Of a DNA stretch of 64,000 nt, positions 1 to 64,000 are shown piece after piece. The position numbers and the translations under genes were made by a program. The notes under the pieces are model-generated. The model saw only the letters and a list, made by a program, of their open reading frames with translations, was not told where the DNA came from and ran no database searches. Within the stretch, counting starts at the first letter, position 1. The number at the start of each line of letters is the position of its first letter. Origin of the DNA: Nostoc sp. B(2019) (GTDB taxonomy: Bacteria; Cyanobacteriota; Cyanobacteriia; Cyanobacteriales; Nostocaceae); assembly GCF_010091925.1 (NCBI RefSeq), contig NZ_WVID01000010.1, positions 215,298-279,297 of the forward strand. Direction: 5' to 3'.

Positions 1-1762
1 GGTTAAGGGGGAAAGGCTGAAATTTACTCTTTACCCTTTTCCCAGTCCACAAAAAAGTACTTATAAAGAAAAGTATTGGATCTGTTGCTTTCTCTGCACC
101 CAACTTGCCCAGGAATGCAAACATCTCACCTTTGCTCCAGAGAAATCATCAATGCGTTGAACAAACAATTCCCGCATCTGTCTATTTCTGGGGTGCATAG
201 GTTATTAAGAATTTGCAGAATTCAGATTGGCTAGCTCGCATTGGCGTAACGAGTTACAAGGTTTACCACGCCAATACAAGCGGCTAATTCAGAAATTCCT
301 GGTTATCAGGGGATCAGGTAGATTTTTGAGCCTAAATTTTGTACGTAGCGGCTGGAGTATAGTCAAGTCACTCAAACAAGCTTTGTAGCTTACTAAAGCT
401 TGCTTTCTTACAGCTTGATTATCAGCAAGAGTAAGTGTCATAATTGTAACCAGTTTTGTTAATGGAAAAACGCAGAAGCATGAAGCTGTCGCATCTAAAT
501 CGTGAAGTCCTCATAGGCCGAGATTTCAGACGTAGATGCACAGTAAGTTAGCCTACAAAGGTTAACTCTGTAGTTACTTAATACAAAACTAAAGCTGGGA
601 TTCTCCCCTTGGCATTTTGGGAGTCAAGGGGAGGGACTCCCGGTTTAACTCATAACCTAGTTTTTACTCTCTGGTATTTTGGGAATCTAGAGGGTAGATA
701 TGAGTTTATTGAGATGCCATTTAGTTAATTTTTGAAACAAGTCCTCTATTTTTAAATAAACATCACAGTCATATCATCTAAAAGCAATACCATGTCACTT
801 TTGAAAGAACGCAGACTTTGGGGGACTGAGGTCAAAGAAAAGTGTGACACCAGATAAATGAACCGACTAGCCGTAAAAGGGAATCTTTGAAAGACAAAAC
901 AGCAAAGTCAGTATTGTTTAAACACTGTTTTATTACCTGCTACAAGTATATTGTAAAATTAGAGACAGTTTGTCAAGGCTTTATCCTTTTATTATCAATA
1001 ATTTATATTAACTTCACTAAAACTTTAGTTTGTCTATAGTATCAAGCACTTATTTTATGCTGAAGATAGCGCTCTGTTCTTTCCCTGACCTTTTACCGGG
1101 ATGTGCAAGAATAAGTACTTATCGAGGAGAGGCGATCGCTAGCGAATTCGTACTACCGTTTCACCTTCAGTGTTGCTGATAATTAAGATAAAGCAACAGA
1201 TCCGGCCAAGTACTTTGCTTCCTCTGAGTATTAAGACTTAAGGGTGATCAAAACCATCCGAAAGCCTATACCCATAGATAGATGTATCGCCTGTTTTCAA
1301 TACCTCCTTGACAAAGTGCAGTTTTCTTAAATTGGCGCGAATGCATTGATAAATAAGGCTTAGCTTGGTTGACTTTTCTTCTGTTATTGAAGAAATATGG
1401 TTTTTCAGTACCTATTTGGTTTACTAAAATCTTAGCTTCAACTTCCTATTTTTCAGGACTCAAAACCTCATATAAAATCTCATATAAATTTATGCGAATC
1501 AGACATTGCTATAAAATAGCAAATATGCATTGTAAATTTTCCAGCATTAAAATTTGATTTTTTTAGATAGAATACCAATTCGATAGGGTTGCTTTGAATA
1601 GCCTTGTCTAGGATAGCGAGTTTAGCAAAGGTGAGAGTGGATTTCAGTCAAGCGATTATTCCCTGGACTTACTACTAAGAAAAAGCTTTTGAACTTTTGC
1701 AAGAGTTCCAATGTTGCTCTGCTTCAGTTTTGTGCATATTTCCCAAATTTAGTCAGCAGCGT
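1..1762. other. Gene-free stretch at window start
   Basis: I see no supportable gene here. The open frames are short, lack a convincing ribosome binding site and resemble no family I know. The DNA is AT-rich with a few HIP1 sites. A diverged repeat pair near 600-700 is listed separately. A 39-codon frame at 115-234 is discussed under rejected items. Confidence 0.6.
603..641. repeat. Two overlapping, mutually exclusive inverted repeats
   Basis: CTCCCCTTG (603-611) pairs perfectly with CAAGGGGAG (625-633). GGGAGTC (619-625) pairs with GACTCCC (635-641). The two hairpins share bases, so only one can form at a time. A degenerate second copy of the same unit, including TATTTTGGGAATC, lies at about 665-700. 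No gene start lies close by, so any role is unknown. Confidence 0.5.
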
Positions 1763-2065
1763 TCATCTATTTATGGGAGATTTTGTATTCCATACTTGCT
1801 CAAATTCTGTTTTGGTAATTTCAAACTCTTGTATATCGTCTTCACCTATGCGTTGGTCGCACAACATCCCGTAATTATCAGAGAAATGGCTGCCATCATA
1901 AGATAATACGTTTCCGTTTTCGTAAATCTCTATTTGTCTGATTGCATGTAAATTATGACCAATTTCCATAAAATAGGTGCTAGTACCCCAAGTATCAAAC
2001 TCGCCTTCAAAAGATTCATCCCAGATCCATTTACAATATTTCTTTGCCTTGAGTGATAAAGACAT
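1763..2065 (-). CDS. Small DUF6881-like protein
   Basis: A 100-residue protein of unknown function. The start is placed at the internal ATG at 2065 because AAGGAG lies 9-10 bases upstream; the longer open frame back to 2158 has no such site and an unrelated leader. Visible family features are the early aromatic block KWIWDESFEG, a central RQIEIYENG strand and the closing EITKTEFEQVW. These match DUF6881, in which a VEIFxDG strand and an EFExVW end are typical. No signal peptide or membrane segment is seen. It stands alone on the minus strand. DUF6881 proteins are often found near polymorphic-toxin or immunity genes, but nothing of that kind is adjacent here. Confidence 0.7.
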   Translation of the reverse strand: MSLSLKAKKYCKWIWDESFEGEFDTWGTSTYFMEIGHNLHAIRQIEIYENGNVLSYDGSHFSDNYGMLCDQRIGEDDIQEFEITKTEFEQVWNTKSPINR

Positions 2066-2342
2066 AATTTGTTTACTCCTTTGAGGAATTGTTGTTTTCA
2101 AGCTACTTTGCAAGAATATAGATTTCGTAAGTCTAGACGAGCGTACTTTAAAAACCAAATATATAAAAATGCTTTTGCTAGGCAGGACACTACCAGAGGT
2201 TGAAGCCTACAAATCTAATTTTAACGCGTTTAGATTTGCTTCCCAATACTGTTTTGGGAAGGGGGTAAGGATTAAAGGAGGAAAAGCAAACATTTTACCT
2301 TTGACCAAACCGTATTGATTGTTGAGTAAGCAAGATTTAAGA

Positions 2343-2666
2343 TTAAGCCTTCTTTTCGCTACCAGCTAATTCTCTGGGTTCATAGTGACGGCAACCATTA
2401 CACGGCCCATCGGGGTTGACAGCACAACGGATATAGCCAGATCGGGCATTAAATTTACAGCTGATGTCACCAATAAGATAACCCACCCCTTCCAGATAGT
2501 AGCGATCGCCCTCAACAGGTCTGATTTGCCGTACCTGCACTACTGGGAAATTCATGGCTGCTTGCCTCATGCGTGCGCGTGTCCGCAAACGGGTTTTACG
2601 AATTACCCATAAGGAGAACAGGGAAGGTAAAAAACCAACGGCAATCACCAAAAGTGTCCTAAACAC
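2343..2666 (-). CDS. DUF6464 family membrane-anchored protein
   Basis: A 107-residue protein recognisable as the cyanobacterial DUF6464 family. It has one N-terminal hydrophobic segment (about 4-22), a basic stretch (24-34), and a C-terminal cysteine cluster: C70, then C81, C89 and C92 in CAVNPDGPCNGC. The four cysteines suggest a small metal-binding or disulfide knot, which is inference. The start is a GTG preceded by AAGAAGG. The function of the family is unknown. It appears monocistronic. Confidence 0.75.
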   Translation of the reverse strand: MFRTLLVIAVGFLPSLFSLWVIRKTRLRTRARMRQAAMNFPVVQVRQIRPVEGDRYYLEGVGYLIGDISCKFNARSGYIRCAVNPDGPCNGCRHYEPRELAGSEKKA

Positions 2667-2905
2667 CTTCTTTTTACCTCTTTTGTGCGCTGATTGATTG
2701 TCCTTGATGTTGCACTCTGGTGGTTTACAAAAGTGCTAATCTTAGGGCAATTCCACTTTTTTGCTACCACAGTAATTGCAAATGGCAGCAGTGTAGCATC
2801 TAGGAATTCTCAAGAAAAAATACCTTCTGCCACTTCAATCAGCATAACTGTTACAACCCAAGGGATGAGCTATTATCGAATATTGATAATTTTAAGATTT
2901 GTTGA

Positions 2906-3391
2906 TTAACGCCCCTTTGAGTCAGCGCCTTGTGTCAGCCTCAGCCCCACCTTGTTTTTCCTGTGTTGCTGTGATGCTAATCTTTTTTTTGTTTGCTGAC
3001 GGAGTTGGTGTGCTAGCAGCCCTGCTTCCCTTTCTGCTCGGAATAAATCAACTTTTCGCATTGTGAGGATAAATGAGTCGTCGGGCTTTTGTTTTACACA
3101 GGGGACACCAACCACGAAATATTGACAGATATTGTTGCATAGCTGCTCTTTCATTGATGGGTGCTGAGTCTTGAGTGTGCTAGCCATTGTTTTCAATTCC
3201 AGTATTGCCCCTTCTAACTCCTTTGCCATCTGGTTGATACGTTCAGTTTGTGCTACTAAACGCTCCCACCCACTAATAATCTTTTCTTCTTGGGGTTGTA
3301 GTGGGACTATAGCAGTAGTCAAAGTTGCAGGCTGTAACAGGGAAATTTCAAGCGAGATGAGATTTTTGTAGTTATCTGAGATTTTTTTCAT
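2906..3391 (-). CDS. Hypothetical coiled-coil protein
   Basis: I do not recognise this protein. The start is taken at ATG 3391 (161 residues) because AGAGGG lies just upstream; the open frame continues to 3520 with an extra 43 residues lacking a clear ribosome site. Residues about 35-80 are heptad-like and Q/E/K-rich, suggesting a coiled coil. The middle contains CNNICQYFVVGVPCVKQ, which reads like a conserved core, and the C-terminus is strongly basic (KKRLASQQHRKNK), which could bind nucleic acid. No membrane segment is seen. It may be a plasmid- or phage-type accessory gene, but the sequence does not show this directly. Confidence 0.6.
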   Translation of the reverse strand: MKKISDNYKNLISLEISLLQPATLTTAIVPLQPQEEKIISGWERLVAQTERINQMAKELEGAILELKTMASTLKTQHPSMKEQLCNNICQYFVVGVPCVKQKPDDSFILTMRKVDLFRAEREAGLLAHQLRQQTKKRLASQQHRKNKVGLRLTQGADSKGR

Positions 3392-3610
3392 AGTCCCTCT
3401 TGCAAGGCTACCTAACTTGTAAGGCATTTTAGCAGCAAAATAGTATTTTTGTACTATAAATGAGGTTTTTGTCTTAAAAACCTGGCCGTGCTTGAGGTTC
3501 AAGATGATAATTCTAGACACTGAGTGATTTAGCGATCGCCTGTTCGCCTACCAAAACAGCTAGTGGATAAATAAGTTTTACTTATAAACAATATTTACTG
3601 GCGTAAAAAA

Positions 3611-3643
3611 AGATTCCCGACTTCTTTAAGAAGTAGGAAATCT
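3611..3643. repeat. Dispersed palindromic element, degenerate copy
   Basis: The arms AGATTCCCGACTT and AAGTAGGAAATCT form an imperfect hairpin. The same unit, perfectly paired, occurs at 61516-61550. Two copies far apart in one window indicate a dispersed Nostoc-type palindrome. It lies about 25 bases beyond the stop of the gene ending at 3666, so it may act as a 3' hairpin. Confidence 0.7.
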
Positions 3644-3665
3644 GAGCCGTATTACTTAATTACGA

Positions 3666-4247
3666 TTAGCGATTAGTTGGATTAATAAGTTTACTCATTT
3701 CATAAACTGTGTCGCTTTTGTTATAGTTTCTACGCCATTGTTCAAGATGATTTATCGATATTGATTTAGTGACAACATTTACACCATTTCCACGCCAAGC
3801 TATTTCTGAATCTGTTGTAAAAACTCCACATTCTAGTTGCTCAAGCCTCATATTCCAATATTGACTAAATCGGCTTTTTAAAGTAATAACTTGTTCAAAT
3901 ACCTTGTTTCTGTGCTTATTTCTTCTTTTCCTTTCTGTTGCTCCTGTTGCTTCTGTATCAATAAATTTAGTTTCAATTAAAAACAGACTACCTTTAAATG
4001 TGAGGTACACAAAATCACATTTACCTAAATCTGTATAATCAGCAATTGGAGATTTTTCAAATAACAACAGTTCAGCACATGAAGGAAACAAATCTTTCAT
4101 GTTTAAAAATAAATAAGCTTGTAATAAAAGTTCCTTATCATAAGGAAACACGATTACCCCCTCAAAGAATTTTTTAATGTCTTCCTGAGTTTGGGGTTGA
4201 ATTTTTCTACAATACGAAACAAATTTATTTAGCTCATTTGCGGTCAT
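3666..4247 (-). CDS. PD-(D/E)XK-like hypothetical protein
   Basis: A 193-residue protein, not named. A conserved-looking core GKCDFVYLTFKGSLFLIETKF holds D78, E92 and K94 with the spacing of the PD-(D/E)XK nuclease fold (D, then ExK about 14 residues later on the next strand). This suggests a nuclease or nuclease-derived protein. A lysine/arginine-rich segment follows (ERKRRNKHRNK). Two starts are possible: TTG at 4250 or ATG at 4247; AAGGAG upstream fits either (7 or 10 bases), and I chose ATG. No methyltransferase or partner lies beside it, so a restriction role is not supported. Low GC relative to flanking dnaE suggests acquired DNA. Confidence 0.6.
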   Translation of the reverse strand: MTANELNKFVSYCRKIQPQTQEDIKKFFEGVIVFPYDKELLLQAYLFLNMKDLFPSCAELLLFEKSPIADYTDLGKCDFVYLTFKGSLFLIETKFIDTEATGATERKRRNKHRNKVFEQVITLKSRFSQYWNMRLEQLECGVFTTDSEIAWRGNGVNVVTKSISINHLEQWRRNYNKSDTVYEMSKLINPTNR

Positions 4248-4443
4248 CAAGTTTTAGCTCCTTCCCCAGTCGCCGTCCATACGGTCATAGCATAAAAATA
4301 TACTGCACTCTATCGGAAATTATCATCCGCAGAAGTAACTAAAAAAACTTTAACTTTCCTAAGTACTAAGGTTATCTACTGTTGACAGTTAAGTAAAACT
4401 GATATCAAGCTACTTGTATTACTGGTGCTTTCATTCCCTAGCC

Positions 4444-5793
4444 TCAACCACCAGTCAGCAGTTTTACATGAGCAGGAAATCTAGCGTTTTGTAAAGCTTG
4501 AACGGTTATTCTGGAATCTTGTACACAAAATTGCCAACCTAAACGAACAAGTTTACGGGAATTTTCAGTTTGTATAATCCCTATGACTGGCATTTTTGCC
4601 TTTTCTTTATCCCCTGACTGTTCTTGCAGAATAGTTTTCAAACGATGTAGTTCTTCGATATTACCTGCTTGTTGAGGATTGAGTTCTACCATCACCATTT
4701 GTACTGTTTCTACTGGTTCTGCATCTTCAACAATAAATTGAGTTTGGTCATCTCGTCGGTCTACTTTACCCCAAATAATTAATCTAGTATCTACTTGGAG
4801 TAGTAAACTAATACGTTCATAGGTTTTAGGAAAGACTACAGCTTCCGATTGTGTAGTTAGATCTTCTATTTGCAAAATTGCCATTGAGTCACCTTTTTTG
4901 GTAACTACTTTTTTCACCCCATTCAACATGACAACTGCACAAAGCTTTGTTTCTTCTCTTTGTTCACCAAGTTGTGAAAGGTTAATTGGAGTTAACAAAG
5001 GTGCTATTTGACTTAAAGCTTTTAACGGATGATCTGATACATAAAATCCCAATAATTCTTTTTCTTTTCGCAACTTTTCCTGTGGGGGAAAATCTACTAT
5101 AGGTTTCGCTTTAGGAGCAGTTTCAAAAGCATTGTTAGCCCTTTTATTATGATTAGAAGAAAATCCGCCTAATAAATCAAAGAGATTTCCCTGACCGCTA
5201 GCTCTATCTTTGGCGCGTGATTGCGCCCAGTCGTATACTAGTTCTAGGTCTTGGATTAACTGTTGGCGGTTCGATTCAATTTTGTCAAAGGCTCCACAGT
5301 AAATCAAAGACTCTAGAGTCCGGCGATTAACAGCACGTAGATCTACACGATCGCAAAAATCCGCAAGAGATTTAAATTCCCCTGTCTCATTCCTCGCTTC
5401 CAAAATACAGGCGATCGCATTTTGACCAACATTACGCACCGCTGAAAATCCAAATAAAATCTTTTTTGCCGTTGGCGTAAAATCTACACCAGAACGATTA
5501 ATATCCGGCGGTTCTATCTGAATACCCATATTGGTACAATTAGTGATATATCTTTGCACCTTATCCGTATCGCCACTGTTAGCTGTTAACAGTGCCGCCA
5601 TATACTCCAACGGGTAATTAGCTTTTAAATATGCTGTTTGATAAGTGACATATCCATAAGCAGTCGAATGGGATTTATTAAAACAATTAGCAGCTATTAA
5701 ACCATTTTTGATGGCAAAATTATGATCCTGCTCAACTCCAATATCATAAACATTTTGTTTGCCAATATAGCTACGTGTAACTATTTTAACCAT
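4444..5793 (-). CDS. dnaE: DNA polymerase III alpha, C-terminal part with split intein-C
   Basis: Encodes the distal part of the replicative polymerase alpha subunit, made as a separate protein and joined to the N-terminal part by protein trans-splicing. Residues 1-36 are the intein C-half: block F VYDIGVEQDHNF and block G NGLIAAN, ending in N36. The first extein residues are C37-F-N, the conserved splice acceptor. Residues 37-449 are the DnaE C-extein, including helix-hairpin-helix-type sequence (about 85-180) and the OB-fold domain (about 280-350). The N-terminal gene with intein-N is not in this window, as is usual in cyanobacteria. The intein half resembles the fast Nostoc punctiforme type but differs at several positions (V2, V5, S8, I10, A35). 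Confidence 0.97.
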   Translation of the reverse strand: MVKIVTRSYIGKQNVYDIGVEQDHNFAIKNGLIAANCFNKSHSTAYGYVTYQTAYLKANYPLEYMAALLTANSGDTDKVQRYITNCTNMGIQIEPPDINRSGVDFTPTAKKILFGFSAVRNVGQNAIACILEARNETGEFKSLADFCDRVDLRAVNRRTLESLIYCGAFDKIESNRQQLIQDLELVYDWAQSRAKDRASGQGNLFDLLGGFSSNHNKRANNAFETAPKAKPIVDFPPQEKLRKEKELLGFYVSDHPLKALSQIAPLLTPINLSQLGEQREETKLCAVVMLNGVKKVVTKKGDSMAILQIEDLTTQSEAVVFPKTYERISLLLQVDTRLIIWGKVDRRDDQTQFIVEDAEPVETVQMVMVELNPQQAGNIEELHRLKTILQEQSGDKEKAKMPVIGIIQTENSRKLVRLGWQFCVQDSRITVQALQNARFPAHVKLLTGG

Positions 5794-6143
5794 TTTTTTC
5801 TACTCCCAAAACAAATTCTCTAAAGTTTATTAATTGATAAAATTATCAAGCTTCTACATAGTGCAATGTCCATAATACAAAACTTTATGACAATCAAATA
5901 CTGCTATACTCTTACACAAAAAGAGCCACAATTTCTCAAATTTTGGTAAATTAATGAATATGCGGTTAACAGACAGCTATTTGCTGACTTTAATGCCTAT
6001 TTAATACATATAAATTAGTTAATTTATCAACTTAATCGGCATACATAGCATAGCAACCTAGACCATTTGGGCGACTAACCCAACTGAGCAGAAATCGTCA
6101 ATATGTATTAAAATCAAGGACTTGAGTCATAAAGAGAGCAATC

Positions 6144-7604
6144 ATGGCATCCATCCGCGAGTTGCACGAACAGCTAATTAAAAAAGAACGTTCTGCCGTC
6201 GAAATTACCCAAGAAGCTTTAGACCGCATTCAAGCATTAGAGCCAAAATTGCACAGTTTCTTACATGTGACGGCGCAACAGGCGTTAGAGCAGGCTCGTG
6301 CTGTGGATGCCAAAATTGCCGCAGGAGAAGAAATTGGCATACTGGCAGGGATTCCGATTGGCATCAAGGACAATTTATGTACCAAGGGGATTCCCACCAC
6401 TTGCGCCTCTCAGATTTTGAAAAACTTTGTGCCGCCTTATGAATCAACCGTAACGCAAAAACTGCTTGATTCTGGGGCTGTGATGGTGGGTAAAACCAAT
6501 TTAGATGAGTTTGCAATGGGTGGTTCCACAGAAAACTCTGCTTACTACACCACAGCGAATCCTTGGGATTTGTCGCGGGTTCCAGGTGGTTCTTCTGGGG
6601 GTTCAGCAGCAGCCGTAGCAGCAGATGAATGCGTTGTCGCCATCGGTTCTGATACTGGCGGTTCGATTCGGCAGCCGGCATCTTTCTGCGGTGTAGTTGG
6701 AATGAAACCAACTTATGGACTGGTTTCTCGCTATGGCTTGGTGGCTTTTGCTTCATCTTTGGATCAAATTGGCCCATTTGGACGCTCAGTAGAAGATACT
6801 GCAATATTATTGAGTGCGATCGCAGGTCACGATCCCAAAGACTCCACCAGCCTCAAAGTTCCAATTCCCGATTACGCTGCTGGCTTAAAACCAGACCTCA
6901 AAGCCAGAGGACGCTTAAGAATTGGTGTAATTAAAGAAACTTTTGGGGAAGGTCTAGACTCTGTTGTAGAACAAACTGTTACTAAAGCGATCGATCAATT
7001 ACAAAGTTTAGGCGCGGAAATTCATATAATTTCCTGTCCCCGGTTTCGCTATGGCGTACCTAGCTACTACATCATCGCCCCATCTGAAGCGTCAGCAAAC
7101 CTAGCTCGTTACGACGGTGTTAAATATGGTTATCGCGCTCCTGACGCAGACAATCTACTTTCAATGTACACTCGTACCCGTTCCACTGGTTTTGGTACAG
7201 AAGTCAAACGCCGAATTATGATCGGCACTTATGCCCTTTCTGCTGGCTATTATGATGCCTACTACCTGAAAGCGCAAAAAGTCCGCACTTTGATTAAGCA
7301 AGATTTTGAAAAGGCCTTTGAACAAGTTGATGTGCTAGCCTGTCCTACCGTTCCCACAACAGCTTTTAAAACAGGCGAAAAAAATACCGACCCCTTGAGT
7401 ATGTACCTGCTGGACTTGATGACGATTCCTGTAAATCTTGCCGGTTTACCAGGTTTAAGTGTGCCCTGTGGTTTTGATGACAACGGATTACCAATTGGAT
7501 TACAGCTAATTGGTAAAGTGCTGCGAGAAGACCAACTATTTCAAGTAGCTTATGCTTATGAGCAATCCACTACTTGGCATCTACGTCAGCCGCAGATATC
7601 TTAA
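6144..7604 (+). CDS. gatA: Asp/Glu-tRNA amidotransferase subunit A
   Basis: The 486-residue catalytic subunit of GatCAB, which converts mischarged Glu-tRNA(Gln) (and Asp-tRNA(Asn)) to the cognate amide form using ammonia released from glutamine. It is a full-length amidase-signature protein. The Ser-cisSer-Lys triad is visible as K75 (GIKDNL), S150 (GGSSGGS) and S174 ([11 protein letters not shown]). It is cytosolic. ATG at 6144 follows AGAGAG about 8 bases upstream. It diverges from dnaE with a 350-base intergenic region. gatB and gatC are not adjacent, which is normal for cyanobacteria. Confidence 0.97.
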
Positions 7605-7612
7605 AAAACATC

Positions 7613-7700
7613 GGCGTTGCTGATTGATGAGATGATTTTTATTTCGCGCAAAGGCGAGCCAGTGCGTGAGGCTAAATTCATAATATTAATCAGCAACGCC
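7613..7700. repeat. 88-bp element with 13-bp terminal inverted repeats
   Basis: GGCGTTGCTGATT (7613-7625) and AATCAGCAACGCC (7688-7700) are perfect inverted repeats enclosing 62 bp with no coding content. It lies 9 bp after the gatA stop. GGCGTTGCTGA-type ends are, to my knowledge, common on cyanobacterial insertion sequences, so this may be a miniature remnant. It could also serve as a 3' hairpin for gatA. No clear target duplication is seen. Confidence 0.6.
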
Positions 7701-7769
7701 CTCATTTTGTTACCTGTAAGATATCTGGACATTAAAATCCCTTACCCCTTGCTCTCATGTTTGAATAGT

Positions 7770-7940
7770 GGCCTCTGGCGCGAGGTAGTTTGTGAAACAG
7801 TCCCTTTCTTCTCTACGCGAGAGGCTTGTCTGCGACACGCTACGCGATCGCCAAGGCAGTTTCCTTTGTTTAGTGAAGCGTTAGCGTTCGCGCAGCGTCT
7901 CGGAGAGAGGAACGAGCGTCCGCAGAAGTGTCTGGAGAAG
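7770..7940. repeat. Cluster of Nostoc-type interspersed GC-rich repeats
   Basis: This tract contains TCTACGCGAGAGGC, GCTACGCGATCGCC, GCGTTAGCGTTCGCGCAGCG and similar units. Related units recur at about 10365, 26615-26690, 44815-44970 and 51045-51075. They run into the 3' end of the RodZ-like gene and supply its last codons. Confidence 0.65.
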
Positions 7941-8391
7941 TGCCAAACCCAGAGGGTGACTTTTGCTTCTGAGCTAGGGATTCACTTATAAATCTGGGAT
8001 TAATTGTATAAAATAGCCCAGTAGTTGCAGCTACTAATAATAGGATATAGATAACAAAAAGAGGTATGTATATAACTGGTTTTTTGTCTAATTTCTTACT
8101 TTGATGATTAGACTCTTGACGAAAAACTTTAACTTTAGTTATGAGGCTATGTGTTAAAGAATTCCCATCTAGCCCTAAAGCATCTCCGTAGCGACGGATG
8201 AATCCTTGAACAAAAACAAGCTCAGGCAATTCATCAAATCGTTCTTCTTCTAAAGCTAGCAAAAGAGCAGGGCGAATAAGTATTTGAGCCGCTATTTCTT
8301 CTATTTTTATGGATTTTTCTTGTCTTACTTGTCGTAATTGTGTACTTATTTCCTTTAGCTGCTCTAATTGAGTCTCATTTAAGAGCGTCAC
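7870..8391 (-). CDS. RodZ-like HTH membrane protein, C-terminally truncated
   Basis: A 173-residue protein with an N-terminal Cro/RodZ-type helix-turn-helix (about 10-95; motif FVQGFIRRYGDALGLD), a basic linker and one membrane segment (about 106-128, IYIPLFVIYILLLVAATTGLFY). This order matches cyanobacterial RodZ/DUF4115-type proteins. Those normally continue with a large periplasmic domain; here only about 45 residues follow the membrane segment. The last residues (ARSSLRDAARTLTLH) are encoded by the interspersed repeat at 7870-7920, so the gene seems to have been cut and given a repeat-derived tail. Function, if any, may be reduced to DNA binding or membrane anchoring. The name rodZ is not assigned because the shape-determining domain is missing. 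Confidence 0.7.
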   Translation of the reverse strand: MTLLNETQLEQLKEISTQLRQVRQEKSIKIEEIAAQILIRPALLLALEEERFDELPELVFVQGFIRRYGDALGLDGNSLTHSLITKVKVFRQESNHQSKKLDKKPVIYIPLFVIYILLLVAATTGLFYTINPRFISESLAQKQKSPSGFGTSPDTSADARSSLRDAARTLTLH

Positions 8392-8593
8392 AGTCTTCTC
8401 CTGGTATTGACTAATCTTTACTATTAAAGAGTGAATTTACTTAAATATGCATACGTAAATTTACTAATTAATTGCATTTCGGCAAAAATTTTTTTAATAA
8501 TCAGTTTAATGCTGATTTGAAAATGCCAAAGCCACCCATGCAAGTGTAATTATTGTGTTTATACATACTTTTAAATGTCGAAAAGTTTAGTGC

Positions 8594-9469
8594 ATGACAA
8601 CCAACAAGCTGCTAATTCCAATACAAGTATTATTAAGGCTGCTACTTTGGGTAGGGATAGTTGCAGCGATCGCTTACTGTGCTATCTGTCTATTTCTGTT
8701 TGTTCAGCAACCTCGCTTCATCTTCTTTCCTTATGCTGTCATTGAAAAGACACCAGAGTTTTTTAATCTCCCTTACACAGAGGTTTGGTTGCCTGTACCA
8801 GTGGCAACTGGCAAGGTGGAACATATCCACGGTTGGTGGATCACAGCTAAACAACCCAATGCCAAGGTGCTATTATACTTGCACGGGAACGGTGTAAATA
8901 TTGGCGCAAACATAGCTCATGCCAACCGATTTCATCAACTAGGGTTTTCGGTGTTGCTGATTGATTATCGGGGTTATGGTCGCAGTGAAGGGAGCTTTCC
9001 CAATGAAATGCGGGTTTATCAAGATGCAGTCACCGCTTGGAATTATTTGGTACAGCAGCAAAAGATTCCACCCAACCAAATTTTTATTTATGGACATTCG
9101 CTGGGTGGTGCAGTAGCTATTGATTTGGCAGTCAAACACCCAGAGGCCGCTGGGTTGATTGTGGAAAGCTCTTTTACCTCTATCCGTGACTTAGTAGCTT
9201 ATCAAAACCTGTTTTGGATGTTTCCCGTCGATTCAATCCTGACACAGCGATTTGAATCGATTAAAAAATTGCCAAAATTGAAAATGCCTGTTTTATTCAT
9301 TCATGGCACTGGAGATGTAACTGTACCTTCTTTTATGAGCCAAAAACTTTATGCTGCTGCTCCTGAACCGAAAAAACTATTTTTAGTTCCAGGCGCAGAT
9401 CACAACGACACAGCAGTAGTTGCTGGCTGGCAATATTTGCAATGGATAGAGTCTTTTGTTGGACAATAA
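8594..9469 (+). CDS. Membrane-anchored alpha/beta hydrolase
   Basis: A 291-residue hydrolase of the Bem46/ABHD-like group. It has an N-terminal membrane anchor (about 7-38) and then the alpha/beta fold: oxyanion loop LHGNG (96-100), nucleophile elbow GHSLGG with S169, the acid in HGTGD (D241) and the catalytic histidine in GADHND (H270). The complete triad predicts an active serine hydrolase (esterase or thioesterase type) with its domain on one face of the membrane. The substrate is unknown. It is divergent from the RodZ-like gene with a 200-base AT-rich spacer and has no obvious operon partner. Confidence 0.85.
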   Translation: MTTNKLLIPIQVLLRLLLWVGIVAAIAYCAICLFLFVQQPRFIFFPYAVIEKTPEFFNLPYTEVWLPVPVATGKVEHIHGWWITAKQPNAKVLLYLHGNGVNIGANIAHANRFHQLGFSVLLIDYRGYGRSEGSFPNEMRVYQDAVTAWNYLVQQQKIPPNQIFIYGHSLGGAVAIDLAVKHPEAAGLIVESSFTSIRDLVAYQNLFWMFPVDSILTQRFESIKKLPKLKMPVLFIHGTGDVTVPSFMSQKLYAAAPEPKKLFLVPGADHNDTAVVAGWQYLQWIESFVGQ

Positions 9470-9641
9470 CATCCCAGCTTGGCTTTCACAACTTCAAGCA
9501 GAGTCAAAATAAACATTGTAGTTTGCAATGCGATCACCCTACTTGATGAATTCAAGCAAAAGCAATTTCTCTACCGTCTCATGATTATTGCCTTTTATGA
9601 GTTGCATTCTCACGTCAAAAATCTTCATGAAACTTATATTC

Positions 9642-9671
9642 CGATATATCGTGATATATCACGATATATCG
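9642..9671. promoter_or_regulatory. Perfect 30-bp palindrome, probable PadR operator
   Basis: Three GATATATC blocks at 10-bp spacing form a perfect palindrome (CGATATATCG at each end, GTGATATATCAC in the centre). It ends 32 bp before the PadR-family start at 9704. The one-turn periodicity suits a dimeric winged-helix repressor contacting successive grooves. Autoregulation is inferred from position. Confidence 0.75.
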
Positions 9672-9703
9672 TATATTAGAGAAAGTTGATTTGAGATTCA
9701 CTT

Positions 9704-10327
9704 ATGTTTAGACACTTTCGATCTCGCTTTCCATCGCCTGCATGGGCAGGAGTCAGCGAAGAGGATTCATTGCTCAGTCATTGGTTCCAGCACGGCAAGC
9801 ATGATGACAGACATCATGGCAAACACTTTGCTGATGAACTATTCGGACGTGGCTGGGGAGATGAATCCCGGACTCGTCGAGGTGACATCAAGTTCATGTT
9901 GCTGGAATTGTTATCCGAGCATCCTAGTCATGGTTACGACCTGATCAAAGAAATGGAAACTCGTTATGGTGGTTTCCGTCGCCTTAGTCCTGGCTCAGTG
10001 TATCCAACACTCCAGATGTTGGAAGAAGGCGGCTATTTGAGAAGCACACAGGAAGGCGGCAAGCGGATTTACACGATTACAGATGAGGGCAAACAACTCT
10101 TGGCAGAGCGTACCCAAAAGGAAACTACAGACTCTTCTTGGGATACCTTCAAAACTTTTATGACAGGTAAGCCCCAAGAGTTGATTGAGTTGCGAAAAGT
10201 GGCAACAGAATTAGCTGGTATTATGGTGCAGGTTGCTCGCAGTGGCAATGCAGAGCGAATAAATCGGGTGCGTGGGCTTTTAGAGCAAGTTAAACGGGAA
10301 ATTTACGCGATTCTTGCTGAGAAATAA
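9704..10327 (+). CDS. PadR-family transcriptional regulator (YqjI-like)
   Basis: A 207-residue regulator. Residues about 65-140 are the PadR winged helix: FMLLELLSEHPSHGYDLIKEM, then SPGSVYPTLQMLEEGGYL and the wing GGKRIYTITDEGKQ. The C-terminal helix (about 160-205) is the usual dimerisation part. The N-terminal 60 residues carry a histidine-rich segment (HWFQHGKHDDRHHGKHF). This resembles the His-rich arm of Escherichia coli YqjI, a nickel-responsive PadR repressor, so metal sensing is possible but is inference. The promoter holds a perfect 30-bp palindrome at 9642-9671. No obvious target gene lies downstream on the same strand. Confidence 0.88.
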   Translation: MFRHFRSRFPSPAWAGVSEEDSLLSHWFQHGKHDDRHHGKHFADELFGRGWGDESRTRRGDIKFMLLELLSEHPSHGYDLIKEMETRYGGFRRLSPGSVYPTLQMLEEGGYLRSTQEGGKRIYTITDEGKQLLAERTQKETTDSSWDTFKTFMTGKPQELIELRKVATELAGIMVQVARSGNAERINRVRGLLEQVKREIYAILAEK

Positions 10328-10335
10328 GTGTGACC

Positions 10336-11046
10336 TTACAAATTAGAAGCGATTCTCTTTTGGAGAGGCTGCGCCAACGCACTCAAATCTTCCTCGATCA
10401 GGGAGTTCAGGAATGTCCAAAACTGCAAATCAGTAAAATCTGGAATTGCCATAAATGCGCCGACTTCTTGCAAAACTTGTGGATTGTGGGTAGAGGCGAT
10501 GCCAATAGTGCGGATACCTGCACCAACCGCAGCCCGAATGCCAGAGGGAGAGTCTTCTAAGGCGATCGCTTCCTCTGCTTCAATTCCCAACTTGCTCAGA
10601 GCAACTTGATAAGGTGCAGGATCAGGTTTACCCGCTATGCAATCATCGGCTAAAACAACTGTATCGAAAGCTTCTTGTATTCCCAATACATCTAGCATAA
10701 ATTTTGCATTTAATCTAGGTGCATTAGTCACTAATGCACGTTTTAGCTGATGTGCATCTGTCCATGCTAGTAATTCAGGAAATCCACTCAATGGTTTCAG
10801 ATGTGGGGCGAGTTTGCGGAAAAGCGCCTCTTTTTCATCTGCAAATACTTCTCCTTCTGCTGGTGACAATTGTGGCAAGATATCCTTGACAATTTCTGGA
10901 TTTAACCGACCACTAATCCGGGATTTGTAGAATGCTTCATCAATTTCTAGACTGTAACTCAACAGCATTTCCCGCCAAGCTTGGTAATGTATAGGATCAG
11001 TATTGACAATAGTCCCGTCTAGGTCAAAGAGAATTGCAGCCAGCAT
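10336..11046 (-). CDS. HAD hydrolase, beta-phosphoglucomutase-like
   Basis: A 236-residue haloacid-dehalogenase phosphatase or phosphomutase of subfamily I. Motif I is FDLDGT with nucleophile D8 and acid D10. The helical cap spans about 15-85. Motif II is LVTNA, motif III is the lysine in GKPDPAPY, and motif IV is LEDSPSG. The fold group includes beta-phosphoglucomutase and phosphoglycolate or sugar-phosphate phosphatases; the sequence does not decide which. The final dozen residues (LAQPLQKRIASNL) are encoded by an interspersed GC-rich repeat, so the native C-terminus may have been replaced. It is convergent with the PadR gene, 8 bases between stops. Confidence 0.85.
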   Translation of the reverse strand: MLAAILFDLDGTIVNTDPIHYQAWREMLLSYSLEIDEAFYKSRISGRLNPEIVKDILPQLSPAEGEVFADEKEALFRKLAPHLKPLSGFPELLAWTDAHQLKRALVTNAPRLNAKFMLDVLGIQEAFDTVVLADDCIAGKPDPAPYQVALSKLGIEAEEAIALEDSPSGIRAAVGAGIRTIGIASTHNPQVLQEVGAFMAIPDFTDLQFWTFLNSLIEEDLSALAQPLQKRIASNL

Positions 11047-11466
11047 AGGTTTTTCGGTTAAATATGAAAAAATGTAAACTTATCTTTATTTAGTTTCCTA
11101 CATTCCGCAGATTTGTAAAGAAATTAGATAATATTTTTGGCTAGGCGCATCATCATAAGTACATAATTTCAGTGCTGGAAAGGGTTAGAGCCATTTTTAT
11201 AAAGGATACCCAAGCGAATATGCCGTTACTCCAGGAGAAACCCGTTTGATTATTCACGCGGTTTTTAATTACAGCAGATTTCAAATTCGTGAAGTATAGA
11301 AATACCCCACCCGCGCTGTCGCGCACCCTCACGCCAGTCGCTACAACGAAGGGGTGTACCTTATGTACTTGCAAAACGCTGTAAATACACCAAACGCGTA
11401 AGGGCACAATATACTGTGCCCCTACTGTATTCCAACCATTTGAAAATTATTGTTGTAAATAGGCGA
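11047..11466. other. Intergenic stretch with one hairpin
   Basis: No gene is supported between the HAD and MinD-like genes. The only notable structure is the GGGCACA/TGTGCCC inverted repeat at 11402-11421, listed separately. Confidence 0.6.
11402..11421 (-). terminator. Hairpin downstream of MinD-like gene
   Basis: GGGCACA (11402-11408) and TGTGCCC (11415-11421) form a 7-bp stem with a 6-base loop, about 45 bases past the stop of the minus-strand ATPase gene. There is no strong T-run, so this is either a weak terminator or a member of the common Nostoc GGGCACA palindrome family. Confidence 0.4.
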
Positions 11467-12258
11467 TTAGACAACCAATTTTGCTCCAGAACCCATGATT
11501 TGTTTGACGATCTCATTAATTTTTTGAGTCCACGGATGATCTGGATACCGCAAACAAAAAATACCACTGCTCCCTAAATTAAACATCTCTTCACAAACAG
11601 GCAGAATTCCAGCCACAGGAGTTTCGTAGGTATTTTGTACTCGTTGGCGTAACTCCTTGAAATCTAAAGATGGCAGCGCTTTGTTGATTACTAGCAACAT
11701 CTTAGGCACTTCTAACTTCCGAGCAACATCGACCGCCACTGCTGTCCCTTGGTAATCTTGTTTATCTGGACGGAGAATCAGTACAAGGACATCAGAGAGA
11801 ATGATCGATAGCAAAGTTTCTTCGTTAATACCGGGGTGAGTGTCAATCAACAGATAGTCTAGTTTTAAACGACGAACTAGATTACGCAAACCATCGTTAA
11901 GCAGCCGTGCATCATAGCCCTCGCGCAAGATTCGGGAAATGTCACTCATCCTAATACTGGAAGGAATTAGATGAATACTCCCCTGTCTACCAAAAAATGT
12001 TTGTTTTTGTTTCAAAATAGAGCTAACGTCATAAACTGCTTCTTCTATCGGACAACGACCCCATAGATAATCGTTCAGGGTGTAGCGGATTCGATCTTCT
12101 TCAAGGCCAAACAGGATGTGAATTCCTGGCGATTGGATATCTGTATCAACAACCCCAACTCGCCGTCCAGAGCGAGCGATGAGGGTAGCGAGATTACTTG
12201 TGACGTTTGATTTACCAGTTCCACCACGGAATGAGTGAATAGAAATAATTTCAGGCAT
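11467..12258 (-). CDS. MinD/ParA-type P-loop ATPase
   Basis: A 263-residue deviant-Walker ATPase of the SIMIBI class. The start is set at ATG 12258, giving MPEIISIHSFRGGTGKSN with the P-loop at 10-18 (signature lysine R11 replaces the usual K). VVDTDIQSPG (about 34-43) is the switch-I-like motif and LLIDTHPGINEETL the Walker B region. A specific role in chromosome or septum positioning is not shown. It lies 150 bases downstream of the CxxCH/HAMP sensor gene on the same strand, and the two probably form a unit. I infer that the ATPase is spatially or functionally coupled to that membrane sensor. Confidence 0.85.
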   Translation of the reverse strand: MPEIISIHSFRGGTGKSNVTSNLATLIARSGRRVGVVDTDIQSPGIHILFGLEEDRIRYTLNDYLWGRCPIEEAVYDVSSILKQKQTFFGRQGSIHLIPSSIRMSDISRILREGYDARLLNDGLRNLVRRLKLDYLLIDTHPGINEETLLSIILSDVLVLILRPDKQDYQGTAVAVDVARKLEVPKMLLVINKALPSLDFKELRQRVQNTYETPVAGILPVCEEMFNLGSSGIFCLRYPDHPWTQKINEIVKQIMGSGAKLVV

Positions 12259-12408
12259 AATAATCCTCAATTGTGAATAGGATACAGGAGACAAGATGTA
12301 AAAAACAGAAGTCAGGAATTATAAATTAATTACTCTGCACGGGCTAAACGCCCCGCTAGCGCTAAAATTACTGAGCACTTTATTGAAAGCTCATCTCGTG
12401 CGAAAACA

Positions 12409-13473
12409 TTATTCATTTGCAGCGTTTCGTTTGCTTCTCATTGCTTTTGCCTCCTCTTGCAATTTTTGGAACGTTGTTGATTCGGCAATTTCCGCAACTT
12501 GACGCGCACGTTTGGCATCGTCAACTTCGATACGTAGTGTATGCAACTGTTGTTTAAGTTTTTGTTCACGAGCATAGATTTCATGCATCATGCGTTGAAA
12601 AACTCGTCCCAACTGTCCTAATTCATCATTGCGTTTCACAATCGACGTTAGCTTTTGGCGATCAAACTCCTCTGCTTCTTCAGCACTAATTTCATCCATA
12701 CTAATTTTCTGAGCGAGTTGCGCCATTGGTTTGAGTGGTTGCAGCACATTTCGTTTCAGTAAATAATTAATTAGCAAAATGACTAGAGCAAAGATGCCAA
12801 TAAATAGGCTAATGAATGAAACAGAAGCGCGATTGGCATCATCAAACACTTTGCTAGCAGGAACGTAAATAATTTGAGTGCCTATAATCTCATTGAGTTT
12901 CCATCCAAAACCATTTTCTGAGCCATAACTTATGATGTGGCTTTTTGGAGCAGCTTCAGGGGTGCTATGGCAACGTAAACATGTCTGATTTTTAATAGAA
13001 AATGGACGAGCGCTGTAAAACAACTTCTCATCAAAAGAGTCACGAAAACCGGATACATTTTTCAGATCTGGTTGATTGCGAAACTTTTCGATAAGCTGCG
13101 TTTCAAATATATCTGCTTTATCTCGCAAATTAGTTGGATTTAGGTTGGCATCTTTGTAGAAGAAGTCTTTATATTCTTCGTTTTTGCGAAGATTCTCAAA
13201 TACTTCTCTCACCGCATAGCTGGGAATGCTTTCAGGGACAAACGTGGATTGAGTCTCCACCATAGGTATCAGGAGTGGACTGATATGCATGTTTGTGAAG
13301 TTTCTCACTGAGTTCATCATTTCTGCAAGAATTTGGCTTCGATAACCAATTTCGGCTTCCGCTTTTTGCTCAAGTGCATGAGATAAAGCAAAACCACTAA
13401 CTGCGATCGCACCGATGAACACCAGCGATAGAAGTAAGGTAAATTTGGTTGCTAATTTAAATCTATTCAACAT
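12409..13473 (-). CDS. Tll0287-like (DUF3365) haem-type HAMP sensor
   Basis: A 354-residue membrane protein. It has membrane segment 1 at about 10-32 and an extracytoplasmic DUF3365/Tll0287-like sensor domain (about 40-210) carrying one haem-c motif C165-L-R-C168-H169. Membrane segment 2 lies at about 218-238, followed by a HAMP domain (about 240-305) and a C-terminal coiled coil (about 305-354). There is no kinase, cyclase or methyl-accepting domain, so output must go to a partner. The MinD-like ATPase encoded just downstream is the obvious candidate. Covalent haem would make it a redox or gas sensor; this follows from the motif and related structures but is not proven here. Confidence 0.85.
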   Translation of the reverse strand: MLNRFKLATKFTLLLSLVFIGAIAVSGFALSHALEQKAEAEIGYRSQILAEMMNSVRNFTNMHISPLLIPMVETQSTFVPESIPSYAVREVFENLRKNEEYKDFFYKDANLNPTNLRDKADIFETQLIEKFRNQPDLKNVSGFRDSFDEKLFYSARPFSIKNQTCLRCHSTPEAAPKSHIISYGSENGFGWKLNEIIGTQIIYVPASKVFDDANRASVSFISLFIGIFALVILLINYLLKRNVLQPLKPMAQLAQKISMDEISAEEAEEFDRQKLTSIVKRNDELGQLGRVFQRMMHEIYAREQKLKQQLHTLRIEVDDAKRARQVAEIAESTTFQKLQEEAKAMRSKRNAANE

Positions 13474-13658
13474 TGCTGTTTCCGTTTGTGTTTACAACAT
13501 CGCTAGAAATATATGGGTAATGATTCATTAAATTTAATTTTTTTAATGATGAGCGTAGAATGCTGTTATTTATGACAAATAAATCTAATCTGCATTCATG
13601 CTTACAAATCTAGTCATACAGCGATATGCAATTGAATTCCAGATTTCAAGGCAAATTC

Positions 13659-13669
13659 ATGACTTTTGT
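13659..13669. promoter_or_regulatory. ATGACTTTTGT motif upstream of the peptide cluster
   Basis: Its reverse complement ACAAAAGTCAT recurs inside the palindrome at 23839-23852, and a related site lies at 26808-26823. It is 235 bases before the first leader-peptide gene. This may be an operator for a shared regulator; support is sequence similarity only. Confidence 0.3.
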
Positions 13670-13903
13670 TGGAGCAAGCTCCGTCAGCCTATAACGAAAG
13701 TCTTATGCATCGCTCAATATGATGGAGCGAAAGTTATACGGCATCTACTTACTTAGCTTAGGCAAAATCTTAGACGTTTTTCAGATGCGGAGAACTGAGT
13801 TGAATTCGTATTCTTAAGACATGAAGCGAGGAAAGCGAAACACGCCAACCAGCATATCGCTTGTAGTTTACCTAGCTAACAACACTAAAAAGGAAAAAAC
13901 ACA

Positions 13904-14152
13904 ATGTCTAACGAAACTAATTACCAAGCTCAAGAACTTTCTATTGAAGAACTCGATGTTGTCGCTGGTGGTACTGGCCTTGACCAACTGCTAGTAAAAG
14001 ACTTCGAGGCTTCCTTTGACCAAGCTTCTATCAAGGATGTTCGCGCTAACAGTGTCGGCCCCAACGGTGCTCAAAGCATTGAAGCTACTCAAATCGACCA
14101 AACACGAACAGTTGCAGACAATGAACTCATCGCTAAGTTAGGTGGCTTCTAA
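13904..14152 (+). CDS. Double-glycine leader peptide, tandem copy 1
   Basis: An 82-residue secreted-peptide precursor. The leader (1-23) ends ELSIEELDVVAGG, a classic GG site for C39-peptidase cleavage. The predicted core of 59 residues (TGLDQLL to KLGGF) has no cysteine, a net negative charge of about -4 by count, and few Ser/Thr runs, so it is unlike lanthipeptide or thiazole precursors. AAGGA lies 9 bases before ATG. It is the first of three copies at exact 318-bp spacing; positions 13931-14144 are identical to 14561-14774. The cyanobacterial GG-leader 'bacteriocin' label would be applied by homology, but activity is not evident. Confidence 0.88.
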   Translation: MSNETNYQAQELSIEELDVVAGGTGLDQLLVKDFEASFDQASIKDVRANSVGPNGAQSIEATQIDQTRTVADNELIAKLGGF

Positions 14153-14221
14153 GACTGCACCTTTAACTTCAAGCAACATTCTTTAAAGTCAACAAAAACC
14201 AAAAAATCAGGAGAAACAATC

Positions 14222-14470
14222 ATGTCTGACGAAATTGATTACCAACCTCAAGAACTTTCTATTGAAGAACTCGATGTCGTTGCTGGTGGTGCTGGTCTTG
14301 ACCAACTGCTGTTAAAAGACTTCGATGCTTCTTTCGAGCAAGCTTCTGTCAAAGATGTCCGCGCAATTAATGTCGGCCCTAACGGTGTTCAAGCTGTTGA
14401 AGTAACTCAAATCGACCAAACTAAAGCAGTTGCTAGTAACGATGTCCTCGCTTTGATTGGTGACTTCTAA
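14222..14470 (+). CDS. Double-glycine leader peptide, tandem copy 2
   Basis: An 82-residue paralogue of the neighbouring genes. The leader ends ELSIEELDVVAGG; the core differs from copies 1 and 3 at about twenty positions while keeping KDVRA..VGPNG and TQIDQT. It is cysteine-free and acidic. AGGAG lies 8 bases before ATG. It is separated from copy 1 by a 69-base spacer that is itself repeated after this gene, so the duplicated unit is gene plus spacer. Substitutions are mostly conservative (D/E, I/V, L/V), which suggests selection on the core. Confidence 0.88.
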   Translation: MSDEIDYQPQELSIEELDVVAGGAGLDQLLLKDFDASFEQASVKDVRAINVGPNGVQAVEVTQIDQTKAVASNDVLALIGDF

Positions 14471-14539
14471 GACTGCGCCTTCAACTTCAAGCAACATTCC
14501 TTAACGTTCACAAAAACCAAAAAATTAGGAGAAACAATC

Positions 14540-14782
14540 ATGTCTAACGAAATCAAGCACCAAGAACTTTCTATTGAAGAACTCGATGTTGTCGCTGGTG
14601 GTACTGGCCTTGACCAACTGCTAGTAAAAGACTTCGAGGCTTCCTTTGACCAAGCTTCTATCAAGGATGTTCGCGCTAACAGTGTCGGCCCCAACGGTGC
14701 TCAAAGCATTGAAGCTACTCAAATCGACCAAACACGAACAGTTGCAGACAATGAACTCATCGCTAAGTTAGGTGACTTCTAA
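14540..14782 (+). CDS. Double-glycine leader peptide, tandem copy 3
   Basis: An 80-residue precursor. The core is identical to copy 1 except for the penultimate residue (D instead of G), and the first few leader residues differ (two codons shorter). The coding DNA is identical to copy 1 over 214 bp, although copy 2 lies between them. This points to gene conversion or a nested recent duplication. AGGAG lies 8 bases before ATG. The transcript would next meet an inverted repeat at 14837-14888 before the fourth peptide gene. Confidence 0.88.
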   Translation: MSNEIKHQELSIEELDVVAGGTGLDQLLVKDFEASFDQASIKDVRANSVGPNGAQSIEATQIDQTRTVADNELIAKLGDF

Positions 14783-14836
14783 GACTGCGCCTTCAACCTC
14801 AAACAACATTCCTTAACTTAATAGGTCGTAATGGCT

Positions 14837-14888
14837 CGGAAGGAGGATTCACTTAATGGCTGCCCAGCTTTATCGTGAATCCCTTCCG
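14837..14888 (+). promoter_or_regulatory. Long inverted repeat inside peptide cluster
   Basis: CGGAAGGAGGATTCAC (14837-14852) pairs with GTGAATCCCTTCCG (14875-14888), 14 pairs with a two-base bulge and a 22-base loop. There is no T-run. A partial terminator or RNA-processing hairpin here would let the three upstream peptides be made in excess over the transporters, as in many leader-peptide operons (inference). Confidence 0.55.
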
Positions 14889-14925
14889 TCTAATCTAAAT
14901 TTAACACACGGCGCGAGGAGATCCT

Positions 14926-15225
14926 ATGTCAGGTGACGAAATTACTCCGAATAACGAGGCAATCGAGTTATCGGATGAGGATTTAGACGAGGTAGCCGGT
15001 GGTTTCAGCCTGCGTTTGACGGCTGCGCGGTTTCAGCAATCAAAATTGACATCTGTCGAATCAATAGGATTAGGGTCAAGTAATTGCTCAGCACAGTCAG
15101 CATTTCACGCAGAAACCACAGAGTCGTCACTCTTCCAACTCACTATTGTCGATGCAACAACCGAGGATCTAAAAGCTCTCGGCGAGTTGTTTGGAGATAT
15201 GTCTGCAATCGATGGTTCTGAATAA
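14926..15225 (+). CDS. Double-glycine leader peptide, divergent type
   Basis: A 99-residue precursor with leader ending ELSDEDLDEVAGG (cleavage after about residue 26). The 73-residue core starts FSLRLTAARF, contains a single cysteine (SSNCSAQ) and a Ser/Thr-rich middle, and has a strongly acidic C-terminus (TTEDLKALGELFGDM). Net charge by count is about -6. GAGGAG lies 6 bases before ATG. One cysteine rules out an internal ring or disulfide but would allow dimerisation. It is not similar to copies 1-3 beyond the leader, so the cassette exports several unrelated cores. Confidence 0.85.
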   Translation: MSGDEITPNNEAIELSDEDLDEVAGGFSLRLTAARFQQSKLTSVESIGLGSSNCSAQSAFHAETTESSLFQLTIVDATTEDLKALGELFGDMSAIDGSE

Positions 15226-15343
15226 ACAGAGTTTCTAGAGTGAATAGTATGCAGTTAAATCAATTCAAATCTAGCACTTCGCTTAATGAAACAAAGCAAA
15301 CACAATGACAAATGGAATAACACAGTAAGGAGAAAGAATTGCA

Positions 15344-15589
15344 ATGGAAAATATGAAACACGATAAACCGCTAGAGTTGTCAGAGCAAGACTTGGCAGAG
15401 GTTTCCGGTGGTGCCTTTGTGCCTGATGACTATCACCAGAGTCCTATAAACGATCTATCCGGTGCTGCTGAAGTGATTAAAAAACAACTTGAGAATACAA
15501 AACTTCCTTATTGGAATGACAACAAACCGAACATTTATTCGGACAAGTACAGCGATTCTCAAACATATAGCAGCGAATCGCCAACTTAG
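15344..15589 (+). CDS. Double-glycine leader peptide, Tyr/Ser/Asn-rich core
   Basis: An 81-residue precursor. The leader ends ELSEQDLAEVSGG (cleavage after about residue 23). The 58-residue core begins AFVPDDYHQ and ends in a Ser/Tyr/Asp-rich tail (YSDKYSDSQTYSSESPT). It has no cysteine and a net negative charge. AAGGAG lies 12 bases before the ATG at 15344. It shares only the leader with the other four genes. An inverted repeat at 15601-15649 separates it from the CNB-domain gene. Confidence 0.82.
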   Translation: MENMKHDKPLELSEQDLAEVSGGAFVPDDYHQSPINDLSGAAEVIKKQLENTKLPYWNDNKPNIYSDKYSDSQTYSSESPT

Positions 15590-15600
15590 TCAATCGCGCG

Positions 15601-15649
15601 ATGGGGAGATTGATCGACTTACGAATTAGTATAATTTCTCACTCCCCAT
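15601..15649 (+). promoter_or_regulatory. Inverted repeat between peptide and export genes
   Basis: ATGGGGAG (15601-15608) is the inverse of CTCCCCAT (15642-15649), with a 33-base loop. It follows the last peptide gene by about 12 bases, so it could be a second attenuation point before the export machinery. The stem is short and the loop long, so support is modest. Confidence 0.35.
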
Positions 15650-15688
15650 TTCTCTCCCGTTAGCAGAACACAAGGAAGTTAAATTATT

Positions 15689-16786
15689 ATGACAGAAGTT
15701 CTACTTAAGGAACTGACAAATAGCGATGTTGACTGGATCTTGGCAACGGGTCAAAGAGAAGAAGTTACTGCTGGCACGATCCTCGTTCGCCAAGGAGCAC
15801 CTGTTGATGCACTCTACATTCTGCTAGATGGCGCATTGACCGTTTCTGTTGCTCAGGCTGACGACAATCCCATCGGTCGGGCGTTTGCTGCTTTGGAAGG
15901 TGGCGAACTGTCAGGACGGGAGATTGCGAGACTCACAAATGGTGAGGTGGTAGGAGAAGTACCCTTTTTAGCATCCTACCAGTCTTCTACTACGGTCAAG
16001 GCAATCAGAAAGTCGCTTGTTTTGATGATTCCTCAGCAGCAGTTAACTAAAAAATTGCAGGAAGATGTCACATTTGCCGCTCATCTTTATCGCGCGATCG
16101 CAGTTTTGCTAGCTCACCGATTAGAACAAATAGTAAATCAAATTGGACAAAGCACGATTGTGCTTTTTCAGCCGCAAATTCGAGAGATTTTGTTTACGTT
16201 TGCAGAATTGAATGATAGCGATATCGGTTGGATGATTGCTGCGGGGAATGCCGTAAGAATTCCTGCGGGAGCGGTGTTGTTTCATGCCGGCAGACCCGTT
16301 GACGCTCTCTATATTTTATTGGATGGGAAGATGGTGGCTTCGAGCGCTGAGGATATGGACAATCCCCTGACGCGTGCCTTTTCAAACTTGGAAGATACAG
16401 ATCGTGTAGAACGAGAGTTTGCGAAATTATCGCGGGGTGACATAGTTGGTGAAACACCCTTTGTCGAAGCGAGTCCACCTGCAATGACGATTCGGGCGGT
16501 TGAAGATGCGATCGTGCTATCAATTCCTCGGTGGCGACTGGCGGCCAAATTGCTGCATGATGTTGGGTTTGCTGCACGATTTTATCGAGTTTTAGCAATT
16601 TTGTTAACAGACAAACAGCAAGCAATAATTAATCGGTTAGGTTACGGCAGAATTACGTATAGCTCAGGTCAATCTTTAGATGAACGCTTGACCTATGAGG
16701 ATGAACTGAGTTCTGGCTTTTTAGCTCAAGTGACGCTGGCGGGTACGCGATTTGACTGGATGCTGAAGCAGATTCGCGGTAGTTGA
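15689..16786 (+). CDS. Tandem cyclic-nucleotide-binding-fold protein of export cassette
   Basis: A 365-residue protein made of two cNMP-binding-type beta-roll domains (about 1-155 and 165-320). Each shows the pattern ILVRQGAPVDALYILLDGALTVS / VLFHAGRPVDALYILLDGKMVAS, then a GE(V/T)PF stretch where a phosphate-binding cassette would be. Canonical cNMP arginines are not obvious, so ligand binding is uncertain. There is no DNA-binding domain. Such proteins accompany NHLP-type bacteriocin export genes, and the 975-residue transporter here also starts with a similar region. I infer a gate or chaperone for export. AAGGAAG lies upstream of ATG. Confidence 0.82.
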   Translation: MTEVLLKELTNSDVDWILATGQREEVTAGTILVRQGAPVDALYILLDGALTVSVAQADDNPIGRAFAALEGGELSGREIARLTNGEVVGEVPFLASYQSSTTVKAIRKSLVLMIPQQQLTKKLQEDVTFAAHLYRAIAVLLAHRLEQIVNQIGQSTIVLFQPQIREILFTFAELNDSDIGWMIAAGNAVRIPAGAVLFHAGRPVDALYILLDGKMVASSAEDMDNPLTRAFSNLEDTDRVEREFAKLSRGDIVGETPFVEASPPAMTIRAVEDAIVLSIPRWRLAAKLLHDVGFAARFYRVLAILLTDKQQAIINRLGYGRITYSSGQSLDERLTYEDELSSGFLAQVTLAGTRFDWMLKQIRGS

Positions 16787-16796
16787 AATTTATGGG

Positions 16797-16900
16797 TATG
16801 GGGGAAGAGGGAAATGGGGAAGAGGGAAATGGGGAAAAGGGGGGAAAGGAAAAACCATCCCCTTAGCCTTTAACCTTTAACCTTTTCCCCCTCTTAAAAA
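16797..16900. repeat. G-rich gggaaatgggga tract and complementary C-rich tail
   Basis: Several GGGAAATGGGGA-like units (16797-16850) are followed by CCTTTAACCTTTAACC and a C-rich run. The same style of tract occurs at 48280-48365, 53205-53350 and 53885-53930. These are Nostoc-type intergenic filler repeats; this copy separates the CNB gene from the HlyD gene. Confidence 0.6.
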
Positions 16901-16970
16901 TCCCCAGTTCTCACAGTCGCTACTTTGCCGCTATTTTTATGCAAATTTCTATAACTTGAATGGAGTCAGT

Positions 16971-18413
16971 ATGGTTTCGACCAACAAAAACAACTTATTC
17001 CGAAAAGAAGCGCTTGATCGTTTATCTTCCCCGGAGCGACTCGATCAGCTAATGCAGGTGGTTCAGCCGCAGAAGTGGATTCCGTTGGCCGCGATGGGAT
17101 CTCTGATTGCTGTTGGATTGGCCTGGAGTGTTTTTGGTCGCATTCCCATTACCATTGCTGGGCAAGGCGTGGTGGTTTATCCTAGCAAGGTCGCGGCGTT
17201 TCAGTCCCCTAGTTCGGGGCAGGTTCTCATTCTTTATGTTCGTCCTGGCGATCGCGTCAAGAAAGGGCAGGTACTAGCGACGATTGACCAAACTGAACTT
17301 CAAGAAAATTTGAAACTGGCGCGGATTAAGCTTGTTCAACTTCAAGAACAAGACCGCGATGCCAATTCACTGCGACTTCAGCGAACGGTTTTAGATAAAG
17401 GTGCGATTCAACAACAACGTCAGGCGCTCCAGCAAACTTTAAAGACAACCCAATCGGTAACGCCAATTCTGCGGGATAAAGGTCTGGAGTCGATTCGCAA
17501 AGAGCGTCAGTCTTTACAGGAACAGTTACAGACGACGCGGGATCTAGTACCCACTTTCAAAGATCGATTTGAACTGCGTCAGCAGTTACGCCGGGAGGGG
17601 GCTGTTTCGAGTGATACCGTCCTTCAGGCGCAACAGGAATTTCTTAACAGCAAAAGCAGAATCAACGAAATTGAATCGCAACTCAAACAACTTGATGTCA
17701 AAGAAGCGGATGCAGAACGACAATTTTTAGCAAATTTAAATGCAACCAAAGAACTGCAAGCTCAGTTAGCAACACTGGATACTAAACTAGCTAGTCAAGC
17801 AGAACAAGATTTAGGTATTTCTACTAATCGTAAAAAAGAAATTCAAGAGACAGAGCGAGCGATCGCTCAATTAGAATCACAATTAAAAGGAAAAAATCAG
17901 GTTACTAGCAATTTCAACGGCCGGGTTTTAGAAGTTTCTGCTGTGCCTGGACAAACCCTAGAAGAAGGCGCTCGCATTGGCACAATTGAAGCTCAAGACT
18001 CTGGCAATAAGTTAGTCAGTGTGGCATTCTTCCCGGTAAGCGAAGGTAAAAAGATTCAAAAGGGCATGGAGTTGCAAGTCACTCCTTCTACCGTTAAACG
18101 AGAACGCTTTGGGGGCATTGTCGCAAAGGTTACGAATGTGTCTGCGTTCCCGGTGACGAAAGAAGGTGCATCGAGTGTTGTGGGCGGTCTGGAAGTTTTG
18201 CAAGGGTTAACCACAGAAGGGCCACAAATTCAAGTTTTTGCTGAACTCCAGCCAGACCCCTCGACTAAAAGCCGTTTTCAGTGGTCGTCATCTAAGGGGC
18301 CAGAAACCGAAATTACCTCTGGAACCACTACCTCAGTGCGCGTCAAAGTCGATGAACAATCTCCGATTTCCTTTGTGTTTCCAATTTTGCGATCGTGGAG
18401 TGGAATGTATTGA
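16971..18413 (+). CDS. HlyD-family adaptor of NHLP-type peptide export
   Basis: A periplasmic adaptor (membrane-fusion protein), 480 residues from ATG 16971, which is preceded by GGAG at 5 bases; a TTG five codons upstream is less likely. There is one membrane segment at about 37-55. A biotinyl-lipoyl-like half motif follows (GQVLILYVRPGDRVKKGQVLATID, about 85-108). The long coiled-coil hairpin spans about 115-290, then the second lipoyl half (VPGQTLEEGARIGTIE) and a beta-barrel domain. It links the ABC transporter to the cell envelope. The next gene begins 2 bases after its stop, so the two are translationally coupled. Confidence 0.92.
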   Translation: MVSTNKNNLFRKEALDRLSSPERLDQLMQVVQPQKWIPLAAMGSLIAVGLAWSVFGRIPITIAGQGVVVYPSKVAAFQSPSSGQVLILYVRPGDRVKKGQVLATIDQTELQENLKLARIKLVQLQEQDRDANSLRLQRTVLDKGAIQQQRQALQQTLKTTQSVTPILRDKGLESIRKERQSLQEQLQTTRDLVPTFKDRFELRQQLRREGAVSSDTVLQAQQEFLNSKSRINEIESQLKQLDVKEADAERQFLANLNATKELQAQLATLDTKLASQAEQDLGISTNRKKEIQETERAIAQLESQLKGKNQVTSNFNGRVLEVSAVPGQTLEEGARIGTIEAQDSGNKLVSVAFFPVSEGKKIQKGMELQVTPSTVKRERFGGIVAKVTNVSAFPVTKEGASSVVGGLEVLQGLTTEGPQIQVFAELQPDPSTKSRFQWSSSKGPETEITSGTTTSVRVKVDEQSPISFVFPILRSWSGMY

Positions 18414-18415
18414 TT

Positions 18416-20662
18416 ATGCGGCGAATTCAATCACAAATTGGGCGTACATTTAGACAAATTCGGCGGGTTTTCAGCCGTCCTGATCGCCGCCGTCGGACTC
18501 CCACCCTCTTACAAATGGAGGCGGTGGAATGCGGTGCAGCAGCGCTGGGTATTATTTTAGGGTACTACGATCGCATCGTGCCCCTGGCAGAACTCCGTCA
18601 AGCTTGTGGCGTTTCACGAGATGGAAGTAAAGCATCGAATATTATCAACGCGGCTCGCAGATATGGGTTACAGGCTAAAGGCTTCAAGGTCGATTTGGAT
18701 GGGTTACGCAAACTTGAATGTCCTTATATTGTCTTTTGGAATTTCAACCATTTTCTGGTAGTCGAGGGATTTGCCAAAGACAAAGTTTATCTTAACGATC
18801 CTGCCACCGGGCCTCGGACGATTTCGCCAGCAGAATTTGATCAGTCCTTTACTGGGGTGGTGCTGGTCGTTGAACCGAGTACAGAATTCCAGCCAGGAGG
18901 ACGTAAACCGAGCCTGGCACTAGCGTTATGGGATCGATTGCAGAGTTCGCTTGGAGCGCTTATTTATTGTGTAATCGCCGGATTGCTTTTAGTAATTCCT
19001 GGATTAGCCATCCCTGCATTCTCACAAGCATTTGTCGATAATGTCTTGATTGAAGGCAGAAATGATTGGTTACGGCCTTTAATTCTCGGCATGATTCTCA
19101 CAGCAATATTGAATGGTTTTCTCACGTTGCTTCAGCTGCAATTTCTGCGGCGCATGAAAATTAAGCTGGCTGTGGGGATGTCCAGTCGGTTTTTATGGCA
19201 TATTCTGCGATTGCCAGTCAGTTTTTATGATCAGCGATTTGCGGGAGAAATTAGCAGCCGTGTCCGCCTCAACGACAGTTTGGCGAACCTACTTTCAGGA
19301 AGATTAGCAACCACAGTCATCTCAGCCTTTACCGTTGTCTTTTATGCCGCAGTGATGCTGCAATATGATGTCGTTCTCACCTTAATTGGCATTGGTTTCG
19401 TGATCGTGAATGTCAGCGTGTGGCGATGGGTTTCGCGGCAGCGCGTTGATGCTAATCTGCGATTAATGCAAGAACAAGGCAAGGTCAGTGGGGTAGCGAT
19501 TTCTGGACTGCAAAGTATGGAGACGCTCAAGGCATCCGGGTTAGAGTCAGAATTCTTTTCTCGCTGGGCAGGCTATTACGCCAAAGCGATTAATGCCCGT
19601 CAGGAAATGGATACGACAAATCAAACTTTGGGTGTGTTGCCGTCATTTCTGACCTCGATTACATCTATGCTTTTATTGGCGGTGGGAGGGCTGCGGGTAA
19701 TGGATGGCGCACTCAGTATCGGGATGCTGATTGCCTTTCAAGCTTTAATGCAAAGGTTTCTAGAGCCTGTGAATAATTTGGTGGGTTTAGCGGGTGAACT
19801 CCAGGAAATGGAGGGCAATTTGAGCCGACTGGATGACGTGTTACGCAATGCGATCGATCCTGCTGTAGAGCGAGAAAGAAGTGTGTCACCAACTCATGCC
19901 CTTCCTGCCGCGAATGTTCGGCTTCAGGGCTATGTTGAACTCCGCAATATCACGTTTGGCTATAACCGCTCTGCACCTCCTTTAATCGAAAATCTCAATC
20001 TTTCACTTAAGCCCGGTCAACGAGTCGCTCTAGTGGGTGGCAGTGGTTCTGGTAAGTCAACTGTTGCCAAGCTGGTGTGTGGATTATACGAACCGTGGGC
20101 GGGGGAAATTTTATTTGATGGTCAACCCAGAAAAGATATTCCCCGACCAATTATCACTAATTCAGTTGCCCTCGTTGAGCAAGATATCTCGCTATTTGCA
20201 GGCAGTGTCCGCGACAATCTCACGCTTTGGGATTCAACTGTTCCCTTTAGTAACTTGGTTCGCGCTTGTAAAGACGCCGCCATTCAAGATGTGGTGCTTT
20301 CGATGCCTGGAGGCTATAACGCTGACCTTGCAGAAGGGGCAACTAATATGAGTGGTGGGCAAAGACAACGCTTAGAAATTGCCCGGACTTTAGTGAATAA
20401 TCCGGCAATTCTGGTGATGGATGAAGCGACTAGTGCGCTTGATGCTGAGGCAGAAAAGATTATTGATCAAAAACTCCGGGAGCGTGGTTGTACTTGTGTA
20501 ATTGTGGCGCATCGGTTGAGCACTATTCGAGATTGTGACGAAATTATTGTTTTTGATCGCGGCAAGGTGGTGCAACGGGGCACGCATGAGGAGTTACAGC
20601 AGATGGAAGGTAAGTATTTACAATTAATTCGCAGTGAAGGGGAAGCACTTCAGGAGGCGTGA
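18416..20662 (+). CDS. NHLP-type ABC transporter with C39 peptidase
   Basis: A 748-residue peptidase/permease/ATPase that removes GG leaders and exports the cores. The start is ATG 18416, right after the HlyD stop; a GTG seven codons earlier overlaps it. The C39 peptidase domain (about 28-150) has C39 (MEAVECGAA), H112 (NFNHFLVVEG) and D128 (LNDPATGP), a complete catalytic set. Six membrane helices span about 170-450. The ATPase (about 510-745) has Walker A GGSGSGKST, signature MSGGQRQRLE and Walker B ILVMDEATSALD. An intact peptidase and ATPase support a working system, and the five GG peptides just upstream are the expected substrates. Confidence 0.95.
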   Translation: MRRIQSQIGRTFRQIRRVFSRPDRRRRTPTLLQMEAVECGAAALGIILGYYDRIVPLAELRQACGVSRDGSKASNIINAARRYGLQAKGFKVDLDGLRKLECPYIVFWNFNHFLVVEGFAKDKVYLNDPATGPRTISPAEFDQSFTGVVLVVEPSTEFQPGGRKPSLALALWDRLQSSLGALIYCVIAGLLLVIPGLAIPAFSQAFVDNVLIEGRNDWLRPLILGMILTAILNGFLTLLQLQFLRRMKIKLAVGMSSRFLWHILRLPVSFYDQRFAGEISSRVRLNDSLANLLSGRLATTVISAFTVVFYAAVMLQYDVVLTLIGIGFVIVNVSVWRWVSRQRVDANLRLMQEQGKVSGVAISGLQSMETLKASGLESEFFSRWAGYYAKAINARQEMDTTNQTLGVLPSFLTSITSMLLLAVGGLRVMDGALSIGMLIAFQALMQRFLEPVNNLVGLAGELQEMEGNLSRLDDVLRNAIDPAVERERSVSPTHALPAANVRLQGYVELRNITFGYNRSAPPLIENLNLSLKPGQRVALVGGSGSGKSTVAKLVCGLYEPWAGEILFDGQPRKDIPRPIITNSVALVEQDISLFAGSVRDNLTLWDSTVPFSNLVRACKDAAIQDVVLSMPGGYNADLAEGATNMSGGQRQRLEIARTLVNNPAILVMDEATSALDAEAEKIIDQKLRERGCTCVIVAHRLSTIRDCDEIIVFDRGKVVQRGTHEELQQMEGKYLQLIRSEGEALQEA

Positions 20663-20679
20663 GTTAATTAAGATTTATC

Positions 20680-20790
20680 TCGCGCAAAGGCGCAAAGGCG
20701 CAAAGGAAGAACGCAAGAGTGTGGTCTAAATAATTGTGAAAAAGTACGATAACTCAATCTTTCTCTCTGCGTCTCTGCGTGAAATTTTTC
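20680..20790. repeat. CGCAAAGG tandem repeat and inverted TCTCTGCGTC partner
   Basis: GCGCAAAGGCGCAAAGGCGCAAAGG (9-bp unit, about 20685-20710) faces CTCTCTGCGTCTCTGCGTG at 20763-20781 in the spacer between the two ABC genes. It is a common Nostoc intergenic repeat. It could fold, but the genes on both sides still appear to belong to one cassette. Confidence 0.6.
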
Positions 20791-20815
20791 ATATTTTTAT
20801 AGAGCAGGAATAGAC

Positions 20816-23743
20816 ATGTTAGACCAAATTCGGATTGTCAGTCTGCCCGGAGAGTACTATCACTTCAAAGGCAATGAGCCAATTATTCTTGATGACCCTG
20901 AGACGATTTGGGTTGTGAAATCGGGTTCATTGGCGCTGTTTGCGATTCATATAAAAGAGGGGATTGCTGAAGGAACTCGCCGCTATTTATTTACTACCCG
21001 AACTAGACAGGCTATGTTTGGCATCGCTAGCGATTCTGGGTCGATGCCTTATCAACTTCTGGCGGTGTCGATTGAAGAAACTGAACTTCTCAAGGTTTCG
21101 CTCAAAGATTTTCGTGAATTTATTGCGGATGGTAATGGCGAAGCACTGACTTTAGTGGAGGGATGGATTGAGCAACTGGGACTGGCGCTGTCTTCGATTA
21201 TTCCGCCTGTGCTGCCGTTTCTAGAGGAAGGGGTTCGCTATTTCTCACTCACCAATGGTCAGATTTTTCAACCGCAGAGAGAACTAGTATCTTGGGTGCA
21301 AATTCAGCGTGGTTACGCAATCTGGATGGGGTTTGAAGAATTGTTGCTGACGCCGCAATTAGGACTGTTGCCGTTGAGTGCAGATATGTGGTTTCAAGCC
21401 GAGGATACAATCGAGTTGGAAACTCTGAGTACGGCTGAGATCAACGATGCTGATACTCTGTTCACGGGGATCTTGCGACTTCATGTCTGCTTTCTTCAAA
21501 GCCTGAATCTTCTAGAACAGCAAGAAAAAGAGGCAGAATCACACCGCTTTCAAGAACGGCAACAGCTCAATCATCAAGTGATGGAGGAGACGCTGGGCGA
21601 GTTAGCTTCGTTGCTGCAATCTCGGCAAACTGCCACTTCTACTCAGCTGGGAGCCAATGACCCTGAGCAAGCTTTGCTCGTCGCTGCGGGCGCAGTCGGG
21701 CGGACGTTGGGCGTAACAATTCGACCGCCAGCGAAGTCTGAAGACCTCAAGCGGGTTCAAGATCCTCTACAAGCGATCGCCCGTGCTTCTCGTTTACGAA
21801 TGCGAACGATCGCTTTGCAAGGTCAGTGGTGGAAGAAGGATTGCGGTGCTATGCTCGCTTACACGATGGAAGACAACCATCCTGTGGCGCTGTTGCCTGT
21901 ATCTGATACGCGTTATGAGATATTTGATCCAATTGAGCGATCGCGCACTCTGGTTAATGCTAAAAGTGCTGCTAAACTCGCGCTGACTGGCTACACCTTC
22001 TACCGCCCATTACCAGATAAAGTCCTGACTACGTTCGACTTGCTAAAATTTGCCCTGCAAGGACATTATAAGGAATTAATGGTTGTCCTAACTGCGGGTG
22101 TGGCGGTAACTTTATTGGGGATGATCACCCCGCAAGCAACCGCCGTGTTGATTGATAGTGCGATTCCTGATGCTAACCGGGGTTTATTGGTGCAAATTGC
22201 CTTAGCGCTGCTAGCAACTGCATTTGGTAGCACCTTGTTTCAACTTGCTCAAGGTTTCGCCATCATGCGCGTGGAAACCTTTGCCGATGCCTCGACCCAA
22301 GCAGCAGTCTGGGATCGCCTCTTAAATCTTAAAGCATCATTCTTCCGTCAGTATGCGATCGGTGACTTGAGTTCACGCGTTAGCGCTGTCAGTCAAATCC
22401 GCCAAAAGCTTAGTAGCACGGTTCTCAGAAGTATTTTCACTAGCTTGTTCGCTCTGCTAAACTTAGGACTGCTTTTTTACTACAACGGTTCGCTAGCGTT
22501 AATTGCTACTTTTGTCGCATTTATAAACATTACTATTACTCTTGTTTCAGGAATTTCCACTCTGCGTAAGGTTCGTCCGTTACTAGAGTTACAAGGACAA
22601 CTCTTTGGGGTGATGGTGCAGTTAATCAACGGCGTCACCAAACTCCGAGTAGCTGGAGCTGAAGCCCGCGCCTTCGCTTTTTGGGGAAAACAGTATAGCC
22701 AGCAAATCAAATGGATGTTGAGTACCCAAGGTATTGAAGATGTTCTGGCTGTAGTTAATAAAATTTTACCTGTATTAACCACAGCGACACTCTTCTGGTT
22801 TGCAACAAGTTTACTTGAGCAAGCCCCTTCACAAGCAGGTGGTTTATCCACAGGTGTATTTTTAGCGTTTAATGCGGCATTTGGGACGTTTATCGGTGGA
22901 GCCACTAGCCTCAGCAGCACGATTATAGATGTCCTGAAAGTAGTGCCGTTGTGGGAACGAGCGCAGCCCATTCTCGAAGCCAAGCCGGAAGTAGACTCTG
23001 AAAAAGCTGATCCAGGTCGGCTTTCCGGCCGCGTGGTTGTCGATCATGTGATTTTCCGCTATCGAGATGACGGGCCGCTGACGTTGGATGATGTCAGCAT
23101 CCACGCTGAACCTGGCGAGTTTATCGCTTTTGTGGGAGCTTCTGGCAGTGGAAAATCAACGCTGTTTCGGTTATTACTAGGGTTCGATGTTCCCGAATCT
23201 GGCACAATCTACTATGACGGACAAGATTTAGCGGGGCTGGATGTTCATGCGGTGCGTCGGCAATTAGGAGTCGTGATGCAAAATAGCCGATTGACATCTG
23301 CGTCCATTTTCGAGAATATCGCCAGTGGGGCGATGATCACAATGGATGAGGCGTGGGAAGCGGCGCGGATGGCTGGCTTTGCCGAAGATGTCGAATCGAT
23401 GCCGATGGGAATGCACACGGTGATTAGTGAAGGGGGAACCAATCTCTCTGGAGGACAACGGCAGAGATTATTGATTGCCCGATCGCTAGTATTAAAACCC
23501 AAAATCTTGTTATTTGACGAAGCCACCAGTGCTTTAGATAATCGCACCCAAGCGATTGTTAGTCAAAGCTTGGAGCGCCTGAAGGTAACACGGATTGCGA
23601 TCGCTCACCGTCTAAGTACCATTCGTAACGCTGATCGCATCTATGTCTTCCAGAATGGTCGCGTGGTGCAGGAAGGCAATTTTAATCAACTCGCCAATCA
23701 AGCGGGACTGTTTGCCCAACTCATGGCACGGCAAAAGCTTTGA
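20816..23743 (+). CDS. NHLP-type bacteriocin export ABC transporter permease/ATPase
   Basis: A 975-residue second ABC component. Residues 1-290 form a cytosolic region starting with a beta-roll, cNMP-binding-like segment (IILDDPETIWVVKSGSLALF) that is typical of NHLP/NHLM systems. Residues about 300-400 look like a degenerate C39 domain without the catalytic Cys/His pattern. The membrane domain is about 420-700. The ATPase (about 740-975) has Walker A GASGSGKST, signature LSGGQRQRLL and Walker B ILLFDEATSALD. It probably pairs with the 748-residue transporter as a heterodimer, a two-ABC arrangement characteristic of this export type. It is the last gene of the cassette. Confidence 0.93.
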   Translation: MLDQIRIVSLPGEYYHFKGNEPIILDDPETIWVVKSGSLALFAIHIKEGIAEGTRRYLFTTRTRQAMFGIASDSGSMPYQLLAVSIEETELLKVSLKDFREFIADGNGEALTLVEGWIEQLGLALSSIIPPVLPFLEEGVRYFSLTNGQIFQPQRELVSWVQIQRGYAIWMGFEELLLTPQLGLLPLSADMWFQAEDTIELETLSTAEINDADTLFTGILRLHVCFLQSLNLLEQQEKEAESHRFQERQQLNHQVMEETLGELASLLQSRQTATSTQLGANDPEQALLVAAGAVGRTLGVTIRPPAKSEDLKRVQDPLQAIARASRLRMRTIALQGQWWKKDCGAMLAYTMEDNHPVALLPVSDTRYEIFDPIERSRTLVNAKSAAKLALTGYTFYRPLPDKVLTTFDLLKFALQGHYKELMVVLTAGVAVTLLGMITPQATAVLIDSAIPDANRGLLVQIALALLATAFGSTLFQLAQGFAIMRVETFADASTQAAVWDRLLNLKASFFRQYAIGDLSSRVSAVSQIRQKLSSTVLRSIFTSLFALLNLGLLFYYNGSLALIATFVAFINITITLVSGISTLRKVRPLLELQGQLFGVMVQLINGVTKLRVAGAEARAFAFWGKQYSQQIKWMLSTQGIEDVLAVVNKILPVLTTATLFWFATSLLEQAPSQAGGLSTGVFLAFNAAFGTFIGGATSLSSTIIDVLKVVPLWERAQPILEAKPEVDSEKADPGRLSGRVVVDHVIFRYRDDGPLTLDDVSIHAEPGEFIAFVGASGSGKSTLFRLLLGFDVPESGTIYYDGQDLAGLDVHAVRRQLGVVMQNSRLTSASIFENIASGAMITMDEAWEAARMAGFAEDVESMPMGMHTVISEGGTNLSGGQRQRLLIARSLVLKPKILLFDEATSALDNRTQAIVSQSLERLKVTRIAIAHRLSTIRNADRIYVFQNGRVVQEGNFNQLANQAGLFAQLMARQKL

Positions 23744-23838
23744 ATTTGAGCGAATGTTAGCAACGCATGGGAAACGGATGAAACAAATCACGAAATTAAA
23801 CCGTGATGCTCATTCGTTTCATTTTCTTTCAAGCTTAC

Positions 23839-23852
23839 ATGACAAAAGTCAT
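23839..23852. promoter_or_regulatory. ATGAC-AAAA-GTCAT inverted repeat
   Basis: A 5-bp dyad with a 4-base spacer, 136 bases before the small Mo-nitrogenase-domain gene; a further AAAGTCAT half-site lies at 23878-23885. It shares an 11-mer with 13659-13669 (reverse complement) and resembles CATGACA-TT-TGTCATG at 26808-26823. It is a candidate operator. Confidence 0.4.
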
Positions 23853-23987
23853 AGTAAAACATAGTTTTAGAATAACTAAAGTCATAGAGTAATTCCCTAT
23901 TTAGTTGAGGTCAATCCATGACCTTATTCAGAAGTTTATCCTATCTTAAACCTCTACAATAAGACTATTATAATTGAGGATAAATTG

Positions 23988-24272
23988 ATGAATTGCCTAA
24001 TTTCATCTCCGAGAATTGACCTACTATTACCCATCAAAACATGGCTTGAATCATTAGAAATTCGCCAGCCAAAAATGGCTCGATTACTGTGTAGACTAAT
24101 TCCCGCTAGTTGTCCATTTGAACGAGAAATTAAGCTATTTGATCGCACGATCGCTTACATTCCACCGCTTTGTAAACTTAATCCTTTTTATGAGCAGATA
24201 GTTGCAATTCGCTTCAAATCTCTGTGTTACTTAGCCAATGAATGTAACGAAGATATTACACTCTATTGTTAA
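23988..24272 (+). CDS. Mo-dependent nitrogenase C-terminal-domain protein
   Basis: A 94-residue protein matching the small cyanobacterial 'Mo-dependent nitrogenase, C-terminal' family. Typical blocks are visible: RQPKMARLLCRLIPASCPFERE, IPPLCKLNPFYEQ and LCYLANECNED, with five conserved-looking cysteines. Despite the family name it is not nitrogenase itself; free-standing copies are frequent in Nostocales and their role is unclear. The start is ATG 23988, preceded by GAGGA at 7 bases; a TTG one codon earlier is less likely. It is followed 13 bases later by the DUF3455 gene, so the two are likely co-transcribed. Confidence 0.85.
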   Translation: MNCLISSPRIDLLLPIKTWLESLEIRQPKMARLLCRLIPASCPFEREIKLFDRTIAYIPPLCKLNPFYEQIVAIRFKSLCYLANECNEDITLYC

Positions 24273-24285
24273 AGGATAAATCATT

Positions 24286-24906
24286 ATGTCGGCTACTTTT
24301 GGCGAAATTATTAAGCTCAATTTTAGCCTCGTTTTTTCCCTACTGGCGTTGAGTACGTCTAGTGTCAGTGAAGAGACTGCGATCGCACAATATACCCAAG
24401 GTATTGCTAATTCATCTCTCATACCAAATAGTCTAAAAGTTCCTAGCGGTCAGCAACTTCTCTTAAAAGCATCTGCAAAGGGTACACAAATCTATGTCTG
24501 CAAAGCAAAATCAGCAGAATACCCTGTTGAGTATGAGTGGACGCTTAAAGCTCCCGATGCCGTTTTGCTAAATGAGCAAGGACAAGACTTAGGCAAGCAT
24601 TATGCAGGCCCGACATGGGAAGCGAAAGACGGTAGTAAAGTTATAGCGGAGGTGAAATCTAAGGCAAATGCACCACAAGAAGGTGCAATTCCCTGGCTAT
24701 TGTTGGGGGTGCGATCGCATGAAGGAAATGGTATCTTCCGCCGAGTCAATTGGATTCAACGGATCAATACGGTTGGTGGGAAACCTCCTATTCAAGGGTG
24801 TAACAATTCCTCTCAGAATCGCGAGATTCGCGTCAACTATACGGCTGATTACCTGTTTTACGGAGGCAAAACTGTTAGCAGGTTTTTTCAGAACAAATAT
24901 TACTGA
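24286..24906 (+). CDS. Exported DUF3455 domain protein
   Basis: A 206-residue protein with a signal-peptide-like N-terminus (hydrophobic about 10-24, ending near 35) and a DUF3455 domain (about 45-195). Signature blocks are GTQIYVCKA, WTLKAPDAVL, GKHYAGPTWEAKDGS and the end NYTADYLFYGG. The domain resembles the cupredoxin-associated, superoxide dismutase-like extracellular proteins seen in fungi and bacteria, but no function is established. AAAGGA lies upstream of ATG. It is close behind the nitrogenase-domain gene on the same strand. Confidence 0.82.
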   Translation: MSATFGEIIKLNFSLVFSLLALSTSSVSEETAIAQYTQGIANSSLIPNSLKVPSGQQLLLKASAKGTQIYVCKAKSAEYPVEYEWTLKAPDAVLLNEQGQDLGKHYAGPTWEAKDGSKVIAEVKSKANAPQEGAIPWLLLGVRSHEGNGIFRRVNWIQRINTVGGKPPIQGCNNSSQNREIRVNYTADYLFYGGKTVSRFFQNKYY

Positions 24907-25179
24907 TAATGTAATAGATGTTGCGGCTCGCAAACATAAACGCTCTAGCTTGCAAACAAGACAATCGTTGGCTCAAATTAAGGGTCAAGATATTTACCAA
25001 AGTAGAAGTATTTGCGGACTTGCCCTTTGAGGGTAAAGCCAGAATAAAAGTCAATTCCCAAGGTATGAGTATTTCTTTGAGCATCAGCGTTTTATGATTG
25101 CAGAAAGGCGATCGCTTTTTTAATTAATTAAATCAGAATAAATTATCTTAAATTAGAGACACAATATTGCTTTTTAGAA

Positions 25180-25716
25180 TTATCTCAGGCGGAAATTGAC
25201 AAAATTGGTGGCAATTTGAGCAGTCCAAAAATCGCCGTATTCTGTGGAGCCTGTGGATAAACGAACTTTTCGCGTGGGTAAATCATTGACATATTTCATC
25301 CGAATCTGATATTTAGTTGGCTTAAAGTTGTAGAATCCCCAAATCCCTCCATAAAATCCATAACCGAAAAGCTCAATACAATTTTTGCTATACTACTTGA
25401 ATTTTCCATCCATCCAATACTCCAAACTTTCCCCGGACATAATTAAAGGAATATCTGACTCTTCTACAAATCTGGTTGCATTCCTACCAAAACTCATTTC
25501 CATAGGCTTTCCATGTGGATTTAATATTTCTGGTACAAAACGAGGTAGTTCAAATCGATAAGGAGTTGATGAGTTATTAGTAATTCCTGCTCCAAATTTA
25601 ATCGGTGTTTCTTCTCCAAATATTGGAAGATTATACTTCAGCGCTGACACTAAGGTTTCAAAGTAAATTCCATTGACTTCAATTCCACTACTGTTGTTTG
25701 ATTTATTAGGTGTCAC
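25180..25716 (-). pseudogene. Hypothetical gene interrupted by one in-frame amber codon
   Basis: The frame starting GTG 25716 reads 107 residues, stops at TAG (25393-25395), then continues open in the same frame for 70 more codons to TAA at 25180-25182. The downstream part reads as genuine protein (for example FYGGIWGFYNFKPTKYQIRMK), and the joined product would be about 178 residues. The frame is also open upstream of the GTG for about 50 codons (including FDIHTLVKAIASQC), so the original start may be lost. I do not recognise the family. Either a nonsense mutation has killed it or the amber is a sequencing error; frame conservation suggests a recent event. Confidence 0.65.
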
Positions 25717-25894
25717 ACTAGCTACCCTCTCAAAAATTACATCTTCATCCGCCGCTAATCCTTGATTAAGAGAACATTGAGAAGCGATCGCTTTTACGAG
25801 AGTATGAATATCAAAGGTGCGATCGCCTTTGTATATTCGGACTTAACCCTTTTCTTGATATATTTATATCAGGATTGCTCTATTGTTATCCGTT

Positions 25895-26593
25895 TTATTC
25901 GCGTAGCTTGCCAGATAATTTGTTTTCTTCATTAAAAACAGAATTTGCATATATGGCAAGTTGCGATCGATTTTTGAGATTGAGGCGGCTAAGAATACTT
26001 GTCACATGAGTTTTTACGGTTCCTTCCGTAATGTAAAGTTGTTGGGCGATTTCGCGGTTTGTTGCACCAACACCAATTAAACGTAAAACTTCTTGTTCTC
26101 GTGCAGTGATTTCCGATGGCTTTGATGAGGTGGAATCTTGGCTAGTTTGAGATGAAGTAGCTTTCGTAGCCAACAGTTTATCAAATAACCCAGGCCCAAA
26201 TTGAGTATAGCCATAATGCCCAAAGCGAATCGCATCTGCTAGCTCACGTGAGGGCATATCTTTGAGCAAATATCCTTTCGCGCCTGCCCGCATTGCCCCT
26301 GTAAGATAAGAATCATCATCAAATGTGCTCAAAACGAGAACTTTAACATTGGGAAAGTTTTGCACAATCAGTTTTGTCGCGGTTCTTCCATCCATTTCGG
26401 GCATCCGAATATCCATTAGCACCACGTCTGGCTGGAGTGTGGCGACAAGCTCTAGTGCTACCTTACCATTCTCGGCATCACCGACCACGTGCAAATCAGG
26501 CTCCTGTTCTAGTATTGCTTTAAGTCCCTGACGAATGAGGCTCTGATCGTCAACGATTAATAGGCGAATTGGAGAAGATTCATCATTTTTCAT
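25895..26593 (-). CDS. NarL/FixJ-family response regulator
   Basis: A 232-residue two-component response regulator. The receiver domain (about 9-125) has acidic residues D15/D16, phospho-acceptor D61 (VVLMDIRMPEMDG) and the conserved K in YLLKDMP. A linker rich in Ser/Thr follows, then a LuxR-type helix-turn-helix (about 160-222; ITAREQEVLRLIGVGATNREIAQQL). It acts as a DNA-binding transcriptional regulator. The minus-strand REC-HisKA_3 kinase 420 bases upstream belongs to the kinase class that normally phosphorylates NarL-type regulators, so the two are a likely pair. Confidence 0.93.
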   Translation of the reverse strand: MKNDESSPIRLLIVDDQSLIRQGLKAILEQEPDLHVVGDAENGKVALELVATLQPDVVLMDIRMPEMDGRTATKLIVQNFPNVKVLVLSTFDDDSYLTGAMRAGAKGYLLKDMPSRELADAIRFGHYGYTQFGPGLFDKLLATKATSSQTSQDSTSSKPSEITAREQEVLRLIGVGATNREIAQQLYITEGTVKTHVTSILSRLNLKNRSQLAIYANSVFNEENKLSGKLRE

Positions 26594-26614
26594 CGGGATT
26601 ACCTCATATTAATT

Positions 26615-26700
26615 CGTAATGGGCTACGCCCCGCTACGCTAACGTAATTCGTAATTCGTAATTTGTAATGGGCTGCGCTAACGTAATTGAGAAAGTCGGT
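26615..26700. repeat. AATTCGTAATT tandem and GC-rich repeat
   Basis: AATTCGTAATTCGTAATTTGTAATGG and two GGGCT(A/G)CGC..GCTAACGTAATT units lie in the 418-base space upstream of the response regulator. They are of the same interspersed class as 7770-7940. No gene is seen in 26594-27011. Confidence 0.55.
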
Positions 26701-26807
26701 TTTAATCTGGGTTCCCACATAATTGTATCTGTGGTTTTATTCTGAAAAGTTGGTTTAACTTATCAAGATTTAAAGGTGTTTGCATCGAATAAATGTCACA
26801 ACTTAAG

Positions 26808-26823
26808 CATGACATTTGTCATG
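26808..26823. promoter_or_regulatory. CATGACA-TT-TGTCATG dyad
   Basis: A perfect 7-bp dyad with a 2-base spacer, 215 bases upstream of the response-regulator start; a half-site AATGTCA lies at 26792. It resembles the ATGAC..GTCAT site at 23839. It is a candidate binding site for the adjacent NarL-type regulator (inference). Confidence 0.4.
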
Positions 26824-27011
26824 AGGTTCAGATGAAATTAAGTTGGTTGCTTTATATCAACTACAAATTCCGAATCTCAAATTCCGCATTCAGAACTTAG
26901 TTATTTCACAATTTTTGATCGTCAAGATAGTCATGTGTCAAGAGTCAAAAGTCAAGTGTAATTTTTCTTCCTCTGCTCCTCTGCTCCTCTGCTTCCAGTC
27001 TCCCAGTCCCA

Positions 27012-28124
27012 TCACTTAGTGTGATTTTCTCTGGGGAAGTTAGCGATAATCTGACAGCCAGCACCCGGTTTACTGACAATTTCTAAGTGTCCGCCCAAGG
27101 TGGCTGTTCGTTCTCGCATTCCTTGAAGACCGTACCCTGTCACGGATTGATCTGACTGAAAGCCTTGGCCGTTATCTTGGAGTGTCAATGATAGCCCCGC
27201 AGCTGTTGTTTGGATCTTGATCTGAACGCTCGTGGCTTTGGCATATTTATAAATGTTGGTTAGTCCCTCCTGAATAATGCGATACACTGCATGATTTACC
27301 GAGTTGGAAAGTGGTTGTGATAAATCAATGTGGCACTCTGGTAAGACATCGGTGAGGTGATAGAATTCTGAGGCTAGGTTGGCGATCGCACCTTCAAGCA
27401 ATTGCCCTTGGAGTGGGTCTGAGCGAATGGCGGAAACTGATTCCCGTACTGATCGCAGAGCTTCGGAACCCAATTTTTTCGCCTCTACTAAAAACGATCG
27501 CGCTCGTTCAGCATCAACTTGCCAAAGTGTCAACACTGTTTCCATTTGCACATTGAGCGCAACGAGAGAATGTCCTAGCGAGTCGTGGATATCACGCGCA
27601 ATTCGATTGCGTTCTTCTAACGCTGCCATTTCTTCGATGCGTTGATTCAGTGCTCGTTCTTGCTCAAGCGATCGCCTCAGTTCTGCTTCTGTCTGCTGCA
27701 AGCGACGATTTTGCTCTTGGAGTTGTAGCTGTAAGCGGCAAAGTTTGAGTTGATGCTCGATCCGGGCCAGAACCTCCTCAATCTGAAAAGGTTTGTGAAT
27801 AAAATCAACGCCTCCAACCGAGAAGGCTTTCACCTTATCGAATACCTCATTTAAAGCGCTAATAAAAATGACGGGAATCTCCTGGGTTTGGGGATTAGAT
27901 TTTAGGCGCTGACATACCTCATAGCCAGTCATTCCAGGCATATTGATGTCAAGCAGAATCAAATCTGGAGGTTGAGCCTGTATGCCGATCAAGGCGATCG
28001 AACCATTAGTGACACTCCGAACTTCGTAACCTTGTTCATCAAGCATTGCTGACAAAAGGCGGAGATTATCTAGAGTGTCGTCAACGATGAGAATATCTCC
28101 CTTGGCTGATTGGGTGAATTCCAT
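27012..28124 (-). CDS. REC-coiled coil-HisKA_3 sensor kinase
   Basis: A 370-residue cytosolic histidine kinase. The N-terminal receiver (about 8-125) has phospho-acceptor D59 (LILLDINMPG). A coiled coil spans about 125-165. The HisKA_3 dimerisation domain carries H180 (NRIARDIHDSLGHSL), and the HATPase (about 270-368) ends with the G box GYGLQGMRER. The start is taken at ATG 28124; a TTG start at 28214 would add 30 residues of no family character. There is no membrane or sensory domain, so its input probably comes by phosphotransfer to D59, perhaps from the hybrid kinase encoded divergently at 28658. Output is probably the NarL regulator downstream. Confidence 0.9.
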   Translation of the reverse strand: MEFTQSAKGDILIVDDTLDNLRLLSAMLDEQGYEVRSVTNGSIALIGIQAQPPDLILLDINMPGMTGYEVCQRLKSNPQTQEIPVIFISALNEVFDKVKAFSVGGVDFIHKPFQIEEVLARIEHQLKLCRLQLQLQEQNRRLQQTEAELRRSLEQERALNQRIEEMAALEERNRIARDIHDSLGHSLVALNVQMETVLTLWQVDAERARSFLVEAKKLGSEALRSVRESVSAIRSDPLQGQLLEGAIANLASEFYHLTDVLPECHIDLSQPLSNSVNHAVYRIIQEGLTNIYKYAKATSVQIKIQTTAAGLSLTLQDNGQGFQSDQSVTGYGLQGMRERTATLGGHLEIVSKPGAGCQIIANFPRENHTK

Positions 28125-28525
28125 ACTTCTCAAAGGGCTAAGAGAATCGTCAATTATCACGCTATTGCTAAGGCATTCTACAAAATTTGTGGATGATGAG
28201 TGATGCAAAATCAAAGTTGTGCAATAAATCTATTGATGATGTTAGTTACTTCCAACGTACAACGCGTATAAATAAATCGATGAGAATAAACAATTATTCA
28301 TTAAGGTTGGGCTTAAATCATAAAACTTTACTAGAAAATTAATAATTTACATTCCTTAATATGGTTTGTTTTATTTCCGTCTACCTATTGAAATTAGTTT
28401 TATACGCGGCAATATGCAACAAATTTATAACGTAAAAAACATCACCTTTGACCGCTGTAGATAACCTTTGCCACGTTTCAAAAATTAAGTTTTAACTCTA
28501 TTATTGGATATTTTCCTACTTTATT

Positions 28526-28543
28526 ATTACCCATGAGGGTAAT
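28526..28543. promoter_or_regulatory. ATTACCC-ATGA-GGGTAAT dyad in divergent promoter
   Basis: A perfect 7-bp inverted repeat with a 4-base spacer in the 533-base region between the two divergent kinase genes, 115 bases before the hybrid-kinase start. It is a candidate operator; nothing else was seen in this region. Confidence 0.4.
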
Positions 28544-28657
28544 TTTGTTTGAGACAGATCATCCTTTATATTATGCTAAGAAGCTTCATTGGAATTGAAA
28601 AGCTTCTGGGTCAGCATTAGCACCCTAGCATTGCTGTTTAATTTAAGGAGTTCGGAC

Positions 28658-31600
28658 ATGCGTCCTCTCACCGATCAAGTTTTAAAGCTTGCTAAAAGTG
28701 TGCCGTTGCGCCACATTCTTGTGGTACCTTTTATACTGCAAATTTCTCTAGCCGTGGGGTTAACTGGGTGGCTATCAATTCAGAATGGGCAACGAGCAGT
28801 CAATGAGGTAGCAATTCAACTCCGCAGTGAAATCACAGCTCGAATTCAACAGTACCTTCAAACCTATGTTGAAACGCCTCATAAAATCAATCAGCTAAAT
28901 GCTAATGCCATCCGGCTGGGCGAAGTCGATGTACAAGATTTATTAGCATTAGAACGACATCTTTGGTATCAACTTGAAACATTTGATACGGTGACGGCGG
29001 TTTATGTTGGGTCAAAATATCGAGAACATGTTGCGGTTGAAAGGTCTGATGATGGCCGCTTTCAAGTGAAACTTTCGGGGAAATCCACCGATGATGAGAT
29101 CCGAATTTATGCGGCAGAGCAACCGGGACGTTACACTAAACTTTTAAGATCCAGACCCAATTACGATCCTCGAACTCGTCCTTGGTATCAATCAGCAGTC
29201 CAGTCTCAAACAGCGAACTGGGGCGGAATTTATAAACTGTTTGCCACACCCAGATATGTACTCAATGCCAGCTTGCCAATCTATGACGATCGCAATAATC
29301 TATTAGGCGTTGCTGCGGTAGATTTTTCACTGACTGGGATTAGTCAATTTCTGCGGAGTTTGGAAATAGGGCGATCGGGCGAAACCTTCATCCTGGAACG
29401 CCGCACAGGATTGCTGGTTGGTAGTTCCGCCACTCAACAACCTTACGTGATTGAAAATCCCACAGCGCCTTTCACATTACAGAATCCCGTCCGGGTTAAG
29501 GCGATCGCCAGCAATGATATTTTGACGCGACGCACTACCGAATATTTGTTGCAACGCTTTGGAAACTTAACCCAAATCGACAAAAAGCAACAACTGGATT
29601 TTGACATTCAGGGTCAACGGCAATTTTTACAAGTTGTACCCATGAAAAATGATCAAGGGTTGGACTGGTTGATTATTGTCGTCGTCCCCGAACGGGATTT
29701 CATGGATCAAATCAATGCCAATACTCGCACAACAATTGTGCTTTGTCTGGTCGCGTTTGCGCTCGCAACTGGATTAGGTATTTTTACAGCTCGCTGGATT
29801 ACGCAGCCGATTTTACGACTGGGGAGCGCAGCAAAAGCGATCGCAGCAGGAAACTTAAACCAAAAAGTTTCTGTAAACAACACAATCGAGTTAAACGAAC
29901 TAGCGCAGTCTTTTAACCAAATGGCGCAACAGTTGCGTGAATCCTTTTTAGCTCTAGCACAAACCAACGAGAGATTAGAAAGCCGAGTCAAGCAACGCAC
30001 CACAGAACTTGACGAAAAAAATGCCCAACTTCAGCGAGAAATTCGCGTTAGCGAAGCTGCCCGAAGGGGTCGCCAAAAAGTAGAGGCTGCACTGAAAACA
30101 TCGGAGGCAGAACTCCGGTTAATGTTCGCTGCTATGACCGACATGGTAGTGGTTTTTGATGCGGAAGGTCGTTACCTAAAGTATGTGCAAACGAAGTATG
30201 TGCTAACACAATCTTTCGCTTACAAACCTGATGTAGATCGCCTTGGCAAAAAAGTTCATGAAGTTTTACCTAAAGAAATTGCCAATTTAATAGTCGATGC
30301 CATTCAGCAAGCGTTGGAACTGAAAGAGGAACCCAGAAACTCTGATGGCACTCGCAAGAATGTTTTTGTTGAATACCACTTGTCGATCAAGAATCGAGAA
30401 ACTTGGTTTTTAGCTAGTGTCTCGCCATTGTCTGACCGCACAGTACTTTGGGTTGCTCGTGATATCACCAAGCTCAAAAAAACTGAAGTCGCGCTTAAAA
30501 AAGCCAAAGAAGCCGCGGATGCCGCCAACCTTGCTAAAAGCCAGTTTCTCTCTAATATGAGCCATGAGTTGCGAACTCCCCTCAATATCATCCTCGGCTT
30601 TACCCAATTGCTGCTGCGGAATCAATCGCTCAACTCGCAGCAGCAGGAATACTTGGATACCATTAACCGCAGTGGCGAAGACTTGCTGACCTTAATCAAT
30701 GACGTGTTGGAGATGTCCAAAATTGAAGCGGGTCGAATCACACTCAACGAAACAAATTTTGACCTCTACGGGTTTCTTGATCGACTTCAGAAGATGTTTG
30801 GTTTGAAAGCTCGATCAAGAGGGTTACAGCTCATTTTTGAGCGATCGCACACAATTCCACAATACATCTGTGCTGATGAAAGTAAATTGCGCCAGGTTCT
30901 CGTTAATCTGTTAGGAAACGCAATTAAGTTTACACAGGTCGGTCAAGTAACGTTGCGGGTAGAAACTCTTAGCCAAACCATCACGCCTGATCATCTGATC
31001 ACCCTCCGCTTCAGTGTCGAAGATACGGGTTGCGGCATTGCTGCTTCTGACTTTAATCGTTTATTTGAGCCGTTTGTGCAGACGGACGCGGGGCACAAAG
31101 CTCAGGAAGGAACTGGACTCGGATTACCCATCAGCCAGCGATTTGTCCGGCTGATGGGTGGAGATATAACGGTGAATAGCACATTAGGAGAAGGCTCGAT
31201 TTTTACGTTTGATATTCAAACTCGTGTAGTGATTTTGGATACTTTGCCAATGCCTGCACGGAGTCGGCAAGTCATTGGTTTAGAAGCAGGACAACCCACC
31301 TATCGGATTCTAGTTGTCGAGGATAAACTGGAAAATCGGCGGCTTCTGGTTGAGTTGTTGACCCCCATTGGCTTTGAGGTACGGGAAGCAGTAAACGGTC
31401 AAGCTGCGATCGACCTTTGGCAAAGCTGGTCGCCTAACTTAATCTGGATGGATCTGCGGATGCCAATTATGAACGGATTTGAGGCAACTCGGCACATTAA
31501 AACAGCAGGCTCTCAAGTCCCGGTGATCATTGCGTTGACCGGAAGCGCATTTGAAGAAGACCGCTTAACAGCCCTATCTATGGGCTTTGATGACTTTGTG

Positions 31601-31999
31601 CGTAAGCCATTTCGGACAACCGTGATTTTTGAAAAGATGGCTGAATACTTGGGCGTTCGCTATGTTTATGCTGACGAACCGGACAATCAGGAAAACACAG
31701 AAGGAACAGCTTGGGTTTCTAATGCATCCTTTACGCCTATATTAACGGTTGCAGACTTAGAGGTAATGCCGAGTGACTGGATCGACCAACTGCATCAGGC
31801 GGCGCTCCGAATTAATGCTAAGGAAATTTTTAAGCTAATTGAGCAAATTCCTGAGCCGCACGATCGCCTCATCAAGCCACTGACCGATCTGGTTGACCGC
31901 TTCTGTTTTGAAGAAATTATCGCATTAACCCAACAAATGCAAAGCGATCGCAAGGAAGAACCATTTTTTTCCGAGGAGATAGGTTGGACAACTCACTAA
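28658..31999 (+). CDS. dCache-HAMP-PAS hybrid histidine kinase
   Basis: A 1113-residue membrane sensor kinase. The start is ATG 28658, with AAGGAG 7 bases upstream; the longer TTG-initiated frame is not preferred. In order: membrane segment 1 (about 20-42), extracellular double-Cache domain (about 55-340; PNYDPRTRPWYQSA is typical), membrane segment 2 (about 360-380), HAMP (about 380-435), coiled coil, PAS (about 480-600), HisKA with FLSNMSHELRTPLN (about 640), HATPase (about 770-870, GTGLGLPIS) and a C-terminal receiver (WMDLRMPIMNG). dCache domains bind small extracellular ligands such as amino acids. Its 3' end overlaps the Rrf2 gene end by 4 bases. Confidence 0.94.
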   Translation: MRPLTDQVLKLAKSVPLRHILVVPFILQISLAVGLTGWLSIQNGQRAVNEVAIQLRSEITARIQQYLQTYVETPHKINQLNANAIRLGEVDVQDLLALERHLWYQLETFDTVTAVYVGSKYREHVAVERSDDGRFQVKLSGKSTDDEIRIYAAEQPGRYTKLLRSRPNYDPRTRPWYQSAVQSQTANWGGIYKLFATPRYVLNASLPIYDDRNNLLGVAAVDFSLTGISQFLRSLEIGRSGETFILERRTGLLVGSSATQQPYVIENPTAPFTLQNPVRVKAIASNDILTRRTTEYLLQRFGNLTQIDKKQQLDFDIQGQRQFLQVVPMKNDQGLDWLIIVVVPERDFMDQINANTRTTIVLCLVAFALATGLGIFTARWITQPILRLGSAAKAIAAGNLNQKVSVNNTIELNELAQSFNQMAQQLRESFLALAQTNERLESRVKQRTTELDEKNAQLQREIRVSEAARRGRQKVEAALKTSEAELRLMFAAMTDMVVVFDAEGRYLKYVQTKYVLTQSFAYKPDVDRLGKKVHEVLPKEIANLIVDAIQQALELKEEPRNSDGTRKNVFVEYHLSIKNRETWFLASVSPLSDRTVLWVARDITKLKKTEVALKKAKEAADAANLAKSQFLSNMSHELRTPLNIILGFTQLLLRNQSLNSQQQEYLDTINRSGEDLLTLINDVLEMSKIEAGRITLNETNFDLYGFLDRLQKMFGLKARSRGLQLIFERSHTIPQYICADESKLRQVLVNLLGNAIKFTQVGQVTLRVETLSQTITPDHLITLRFSVEDTGCGIAASDFNRLFEPFVQTDAGHKAQEGTGLGLPISQRFVRLMGGDITVNSTLGEGSIFTFDIQTRVVILDTLPMPARSRQVIGLEAGQPTYRILVVEDKLENRRLLVELLTPIGFEVREAVNGQAAIDLWQSWSPNLIWMDLRMPIMNGFEATRHIKTAGSQVPVIIALTGSAFEEDRLTALSMGFDDFVRKPFRTTVIFEKMAEYLGVRYVYADEPDNQENTEGTAWVSNASFTPILTVADLEVMPSDWIDQLHQAALRINAKEIFKLIEQIPEPHDRLIKPLTDLVDRFCFEEIIALTQQMQSDRKEEPFFSEEIGWTTH

Positions 32000-32433
32000 A
32001 TGTAGTACATCAACTCTTTGTGTTTTCGGATGGCTCGCCGTTCACAAAGGTCTTGGAGTGTATATTTTTGCAACACGGCATTAGCAGCCTGACGGGCTTC
32101 TTGCCAAACTTCCTGAATCAGTTCGCCTTCTATTGTGCTGGGAGTTGGCTCAGAACTAGAGACAACAACATCTGACCCTTCCATGCAATTAAAAGCATCC
32201 AAAACTGTAATCGTCCGGGGATCTCGTGCCAGAACGTAGCCGCCTTTGGCTCCGCGTATACTCTTAATTAGGCCTTGACGCCTTAAAGTTGCCAAGAGTT
32301 GTTCTAAATAGCGGTTCGGGATATCTTGTAATACCGCTATCTCTCGAATTTGCAGGGATTCACCGTTAGGATAGCAGGTTGCTAACTCTAACAGGGCTAA
32401 AAGTGCATATTCTGATTTGTTAGAAATTACCAC
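31996..32433 (-). CDS. Rrf2-family transcriptional regulator
   Basis: A 145-residue winged-helix regulator. The Rrf2 fold is visible: KSEYALLALLELATCY, the recognition region IPNRYLEQLLATLRRQGLI and the wing SIRGAKGGYVLARDP. The three clustered cysteines that bind an iron-sulfur cluster in IscR/NsrR-type members are absent (only isolated C20, C83 and C129-like positions), so it is probably not an Fe-S sensor and instead resembles CymR-type members. No operon partner is adjacent. It converges with the hybrid kinase, sharing 4 bases. Confidence 0.9.
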   Translation of the reverse strand: MVISNKSEYALLALLELATCYPNGESLQIREIAVLQDIPNRYLEQLLATLRRQGLIKSIRGAKGGYVLARDPRTITVLDAFNCMEGSDVVVSSSEPTPSTIEGELIQEVWQEARQAANAVLQKYTLQDLCERRAIRKHKELMYYI

Positions 32434-32937
32434 AGGCGTAACATTTTAAATTCATACCTAAAGCTATAATTTTACTGCTTAGGTTCTCTTAAGCTACTGC
32501 GAAAGAAAACTTAACAGTGGAGTTTTTGCTAATTAGTTGTTACTAGTCTAAAGACTTTTAGCAATCAAAGCAAATATTGATTTTTTTTCAATTTAATAAA
32601 TCAAACTGATTAATTCAGTCTACTGCTTTCCTAGAGCGATCGCCCAGGCTGATGTAAACTTCCAACAAAAGGCATGAGTTATACCTTAAAAGAAACAATC
32701 TAGTTTCCTAGGAGTTCGATAAACCTCTCTTTGCCTTGAACTTTAGTTCAAGTCTGTCCCTCTGTGGCGATTAAGAGGGAAAGTTAGTTTTGCGTAGTTA
32801 AACCAGGGAGCGCCTTACCCTTGTGTCCTTCGGATATAAAGCAGCCATTATAGTATACAGAACTTTTATCCTGAAGAACTTTTTGCAACACAACTGGAAA
32901 TCAGACCTTTGTCCTGAACTGCTGATAATTACTGTCC
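32434..32937. other. Gene-free stretch upstream of Rrf2 gene
   Basis: No gene is supported. It holds the Rrf2 promoter region and one HIP1 site (near 32640). The segment 32720-32840 is fairly GC-rich with alternating purine runs and might encode a small RNA, but I could not match it to a known family. Confidence 0.45.
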
Positions 32938-33825
32938 TCAATCCTCAATGTCAGCCAGTACTAATTCTAAACACCTTTGCCACTCTGGCAGAACTAGCCC
33001 AAAAGTATTAGACAATTTCTGACTATTTAATAAGGAATAAGCTGGCCTACTCGCTGCTGTCGGATACTCCTTGGAGGTAATTGCTATTAACCTCTGTAAC
33101 TTACGCTCACTCTGCTGGGAATTATGGTCAAAAATTGCTTTAGCAAAACCATACCAGCTAGTCTGTCCATTGGCTGTTAAGTGATAAATTCCACTCTTAC
33201 TAGCGAGAAAACCAGATACATCCTGTCGAGCTTGAGATAAAATCTGGGCTGTAGCTTCAGCAATTATGCGGCTCCAAGTAGGCGCACCAATTTGGTTATT
33301 CACAACTCTAATTTCTTCGCGTTCTTGAGCCAGCTTTTGCATAGTTAGTAAAAAATTTTTACCTCGCAAACCATATATCCAACTGGTGCGTAAAATCAAA
33401 TGTGGCACTCCTACAGCCATGATTGCCTGCTCACCTGCTAGTTTTGTCATACCATAGATGTTTTGTGGGTTAGGTTTATCTGCTTCAGTGTAGGGAGTTG
33501 TATTTGAGCCATCAAATACATAATCAGTAGAATAGTGAATCATTGCTGCACCCAGCCGCTTTGCTTCCTCTGCGATCGCACCAGGAGCAATACCATTAAT
33601 AGCCATTACTAAATCTGGTTCTGACTCTGCTTGATCTACTGCTGTGTAAGCAGCTGGATTAATAATTAAGTCTGGTTGGACTTTCCGGATGATACGGCGA
33701 ATAGTATTTAGTTGAGCGAAATCCATCTGGCTGCGCCCTACAGAAATCACTTCACCTAAAGTTATCAAAGTACGTTGCAATTCCCAACCCACTTGTCCAG
33801 TTACACCTGTCAGTAGGATTTTCAT
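32938..33825 (-). CDS. rfbD: dTDP-4-dehydrorhamnose reductase
   Basis: A 295-residue short-chain dehydrogenase that makes the last step of dTDP-L-rhamnose synthesis, reducing the 4-keto sugar with NAD(P)H. The N-terminal Rossmann motif is GVTGQVG (7-13); the STDYVFDG block and the catalytic YxxxK (YGMTK) are present. It overlaps the upstream rfbC by 4 bases (ATGA type), which indicates translational coupling. Rhamnose is a common component of cyanobacterial lipopolysaccharide and exopolysaccharide, and nearby glycosyltransferases fit that use. Confidence 0.94.
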   Translation of the reverse strand: MKILLTGVTGQVGWELQRTLITLGEVISVGRSQMDFAQLNTIRRIIRKVQPDLIINPAAYTAVDQAESEPDLVMAINGIAPGAIAEEAKRLGAAMIHYSTDYVFDGSNTTPYTEADKPNPQNIYGMTKLAGEQAIMAVGVPHLILRTSWIYGLRGKNFLLTMQKLAQEREEIRVVNNQIGAPTWSRIIAEATAQILSQARQDVSGFLASKSGIYHLTANGQTSWYGFAKAIFDHNSQQSERKLQRLIAITSKEYPTAASRPAYSLLNSQKLSNTFGLVLPEWQRCLELVLADIED

Positions 33826-34367
33826 GCAAACACCTCTGCATCTCGCAGCAACTTAGCAACTTGATCTTTAGCAGAGAGTATTGGTTCTTCTTGAATTGGC
33901 CAAGCAATCATTAAATCAGGATCATTCCACAATATAGTACGCTCGTACTGTGGTGCGTAGTAGTTTGTCGTTTTGTACAAAACTTCAGCATATTCTGAAA
34001 GCACCACAAAACCGTGAGCAAAACCTGATGGTATCCACACCTGTCGTTTATTTTCGGCTGTCAGATATATACCCACCCATTGACAGAAAGTCTGAGAACT
34101 TTTTCTCAAATCGACAGCTACATCAAAGACTGTACCTGATATTACTCTTACTAGTTTTCCTTGAGGTTGCTGTATTTGATAGTGCAAGCCGCGTAACACG
34201 TTTTTGACAGAACGAGAATGATTATCTTGGACGAAATGCTCAGCAATTCCTGCCTTTTCTAGTAAGACTTTTTCGTTATAACTTTCATAAAAAAAACCAC
34301 GACTATCACAAAAAATTTTTGGTTCAATCACTAATAAATCAGGAATTTCTGTCTGTATAATATTCAT
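33822..34367 (-). CDS. rfbC: dTDP-4-dehydrorhamnose 3,5-epimerase
   Basis: A 181-residue cupin-fold epimerase that inverts C3 and C5 of dTDP-4-keto-6-deoxyglucose. Family blocks visible are FCDSRGFFYESYN, VQDNHSRS, LRGLHYQ (catalytic His) and WIPSGFAHGFVVLS. The length is normal. It overlaps rfbD by 4 bases and lies 240 bases downstream of rfbA, a gap occupied almost entirely by a MITE-like element. Confidence 0.95.
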   Translation of the reverse strand: MNIIQTEIPDLLVIEPKIFCDSRGFFYESYNEKVLLEKAGIAEHFVQDNHSRSVKNVLRGLHYQIQQPQGKLVRVISGTVFDVAVDLRKSSQTFCQWVGIYLTAENKRQVWIPSGFAHGFVVLSEYAEVLYKTTNYYAPQYERTILWNDPDLMIAWPIQEEPILSAKDQVAKLLRDAEVFA

Positions 34368-34391
34368 ATTTACTCACTTTTAAAACATCCT

Positions 34392-34605
34392 CTAAGCTCG
34401 ACTTTATCCATTTCTGTGAGTGGCTATGCCTGCGGTAAGCTCTAAAAAGTGTCTACGCATAAGCTAAAACCCTCATATCAGTTAGGCTTTGACTTTTTCG
34501 ATTTCATCAAAACTAATCATGTAAAGAAATATTTTTGCCACAAAGCCAGAACTTTCGCAAGATTTAAAGTGTTACATTCTGGGATTTGGATAAAGTCGAG
34601 CTTAG
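34392..34605. mobile_element. 214-bp MITE-like element with 19-bp terminal inverted repeats
   Basis: CTAAGCTCGACTTTATCCA (34392-34410) and TGGATAAAGTCGAGCTTAG (34587-34605) are perfect inverted repeats. There is no coding frame between them. Both ends contain TA (34393-34394 and 34603-34604), consistent with an IS630/Tc1-type TA target duplication and an element of 208 bp. It sits one base beyond the rfbA stop and before rfbC, inside the presumed operon. Confidence 0.8.
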
Positions 34606-34606
34606 T

Positions 34607-35563
34607 TTATAAAGGCTGTAACTTTATATCCAAAGGCGATTGATCAGCAGAAAATAATTCTGTTATATCATTTTTTAGGAATGGTTCATAGTTCTGATTA
34701 TTCTCTAAAATTTTCATTAGATAATGACCATAGCTACTCTTAGCCATAGACTCAGCTAACTGACGAAGTTGGCATGAGTCAATATATCCTTGGTTATAAG
34801 CAATTTCTTCAATACAAGCTATTTTTAAACCCTGCCGTTCTTCTAAAGTTTGAATAAAGCTACTTGCCTGATGTAGAAATTCGTGAGTTCCAGTATCTAA
34901 CCAAGCGTATCCTCTTCCTAAAAGTTCTACTTGTAGTTGACCCCGCTGCAAATAAACCAGGTTCAAATCAGTAATTTCTAGCTCGTTGCGAGCAGAAGGT
35001 TTGAGACTAGAAGCAATCTCTACAACTTGGCTATCATAAAAGTAGATACCAGGAATCACGTACTTAGATTTAGGAATTAGAGGCTTTTCTTCTATACTAA
35101 TTACACGTCTGTGTGTGTCAAATTCGATTACACCATATTGTTCAGGATGTTTGACTTGATAGCCAAATACTAATCCGCCTTCCTTTAAATTTGCTGCTCG
35201 ATTCAGTACTTCTGTCAAACCATGTCCATAAAAGATATTGTCACCCAAAATTAAGCATACTGGCTCGTTAGCAATAAAGTCTTTTCCCAGAATAAAGGCT
35301 TGAGCTAAACCTTCCGGCTTTGGTTGTTTGACATAACTAAACTTTAATCCCCACTGACTACCATCCTTTAATAGTTTTTTAAATAATGGCAAATCACGAG
35401 GTGTGGAAATAATTAAAATTTCCCGAATGCCTGCTAACATTAATACAGATAATGAATAATAAATCATTGGCTTATCATAAACAGGCACTAATTGTTTACT
35501 GATAACATGAGTTATTGGATAAAGACGAGTACCGGAACCACCAGCCAAGATAATGCCTTTCAT
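34607..35563 (-). CDS. rfbA: Glucose-1-phosphate thymidylyltransferase
   Basis: A 318-residue nucleotidyltransferase that joins dTTP and glucose-1-phosphate, the entry step of dTDP-rhamnose synthesis. The start is ATG 35563, giving [18 protein letters not shown]; the extra 20 residues of the open frame upstream lack family character. [12 protein letters not shown] (metal and nucleotide site) and ISIEEKP are present. The tail beyond about residue 292 ([15 protein letters not shown] to the end) is longer than typical family members, and the stop lies beside a MITE end, so the 3' end may have been remodelled. rfbB (4,6-dehydratase) is absent from this window. Confidence 0.94.
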
Positions 35564-35626
35564 ATTACACACCTTAAATAGCAATACTATTTGAGTTGTA
35601 AGATATTTTGTTAAGGCTGTCAAAAT

Positions 35627-35654
35627 AATTCATAATTCATAATTCATAATTCAT
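35627..35654. repeat. AATTCAT heptamer repeated four times
   Basis: Four perfect tandem copies of AATTCAT (35627-35654) lie 64 bases upstream of rfbA. Seven-base tandem repeats of this kind are typical of heterocystous cyanobacteria. The rest of 35564-35948 shows no gene. Confidence 0.85.
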
Positions 35655-35948
35655 AATTACACCCTACGCATGAATGCGGGGGCTTTGATATTGAGGATGT
35701 TGATTTTTATTTCTCCATTAATAAATCAATTTGCTCTGTACTGGAATTATAAATTATGAATTAATAATTATTTGTTTCCCTATAAAGGACATGAGTAGTT
35801 TCTCACAAATTATTTAGGACTACTATAGTAAACATTGCTGTTAATATTGATAGTAAAATTTTCCATTTTCATAGTTTCTTTGACTAGTTTTGGTAGGTTT
35901 ATGAACGCACCTGATTTACCTAAATAGAGTTACTTAAGATACTAAACT

Positions 35949-36815
35949 TCAACTCTCTGCTAGTCCTACTTTTTCTCCTATAAGTCTGATAAATCCGGTT
36001 CCAAAGTGCTGAATTTCTAAAAAACTTGCTTGCTCTGGAGCAGTTTTGTAAACTTGGAATGTTTTCATAATTCCTAAAGTTGCGGCACTTTCTAAAGGGC
36101 TAACAAAGCTGGTATCGCGATCAAGAAAATAGGGTTTTTTAGCCCAATAAGCCATTTGATTGGCATTTAAAAAGTAGCAACCAGAGTGGGGATTAAGGGC
36201 GCGACGAAATAAAATTGGCATCCCCATGATTTTGCCTTGAAGTTCCGGTTGCTCGTGTACATTCTGAAAGGGTGCAGTTACCCTTGGCATTAAGTCACCA
36301 TCAATGTAGGCTTTGCGGGTCAGACTGTGGGTAGAGACTTCATAGCGATTGGGTTGGAGCAGGCTCAGATCACTTGCTTGCTGGGTAAACCAGTTTAATT
36401 TGATAAAAAACCAGGGATCGTGGAGAATCAGGTCATCTTCCAAGAAACAGTAGTAATCATACTGACCAAGGCCATCTCGCAGCATTGCTTGGCACTCAAA
36501 CCCCAGTAGCATGGGTTCTGCTTGCGTAGGATGGTGCTTATAAAAATGGGATGACAAAGGCAGATGATTCAGAAGATGGCAATCTTTGGTCGTACAAATA
36601 ACAACATCCAAATCGTAACCTTGAGGCTGATTAGCTGGGAAAGCTACTCGTTGCCCAATGTTGATAATACTTTGAGATTTGCCAAATAGCTGATGCAAAG
36701 CAGCAAGACTTTGACTTAACGCTAGCAAGCGAGGTTGGGGGTCTTTCCTTTGGGAAGCGTGCTTACCTTTGCTGTCAGGATTAAAAAAGTGGGCAATGGT
36801 AAAAAGAATCCGCAT
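35949..36815 (-). CDS. Probable GT-A-type glycosyltransferase
   Basis: A 288-residue protein, not confidently assigned. It begins MRILFTIAHFFNPD, has no signal peptide, and carries YYCFLEDDLILHDPWFF (about 125-142), an EDD motif of the type that binds metal and nucleotide sugar in GT-A glycosyltransferases. Further conserved-looking parts are PHSGCYFLNANQMAYW and a closing FGTGFIRL. It lies between the rhamnose genes and the RTX genes on the same strand, so it could decorate an extracellular polymer or protein (inference). It could also be a non-glycosyltransferase relative. Confidence 0.6.
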   Translation of the reverse strand: MRILFTIAHFFNPDSKGKHASQRKDPQPRLLALSQSLAALHQLFGKSQSIINIGQRVAFPANQPQGYDLDVVICTTKDCHLLNHLPLSSHFYKHHPTQAEPMLLGFECQAMLRDGLGQYDYYCFLEDDLILHDPWFFIKLNWFTQQASDLSLLQPNRYEVSTHSLTRKAYIDGDLMPRVTAPFQNVHEQPELQGKIMGMPILFRRALNPHSGCYFLNANQMAYWAKKPYFLDRDTSFVSPLESAATLGIMKTFQVYKTAPEQASFLEIQHFGTGFIRLIGEKVGLAES

Positions 36816-36954
36816 CGAAGTTTCAATATTTTGAAGTTATGAGTATTCATCTGTTGCTTTCCTGTACATAAAATGGGCAACAGATGAATACAATTAGTGT
36901 GAAAAATGGCTCAGGAATATTTGGAGTATCCCATCAGACATATCTTTCTGATAC

Positions 36955-38019
36955 CTAGAAAACAACAATGTCATTCCTAGTAATTGAAGGATTGTTAGAG
37001 AATCTAGCTAGCTCTACCTGCGAAGTACTACCTGTACCATCGACGTCAAAGTAAAGCACATCAATACTTGTGTCGTAAATAAATCGGTCTGAGGAATCGT
37101 TGGCTAACGAACCTAAGTGGAATTGGCTAGCTGGAAGTACACCAGCTACTAAGCCGCCGCCAAAACCAGCAGCAGAAATAAGGATGGTGTCATCAACAAC
37201 AGAAAAGTCTGTGATGATATCAATGCCTTCAGTGGAAGCATTGAATTGAAATCTATCAGCACCAGCATCGCCAGTCAGGGTATCACTACCCCCACCACCA
37301 ATTAAGGTGTCATTACCATCCCCGCCTGCGATCGCGTCATTGTCTTCTTGACCATTAAGAATGTCATTACCGATACCGCCACTGAGGGCATCATTGCCTA
37401 AACCACCAACTAAGCTATCAGCACCAGCCTCGCCGTTGAGAGTGTCATCACCGGCATCGCCATTGAGGGTGTCAGCATCAGCCCCACCATTGATTAAGTC
37501 ACTACCATCTCCACCAAGCAATCTGTCAAGACCTACCCCACCCAGAAGCGTGTCATCACCATCCCAGCCATCAAGAGTATCATTACCAACTCCACCGTCG
37601 AGGAAGTCATTAGCGAACTCGCCTTCGAGATTACCTTGGTTGTCAACTCTGAACCCGCCGAGAAAATCATTTCCACCTAATCCAAGAAGGGTGTCGTCCC
37701 CAGTTTCACCAAAGAGGGTATCGTTGCCATCACCACCATTGAGGTAATCGTTGCCGTTAGCACCATCAAGGAGATCACTGCCTGCCTGACCAAAGAGGGT
37801 ATCATTGCCGTCATCGCCATTGAGGGAATCTGCACCATCCCCGCCCAAGAGGCTATCATCACCGTCATCTCCTACAAGGGTATCGTTGCCTAATCCGCCA
37901 ACAAGGGTATCAGTTCCATCTTGACCGTCAATAAAGTCATTGCCACCTAGACCATCGATATGGTCATTAAGATCAGTACCTAAGATGTTATCGTTACCTG
38001 GGGTTCCAATGATACTCAT
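36955..38019 (-). CDS. RTX calcium-binding repeat protein
   Basis: A 354-residue protein built almost entirely of glycine/aspartate nonapeptides (GGxGxDxLx), about 25 copies between residues 5 and 255. These form calcium-bound parallel beta-rolls after secretion. The C-terminus (about 255-354; DRFQFNASTEGIDIITDF, DVLYFDVDGTGS) is the serralysin-like end that serves as an uncleaved type I secretion signal. No enzymatic domain is seen, so a structural or surface-layer role is likely. No ABC exporter is adjacent; it would use one encoded elsewhere. It is one of three RTX genes in this block. Confidence 0.92.
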   Translation of the reverse strand: MSIIGTPGNDNILGTDLNDHIDGLGGNDFIDGQDGTDTLVGGLGNDTLVGDDGDDSLLGGDGADSLNGDDGNDTLFGQAGSDLLDGANGNDYLNGGDGNDTLFGETGDDTLLGLGGNDFLGGFRVDNQGNLEGEFANDFLDGGVGNDTLDGWDGDDTLLGGVGLDRLLGGDGSDLINGGADADTLNGDAGDDTLNGEAGADSLVGGLGNDALSGGIGNDILNGQEDNDAIAGGDGNDTLIGGGGSDTLTGDAGADRFQFNASTEGIDIITDFSVVDDTILISAAGFGGGLVAGVLPASQFHLGSLANDSSDRFIYDTSIDVLYFDVDGTGSTSQVELARFSNNPSITRNDIVVF

Positions 38020-38097
38020 ATTTATTGCCTTTTGATTTTCAAAGTGGTTGAGAGTTTAAGGATTCAAGCTCAGATGTATATATCTTGGGATGCGTCT

Positions 38098-39606
38098 TTA
38101 TGAAAACTGGAAGACAGGACTATTAGTTGGATCAATGTTGGTGCTGATATCAGCCTGGGTAAAGGAAGTATTGACGAGGGTGAATAATAAGGAGCCTGTG
38201 CCAAAGTTTGCATTGCCAGCAATGCCATCTCCAAGTCGGAACTGGGTATTAGCGTTGACTATTCGCACATCAATTGCATCAATGTCACTGAAAGAAAGGA
38301 TATCTCCGCCTGTTCCTGTTACAAATCCGTTGATTCGGTCTTGACCATCGCCACTGCTGTAGCGAATGGTATCAATTCCAGCACCGCCAGTGAGGGTATC
38401 ATTTCCGGCATCACCAATTAAGAAATCATTTCCAGCACCGCCAGTGAGAACGTCACTGCCTGCACCACCACTGAGGGTGTCACTGCCACCACTGCCGGTG
38501 AGAGCATCATTGCCTAATCCCCCGTCGAGATAATCATTACCGGCATCACCGTTGAGGATATCATCGCCAGCATTACCAAAGAGGTTATCGTTGCCGCTTG
38601 TTCCATTGAAGGTGTTGTTAGTTGCATCTCCAACGGTTAGACCAATGGCATCAACTGCGATCGCATCGGTCAGATCTGCTCCCACGAAGGTGGCATTGGT
38701 GAAGTCACCTTTAGACAGGTCAGCATTTCTCAGATTGGCATTTGTGAAATTCGCGCCAACGGCAAGCCCATTGATGAAAACGCCTTCTGCATTAGCTTGC
38801 GTAAAGTTAGCTCCACTCAAATCAGTGTCATCAAATTTGGCTCCACTCAGATTTGTAACCGTAATATCGCCATTGGCAGCGATAAAAGGACTAAAATCAG
38901 CACCCGTCAAAACAGCATCATCTACAAGAAAGTTGCTTAAATTAGCACCACGAAACTTGACATTGCCCGTCTGGCCTGGTTCGAGTGGAGCATCACTTAG
39001 AGAATTACCGCTGAAATTAGCTAGGTCAAAGATAGAGTTTTGCAGAGTCAGATCTGTGAGTTTTGTCAACCGGAAATCAGCACCCGTTGCATCAACGTTG
39101 ATTAAGAGAGCGTCTTCCAGCTCAGTTTCTTCCAGGTTGACATTCACTAGCTTTGCGCCCGTTAAGTCAGCAGCTTTTAACTTTGCCTTAAATAAATCGG
39201 CTCCGGTAAAGTTAGCACCTCTAAGGTTGGGTCGCTCGGATTGTTCACCACTGAGATTAGCTTCTCGCAGATTAGCATTTGTCAGGTTAGCGTTTGACAG
39301 GTTAATGAATTTCGTGTCAATTAGCGACAGATTAGCTTGTCTCAGGTTGGCTCCACTGAGATTGACATTCTCTAAAGTCGCCTTGAACAAATTAGCTGGT
39401 TGAGGAAAGTTGTTATTAGGGGCAAAGACGGCATCAGATGCATCAACGTTGAATAGCTTGGCTTCTTCAAAATTGGTGCTTCTCAGTTGTGTATTGGTGA
39501 GTAGGACGTTTGTGAGGGTGGCTTTGAAAAAACTGGAACCATTCAGGTTTTGACCGCTAAAGTCATTTCCCACCAGATTTTGTTCACTAAAGTTGAAAGC
39601 TGGCAT
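38098..39606 (-). CDS. Pentapeptide-repeat/RTX chimeric protein
   Basis: A 502-residue protein of two repeat types. Residues 1 to about 315 are pentapeptide repeats (A(D/N)Lxx, for example LSGANLRQANLS and LRGANFTGADLF), which fold as a square right-handed helix. Residues about 325-410 are eight or so RTX nonapeptides (GNAGDDILNGDAGNDYL). The end (410-502) is a typical RTX C-terminal region and probable type I secretion signal. There is no N-terminal signal peptide. The joining of an intracellular-type pentapeptide helix to a secreted beta-roll is unusual and suggests export of the whole helix as a surface or matrix protein. Confidence 0.9.
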   Translation of the reverse strand: MPAFNFSEQNLVGNDFSGQNLNGSSFFKATLTNVLLTNTQLRSTNFEEAKLFNVDASDAVFAPNNNFPQPANLFKATLENVNLSGANLRQANLSLIDTKFINLSNANLTNANLREANLSGEQSERPNLRGANFTGADLFKAKLKAADLTGAKLVNVNLEETELEDALLINVDATGADFRLTKLTDLTLQNSIFDLANFSGNSLSDAPLEPGQTGNVKFRGANLSNFLVDDAVLTGADFSPFIAANGDITVTNLSGAKFDDTDLSGANFTQANAEGVFINGLAVGANFTNANLRNADLSKGDFTNATFVGADLTDAIAVDAIGLTVGDATNNTFNGTSGNDNLFGNAGDDILNGDAGNDYLDGGLGNDALTGSGGSDTLSGGAGSDVLTGGAGNDFLIGDAGNDTLTGGAGIDTIRYSSGDGQDRINGFVTGTGGDILSFSDIDAIDVRIVNANTQFRLGDGIAGNANFGTGSLLFTLVNTSFTQADISTNIDPTNSPVFQFS

Positions 39607-39649
39607 GTTATTTAACTAAAAAAATCTACTCGGTTTAAAGGTTATGAAT

Positions 39650-41692
39650 TCAAGCTGGTTTTTGTACTTCTACTTGTTGCTGAGAATTTTGTTGTTGCAG
39701 TTGCTCTTTTAACCAGGAAGAAAAGAGTTCGTTGAGCAGCTTTTGCTGCATAGGTTCATCAAGTTGAGCTGGCATATATTTTTCTGGTCGCACAATCACC
39801 CACCAATCTCCTACACGAGTTGGTGGAGATAATTGCCCTGGTTGGTTGACAGCAAGAATTCGAGCGAGTTTGGGATGAGGTGTACTCATTGCAACCGGGC
39901 CTATTAAGCCTCCAACCTGGGCTTCTGAGCCTTGAGAGTATTGCACTGCTAGGTCAGCAAAAGGCTGTTCGTTTTCTAGAAGACGGAAGTAAAGTTCTTG
40001 AGCAGCAGCAGCATCGTGAGTGCGGATTAGGGAGTAAACAACTCGGTCTAGTTGCTTCTTTCTTTGGTAAAAGTAGGATTCTAACTTGCTACTCCAAGTA
40101 GCTTGTTTAAATTTCTCGATTCTCAGGTTCCGGGTTGCAAAGTCTGAAAATTGTGTTTCAGTCATACCTTGCTGCTCTAGCCAACTTAGGCGTTCAGCCT
40201 CCGACATTAACTGATGTTTTGCACAGAAGTCTTGACAGCATTTGGCTTGTTCTTCCGGTGTGCAGTTAAAGGGTGCGATTGCTTGGTCAATCAAAAGTTC
40301 TTGCTGGAGCTTTGGTAGTAATTGGTATCGGTTCAAGAGGGGAATAATTTCTTGAGCTGTTACTGTCTGGTTATTGACTTGTATAAGTGCTGGGTTTTTG
40401 TGTTTCCCATTTGAGCCATTCTCTTGAGTGGTAGTTATCAACTCAAGCTGAGTTTTTTTATATAGAAATAGGTTGTTTTTATCATCTTCTTGCTGCTGTA
40501 TCCATTGCACATGTTGAGGTAATAACTGCGACAAGTCATAGCGTTGTAAAATTGTTTCCCTTGCTTTAGCGCGAATCAACGCCATCTGCTCTGGATGTGT
40601 AAGCGCTTCTTCAATGCGACCAGCAATTTCTTGGGGCGAAAAAAAGTCCACCAACAGACCATTGACGCCATCTTGGATCACCTCAGTTACAGGGGCAGTT
40701 TTGGAAGCTACCAACAAACAACCTGCTGATAAAGTCTCCAACATTGACCAAGACAGGACGAAGGGACGCGTTAGATAAACATGTACAGAAGAAGCCTGGA
40801 GAACTTGCAGATATTCAGCGTAAGGCAACCAGCCCGTAAAATGAACTCTGCCCAGATCGAGAGCATATTTTTCCAGCATCACCTCTTTGTAGGTTTTGCC
40901 ATCAGGTAGCTGTTTGCCGTAGGCTACGCGGTTTTCTCCCACAATCACTACATGACATTGAGGACGTTGCTGTTGGAGTAAGGCAACTGCCTCCATAAAT
41001 TGCGGAAATCCCCGGTAAGGCTCCATACCCCGCGCCACATACGTGACGATTTCTTTAGCGTGAGAAAGGTCTAGATTGATGCGTGGGAGAACCAACTTTG
41101 CTCCTGGCTTGGGGCAAAAGAATTGCGTGTCAATGCCATCATGAAGCACATTGATCTTATTGTGATACTCCGGCGGAAATTGCTGGCGCTGCCAATAGGT
41201 AGGGGAAAGACCGCGATCGCAACTATATAAATCCTGCAAAATCGGAGCGTTTTTAATCCGAATCCTGGCTTCATCGTCAGCAGTGAGCGGTTCATTAGGA
41301 TCAAAGTCTGCGTCGGAACCATGAGCATGATAAAACCACTCGAAATAACACAGTAATTTGGTGTTGGGAAAAATATCTTTGATAAATAAAGTCGGGCCCC
41401 AACCCGAATGGCCATAGACTACATCGGGAATAAATTTTCGAGCTTTGAGTTGTTCTGCCAGCCGATAGACACCTTGACCCTGGAGGACAGCATTTTCTAG
41501 GGGTCTGACATAGTGGTGGGTTTCGGGCCGGGCCTCTCGTGTAGGGCTATAGATGACCTTATTGACGCCGGGCAAATTACCTTTCTGACGAGCAGTACCA
41601 AAGAAGACTTGGTTGCGTTTGTCTTTGGCTAAAGCGACAGCTAGATGACGAAATTGGGCAGGAAAATTTGGATGCAAAAATAAAATTCGCAT
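39650..41692 (-). CDS. Glycosyltransferase fused to parvulin-type peptidyl-prolyl isomerase
   Basis: 680 residues from ATG 41692 (MRILFLHPNFPAQFRHLA). Residues 1 to about 405 are a GT-B group 1 glycosyltransferase with an N-terminal FPAQF block, a central YVARGMEPYRGFPQF (donor-domain start) and ETLSAGCLLVASKTAPVTEVI. After a linker, about 430-680 match the SurA/PpiC-like proteins: a helical chaperone part (IIPLLNRYQLLPKL) and a parvulin isomerase core (LAVQYSQGSEAQVGGLIG, PPTRVGDWWVIVRPEKY). Free-standing PpiC-like proteins of this kind accompany type I secretion genes in cyanobacteria. The fusion sits between RTX genes, so action on RTX substrates is an attractive inference. Confidence 0.87.
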   Translation of the reverse strand: MRILFLHPNFPAQFRHLAVALAKDKRNQVFFGTARQKGNLPGVNKVIYSPTREARPETHHYVRPLENAVLQGQGVYRLAEQLKARKFIPDVVYGHSGWGPTLFIKDIFPNTKLLCYFEWFYHAHGSDADFDPNEPLTADDEARIRIKNAPILQDLYSCDRGLSPTYWQRQQFPPEYHNKINVLHDGIDTQFFCPKPGAKLVLPRINLDLSHAKEIVTYVARGMEPYRGFPQFMEAVALLQQQRPQCHVVIVGENRVAYGKQLPDGKTYKEVMLEKYALDLGRVHFTGWLPYAEYLQVLQASSVHVYLTRPFVLSWSMLETLSAGCLLVASKTAPVTEVIQDGVNGLLVDFFSPQEIAGRIEEALTHPEQMALIRAKARETILQRYDLSQLLPQHVQWIQQQEDDKNNLFLYKKTQLELITTTQENGSNGKHKNPALIQVNNQTVTAQEIIPLLNRYQLLPKLQQELLIDQAIAPFNCTPEEQAKCCQDFCAKHQLMSEAERLSWLEQQGMTETQFSDFATRNLRIEKFKQATWSSKLESYFYQRKKQLDRVVYSLIRTHDAAAAQELYFRLLENEQPFADLAVQYSQGSEAQVGGLIGPVAMSTPHPKLARILAVNQPGQLSPPTRVGDWWVIVRPEKYMPAQLDEPMQQKLLNELFSSWLKEQLQQQNSQQQVEVQKPA

Positions 41693-41883
41693 GGCTATTT
41701 GATTATTGGTTTCTTGCTGTCCCCAATTAGAGAGACAGCAAGAGATATAAAATTGAAACAATCAACCCCAAAAGTAGCTCAGTACGTTATGGTGACGCTG
41801 CGGCTGCTCCGTTGATTAATGGGTAACATATCAGGCGCGTGCTACTCGGATTTTTCCTAGTACACCTCCTGGTTGCCCATTTC

Positions 41884-43191
41884 CTAGGCTAAAAAATCTG
41901 CCTGTGTGATCTGGCTAGGATTTACGTTAAGCACAGTTGCTAGCAGTTCAGTGGTTTCAGTGATTCTGAACTGGGTATTATTGCCACTGCCGGTGATCGT
42001 TAACAGATCAAAGTCAAACTCGAAGAAGTCTATACCATCCTGGAAGTCAGTGATAATGTCACCTACAGGAGCAGGCACAGGTGGATCACCAGGATCGGGT
42101 GCTTCAAATCCCACTTCTTCCAACACAAATATGTCGCTGCCAGCACCACCAGTGAGGGTGTCGGCTGAGGTTTGGCCTTCAAGGTCTTCTCCACCGAAGA
42201 GGATATCATTGCCAGCCCCGCCTAAGACCCGATCAACGCCTGCTCCACCATTGAGAAAGTCGTCGCCAGCTTGGCCATTGAGAATGTCATTGCCAGAGAG
42301 AGTGTCAACACCTTCGCCGTCGCCCAAGATAGTATCGTTGCCACCTCCACCTAAGAGGTTGTCAGCGCCCTCTCCACCATCAATGAAGTCAGCTTCAATT
42401 CCGCCAGTAATATTTTCTATACCAGCGCCGCCCAAGAGGGTGCTAGAACCATCTCCACCATCGAGGACATCGTTACCATCGCCACCATCGAGGGTGTCTA
42501 GACCATCTCCGCCAAGGAGGGTGTCGTCACCAGCAAGACCATCGAGGTAGTCATCACCAGCTTCCCCATCTAGGTAGTCATTGCCACCACCACTCAAGCT
42601 ATCAGCGTCGCCTTGAAGGGTATCATTGCCATCTCCTCCGAAGAGGGTATCAGCACCGGCTGCGCCCAAGGTGTCATCACCAGAAAGGAAGTCATCACCA
42701 GCTAAGCCATTCAGGAAGTCATTGCCAGCTCCACCTTCAAGGGTGTCGCCCTCAATAACGCTGTTGCTACCAACCAGCGAGTCAGCTCCCGCTTCGCCGT
42801 AAAGGACGCTCTTACCATTGGTGTCACTAGCAAATGTCAGAGTGTCATTGCCAGCTCCACCATACAGAGAATCCTCGAAGCCACCAAAGAGCCAGTCATT
42901 GCCAGCACCACCTTCGAGTAAGTCTTTGCCATCAAGGACATCTGCGGCGTTCTGGCCGCCATAGAGGGTGTCATTGCCGCCATCACCATACAGTGAGTCC
43001 TCACCTGCATCCCCAAATAGTCTGTCGGCTCCTGCTCCACCAAACAGGGTGTCTTTATCTTCTCCACCTCTGAGGAGATCATTACCACCTAAACCCGATA
43101 AGAAATCTTCTTTGGCAAAACCGCGAATCGTGTCGGCATTATTAGTACCTAGAAGAGTATCGGACTCTGGTGTTCCATTTATGACTGCCAT
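41884..43191 (-). CDS. RTX calcium-binding repeat protein
   Basis: A 435-residue RTX protein with about 30 nonapeptides (GGxGxDxLx) over residues 10-360, broken by short spacers such as TNGKSVLYGEAGADSLVGS. The C-terminal part (about 365-435; SDIFVLEEVGFEAPDPGDPPVPAPVGDIITDFQ) carries a proline-rich insert before the usual ITDFxxGxD end. It is probably exported by a type I system. It is the most upstream gene of the RTX/glycosyltransferase block, and its 5' flank contains stacked inverted repeats (43298-43323 and 43554-43609). Confidence 0.92.
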   Translation of the reverse strand: MAVINGTPESDTLLGTNNADTIRGFAKEDFLSGLGGNDLLRGGEDKDTLFGGAGADRLFGDAGEDSLYGDGGNDTLYGGQNAADVLDGKDLLEGGAGNDWLFGGFEDSLYGGAGNDTLTFASDTNGKSVLYGEAGADSLVGSNSVIEGDTLEGGAGNDFLNGLAGDDFLSGDDTLGAAGADTLFGGDGNDTLQGDADSLSGGGNDYLDGEAGDDYLDGLAGDDTLLGGDGLDTLDGGDGNDVLDGGDGSSTLLGGAGIENITGGIEADFIDGGEGADNLLGGGGNDTILGDGEGVDTLSGNDILNGQAGDDFLNGGAGVDRVLGGAGNDILFGGEDLEGQTSADTLTGGAGSDIFVLEEVGFEAPDPGDPPVPAPVGDIITDFQDGIDFFEFDFDLLTITGSGNNTQFRITETTELLATVLNVNPSQITQADFLA

Positions 43192-43297
43192 AACCTAATC
43201 CTTATTTTCAAAACAGTATTTTGCTAGCTACCTCGAACGTACTTGATGTACAACGCTACAAAGTCCTGCTAATTCGTTGTTACAACTCTCACCATTC

Positions 43298-43323
43298 CCC
43301 CTCTCCCAAATTTGGAAGAGGGG
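43298..43323. repeat. Strong hairpin upstream of RTX gene
   Basis: CCCCTCT (43298-43304) pairs with AGAGGGG (43317-43323), enclosing the self-complementary CCAAATTTGG with one mismatch. It is 107 bases upstream of the RTX start at 43191. A similar CCCCCTCTCCC unit is a common Nostoc intergenic palindrome. Confidence 0.6.
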
Positions 43324-43553
43324 TAACAAAGGCATAGTGAGAAGATATGGTACAAAGTCATCAAACGTAGATCGCATAACAACAAGATTCAACATATATG
43401 CAAATCAAATCCTTGAAATTGCTTGAACAATCACAACGTTATTTTTAAATCGAAATAGTAATGGTTGCGTACTTTAGCTAATACCAAGCTGCCAGAGATA
43501 TTTTTTTATAAAAAACAATATTTCTGGATTACTTTTATGTCTATGAGAAAATT

Positions 43554-43609
43554 CATTGAATCAAGTCAATGATTCAATGTTGTCAATAAAGGGAACAATT
43601 GACTTGATT
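43554..43609. promoter_or_regulatory. Overlapping alternative hairpins, possible RNA switch
   Basis: CATTGAATCA (43554-43563) pairs with TGATTCAATG (43570-43579). AATCAAGTCAAT (43559-43570) pairs with ATTGACTTGATT (43598-43609). The two stems compete for the same bases. They lie about 365-420 bases upstream of the minus-strand RTX gene. Any regulatory role is inference. Confidence 0.45.
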
Positions 43610-44056
43610 TTCGTCAAGGAAAGCAACAAGAGTTTCTTTGGCAACTTGGTATAATCCAGTAGCGCAAAGATGAATAATTGTAGCCTCTCAAAACAATTAA
43701 GAGCAACAATGCAGACACTAATACTTCTCAGTTAAAGGGGAAAAGCTTGAAATCCATTTCTACTCTTTGCCCCAATAATATGCCCCCCACATCATAATAG
43801 AGGTGAAGAGTGCTTATCCGATAAGTAATGATGAAGACACACCAAAATAAGACGCAATCACACATCACTTACCATACTATTAATATTAACTTTTATTAGT
43901 TAAGAGCTTGCATTCTGGATGAAGCAAAAGTGAAAATTCTGACTTAAGCTAAACAAGTCTTTCAACTTTTGATTCCTGCTGGAAACAAAGATGCTTCAAC
44001 CTTATTTGGTGATGCATATTCGCTATATGGTATATAGTAGTTCAGAATTGAGCCCC

Positions 44057-44090
44057 AATGGTAAACTATGATGAATGGTAAACTATGATG
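44057..44090. repeat. 17-bp perfect tandem duplication
   Basis: AATGGTAAACTATGATG occurs twice without a gap (44057-44073 and 44074-44090) in the gene-free stretch. Confidence 0.85.
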
Positions 44091-44608
44091 GCATAGTTAC
44101 CTTACCTGACTGACTTATGTAATAATCAGAACTCACATAATTATGTTTTTGCAGTTAGGTTAAATCGATATACTACTGAAAACTAGCCGATATAAATTTA
44201 TGGGATGCTCTAAGCTTTTAATTAGATCGTAGACAGGTAAAATACTAGCTGTCAAAGCAATGATATTTTGTACTGGATTTTAGAAGTACTTCGCTTTGTA
44301 CGTATCAGATTACAGCATATCAACATCATAGCAAACAGTGTAAACGCATCTAATTTTGTGCTTAATAGTACAGGCTATGTTACTAAAGTAAGAGCCTTTA
44401 TATCGAATTTGGGGCTAGCTACTCGGAAGCGGACAAAATTTATGCTAAATTTTGCCTACAGCAGTTTTCTCTAATTTTTTTAGTACTTTAGGTTCGAGCA
44501 AGAAGCTATTCTTTTATGTATCAAATATGATGCTTATCATTTGTTTTTAAAATGTATCTATAAGGTTGGCTAATTTCTATAATCTCACTATTAAAACTAA
44601 TACACAAG

Positions 44609-44678
44609 GACAGATAAGACAGTTAAGTAAATAAATTTTTGAGACAGTTAAGACAGTTAAGACAGTTAAGACAGTTAA
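44609..44678. repeat. GACAGTTAA 9-bp tandem repeats
   Basis: Four perfect GACAGTTAA copies fill 44643-44678, preceded by GACAGATAA and GACAGTTAA at 44609-44626. There are no spacers, so this is a simple tandem repeat and not a CRISPR array. Confidence 0.85.
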
Positions 44679-44814
44679 CAAAATAATAGGCGTTAAACAT
44701 TCCTGAACTAATAAATAAGTAGGTATGATTAAACATAAATAAAATTATTAGCTCGTAGTGAGCGATTCATCTCTCAAAACAAGGATTATCAGGACTAAAG
44801 TCCTTACCCTTCTC

Positions 44815-44970
44815 CTAACGGAGACGCTGCGCGAACGGGTGACGCTCCTACGTCGCTAACGCTGCGCTATCGTTAGTCGCTCATGGGGGAAACCCCCATC
44901 GCCCTACAGCCCTTTGGGCATCCTACGGCGGGCGTCTCCCCTTCTCCCAAAGGGAGAGGCTAGCGCCAAG
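44815..44970. repeat. GC-rich interspersed repeat cluster
   Basis: Contains GGAGACGCTGCGCGAAC, CGTCGCTAACGCTGCGC, GGGGGAAACCCCC and TTCTCCCAAAGGGAGA units. Several are inverted with respect to each other. The same family invades the 3' ends of the RodZ-like and HAD genes. Confidence 0.65.
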
Positions 44971-45198
44971 GGAGAAGACCGCGCTAACTCACTACAAACT
45001 TTAATTTATTTACGCCTAGCTGCTTAAAAGTATTTACCGCCCTTCGAGCAAAGCAGCTATGCTGAGGGCAGAAGAGAAGAATTAAGTTTCAGTATTGACT
45101 TTGTGCCTTGCTGTTAACGTCCTAATCTATACTTCGATTGCTATACTTGACTCAGCAGTGAGTAGGTCAATCTAAAATCCAAAATTAGATGACTCCTG

Positions 45199-48100
45199 TT
45201 ATTTTTTTTGTGTAGCAATGCTATTCAATTTAGCTTTGAGGTCTGTCCATTTGACGCCTGCTAGGTTGGGTAGGACAACATGAGCCGCGCCAACTCGTTC
45301 AGCTGGGCCGATTCCTACTGTCCACATACCAGCGGCTAGTGCCGCCTCAACGCCTGCTGTTGCATCTTCTACGACTACACATTGCGCTGGTTCGAGTCCG
45401 AGTTGCTTGGCTGCATATATAAAGAGGTCGGGCGCTGGTTTGGGTTTCTGCACGCTGTAACCGTCGGCGATCGCATCTATCTTGTCGGCAATACCTAATC
45501 GTTCTACTACCGTGCGGGCATTTTTGCTAGCTGAACCAATAGCTATCTTAATTCCAGCTTGCCGCAGTTCATTTAAAAGCTCAATCGCTCCTAGTGACAA
45601 ATCTCTAGGCGTCATATTTTGGATTAAGTCCACATAGTAGCGGTTCTTACGCTCCATCATCTCTTCAATTTGTGCTTCCGAATACTGTCTATCTCCAACT
45701 ATCAGCATCAGAGAAGCATAACGGGATATACCTCGCAGTGCTTCATTAGCCTGCCGATTAAAAGGTATACCTTCTTGATCAGCCAGTCTTTGCCAAGCTA
45801 GGTAGTGGAATTCTGCTGTATCTGTGAGCACACCATCCAAATCGAAGATGAATCCCTGGATGTCGGGGGTATGAGGAGAGAGGGGCTGATGATCGGAAGT
45901 ATCCATTTGGTATTTTGGGGAATTAGGGGAACTCGGTGGGGCGACGGAGGAGCCAGTGTTGTGGTGAGTCAGCAGTGCGGGAGATCCTGACTCAGGTGAC
46001 TGGTATTGGGGATTAGGGGAGAAGGAGAGTTGGAGAAATTCTAATTCGTGAGCTATTTCCTGGACAACCTGTTCTTGGCGCAGGTCAAACTCATGCCATT
46101 TACCGCGCCATTGCAGTTTAAACTTGAGGCGCGTCCAGCCAGGGGGTAGGTGGGGATTGGCTACGGGGCCATCTTCTGTCAGTTGTACACCACCGAACCC
46201 TAAAATTACAGCCTGCCAAATGCCACCAGCGCTAGCCCCGTGAATTCCATCGGCGGTGTTACCTCTGGTATCTTCAAGATCCACCATGGCCGCTTGCATA
46301 AACCGTTCGTAAGCTTCTGCTGATTTGCTCAAATCTGAGGCTAAGATGGCGTGAATTGCTGGGCCAAGGGAGGAACCATAAGTAATATCAGTGCGGGGTG
46401 CATAGTAGTCCCAGTTTGTCTGCAATGCTTTTTGGTTGTAAGGAAAATCCTGTGATTGCCGCATTAAATAGAGGAGCATCAACACATCTGGTTGTTTGAG
46501 CACCTGTCGCTTGTTAGCTCCTTCGATGCCTAGGATAGCTTGCATGGAGCGATCGCGTGGTTCGTAGTCTGCTAAGTTGATATCTTCGAGTTGGAAAAAT
46601 CCCTCGAACTGCTCAATTAATCCCGTTGACGAGTCGTAGAAAATCAATAATTTGGCGGCGATTTCTTGCCAGTGCGATCGCTGTTCTGGGCTAAGTTGCA
46701 GTTTTTGCTCTAGTTCGGTAGCGTGGTTAGGAAAGTTTTTATCAAGCCAATTATAGACTGCGATCGCTTTTTCCAGATGCCATTGCACCATCCGGTTAGT
46801 GAAGGTGTTGTTGTGAACAAACTCATGGTACTCATCTGCGCCAATTACCCCACGAATTTCATACTGTTGAGACTCTCGATTAAACTCGACCCGGCTTTGC
46901 CAGAAAACAGCGGTATCCAGGATAATCTCTGCGCCACAGTCTCGCATCCATTGATCATCGTCAGTAGCTTGCCAGTAGTACCAGACAGCATAGGCGATAT
47001 CTGCACTGATGTGAATTTCGCGATCGCGGCACCAAATCCGCACATCGTCACCGTAAAAATCACTAGGTAGTGACCAACGAGGCGTTACCTCATCTCCAGT
47101 CACAGCACTTTCCCAAGCAAACATTGCTCCTTTATACCCATCATGGAATGCTTTGCGTCGCGCTCCATTTAATGTGTGGTAGCGATAACTGAGCAAGTTA
47201 CGGGCTATAGCTGGTTGAACATAAGTAAAAAAGGGCAGAATAAAAATTTCTGTATCCCAAAAGACATGACCGCGATAGCCAAACCCTGAAAGGGTTTTCG
47301 CGGGAATACTCACTTTTTCATCATGCCGTGACGCCGCGATTAGCAGCTGAAACAGATTGTAGCGGATGGCAAAAGCAGCTGTACTATCGCCTTCAATGAT
47401 TATGTCACTTTGCTGCCAAACCTCATCCCATGCCTGCTTGTGGGCATCAAGCAGCGTTGTGTAATCTGGCAGGTGCGCGAGTTTTTCTTGAGCTGCTGCG
47501 ACTGGTGTCTCAATCTCCCGCGAGGTAAAAACTGTAACAATTTTTTCTATCGTCACTGTCTGTTGTGATACAGCGAAGAAAGTCGTACTCGTTGTTGGAT
47601 AGCCAGGTGCGCTGTTGAATTGCAACGCCGCATCAGTTCCCGATATTGCCGTCCTAGCAGCCATGCCGATCTCAATTCGGGAGTTGCGGGTGCGACGATA
47701 TAACCAAAAACCTTGCTCCGTCTTACCTTGGTCTAGTCCTTCCCAATGATTGAAACCCTGATTTTCGGGATAGCCGTTGATGCTAACCTGAACTTCAATC
47801 AACCCATCGAAATCTACTGGTGTTAATTGGCAACTTAGCCCTAACACATGCTGATCGGCCAGACTAGCAAAGCGTTCAAAGTGGATGTCTATAGTCTTAC
47901 CACTGGGAGAGCGCCAACGCAGAGAACGGCTGAGAATACCTTGGCGCACGTCAAGCTGACGATCATATCTCAATATCTCACCTTGATCGAGGCGGAAGCG
48001 ATCGCCGTTGACAATTACTACCAATGGTAGCCAGTCAGGACAATTGGCGAGTTCAGTGTAAACCACAGGAACATCATCATAGACACCGTGGATAAAAGTA

Positions 48101-48270
48101 GCTGGCAATGCATTAGTATACCCTTCCTCAAAGCTGCCCCTTGTTCCTAAGTATCCATTGCCGATTGTGAAGACGGTTTCTTTAGAGTGCAACTGGTTAG
48201 GGTCAAACTGGGTTTCGATTAATATCCAATCTGTGTAGATAAAATGGCGAGAACGACCTTTGGTATCCAT
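45199..48270 (-). CDS. GH65 disaccharide phosphorylase fused to beta-phosphoglucomutase
   Basis: A 1023-residue fusion. Residues 1 to about 760 are a complete glycoside hydrolase family 65 protein: N-terminal beta-sandwich (TIGNGYLGTRGSFEEG), catalytic barrel with the acid in GADEYHEFVHNN (about 475), and the phosphate region STAD/NTADGIHGASAGGIW. After a Ser/Pro-rich linker, about 803-1020 are a HAD beta-phosphoglucomutase (FIFDLDGVLTDTAEFHYLAW, IAIGSASKN, KPKPAPD, VVEDATAG). GH65 phosphorylases split maltose, trehalose or kojibiose to beta-glucose-1-phosphate, which the second domain turns into glucose-6-phosphate. Substrate is not decided by the sequence. It follows sucrose synthase by 128 bases on the same strand. 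Confidence 0.93.
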   Translation of the reverse strand: MDTKGRSRHFIYTDWILIETQFDPNQLHSKETVFTIGNGYLGTRGSFEEGYTNALPATFIHGVYDDVPVVYTELANCPDWLPLVVIVNGDRFRLDQGEILRYDRQLDVRQGILSRSLRWRSPSGKTIDIHFERFASLADQHVLGLSCQLTPVDFDGLIEVQVSINGYPENQGFNHWEGLDQGKTEQGFWLYRRTRNSRIEIGMAARTAISGTDAALQFNSAPGYPTTSTTFFAVSQQTVTIEKIVTVFTSREIETPVAAAQEKLAHLPDYTTLLDAHKQAWDEVWQQSDIIIEGDSTAAFAIRYNLFQLLIAASRHDEKVSIPAKTLSGFGYRGHVFWDTEIFILPFFTYVQPAIARNLLSYRYHTLNGARRKAFHDGYKGAMFAWESAVTGDEVTPRWSLPSDFYGDDVRIWCRDREIHISADIAYAVWYYWQATDDDQWMRDCGAEIILDTAVFWQSRVEFNRESQQYEIRGVIGADEYHEFVHNNTFTNRMVQWHLEKAIAVYNWLDKNFPNHATELEQKLQLSPEQRSHWQEIAAKLLIFYDSSTGLIEQFEGFFQLEDINLADYEPRDRSMQAILGIEGANKRQVLKQPDVLMLLYLMRQSQDFPYNQKALQTNWDYYAPRTDITYGSSLGPAIHAILASDLSKSAEAYERFMQAAMVDLEDTRGNTADGIHGASAGGIWQAVILGFGGVQLTEDGPVANPHLPPGWTRLKFKLQWRGKWHEFDLRQEQVVQEIAHELEFLQLSFSPNPQYQSPESGSPALLTHHNTGSSVAPPSSPNSPKYQMDTSDHQPLSPHTPDIQGFIFDLDGVLTDTAEFHYLAWQRLADQEGIPFNRQANEALRGISRYASLMLIVGDRQYSEAQIEEMMERKNRYYVDLIQNMTPRDLSLGAIELLNELRQAGIKIAIGSASKNARTVVERLGIADKIDAIADGYSVQKPKPAPDLFIYAAKQLGLEPAQCVVVEDATAGVEAALAAGMWTVGIGPAERVGAAHVVLPNLAGVKWTDLKAKLNSIATQKK

Positions 48271-48398
48271 ATAGATGGGAGATGGGGAATGGGGAATTGG
48301 GTATTCAGGGCCCCTTTTGGGGATAAGGAGTAATGGGGAATGGGGAATGGCAAATGGGGAACAGTAACTAAGAAAGAGTTTTCTTAATAGCCTGTTCC

Positions 48399-50831
48399 CT
48401 ATTCCTTGTTACCTGTTCCTTTTATATTCATGTGTTGTTCCAAAATCTTTTCTACTCTGGGTTTATAAATAAGATGAAATAAGGTTTCCATGTAGCGATC
48501 CCTAGCTTCGTTATTTTCCGGCATGACAAAGTTCCAAAAGCTGAAAATTTTAGCAAGTAATAATAACTGACTAGTATGTAACTGCCAATTGTACCTATTA
48601 CGAATTCGCTGACTCATCCACTCAGAGATTTCTTCCCAGTGTTCGGGATGGGTGTCGCATTGGTCAAGGAAATTCAAAATTTTCTTTGCTGTTCCTGCTA
48701 AATCTGTGGGGTTGATATTAAATCCATTTTCTCGATTTTCAATAATTTCCAAAGCGCCGCCAAATTGAGTGGCAAAAGTTGGCAAGCCAGAAATCATTGC
48801 TTCTAAAATGCTGCGTCCAAAAGCTTCAAACAGAGCAAAGTGAATATAAATTCCCTTGCGATCGCCAATTACTCTGTAGGCTTCGCCGATGTCACGAATA
48901 GGTAAGCGCATTCCTAGCCAGCGAATATTTCCGTGGAGACGATATTGATCAATAATGTCGTAAAGTTTTTGAATTTCTCCTGCTTCTTCTAGGTTTGTAG
49001 CTTCACTTAGATGCAGTTTACTAGTCAATAAAATCAGGTTACAACGCTCTTGCAAAGCCTGACTTTTGCCAAAGCATTCAGCCAAACCAGTGAGATTTTT
49101 GATTGAAGTGATGGGAGCGACGGCGAAGATTGGTCGCTTGTTGGGGTTATCTAAATGACCAAAAATTTCGGGGTCTTCGCGGTTAAAGAGTAGGTCGTGG
49201 ACTTGTTGGCATAGGCTAGGATCTCGGTCTTCTTTTTGGCTGTAGGGAAAGAAGATGTTTTCATTTACTCCCGGCGGCACCATATTGAATTTAGGACTGA
49301 ATAAATCTATCCCATCAACTACATGATACAACTGGGGCATAGTAAACAACTTATACGACTCGTACTGACCGATGGTGTCTGGTGTACCGACAATTTCCTG
49401 GTAGGACGAGGTAATGATGAAGTCGGCTGCATTCATGCTGATCAGATCAGCGGTAAATTGTGCCGAGAAGTGGTATTGGTCTTCTAAGTCTTGCCAATAT
49501 AAATTGCTAAATAAATATTTTGGTTTTTCCAACGAGTGGGCAATATTGCACTGGGTAACTTTCATCCTGCGGGAGAGGAGAAAGGCTACTAAATTGCCGT
49601 CGCTGTAGTTACCAATAATCAGATTAGGACGACCTTTGAATTGAGTTAATAAATCTCTTTCTGCATCAAGAGCAAATTGTTCCAGATAGGGCCAAATTTC
49701 AAATTTAGAAATCCAATTGTTGGTAACTTCTGGGTTGAATTCAGAAAAAGGAACCCGCAAGATCCAGGCATTTTCGGTATTATGAACTTTTTCGAGGCGC
49801 AGGTTGCAGAATGTACCTTCGCAGTTAGGAATGAGCCGGGTGAGAATAATTACATGAGGTTTAATACCCAGCAAATCTAGTCCAGCAAGTTTGATTTCTT
49901 GACGCAGTTTATTTTCTAAGCTGCGAGCTTGTTCGAGGACATAGATGACTTGACCAAGTGTTTCATCTCGTCCTAAGACATCCTCTTGAGCTACCCAGCC
50001 ATGTATGGAAATGAGGACAACGCGAAAAACAGCAGGGACACGGGCCACAAATGCCTCAAGAATAGCAGGTTGTGCAGTATCGATAAGTCGCTCAAGCAGT
50101 TCTAGGGTTTCCCGGACTCGCGCCGCTGTGTTACCCCAACCTGGTTCAAAACCGAGTGCTTGGAGGTCAAGGCGAAATTTCTCGTAGGGTTCGTCTGGGT
50201 GTCGCTCACCGAGGAACTTGATGGCTTGCTTAACTTGTCTAGCTAGCTGAATCCCAGAGGGAATGCGATCGTTGAGCAGTAGACGAATCCCATCGTGCTC
50301 AAGTCTGTCTAGAGTTACATACAAGAGGTCTAGCCAATACTGGGGGTCGGTTCGCAATTGACTGCAAAGGTAACGGTTAAGGAAGGCTAAACCTTGACCG
50401 ATGTTTCTGGGGTCGTCAATACTAGGGGAACTCTTGTAAAAGGGATGGAGGTCGATTTCAAGGATGTGGGGTTGGTAGCGGTCAACGAGGCGATCGCTCA
50501 CATCCAGTAGCGCTTGAGGCTTCATTAGCTCAAATCTACTGAAATCGGCTGTCAGTCGCCAAACTTCTGGGCTAGCAATCCTGGGTCGAATCACAAACCA
50601 GGTACTTTCCTCTTCTAGGATTATCTCATGAGTGTAGTTTATTAGTTTGCCAACAGAGGAAGAGTGGTAAAAGTAAGCTGGTTTTTCGGATTGGTGACAG
50701 TAGTCGGCAAAAGTTTGCAAAATCTCATTTCTCAGGAAGTATCGTTTACCTGAGATACTTAACGCATAGATTAACTGATGCAGAGCAGTTTTTTCATCAC
50801 TATCAAAGACTGATTGAACTAGTTCATGCAT
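48399..50831 (-). CDS. susA: Sucrose synthase
   Basis: An 810-residue GT4 enzyme that reversibly makes sucrose and nucleoside diphosphate from NDP-glucose and fructose; in Nostocales it mainly cleaves sucrose. The N-terminal regulatory region (about 1-260), the GT-B donor and acceptor domains and the E-x7-E motif (EAFGRSILE, about 675) are present, as is PQLYHVVDGIDLFSPKFNMVPPG. The length agrees with the cyanobacterial family (about 806). In heterocystous species this enzyme links sucrose import to glycogen and UDP-glucose supply. It probably forms a unit with the downstream GH65 fusion. A 627-base gene-free region with interspersed repeats lies upstream. Confidence 0.95.
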   Translation of the reverse strand: MHELVQSVFDSDEKTALHQLIYALSISGKRYFLRNEILQTFADYCHQSEKPAYFYHSSSVGKLINYTHEIILEEESTWFVIRPRIASPEVWRLTADFSRFELMKPQALLDVSDRLVDRYQPHILEIDLHPFYKSSPSIDDPRNIGQGLAFLNRYLCSQLRTDPQYWLDLLYVTLDRLEHDGIRLLLNDRIPSGIQLARQVKQAIKFLGERHPDEPYEKFRLDLQALGFEPGWGNTAARVRETLELLERLIDTAQPAILEAFVARVPAVFRVVLISIHGWVAQEDVLGRDETLGQVIYVLEQARSLENKLRQEIKLAGLDLLGIKPHVIILTRLIPNCEGTFCNLRLEKVHNTENAWILRVPFSEFNPEVTNNWISKFEIWPYLEQFALDAERDLLTQFKGRPNLIIGNYSDGNLVAFLLSRRMKVTQCNIAHSLEKPKYLFSNLYWQDLEDQYHFSAQFTADLISMNAADFIITSSYQEIVGTPDTIGQYESYKLFTMPQLYHVVDGIDLFSPKFNMVPPGVNENIFFPYSQKEDRDPSLCQQVHDLLFNREDPEIFGHLDNPNKRPIFAVAPITSIKNLTGLAECFGKSQALQERCNLILLTSKLHLSEATNLEEAGEIQKLYDIIDQYRLHGNIRWLGMRLPIRDIGEAYRVIGDRKGIYIHFALFEAFGRSILEAMISGLPTFATQFGGALEIIENRENGFNINPTDLAGTAKKILNFLDQCDTHPEHWEEISEWMSQRIRNRYNWQLHTSQLLLLAKIFSFWNFVMPENNEARDRYMETLFHLIYKPRVEKILEQHMNIKGTGNKE

Positions 50832-51458
50832 AACGAACTCCAGAAGTCTAACTGGGTTACAACCTCATTTTTCTCTCCTCAACAACTTTGTTTTTATATG
50901 ACACGTTCTGTGAGGCACAATTCCCCTTTAAGTTTAGTTAAACCTGCAAATCTTCGCTTCTAACTATGGGATGAAACACAAGTTATAAAAACCTAGCTTG
51001 ATCAGAACTTACGCAAAATACCTCTCAAGCTCTCATTCCTACCGTTTGCGTAGCGTCTCCTTTAGGAGAAGTTCTGAATTTTCTTGTAGTTTCTTTGTCC
51101 AAGAGAGGCATTTTGCAAAAAACTGCACGTAGCGTAAGGCGGCTGCATCTTGCCACATCAATCTACTAACCAGCCTCAAGAGGGCTTTCAATAATCTTCA
51201 AAGAATCGGCTATTGCTGCGATCGCATATTATATATAGCAATAAATTGCTTACTACGAACAAAAATTTTGTTTTACATTTAATTACGTCTATCTGCTTAG
51301 CTACAGAGGAATGGGGCTAGATGGGTTAGGTTTCTAATTTTTGATGTTAATTAAAATATTTTTGATATATTCTCTAATCGCCAGATATTTCTTCGTATAT
51401 TTGGTATGCGCCCTAGTGGTATTAGGGCGATCGCTTTTTGGCTAATTAGAGAATGGCT
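50832..51458. other. Intergenic region between flv2 and susA
   Basis: No gene is seen. It holds the susA promoter region and a repeat unit at about 51045-51075 (TTGCGTAGCGTCTCCTTTAGGAG) of the interspersed GC-rich class. Confidence 0.55.
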
Positions 51459-53195
51459 TTAGTAGTAACTGCCCGATTTACGATGTTCTAAGGCCGTTAC
51501 GCCATCATTTTCTAATACTTCTCCTTTATCAACTACAGCATAAATTAACCATCTATCACCACATTCAAGCTGATTTGTTACCGTACATTCTAAATAAGCT
51601 AATGCCTCATTCAGAATCAGACAACCATTAAGAGCAGTTTGTGTGGAAAGATTAGCAAACGGATTATCTCCTAAAGTACTTTGACGAGAAAAATAACGCC
51701 GGATATTTCTGCCTTCTTTGAGGATATTCAGCACAAATTTATCACCGGGATGACGCATTAAATCTGCATTCTGCTCTTTAGCAATGGCAATCATAATTCC
51801 TGGTGGGTTAAAAGTTGCCTGAGATACCCAAGAGGTCAAAACCCCTTTGTGGGTTTCTTCGTCACGAGTTGTCACAACACATAGAGAACCAATGATTCGC
51901 CCCACCGCTTGTTCGGTACGATCTACTTGGGTTTCTGTCACTACTTGGCGGGGAGTACGCAGTTTTTTAGTTTTCTTTAAGTTTTGGGCAAAGGAAGCAC
52001 CTGCTTCTTGACACTGTTGTAAAATCTCAGAAGTAGGGCTAAAGCGGACTCGAATTGTTTCAAATCCTAAACGATAATTGGCATCTTTGAGCTTGCTTTC
52101 TAATACATCAATTGCCTCTCCACTCCAACCGTAGGAACCAAACACCCCTGCTAACTTAGTTTTAGCTGCTGATGAGAGGGCTATTCCTAAAGCGGTTTGA
52201 ATTTGAGTCGGTGCATGACCGCCTAAAGTAGGTGAGCCGATAATAAATCCATCGCAAGCTTCTACAATGCGGGTAATCTCTGTAGAATCTGCTAGTTCAC
52301 AGTTGATCGATTCTACATTGACTCCATTTTCAATCAAACCTTGAGCGATCGCATGAGCCAAAGTTGCAGTATTCCCATAAGCAGAAGCATAAAGTAAAGC
52401 GACACTCAACTCTTGAGATTTTTGCCCTTGACACCATTGACGGTAATCATAAGTAAAACGGCTGAGGCTGTAACGCACAACCGGGCCATGAGCAGGAGCA
52501 TAATATTTTGCTCCAAAAACCGAAAATTTTTCTAAAGCAACTTCGACTTGTTTCGCTTGGGGCGCATGGAGACAGTCAAAATAATAGTGACGTTCCGCAT
52601 CTAACCCCTTCCAGTCTTCATCAAACAGAGTATCTTCACAAATATGAGCGCCAAAGAACTTGTCTGTGTAAAGAATTTTGGTAATGGGATCATAAGTACA
52701 AAGTCCATCCGCCCAACGAGGAGTAGGTACAGTGACAAATGACAAATGATGTCCCTGTCCTAAATCTAAAGTATCTTCTGAACGCACAGATTGAATGCGT
52801 GATTCCCATTCAGGAAAGGCGGCTTTTAAAGCATTAGCTGCGGGACGAGAACAAATTAAAGTAGCTTGAGTAGCTTGAGAAAGCAACACTTTCAAAGTTG
52901 CTCTACGGTTGGGGTTGACATGACCGAGAATGATGTAATCTAAGGTGTTGAAATCTAGATTTTGTGCGAGTTGCTCAAGGTAAATTTCGGTAAAAGATTC
53001 ACCAGGAGGATCAATTAAAGCTTTTTTATCACCTTGGATTAAATAAGAATTTGCCGTAGTTCCGCGTTGACGGGAATACTCAACCTCAAATTTTAGGCGT
53101 TCCCAAGTTCGCGATCGCAAAATTAGGGTATCTTTACCAATTTCCGCAACCTGTACATCTCTCTTACGGTTAGGCGTTAATGTAGCAACAGACAT
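51459..53195 (-). CDS. flv2: Flavodiiron protein Flv2 (non-canonical diiron site)
   Basis: A 578-residue cyanobacterial flavodiiron protein: metallo-beta-lactamase-like domain (about 30-260), flavodoxin domain (about 265-405) and C-terminal flavin-reductase-like domain (about 430-576). The diiron ligand motif HxExDH is replaced by H92-V-N94-P-N96-R97, and the later histidine of the LHWPD block is arginine (PRWAD). Substituted ligands of this kind are the hallmark of Flv1/Flv2. The gene is third in an operon after flv4 and a PsiE-like gene, matching the known flv4-sll0218-flv2 arrangement. With Flv4 it carries electrons from photosystem II under low inorganic carbon, as known from Synechocystis. 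Confidence 0.92.
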   Translation of the reverse strand: MSVATLTPNRKRDVQVAEIGKDTLILRSRTWERLKFEVEYSRQRGTTANSYLIQGDKKALIDPPGESFTEIYLEQLAQNLDFNTLDYIILGHVNPNRRATLKVLLSQATQATLICSRPAANALKAAFPEWESRIQSVRSEDTLDLGQGHHLSFVTVPTPRWADGLCTYDPITKILYTDKFFGAHICEDTLFDEDWKGLDAERHYYFDCLHAPQAKQVEVALEKFSVFGAKYYAPAHGPVVRYSLSRFTYDYRQWCQGQKSQELSVALLYASAYGNTATLAHAIAQGLIENGVNVESINCELADSTEITRIVEACDGFIIGSPTLGGHAPTQIQTALGIALSSAAKTKLAGVFGSYGWSGEAIDVLESKLKDANYRLGFETIRVRFSPTSEILQQCQEAGASFAQNLKKTKKLRTPRQVVTETQVDRTEQAVGRIIGSLCVVTTRDEETHKGVLTSWVSQATFNPPGIMIAIAKEQNADLMRHPGDKFVLNILKEGRNIRRYFSRQSTLGDNPFANLSTQTALNGCLILNEALAYLECTVTNQLECGDRWLIYAVVDKGEVLENDGVTALEHRKSGSYY

Positions 53196-53204
53196 AGTAA
53201 ACCT

Positions 53205-53360
53205 CTCTGGGGAATGGGTAATGGGAGAATGGGGAATGGGGAAACTATGTTTTTGTATTGTCTTTTGTGACTTTGAGTTGATGCAGATGGGAAAAGGATA
53301 AGGGGAAAGAGAAAAACTATCTTTTTACCCTTTTCCCTTTAACCTTTTCCCTTTTTAAAA
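53205..53360. repeat. G-rich and CCTTTTCCC filler repeats between operon genes
   Basis: GGGGAATGGG units (53208-53240) and CTTTTTACCCTTTTCCCTTTAACC (about 53320-53350) fill the 176-base gap between the PsiE-like gene and flv2. They are the same family as 16797-16900 and 53885-53930. Confidence 0.6.
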
Positions 53361-53371
53361 ATCTTCAGTCT

Positions 53372-53887
53372 CTATTCCCGGCCATTGGCTTGGGCTAATT
53401 CTGATTTGATGTGATTTTTGTAACGTTTAGATAGTGCTTGTTCAGGATCAATGCCATCAAAGGTGGGGGGTAGCCAAACTCTGAGTATCAGTAGTACTCC
53501 CAGAACTAATAAGAAAGCACAAGTTGCTAAAACTTGACTCCAACTTGTTTCTAGAACACCTTTAACGATGACTTCTCGCAAAGCCGAAACAATGGAAACT
53601 TCAACAGCTACCCCAATAGATACTCGATGTTCCTGTAGGTAAATAATCAGCAGTCGGAATAACTCAACTAAGATGAGTAAAAACAGAATATCGGCGGTAA
53701 CAGCATGAAAATCTAGAGGGGGAAGTAGAGAGAGAAACATATCTCTCACCTGAAGCACCATGAAGCTAAATAAACCGATACACAAAGAAATTACAATCAC
53801 ATCTTGAATAAATTCCAAGGTTCGCACGACGCGCCCCCGATTGATTTCGTACATAGTAATTGGGGTATTCTCAGCAGCCTTGTACAT
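53372..53887 (-). CDS. PsiE-family membrane protein (Sll0218-like)
   Basis: A 171-residue integral membrane protein with four hydrophobic segments (about 29-48, 62-82, 88-108 and 118-138), of the phosphate-starvation-inducible PsiE type. Its position between flv4 and flv2 on the same strand matches Sll0218 of Synechocystis, which is reported to stabilise photosystem II assemblies in the flv operon. MYKAAENTPITMYEIN offers two starts (53887 and 53854); I kept the longer one. It has 176-base and 192-base gaps on its two sides, larger than usual for an operon and filled with repeats. Confidence 0.87.
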   Translation of the reverse strand: MYKAAENTPITMYEINRGRVVRTLEFIQDVIVISLCIGLFSFMVLQVRDMFLSLLPPLDFHAVTADILFLLILVELFRLLIIYLQEHRVSIGVAVEVSIVSALREVIVKGVLETSWSQVLATCAFLLVLGVLLILRVWLPPTFDGIDPEQALSKRYKNHIKSELAQANGRE

Positions 53888-54027
53888 AGGGAATGAGGGG
53901 GAGTGGGGAAAGGGAAATGGGGAAGGGGAAAAAATAACTAATTTCTGCTTTGTGACTTCTAGAGCATCGATTCAGTAATTACAAAAACCCAATTTTTTTT
54001 CGATAAAACGACAAATTTTCGTCGACT

Positions 54028-54056
54028 GTAGAGACGTTGCAATGCAACGTCTCTAC
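54028..54056. repeat. 29-bp near-perfect palindrome inside flv operon
   Basis: GTAGAGACGTTGCA and TGCAACGTCTCTAC are perfect inverted arms around a single central base. It lies 24 bases after the flv4 stop and about 140 bases before the PsiE-like gene. The palindrome is a well-known Nostoc interspersed unit, but here it could act as an attenuator or RNA stabiliser between operon genes. Confidence 0.85.
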
Positions 54057-54079
54057 GAAATAATTGGTGTTCTAGCTCT

Positions 54080-55810
54080 TCAATAATGATTGCCAATTTT
54101 GCGATGATGGACGGCAGTAAGTGCATTTACTTTGGCAATTCGTCCGGTTTGGACTGTGCTGTAAATGACCCAATGATCTCCGCAATCCATACGGCTAGTA
54201 ATTTCACATTCCATATAAGCGAGAGCTTCCGCTAAGATGGGAGATTCATTAGTAGCAGGATATGTTTTTATCCCAGCAAAACGATCTGCGCCAGGAGCAA
54301 AACGCTTGAGAAAATGTTTCATTAATCCTTGATAGTTTCCTTCTTCTAAAACGTTTAAAACAAAGCGATCGCCAACATGCATAAAAGATTCAATTGCTCG
54401 CTCTTTAGCTACTGCGATCGCTACTCCTAAAGGATTAAGACTCGCCTGTGTCACCCAAGAAGCAAACATTGCGCTCTGAATCTCTCCTTTTTTGGCGGTG
54501 ATAATATACAATCCCGTACTAATACGTCCTAGGGATTTTTCTAGATCTGTATTGATGGATTTGATTTGTTTGATTGTGCGATCGCGGGTCAACCATTGAC
54601 CTATATCTGTCCCCGCTTCATCACAAAGTTGTTCGGTTGCTTGTGTTGGATTTTCTTTGACTAAGATAGGGGGAAATGCTTCAATTAATCCCAGTTCTTG
54701 AAACTTATTACGTAAAGGATAAAGCGGTTCATCTTCTCCACCTCCCGACTCTAATAAACCAATTGCTTGTTTATTATGAACAGCAGCTAAGATGGTACTC
54801 AAGGCAGCTTGAGCCATTACCGAAAATTGGGATGGCATTGCAATAATTAAACCAGAAGCTTGGGCGACTAACTCTCGAATTTCTTGAGGCTCGGTGTTAT
54901 TTAAATCTACTAATTCTACTGCTACACCTGTTTTTGTACATCCATGTGCCGTGGTACGTACTAAATGCTCACTAAATCCGTAATCTTCAACGTAAAATAA
55001 AGCTACTAATGTCTCTGTTTTCGCTTGTTCTAAACTCCAGCTTTGATACCGTCCAAGCCATTCTGGAATATAGTGTTTCAGTAAGGGGCCGTGTCCCGTT
55101 GCAACTGTTCCTATTTCTAAGTTTTCAATTCGCTTTAGAGCAGCTAAGACAGACCGCGCATTCGGCCCCATGAGACAATCATAATAATATGCAAAATCCT
55201 CTTCTATTAAAGTGAGATTTTCATCATAGGTATGGTCATCACAGTAGTGCATCCCAAACACATCACAGGTGTAGAGAGTGCAAGTTTTGTGATCATAAGT
55301 AAAGATTGTGTCAGGCCAATGTAAGTTAGGTGCAGAGATGAACTCTAATTCGTGTCCATTACCTAAATCTAAGCGTTCTCCACTTTTCACTTGTATAGAT
55401 TTAAATGGTTGATGAACCATATTTTCTAGAAATTGAATAGCTACCTTAGCACCAACAACGGTAATCGAGGGAGCTAATTGTAAAATATTTTTCACTAAGC
55501 CACTGTGATCGGGTTCTGTGTGACTAATAATCAAGTAGTCTATTTTGGTTGGATCAATCAATCCCGCAAGTATCTCAAGATATAACTGCTCAAACTTGCG
55601 GTGCGAAGTGTCAACTAAGGCAACTTTTTCTCCCTGAATCAAGAAAGAATTATAAGTTGTCCCATTCCGTAAACCAAATTCGATATCAAAACGCTCTCTA
55701 TCCCAGTCGAGACAACGAATAGCAGTAGTTTGGGGAGCAATTTCAACAGTTTCAATCGTCAAACGTCCTGAATTGGGAAGAACTTGAGTAAGCTGTGTGA
55801 GTGCAACCAT
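54080..55810 (-). CDS. flv4: Flavodiiron protein Flv4 (canonical diiron site)
   Basis: A 576-residue flavodiiron protein with the same three-domain plan as Flv2: beta-lactamase-like (about 30-265), flavodoxin (about 270-410) and flavin reductase (about 425-575). The diiron ligands are intact: H97-T-E99-P-D101-H102, the histidine in LHWPDT, the aspartate in TCDVFG and the histidine in TGHGP. Canonical ligands occur in Flv3 and Flv4; the adjacent PsiE-like gene decides for Flv4. It is the first gene of the operon, and the promoter lies in the 220-base space shared with the divergent deaminase gene. Confidence 0.92.
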   Translation of the reverse strand: MVALTQLTQVLPNSGRLTIETVEIAPQTTAIRCLDWDRERFDIEFGLRNGTTYNSFLIQGEKVALVDTSHRKFEQLYLEILAGLIDPTKIDYLIISHTEPDHSGLVKNILQLAPSITVVGAKVAIQFLENMVHQPFKSIQVKSGERLDLGNGHELEFISAPNLHWPDTIFTYDHKTCTLYTCDVFGMHYCDDHTYDENLTLIEEDFAYYYDCLMGPNARSVLAALKRIENLEIGTVATGHGPLLKHYIPEWLGRYQSWSLEQAKTETLVALFYVEDYGFSEHLVRTTAHGCTKTGVAVELVDLNNTEPQEIRELVAQASGLIIAMPSQFSVMAQAALSTILAAVHNKQAIGLLESGGGEDEPLYPLRNKFQELGLIEAFPPILVKENPTQATEQLCDEAGTDIGQWLTRDRTIKQIKSINTDLEKSLGRISTGLYIITAKKGEIQSAMFASWVTQASLNPLGVAIAVAKERAIESFMHVGDRFVLNVLEEGNYQGLMKHFLKRFAPGADRFAGIKTYPATNESPILAEALAYMECEITSRMDCGDHWVIYSTVQTGRIAKVNALTAVHHRKIGNHY

Positions 55811-56030
55811 AAGTTTTTTCCAAAAAGATATTATCTGGAGCGAGTGTTGTTCTTCTTATAGTTACCTGAAATACTCGATTAGTAAAATGCCAATTTCTAA
55901 GGCTATTCATTAGAAATATTTATTGTTTATTCTGATAGAATCACCATTGAAATTACTCAATGTTTATCATTACTTTTATCCTCAAGAATAAACGCGAGAA
56001 AATATAACTTTCAAGTTAGATTGTTTACCC

Positions 56031-56975
56031 ATGTCGTCAATGTTTCTTCCTCCTCCTATGCAGCAGATTAACAGTGCGATCGCCCACCGCGCTAATGTTG
56101 ATCTGTATGTGCTGCGCCTGGATCTCATACATCCGTGGGTTAACGGCAATAAGTGGTTTAAGCTGAAGTACAACCTATTGGAAGCCAAACAAAAAAATTT
56201 CACAACGCTGCTTACTTTTGGAGGTGCTTATTCTAACCACATCTATGCAACTGCGGCGGCTGGGAATCTTTTCAATTTTCGCACCATTGGCGTAATTCGT
56301 GGGGAGGAAAGGCTACCGCTGAACCCTACACTAAGGTTTGCAGTACAACAGGGTATGCAGCTTGTGTATCTCAACCGCGAGACTTATCGCCAGCGGCACA
56401 CAACAGCGCTACAAGAATATCTGCGGCAATGTTTTGGTGAAGTATTTATCATTCCCGAAGGTGGCTGCAACCTGAACGGTGTACGCGGTTGCACAGAGAT
56501 CATTAACACAGCGGAATTTGATACTATATGCGTGGCTTGTGGTACTGCTACTACACTGGCTGGAATTGCGCTTTCGTTGCATGAAGGACAACGAGCGATC
56601 GCTTTTCCCGTACTGAAAAACGGAGCATTTCTCGCACAAGAAATCGACAGCCTGTTGACGAATTATCTCGCTTCTGGTCTACCTGCACCAACTAAGCCAG
56701 GCCCTTGGGAACTGGTATGTGACTACCACTTCGGCGGCTATGCAAAGGTGAACGACGAGTTGCTAAGGTTTAGCCAACAGTTCAGAGATACACATGGTAT
56801 ACTCCTCGATTACGTATATACCTCCAAAATGTTTTATGGGGTGATGGATTTGCTACAGCAAGGATTTTTTTCTCAAAGCGATCGCCAAAGGCATCGTCTG
56901 CTGCTTGTACACACTGGCGGTTTGCAAGGCAATGCCGGCATAGAAGCGCGGCTACAAACATTTTCTAGTACCTGA
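56031..56975 (+). CDS. ACC deaminase / D-cysteine desulfhydrase family protein
   Basis: A 314-residue fold-type II PLP enzyme. The cofactor lysine is K41 (NGNKWFKLKYN), followed by TFGGAYSNHIYATAAAG (substrate and phosphate loop), PEGGCNLNGVRG and HTGGLQGNAG near the end. This family includes 1-aminocyclopropane-1-carboxylate deaminase and D-cysteine desulfhydrase. Bacterial members without proven ACC activity are mostly desulfhydrases, so the substrate is left open. ATG 56031 is used; a nearby second ATG four codons on is possible. It is divergent from flv4. Confidence 0.9.
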   Translation: MSSMFLPPPMQQINSAIAHRANVDLYVLRLDLIHPWVNGNKWFKLKYNLLEAKQKNFTTLLTFGGAYSNHIYATAAAGNLFNFRTIGVIRGEERLPLNPTLRFAVQQGMQLVYLNRETYRQRHTTALQEYLRQCFGEVFIIPEGGCNLNGVRGCTEIINTAEFDTICVACGTATTLAGIALSLHEGQRAIAFPVLKNGAFLAQEIDSLLTNYLASGLPAPTKPGPWELVCDYHFGGYAKVNDELLRFSQQFRDTHGILLDYVYTSKMFYGVMDLLQQGFFSQSDRQRHRLLLVHTGGLQGNAGIEARLQTFSST

Positions 56976-57083
56976 GTTGCCGCTTAGTCAAATATCAGTT
57001 AACTTTGTATGGAATTTTACTAATGTTAGCGAAATTCTATACTCAAATCTGATATTTACTCAAAATTAAGTAAGGTCAATTCA

Positions 57084-58865
57084 ATGTCTACATATACTGA
57101 TCGCATTCAGCCAACTAATTCTGCCATTGCTACCTATTTGGATAATCTTTTAGCTAGGAAGTATCAAGTCCCAACTTTTCAAAGAGATGTTGTCTGGGAG
57201 AAAGAAAATGTTAAAAAACTATGGGATAGTATTTATAAATTTTATCCTTTAGGAAGTATATTGATTTGGAAAACTAGTACGAAGCTTGAAAGCCATAGAG
57301 AAATAGGAGGTATTAAGCTTGCTGATAATTTCTCCTCTGGTGAGTACCAATATATCTTAGATGGACAACAAAGGACAACTGCCCTTTTAACTTCAATATA
57401 TGGCGGCAAGATTGTTGACAAGGAAAATTTTGATCCAACGCTATATATAGATTTGACTATTGAATTTACTGATGCCACCGATGACACAAGCTATACAAAA
57501 CGATTTTTATTTTGGGATGAAATTGATGATCGTAATAGTCAAAATAAAGGAAATCACAGCAAGAAGAAACGTTATGAAGAAAAACTAATTGTCAAGTTAG
57601 AAGATATTAAAAATAATTACAGCACTGTTGAAAAAAACCTGTATCAAAGTGGCTATGGTGACTACGATCATCCCTACAGACAACAGTTAGCAAAATGCAA
57701 AGAAGTTTTTGATAATTACAGAATTTCCTTTATTGAACTACGAGGTATTGAAGTTGCAGAAGTATGCCAAATATTTGAGCGTATCAATCAAGCTGGCAAA
57801 CCATTATATATCTTTGATATTGTGGTGGCTAAAACTTTTCGGATTGAAGATAAAGATAATGATATTCCTGGTTTTTATCTTCGCGAACTAATTAATAATT
57901 TTAGAGAGTCTATTGCTAGTAGTCAATATGCAAATATTGATGATTTGACATTACTCCAGATGCTAAGTGTAGTCATCAAAATTACGTTACCTAATGCAGG
58001 AATACAAAATATTACTGACAGATATCTTAATGAACTAAAAACAGAGCATATTGAAGCTGTATGGTTAGATTTTCAAACAGCGATTACTAAGACTTTCGAC
58101 TTTTTTGATAATTGTTTACATATCAAAGGCCCAAGGTTAATTCCTTATCGATATTTATATCTGACCATAACAGCATATTTTTATCGTAATAGTAAACCAG
58201 ACTATAGTTTTTTAGAAAAGTATTTTTGGTATTACAGCTTTCACAATGAAGATTTACTAACAAACACTACTCAAATTTGGCAACATATAGACTTTGTTAA
58301 TCAACAAAAGTCAAAGAATACTTACTCATTCAATCAATTTGAAATAGACAAGAATCGATTAAGAAAATCTTTATATAGTTATAGAGGTCGTTTATCCAGA
58401 GCAATACTATCACTTTATGCAAATCATAAACCGCAAGATTGGGCAAAACCTCATAAGTATGTTTTGTCTGATGTTTATTACCTACTTACAGATAAACCTA
58501 GCTTACACCATATATTTCCGGTTAACTTTATCAAACAAAGTGGCATTGCTAATCAAATAGAATCAGATAGCTTAATGAATATTGCTTATTTGTCTCAAAT
58601 AACTAATTTGAAAATTAGTGATAAAAATCCATTAGATTATCTCAAAGAATATGACGAGCCTAGTTTAGAGGCAGTACTACGCTCCCATCTTATACCTACC
58701 ACTATTATTGAATGGTCAAGAGCTAATACTCTCCCTGAAAAAGCTCTCAACGTTTTTGTTGAGGAAAGAATCAACCTCTTATTAGAGGCTTTAAAGCAGA
58801 AATTAGATGGAATTCAATTTAATGTTTTTGATTTGGGCGAGCGCATAGATAATGTCCATTTCTAA
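57084..58865 (+). CDS. GmrSD-like DUF262/HNH protein
   Basis: A 593-residue protein. The N-terminal DUF262 (ParB-like NTPase) domain (about 10-230) shows YQVPTFQRDVVWE and DGQQRTTAL (DGQQR at 93-97). The middle is alpha-helical. The C-terminal part (about 455-560) has LHHIFPVNF and later NIAYLSQITNLKISDKNP, an HNH/DUF1524-like nuclease signature. This matches single-chain GmrSD-type enzymes, which restrict phage DNA carrying modified (often glucosylated) bases using NTP. Its low GC and isolation suggest horizontal transfer. No methyltransferase partner is seen, which is expected for a modification-dependent enzyme. Confidence 0.85.
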   Translation: MSTYTDRIQPTNSAIATYLDNLLARKYQVPTFQRDVVWEKENVKKLWDSIYKFYPLGSILIWKTSTKLESHREIGGIKLADNFSSGEYQYILDGQQRTTALLTSIYGGKIVDKENFDPTLYIDLTIEFTDATDDTSYTKRFLFWDEIDDRNSQNKGNHSKKKRYEEKLIVKLEDIKNNYSTVEKNLYQSGYGDYDHPYRQQLAKCKEVFDNYRISFIELRGIEVAEVCQIFERINQAGKPLYIFDIVVAKTFRIEDKDNDIPGFYLRELINNFRESIASSQYANIDDLTLLQMLSVVIKITLPNAGIQNITDRYLNELKTEHIEAVWLDFQTAITKTFDFFDNCLHIKGPRLIPYRYLYLTITAYFYRNSKPDYSFLEKYFWYYSFHNEDLLTNTTQIWQHIDFVNQQKSKNTYSFNQFEIDKNRLRKSLYSYRGRLSRAILSLYANHKPQDWAKPHKYVLSDVYYLLTDKPSLHHIFPVNFIKQSGIANQIESDSLMNIAYLSQITNLKISDKNPLDYLKEYDEPSLEAVLRSHLIPTTIIEWSRANTLPEKALNVFVEERINLLLEALKQKLDGIQFNVFDLGERIDNVHF

Positions 58866-58900
58866 ATAAGCAATTATTTAGAAGTAGAATTGGGTTATTA

Positions 58901-58922
58901 GCCCAAAACTTGAGTTTTGGGC
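58901..58922 (+). terminator. Hairpin after GmrSD-like gene
   Basis: GCCCAAAAC (58901-58909), loop TTGA and GTTTTGGGC (58914-58922) form a perfect 9-bp stem 35 bases past the stop. No T-run follows, so it is terminator-like only. The region 58923-59088 has no gene. Confidence 0.5.
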
Positions 58923-59088
58923 GGGTGTGGGTGCTAATTGAGGTTAGTGCAACTCAGAATAGTTACTATACCTCTTGCAAAAGTCCGAAAATTATGAGTG
59001 TCATTCTGACCAGAACGTAGTGGAGGGAAGAATCTCCAAGATGTTTCGCTCCGCTCAACATGACAATTTAAGTATTTACGCAAGAGAT

Positions 59089-60375
59089 CTACTGTATTTT
59101 CAAACTCCTTTTTTTGAACTTTGACAACAGGAAATACAAAAGTCCTGCTACTACTAACGATGCTGAAAATGTAGGTTCTGGAACAGGTTGACTATTGTGC
59201 CCAGGCTGGTAAGACGCATTCCCTTGATTTGGGCTGAGAGATGCCAAAAGCCGCTCAATGTCGGTAGATATATTCTTGCTATTAATATTAGTGCCTTTAG
59301 AAAGGATGAGTCGGTTAAATGTCTGGGCGTCTGATACTTCAAGATTTCCTGTTAACCCAACAAAATCTTTACCTATTTTGCCTATGAGGGAGTTAATCAG
59401 GTTGTCAACATCAGTTTTGCTCCCTTGCGGAAACGATTCTAAACCAGCAATTGTTGTGTTGTCACCATCTACTATCCAGTTGCCATTACCAACGATTTTA
59501 TTACCACTAGTAAAGATCCAATTACCATTACCAACCACTGTGTTGTTATCGCCAAAATCCCAGTTGCCGTTGCCGATGGTTGCGTTATCTTTCCCAAATT
59601 GCCAATTACCATTACCTAGGGTAGCGTTGTTACTTCCGTCGTCCCAATACCAGTTGCCGTTACCAAGGGTTGCGTTGTCTTTTCCGAATAGCCAATTGCC
59701 ATTACCTATAGTTGCATTGTTCTTATTAAAGTTCCAGTTACCATTGCCAATGGTTGCGCTATCACTACCATAGTTTGAGTTGAAATTACCTATAGTTGCG
59801 TTGCCACTACCAAAGTTCCTATTACCATTACCAACGGGTGCGTTGCTTGCATTAAAGGGCGGGCTACCATCATTGGCAACAGGATTACTATTAGTTTTGG
59901 AAGTGTTACCGCTAAAGGGTATGTTATCACCAATAACTTCTTTTAACGGATCGAATGGCGATCGCTGAGGCAAACTGCCAGCACCAGCAAACGGGTTGCT
60001 ACCACCGCCAGTTGTAGTACTGCCACTGGCAAACGGGTTGCTACCACCGCCAGAAATGGGAGCGTTGCCACTTGCAAACGGGTTGCCTCCGCTTGCCAAT
60101 GCTTTATTATTATCTTTGAAAAAGTCTTCACCCAGAACTAGCTTCAAGCGATTAGAGACTAATTGCTGAAGTTTACTGCCAGCATCACCTGCAAACGGGT
60201 TGATACCGCCACCTGGAATGTTACTGCTGTTCGCGCCAGAGGTATTGCCAGTGCTACTTAAAGAGTTTAAACCCTCAAAGGGCGATCGCGAAGGCAAATT
60301 ACCACCAGCGAAGGGATTACCAGCGTTTGGGGTATTACCTCCACCATTCATTGAGTTAACAGTAGACGCTTTCAT
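59089..60375 (-). CDS. GNGNW-repeat PEP-CTERM protein
   Basis: A 428-residue low-complexity protein. In order: an N-terminal region with NPFAGG and SPFEGL units (about 1-170), ten or so copies of a 14-residue repeat NATIGNGNWxFGxD (about 190-325), a globular part (about 325-395) and a C-terminal PEP-CTERM tail (VPEPTFSASLVVAGLLYFLLSKFKKR). The tail normally marks exosortase sorting, but there is no N-terminal signal peptide, which is odd. Start ATG 60375 was chosen over TTG 60381 because its leader (AGGAG, 11-base gap) aligns with that of the neighbouring gene. Regular GNGNW repeats suggest a beta-solenoid. Function unknown. Confidence 0.75.
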   Translation of the reverse strand: MKASTVNSMNGGGNTPNAGNPFAGGNLPSRSPFEGLNSLSSTGNTSGANSSNIPGGGINPFAGDAGSKLQQLVSNRLKLVLGEDFFKDNNKALASGGNPFASGNAPISGGGSNPFASGSTTTGGGSNPFAGAGSLPQRSPFDPLKEVIGDNIPFSGNTSKTNSNPVANDGSPPFNASNAPVGNGNRNFGSGNATIGNFNSNYGSDSATIGNGNWNFNKNNATIGNGNWLFGKDNATLGNGNWYWDDGSNNATLGNGNWQFGKDNATIGNGNWDFGDNNTVVGNGNWIFTSGNKIVGNGNWIVDGDNTTIAGLESFPQGSKTDVDNLINSLIGKIGKDFVGLTGNLEVSDAQTFNRLILSKGTNINSKNISTDIERLLASLSPNQGNASYQPGHNSQPVPEPTFSASLVVAGLLYFLLSKFKKRSLKIQ

Positions 60376-60595
60376 CAGCAATGATTCTCCTATTTTTAAT
60401 TCAACAATTTAACAAACCAGAAAAATATCAAAAAAGGGAAGTTTTCAATCTAATTACTAACGTTACTTATTCGGATTCCGTCTTAAATATATTTGTTTTA
60501 ATAGTTTTGATGACAGTAATAAAACTGTCATCAACTCATAGTAAAAACGAACTTAACAATCCAAATTTTTACTTATAGGTAGCGGCATAATCTTA

Positions 60596-61114
60596 CTAAG
60601 CAAACGGATTGCTGCCACCTGCGAACGGATTATCGCCACCCGCAAAAGGATTATCGCCACCGCCTGCCATAGGACTACCACCACCTGCGAACGGATTGCT
60701 ACCACCTGCGAAGGGATTGCTACCACCTGCGGATGGATTGCTACCGCCTGCGAAGGGATTGCTACCGCCTGCGAACGGGTTACTACCACCAGATGAATTA
60801 CCACCGCTAGTAGCCCAAGGGTTAGTACCACCAGTGAAGACGCTGCCTTCAGCACGCGGATTGCCAAGATTAGCAAAGGGATTACCGCCGTATGGGGCAT
60901 TACCGCTATTTGGGTTGCTACCAGTACCAAACGGGTTATCACCACCACCAAACGGATTCTCGCCACCACCAACAGCGCTGCCAAAACCCTTGAGTATGGT
61001 GTCTGAATCTACACCTGGAATATCAAACAAGACACCAAAGGGTGATTGCCGAAGTAGCTCACTAGGATCGTTAGTAGAGGAGTTGCCACTACCAGCATTA
61101 TTAGAATCTGCCAT
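60596..61114 (-). CDS. NPFAGG-repeat low-complexity protein
   Basis: A 172-residue protein of unknown function. An N-terminal segment (1-45; ELLRQSPFGVLFDIPGVDSD) looks foldable. From about residue 50 it is a run of NPFGGG, NPFAGG, SNPSAGG and similar hexapeptides to the last residue. It has no signal peptide, no cysteine and no membrane segment. AGGAGG lies 10 bases before ATG. The gene shares its repeat type, the SPFxxL segment and a similar ribosome-site leader with the PEP-CTERM gene downstream on the same strand, so they are probably co-expressed relatives. Confidence 0.7.
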   Translation of the reverse strand: MADSNNAGSGNSSTNDPSELLRQSPFGVLFDIPGVDSDTILKGFGSAVGGGENPFGGGDNPFGTGSNPNSGNAPYGGNPFANLGNPRAEGSVFTGGTNPWATSGGNSSGGSNPFAGGSNPFAGGSNPSAGGSNPFAGGSNPFAGGGSPMAGGGDNPFAGGDNPFAGGSNPFA

Positions 61115-61339
61115 CAGGATTAATCCTCCTATTGTTAGGGTATGAATCTTGTTAACGTGACAACATCAGATAGACAGAGTAAGCCTAATTCGTAACTTTC
61201 TCACTGTTTTTGTTGTTGCCAGAGCTAGTTAATAGCTCTTGGGTTCTTAAGGTAATTTTGTTACCTTATGGAAAGTAAATAGTCAAGTTGTAATCAATAC
61301 TACTTACACTTAACAATTTAGGTAATTTAATCTCTAACT

Positions 61340-61505
61340 GCAATGAAAAATATGTTGATATATTTACCAGTTCTTTAGAACTTTTTAAAAAACAAGACAG
61401 AAAAATTGACTAAATTCTTTGTATGAAAATATATTATCTGATTCTACGTATGATATTGCAATGAAAAATATTTTGATATATTTGTCAATTCTTTAGATCT
61501 TTTTC
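61340..61505. repeat. Imperfect 47-bp direct repeat
   Basis: 61340-61386 and 61458-61505 share GCAATGAAAAATAT, TTGATATATTT and TTCTTTAGA in register (about 80% identity by eye), 118 bases apart. They lie upstream of the NPFAGG gene. No gene is seen in 61115-61574. Confidence 0.6.
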
Positions 61506-61515
61506 TACTAACAAC

Positions 61516-61550
61516 TAGATTCCCGACTTCTTTAATAAGTCGGGAATCTA
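61516..61550. repeat. Dispersed palindrome, perfect copy
   Basis: TAGATTCCCGACTT (61516-61529) and AAGTCGGGAATCTA (61537-61550) form a perfect 14-bp stem, 25 bases past the VanZ-like stop. It is the same unit as 3611-3643. It may terminate the VanZ-like transcript. Confidence 0.85.
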
Positions 61551-61574
61551 AGCCTAAGCCTAAAAAAGTTGATT

Positions 61575-61958
61575 TTATTCAGATTTACTAATAAGCTTAT
61601 GTCTTTCTGCTAACCAAGTAAATAGGACAATACCACATAAATCAGCGGCTAAGTCAACTAAGTCAAAGCTGCGATGAGGCGTAAATAGTTGAATTGTCTC
61701 GTCGATTATACAAAAAAACATTACAATCAGCGGTGCAAGTGGCAGAGAAATATCTAAAAATTGAATCTTACGTTTATTTAAGGCAAGATGACTTAAGTAA
61801 GCAGCGATTCCTAATAATAGGAAATGCAAGATTGTATCGTAATAGGGAAATTGTGATAATTCGGATGGGATGACTTTTAGGTAGGCTGATATAGAAATTG
61901 ACATTAAAATCCCAAAGTAAACCCAAAAGGCAAACACCCAGCGCTGATTAAATTTCAT
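61575..61958 (-). CDS. VanZ-family membrane protein
   Basis: A 127-residue protein with four hydrophobic segments (about 8-27, 41-61, 69-86 and 100-118). The family core DETIQLFTPHRSFDLVDLAADLCGI (about 85-109) is the classic VanZ-like motif. VanZ-like proteins are linked to resistance to some glycopeptides in Gram-positives, but in cyanobacteria the role is unknown. It appears monocistronic; a strong palindrome follows. Confidence 0.85.
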   Translation of the reverse strand: MKFNQRWVFAFWVYFGILMSISISAYLKVIPSELSQFPYYDTILHFLLLGIAAYLSHLALNKRKIQFLDISLPLAPLIVMFFCIIDETIQLFTPHRSFDLVDLAADLCGIVLFTWLAERHKLISKSE

Positions 61959-62086
61959 TTTAATGATTTTAAAAGGTGTTTATAACTACAAATATAACAA
62001 AGAGCATTCCGTAATTGGGAACGCTCTATTTTAGTAAAATCTGTTAAGACAATGTGAATTTAAATTGAAATTTCTAATTGGTAAAG

Positions 62087-62347
62087 CTAAGCATGGAGAT
62101 TTGCTTGTTCTTGCAACCATGGATCTACAGGTTGTCCATCCTTACGGCGTAATTCAATTTCTACTATCATCACTTCCTTTGAGCCTGGAGGGGCAGGTTT
62201 TTGATGAAAAATAACATCATAATCTAGTGGATTATGATTCCGTTCTTTCAACCATTCTTGTACCTTGGTTGTAGCAAAAAATGTTTGTCCTTGCTCAAAC
62301 ATTCGGGTGATTTGCATTTGTAGCGTGTAGGGATTTATGCGACTCAT
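62087..62347 (-). CDS. Small hypothetical protein
   Basis: An 86-residue soluble protein I do not recognise. It shows the pattern YTLQMQITRMFEQGQTFFATTKVQEWLKER, then YDVIFHQKP and VMIVEIELRRKDGQPVDPWLQEQ, that is, an alpha-beta layout with mixed charge. AAAGGCGG lies upstream of ATG. No membrane segment or motif suggests a function. It resembles small conserved cyanobacterial proteins in length and composition. Confidence 0.6.
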   Translation of the reverse strand: MSRINPYTLQMQITRMFEQGQTFFATTKVQEWLKERNHNPLDYDVIFHQKPAPPGSKEVMIVEIELRRKDGQPVDPWLQEQANLHA

Positions 62348-62772
62348 TTTCTACCGCCTTTGTAAAGTAATTTTGATAGTGGTTGTGTCCACTTGACATA
62401 ATCTGATGTTAGTTTAAGAGCAGGTAAGATGCCTACTCCACATCAAAGCAGATTTCCAACAGCTTTTTTACATTCATTTTGCAATATTAATACCGCGATC
62501 GCAAATCATGCTTGACTAAATTAGTGCGATGTCTGACGACAAGCTGCTCAACGTCTACGTACCTTGCAGTGGCGTTAAAGCAATGACGCCAAACTTATCT
62601 TCTATTATCAGGGTTCGGTAAACCTCATAATCCATAGTTGTTGAGTAGCCGTCAAAGTTAATCTATCTCAAGGAAAAGCCGGAAAACTTCCTGAGTACGG
62701 TAAACTGCAATACAAAAGTTATTAAGTGTCCGTTAAAATCAAAACTATAAAGCAAGTAAAGGAGCCACCAAG
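62348..62772. other. Gene-free spacer
   Basis: No gene is seen. It contains one HIP1-like site and the promoter region of the DUF4870 gene. Confidence 0.5.
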
Positions 62773-63147
62773 ATGCAAGTTACATACAATTCTGATAAAC
62801 GCAAATTGCTATCATCTCTGTCTCATGGAGCAATTTTCTTTAGTACAGCATTGTTTTCCATTGGGGTTCCAATTGTAATTAACTTAATGTCTGATGACCC
62901 AGTTGTTAAAAGTAATGCGAAAGAATCAATTAATTTTCACTTCAATGTTTGGTTCTGGGCAACTTTAATTGGAGTACCAATTGGGATTTTATCTTGGATA
63001 ACTTTTGGTATTGGTGGACTTTTGTTTTTCCCTGTTATTGCTCTTGGCTTTGCAATACACTGGGGGCTGACAATTTGGGCATTGTTACACTGTTTTACCC
63101 AGCCAGATGTACCGTTCCGTTATCCGTTTATTTTTCGATTGTTCTAA
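62773..63147 (+). CDS. DUF4870 membrane protein
   Basis: A 124-residue inner-membrane protein with three hydrophobic segments (about 14-40, 55-78 and 82-108). SHGAIFFS, then AKESINFHFNVWFW, is the typical DUF4870 pattern. The function is unknown; family members are small Tic20-like membrane proteins, common in cyanobacteria. AAGGAG lies 8 bases before ATG. It is followed by a good intrinsic terminator. Confidence 0.87.
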   Translation: MQVTYNSDKRKLLSSLSHGAIFFSTALFSIGVPIVINLMSDDPVVKSNAKESINFHFNVWFWATLIGVPIGILSWITFGIGGLLFFPVIALGFAIHWGLTIWALLHCFTQPDVPFRYPFIFRLF

Positions 63148-63180
63148 TCACGCAAACTCAAAATTAAGTTTGTTTTTGGA

Positions 63181-63212
63181 AAAGGGATTTGAACGAATAT
63201 CCCTTTTTTTAT
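63181..63212 (+). terminator. Intrinsic terminator of DUF4870 gene
   Basis: AAAGGGAT (63181-63188) pairs with ATCCCTTT (63199-63206), loop of 10 bases, followed by a T-rich run. It sits 34 bases past the DUF4870 stop, a convincing Rho-independent terminator. Confidence 0.85.
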
Positions 63213-63243
63213 TTATCATGCGATCGCTCTAGATTATTATCTC

Positions 63244-63444
63244 TTAAATGAGATCGACTGAGTATTTGATAATTTCTGCGTCCACAGTTGCAATAGTTAA
63301 ACCGTCATGTAAAGCTTGACAGATGAGCATCCGCTCAAAGGGATCTTTGTGCAATGATGTTAGACTGATCAACTGATTATCACCACTGATAAACCATAAA
63401 TAAAAATGGGTATCTATAAGAATTTTCGTCCGCCTCAAACGCAT
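63244..63444 (-). pseudogene. Decayed PIN-domain toxin (VapC-like), internal deletion
   Basis: 66 residues starting MRLRRTKILIDTHFYLWFISGD, the first strand of a VapC-type PIN ribonuclease with its catalytic aspartate. It then jumps directly to LHKDPFERMLICQALHDGLTIATVD, the last PIN motif. The central 60-65 residues of a normal 125-130-residue toxin are missing in frame, including the second acidic residue and the Trp-Glu block. It is therefore probably inactive. Its start lies within the last codons of the antitoxin gene, the usual overlapping layout for this pair. Confidence 0.75.
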
Positions 63445-63664
63445 TTAGAATAGCTTCAGGTAGAGGCGCATCAAAATCATCAGGTACTTTAAATTCTCCG
63501 GCACACAAACCAAATCGACGTCGCTGTTTATTGGTGGCTGTAATTGGTTTTAATTCAGCAATAAGCTTATCTGCTTGGACAATAACAAAGGTTTCACCTG
63601 CCTCGACTTGATTAAGATATTTCAAGGGATCTTGTTGGATCTCATCAACTGTGACTTTTTGCAT
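63380..63664 (-). CDS. Phd/YefM-type antitoxin
   Basis: A 94-residue antitoxin with the N-terminal Phd fold (VTVDEIQQDPLKYLNQVEAGETFVIVQADKLIAELKPI) that binds its own promoter. The C-terminal part (about 50-80) is the toxin-binding tail (FKVPDDFDAPLPEAILNAFEADE). The last 15 residues read through the toxin start in another frame (65-base overlap). Its partner PIN toxin is internally deleted, so this antitoxin is orphaned unless it neutralises a related toxin elsewhere. Confidence 0.85.
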   Translation of the reverse strand: MQKVTVDEIQQDPLKYLNQVEAGETFVIVQADKLIAELKPITATNKQRRRFGLCAGEFKVPDDFDAPLPEAILNAFEADENSYRYPFLFMVYQW

Positions 63665-63848
63665 CTTACTATTTCGGCGTAGTGGTATGAGGATAGTAGA
63701 TTGTCTGACTCAATTTTAGTGCGATGTTTGAACAGAAGTTATTTCTTCAACACTGCACGTGGTCTAATTTAAAATAAATTATTTAAAATAAATTATATAT
63801 ACAGCTTTCTCATTTCTCCCTGTGGAATGTCAATTTGGCTCAATATCT

Positions 63849-64000
63849 ATGTCTCAAAAGATTCAAAAATATTTTATTCAAAAAACTCCAGGAGTCTGCG
63901 GAGGTAACGCACGCATCCGCAATACTCGCATTCCTGTTTGGACTCTAGTTTCTTTTCGTCAGCAAGGAGCTTCTGAGGATGAATTACTAAGAAATTATCC
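63849..64000 (+). CDS. DUF433 protein, partial (cut by window end)
   Basis: The first 50 residues of a DUF433 family protein: KTPGVCGGNARIRNTRIPVWTLVSFRQQGASEDELLRNYP. The motif CGG..RIxxTRIPVW is characteristic. DUF433 proteins are small VapB-like antitoxin relatives often paired with DUF5615 (PIN-like) toxins. The start is ATG 63849, about 185 bases divergent from the Phd gene. The rest lies beyond the window. Confidence 0.85.
   Translation, partial: MSQKIQKYFIQKTPGVCGGNARIRNTRIPVWTLVSFRQQGASEDELLRNY

What the first reader, a model, noticed from the sequence alone, without database searches (positions are those of the whole stretch)
13904..23743. Peptide-export cassette with five anionic GG-leader peptides and no modifying enzyme
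Seen: five precursors with LDxVAGG-type leaders, then a tandem beta-roll protein, HlyD, a C39 peptidase ABC transporter with intact Cys-His-Asp and a second NHLP-type ABC transporter, all on one strand. Established: NHLP systems usually export modified peptides (LanM, TOMM or similar), and bacteriocins are usually cationic. Inferred: here no tailoring enzyme is present, four cores have no cysteine, and all have net negative charge by count. The products may be unmodified acidic proteins of about 58-73 residues with a non-bactericidal job such as surface coating, calcium binding or signalling.
Basis: partly seen in the sequence, partly recalled or inferred. Interest (0 to 1): 0.78.

Follow-up and report, generated by a model that had tools for sequence, protein, structure and literature searches.

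The report
Swappable secreted peptides, conserved cyanobacterial exporter
A filamentous cyanobacterium carries a known type of peptide-export gene set whose small secreted proteins, probably released without chemical modification, are swapped between strains while the export machinery stays almost the same, which suggests strain-specific surface or competition molecules rather than generic acidic proteins.

Summary
In detail: five GG-leader precursors, a tandem cNMP-type protein (the "beta-roll"), HlyD, a C39 ABC transporter and a second ABC transporter on one strand. The cassette is not new. It has the layout of the "group V" cluster of Wang et al. 2011, and four of five precursors score over cut-off as NCBIfam "CTB family bacteriocin". 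Acidic precursors and clusters without LanM are already published. No tailoring enzyme recurs (in four or more loci) beside 19 related CTB loci, and the host has no LanM match, so unmodified products are likely.

New here: among 13 loci (window included) the C39 transporter is 85-99% identical, but the tandem precursors (p1-p3) fall into four unlike core types (17-36% identical between types). Types switch between loci with 98% identical transporters, and the tree of three cassette proteins rejects each multi-member type as a clade. DNA homology can stop exactly at the GG codons. The fourth precursor's first 50 residues co-vary with the type; its tail does not clearly. Both are predicted as long beta-hairpins. 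Best reading: unmodified hairpin subunits of a strain-typed extracellular assembly, resembling EbfG biofilm proteins in function; a narrow-range bacteriocin is the main rival. Function is inferred, not shown.

The parts
11467..12294 (-). MinD/ParA-like ATPase, divergent from the operon
   Evidence: Pfam ParA 68 bits, CbiA 53 bits; MinD and Tll0287 homologues both within the fetched stretch in 42 of the 67 named loci with at least 5 kb upstream of the cNMP gene; in L132, L134 and L189 one or both lie downstream
12409..13473 (-). Tll0287-like sensor domain plus HAMP membrane protein, divergent
   Evidence: Pfam PF11845 137 bits, HAMP 29 bits; recurrence as above
13838..15541 (+). Exchanged block holding all five precursors: no blastn match with L117 at E <= 1e-8, while the flanks are 84-94% identical
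   Evidence: blastn against Komarekiella L117 and seven other loci; repeated for nine pairs of loci
13904..14152 (+). Precursor p1 (CTB family), core 59 aa
   Evidence: NF038167 55.4 bits
14222..14470 (+). Precursor p2 (CTB family), core 59 aa
   Evidence: NF038167 51.1 bits
14540..14782 (+). Precursor p3 (CTB family), core 59 aa; predicted long beta-hairpin
   Evidence: NF038167 58.8 bits; AlphaFold2 strands 13-29 and 32-48, pLDDT 72
14926..15225 (+). Precursor p4, core 73 aa: long beta-hairpin that co-varies with the p1-p3 type, plus better conserved C-terminal helix/tail
   Evidence: NF038167 38.9 bits; AlphaFold2 pLDDT 79; hairpin versus tail comparison
15344..15589 (+). Precursor p5, core 58 aa, restricted to the window's cassette clade
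   Evidence: profile hits in 14 of 14 loci (window, L117-L129) and in none of the other 67 of 81; below the NF038167 cut-off
15689..16786 (+). Tandem cNMP-binding-domain protein (TIGR03896)
   Evidence: 307 bits, cut-off 161; two PF00027 stretches
16956..18413 (+). HlyD membrane-fusion protein (TIGR03794)
   Evidence: 396 bits, cut-off 156
18395..20662 (+). C39 peptidase ABC transporter (TIGR03796), short type
   Evidence: 1189 bits, cut-off 853; Peptidase_C39 at residues 36-163
20816..23743 (+). Second ABC transporter without C39 (TIGR03797), N-terminal extension with weak cNMP-domain match
   Evidence: 1061 bits, cut-off 709; PF00027 18.8 bits, below its cut-off
24286..24906 (+). DUF3455 protein; downstream neighbour, membership doubtful
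   Evidence: PF11937 110 bits; homologues in 8 of 80 named loci, all among L117-L125

Best explanation
The locus is a leader-cleaving type I export cassette for small, ribosomally made, unmodified proteins. The C39 domain would cut after GG, and HlyD with the two ABC transporters would move the mature chains out (inferred from the families; not tested here). p1-p3 are related copies of one main subunit. p4 is a companion whose hairpin must match the main subunit and whose more constant helical tail meets a constant partner. p5 is an accessory of this cassette clade. Both p3 and p4 are predicted as one long two-stranded beta-hairpin with a short C-terminal helix, a shape suited to side-by-side assembly. 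I propose that they build an extracellular fibre or coat whose type differs between strains, so that subunits assemble with their own kind, as in biofilm, sheath or filament contact. The type is changed by exchange of cores, perhaps through the conserved leader DNA, on an almost unchanged exporter. Shown: cassette, discordant types on near-identical exporters, co-variation of p4. Predicted: hairpins. Inferred: no modification, assembly, like-with-like function, the recombination handle.
For: Core identity among 13 loci: median 0.29 (tandem) and 0.52 (p4) against 0.89 (C39 transporter), with pairs such as window/L117 at 0.98 transporter and 0.24 tandem core. Best core identity is 0.17-0.36 in 57 between-type pairs and 0.58-1.0 in 21 within-type pairs. 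The tree of C39+HlyD+cNMP proteins rejects each of the three multi-member types as a clade (AU p 5e-5, 2e-6, 4e-9). Homology stops at the GG codons: L126/L129 leader 63 of 69 nt identical, next 60 nt 18 of 60. Tandem type against p4 hairpin given transporter: partial Mantel r 0.78, p 0.0002 with 13 loci; 0.65, p 0.0002 with 9; 0.44, p 0.021 with 8. Hairpin predictions. The break in synteny with L117 holds only the five precursors; the other ORFs of 45 aa or more there overlap them and have at most 75 aa, so no separate immunity or receptor gene is evident. EbfG1-3 show amyloid formation in a heterologous system and EbfG1-4 are needed for biofilm in S. elongatus (passages of PMC9981879, part 1 of 5 of PMC4997328).
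Against: No assembly, export or phenotype was measured. The p3 model is modest (five models 51-72 pLDDT), and neither model matches a solved fold at E <= 0.001; the nearest shapes, not significant, are hairpins of pore-forming toxins. EbfG sequences could not be compared, and the EbfG exporter is probably group III. p4 homologues elsewhere are cationic (19 of 20). LanM relatives sit near the cNMP gene in 5 of 80 named loci, all more distant. Type is weakly tied to the transporter (Mantel 0.30, p 0.018; 23 of 200 label shuffles need as few changes). On the p4 tree GLDQ and GANG are not single clades. The p4 tail also shows r 0.20, p 0.049 with 13 loci, though not with 9 or 8. The Mantel tests use 8-13 related loci. 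Exchange of types is also what bacteriocins do.
Confidence: 0.45

Rival explanations
1. The products are narrow-range bacteriocins or allelopathic peptides. Cores are exchanged because competitors become resistant; p4 is the second peptide of a pair or confers self-protection.
For: NCBIfam names the family bacteriocin. Discordant types with a co-varying partner. Four CTB genes of Nodularia spumigena rise in phosphate-starved cultures (log2 changes of 1.16-1.75 in the second column of the passage; the authors read them as allelopathic; PMC9846622, passages). Nearest solved shapes, not significant, are pore-toxin hairpins.
Against: No separate immunity gene is evident in the exchanged block. All 56 tandem cores are acidic and Cys-free. 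Two to nine related tandem copies per locus in the 13 loci fit dosage of a structural subunit at least as well as a toxin.
Confidence: 0.27
2. An ordinary NHLP/group V secretion locus whose precursors diverge quickly under weak constraint; no special role for the types.
For: Hypervariability after Gly-Gly in NHLP precursors is long known (PMC2887384, section 7). A boundary at GG is expected if only the leader is constrained.
Against: Drift alone does not readily give three unlike types on exporters 98% identical (L126, L128, L129), nor the same type on both sides of a well-supported split, nor co-variation concentrated in the p4 hairpin.
Confidence: 0.15
3. The precursors are RiPPs modified in trans by an enzyme elsewhere in the genome.
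For: The host has one YcaO protein beside an amidohydrolase on another contig. Wang et al. suggest that stand-alone LanM of Prochlorococcus MIT9313 works with distant group V clusters (PMC3140520, part 3).
Against: Host has no LANC-like or LanM dehydratase match; LanM-type rings need Cys, absent from 56 of 56 tandem cores. LanM lies in none of the fetched stretches of the 51 closest named loci L117-L167, some of them cut short by contig ends. The Lant_dehydr_N search was silent in its controls, so it shows nothing.
Confidence: 0.08

Closest known systems
Group V cyanobacterial bacteriocin gene cluster (Wang, Fewer and Sivonen 2011, PMC3140520)
   Same: Short C39 ABC transporter, protein of two CAP_ED (cNMP) domains, extra ABC transporter without C39, HlyD, several GG-leader precursors; LanM clusters are a separate group.
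   Different: Parts 1-3 of 5 and a term search of its main text show no mention of the MinD/Tll0287 pair, of recombination, of core types swapped on a constant exporter, or of a co-varying companion precursor.
CTB family bacteriocin, NCBIfam NF038167
   Same: p1-p4 over its cut-off.
   Different: p5 is under the cut-off; the name rests on annotation, no tested activity known to me.
EbfG1-4 and PteB of Synechococcus elongatus PCC 7942 (PMC4997328, PMC9981879)
   Same: Several small GG-leader proteins secreted by a C39 transporter, no tailoring enzyme in the parts read; EbfG1-3 amyloid-prone, EbfG4 not: a set of like subunits plus an odd one.
   Different: Wang et al. list that strain with one group I and one group III cluster and none of group V (which of the two holds ebfG is my inference: III). 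Mature EbfG are said to have no homologues in other cyanobacteria. NF038167 does not ring in the S. elongatus control genome.
NHLP hypervariable precursors (Haft, Basu and Mitchell 2010, PMC2887384)
   Same: Conserved leader, hypervariable core, same three-gene transporter.
   Different: The passages and section read link NHLPs to TOMM or LanM enzymes; here none is found, and whole core types differ at one syntenic place.

Membership tests
Group V cluster of Wang et al. 2011 | Short-type C39 peptidase ABC transporter | tested here: met
   TIGR03796 1189 bits, no cNMP domain found in it
Group V cluster of Wang et al. 2011 | Protein made of two CAP_ED (cNMP) domains | tested here: met
   TIGR03896 307 bits; two PF00027 stretches
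Group V cluster of Wang et al. 2011 | Extra ABC transporter without C39 | tested here: met
   TIGR03797 1061 bits, no C39 match
Group V cluster of Wang et al. 2011 | CAP_ED domain at the N-terminus of that extra transporter | tested here: inconclusive
   PF00027 18.8 bits, cut-off 27.5
CTB family bacteriocin (NF038167) | Score over the curated cut-off, p1-p4 | tested here: met
   55, 51, 59, 39 bits; cut-off 32
CTB family bacteriocin (NF038167) | Score over the curated cut-off, p5 | tested here: not met
   13.5 bits
Bacteriocin in the strict sense | Kills or inhibits related bacteria | not testable with these tools
   no assay possible
NHLP leader precursor (TIGR03793) | Score over the curated cut-off | tested here: not met
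   only p4 listed, 16.6 bits, cut-off 50.9
Lanthipeptide cluster (group IV) | LanM at the locus or in the genome | tested here: not met
   no match in the host genome for PF05147 and PF13575; PF13575 rings in 52 of 388 of the class
EbfG/PteB biofilm system | Secreted GG proteins needed for biofilm, amyloid formation | not testable with these tools
   needs experiments; EbfG sequences not at hand
EbfG/PteB biofilm system | Exporter without a second, C39-less ABC transporter (group III, an inferred assignment) | tested here: not met
   the window has the second ABC transporter

The most novel reading that the evidence does not exclude
The locus is a strain-typing system: an almost constant exporter displays one of several old, exchangeable families of beta-hairpin subunits, with a two-part adaptor (p4) whose hairpin matches the subunit type and whose constant tail docks to a constant partner. 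Conserved leader DNA, repeated in each copy, serves as the recombination handle, and types shared across genera are kept by selection for rarity, as in other self-recognition loci.
Probability: 0.3. Interest if true: 0.8.

Novelty: new variant of a known kind. Interest (0 to 1): 0.55.

Why it matters
Wang et al. alone listed 290 putative cyanobacterial bacteriocin precursors, for most of which no product is known. If the cores here are matched, exchangeable subunits of an extracellular assembly, the label is misleading for part of that family. Loci that differ mainly in this block (for example in Nostoc carneum NIES-2107, Nostoc linckia FACHB-104 and Calothrix membranacea FACHB-236, C39 transporters 98% identical) would then let one test strain recognition and matrix specificity directly.

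Tried and rejected
Viral contigs were scanned with the tandem cNMP protein: 5 stretches matched a pattern, none was a relative. PDB sequence search with the same protein: nothing at E <= 0.001. Foldseek of both hairpin models against the PDB: nothing at E <= 0.001; the pore-toxin stem matches (best E 0.08 and 0.19) were rejected as generic long hairpins. Cyclic-nucleotide gating was considered: the phosphate-cassette Arg (motif recalled) is missing in both domains of the window protein and, by eye, in most of the 15 aligned proteins (L047 has an Arg near that place in domain 1), so ligand binding is doubtful and I do not build on it. The LanB-type dehydratase search in the host gave nothing, but its controls were silent. 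Horizontal transfer between orders: GatA is 80% identical between host and G318 while the C39 transporter is 89% (L067); this is one housekeeping gene, so I only note it. Acidity as a functional clue was rejected because p4 homologues outside the clade are cationic in 19 of 20 rows of A3; a looser profile set that also took in some tandem-type cores gave 22 of 43.

Rows dropped: of 197 profile hits 16 could not be split at a leader and 2 had cores under 15 residues, leaving 179 (171 unique: 129 negative, 14 zero, 28 positive); the splitter there cut some cores late, so its charges are approximate and searches are preferred. In one search, L119 (no tandem copy, contig edge) was left out and L130 (no precursor hit) never entered; cores with X or of 35 residues or fewer were dropped. 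A2 took 45 of the 99 tandem cores and A3 34 of its 54 p4 cores. Type labels were given by me from the core sequences before the tree was built.
Full report
What is there. Curated profiles identify the large proteins: tandem cNMP-domain protein TIGR03896, HlyD TIGR03794, C39 ABC transporter TIGR03796 and C39-less ABC transporter TIGR03797, all over cut-off. p1-p4 exceed the cut-off of NF038167 'CTB family bacteriocin'; p5 does not. The host genome has 7.43 Mb in 109 contigs. Its nearest named relatives here are two Komarekiella records: the cNMP protein is 98% identical, GatA 97-98%.

What is already known. Wang et al. 2011 (PMC3140520; parts 1-3 of 5 read) define group V by this layout, count 12 such clusters with 3.08 precursors on average, and state that NHLP and N11P precursors are mostly negative. 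Only 16 of their 145 clusters encode LanM. So neither acidity nor the lack of a tailoring enzyme is unusual. Small GG proteins with a non-antibiotic role are also known: the GG motifs of EbfG1-4 and the C39 Cys of PteB matter for biofilm (PMC4997328, part 1 of 5), and EbfG1-3 give amyloid signs in a heterologous system (PMC9981879, passages).

Modification enzymes. The host has no match to LANC-like or DUF4135, a search that rings in 52 of 388 genomes of the class. One YcaO protein lies on another contig next to an amidohydrolase. Of 63 CTB loci (window included), 19 carry the cNMP protein; 15 of the 19 show the whole exporter. Within 8 kb of their precursors, where the stretches reach that far, the families found in at least four of all 63 loci and present in these 19 were exporter genes, precursors, a MinD-like ATPase and a Tll0287-like protein (7 of 19 each) and a TPR-like protein (4 of 19, judged from the sequence alone); no enzyme of a RiPP kind was among them, and blastp with one LanM and one YcaO found none there. 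Of 80 named loci with the cNMP protein, LanM relatives lie in the fetched stretch in 5 (L170, L171, L174, L188, L191) and a YcaO in 1 (L172); none in the 51 closest, L117-L167. The same exporter type thus seems to serve both modified and, most likely, unmodified products.

A conserved upstream pair. MinD-like and Tll0287-like genes are both in the fetched stretch of 42 of the 67 named loci with at least 5 kb upstream of the cNMP gene. They run opposite to the cassette in the window type and in the same direction in most of L170-L196; in L132, L134 and L189 one or both lie downstream. They look like regular parts of the system. A role in sensing or in placing the exporter is a guess.

Core types. 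Against Komarekiella L117 the window is 88-94% identical in the main blocks from 5396 to 24918, apart from short gaps between genes, except from 13838 to 15541, the stretch with all five precursors. L120 is colinear from 9596 to 23744, with one more tandem copy. In 13 loci (window, L117, L118, L120-L129) I labelled four tandem types by eye: GLDQ (window, L120, L129), LIDV (L117, L118, L126), GANG (L121, L122, L123, L125, L127, L128), ARRF (L124). Best core identity is 0.17-0.36 in the 57 pairs of unlike type and 0.58-1.0 in the 21 pairs of like type; in the 23 unlike pairs with C39 transporters at least 0.90 identical it is 0.22-0.33. Median identity over all pairs is 0.89 for the C39 transporter, 0.88 cNMP, 0.83 HlyD, 0.52 p4, 0.44 p5 and 0.29 for the tandem cores. 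The trio L126, L128, L129 has transporters 0.98 identical but three types, at 0.26-0.32. The tree of three cassette proteins rejects GLDQ, LIDV and GANG as clades (AU p 5e-5, 2e-6, 4e-9) and needs 5 changes where 3 is the least; 23 of 200 shuffles of the labels were as low, so type follows the exporter only weakly, as the simple Mantel value 0.30, p 0.018 also says. On the p4 tree LIDV is one clade (96/93), GLDQ and GANG are not, 4 changes are needed and 0 of 200 shuffles are as low.

Where the break lies. L126 and L129 share 63 of 69 nt up to the GG codons and 18 of 60 after them; for L117/L120 it is 54 of 69 and 16 of 60; for L126/L128 and L128/L129 the ungapped leader figures are 46 and 50 of 69 and the core figures 18 and 21 of 60. 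Between the window and L117 the break comes earlier, 67 nt before the start of p1. A boundary at GG can come from constraint on the leader alone; it is the recurrence of types on discordant exporters that points to exchange. Between the window and L129 the GLDQ cores are 0.88 identical, about as far apart as the transporters (0.89), so the types look old. That fits old polymorphism kept across lineages as well as old transfer; I cannot separate these.

p4 is a two-part protein. Its residues 1-50 have median identity 0.40, residues 51-end 0.78. The first part co-varies with the tandem type after correction for transporter identity: r 0.78, p 0.0002 with 13 loci; 0.65, p 0.0002 with 9; 0.44, p 0.021 with 8. 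The tail gives 0.20, p 0.049; 0.19, p 0.11; 0.14, p 0.14. AlphaFold2 predicts strands 2-22 and 29-49 and helix 53-64 for p4 (pLDDT 79, pTM 0.45), and strands 13-29 and 32-48 and a short helix for p3 (pLDDT 72, five models 51-72, pTM 0.36). The part that co-varies is the predicted hairpin; the more constant part is the predicted helix and tail.

Composition. In the 13 loci 56 of 56 unique tandem cores are net negative and have no Cys, and 14 of 14 p5 cores (window, L117-L129, one per locus) are negative. The 14 p4 cores of the window clade are 12 negative and 2 zero; of 20 p4 cores from other loci in alignment A3, 19 are positive and 1 negative. So charge flips in p4 while its N-terminal sequence pattern is still alignable.

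Interpretation. An exporter held constant, two to nine related tandem copies per locus, a companion co-varying mainly in the hairpin, and no other evident gene in the exchanged block fit subunits that must match each other, more than a toxin with immunity or a signal with a receptor. I therefore favour a strain-typed extracellular assembly at 0.45, with a narrow-range bacteriocin next at 0.27. In Nodularia four CTB genes rise in phosphate-starved cultures (PMC9846622, passages), which does not decide between them.

Literature check. Searches for EbfG, NHLP with cyanobacteria and bacteriocin, 'CTB family bacteriocin', 'bacteriocin-type transport-associated protein', hypervariable double-glycine precursors, cyclic nucleotide-binding with HlyD, core peptide recombination and Tll0287/MinD/bacteriocin (20 of 1,455 papers listed) showed no paper whose title or start of abstract reports core types swapped on a constant exporter. 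Only an open-licence library was searched. Hypervariable cores behind conserved NHLP leaders are known (PMC2887384, section 7). Of PMC9679502 only passages were seen.

Noticed in passing
window 13931-14144 and 14561-14774: p1 and p3 share an identical 214-bp tract (alignment) while p2 between them is clearly diverged, a sign of recent gene conversion within the array.
   Followed up: partly
L087:12183 onward (host contig C11, ending just left of the window): A second C39 ABC transporter with a frame of 1019 aa, probably the long type, lies about 14 kb before p1.
   Followed up: no
L091:9427-14696 (host contig C14): Another host C39 exporter is followed by four GG-leader peptides; three have Asp/Gly-rich or Asp/Lys/Tyr-rich cores with Cys near the end.
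   Followed up: no
L086:8695-9811 (host contig C15): Two GG-leader ORFs, no exporter relative found in the 20 kb fetched, with repetitive Trp/Arg/Gly and GFYGGR-repeat cores.
   Followed up: no
L059, L101, L102, L109, L112: Tandem CTB arrays of 3-8 copies with no C39 transporter relative in the 20 kb fetched; possible reservoirs of cores.
   Followed up: partly
window 4444-5793: The protein starts like the C-terminal half of a split DnaE intein joined to the C-terminal part of DnaE (recognised from memory, no search made).
   Followed up: no
44 CTB loci outside this layout, e.g. L097, L100, L104: 34 of these 44 loci hold a gene of the C39/ABC transporter cluster, at 26-29% identity to the window's C39 transporter where listed, so the family seems to use at least two exporters.
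   Followed up: partly
window 15689-16786: Both phosphate-binding cassettes of the tandem cNMP protein lack the expected Arg (recalled motif), so it may not bind cyclic nucleotides.
   Followed up: partly
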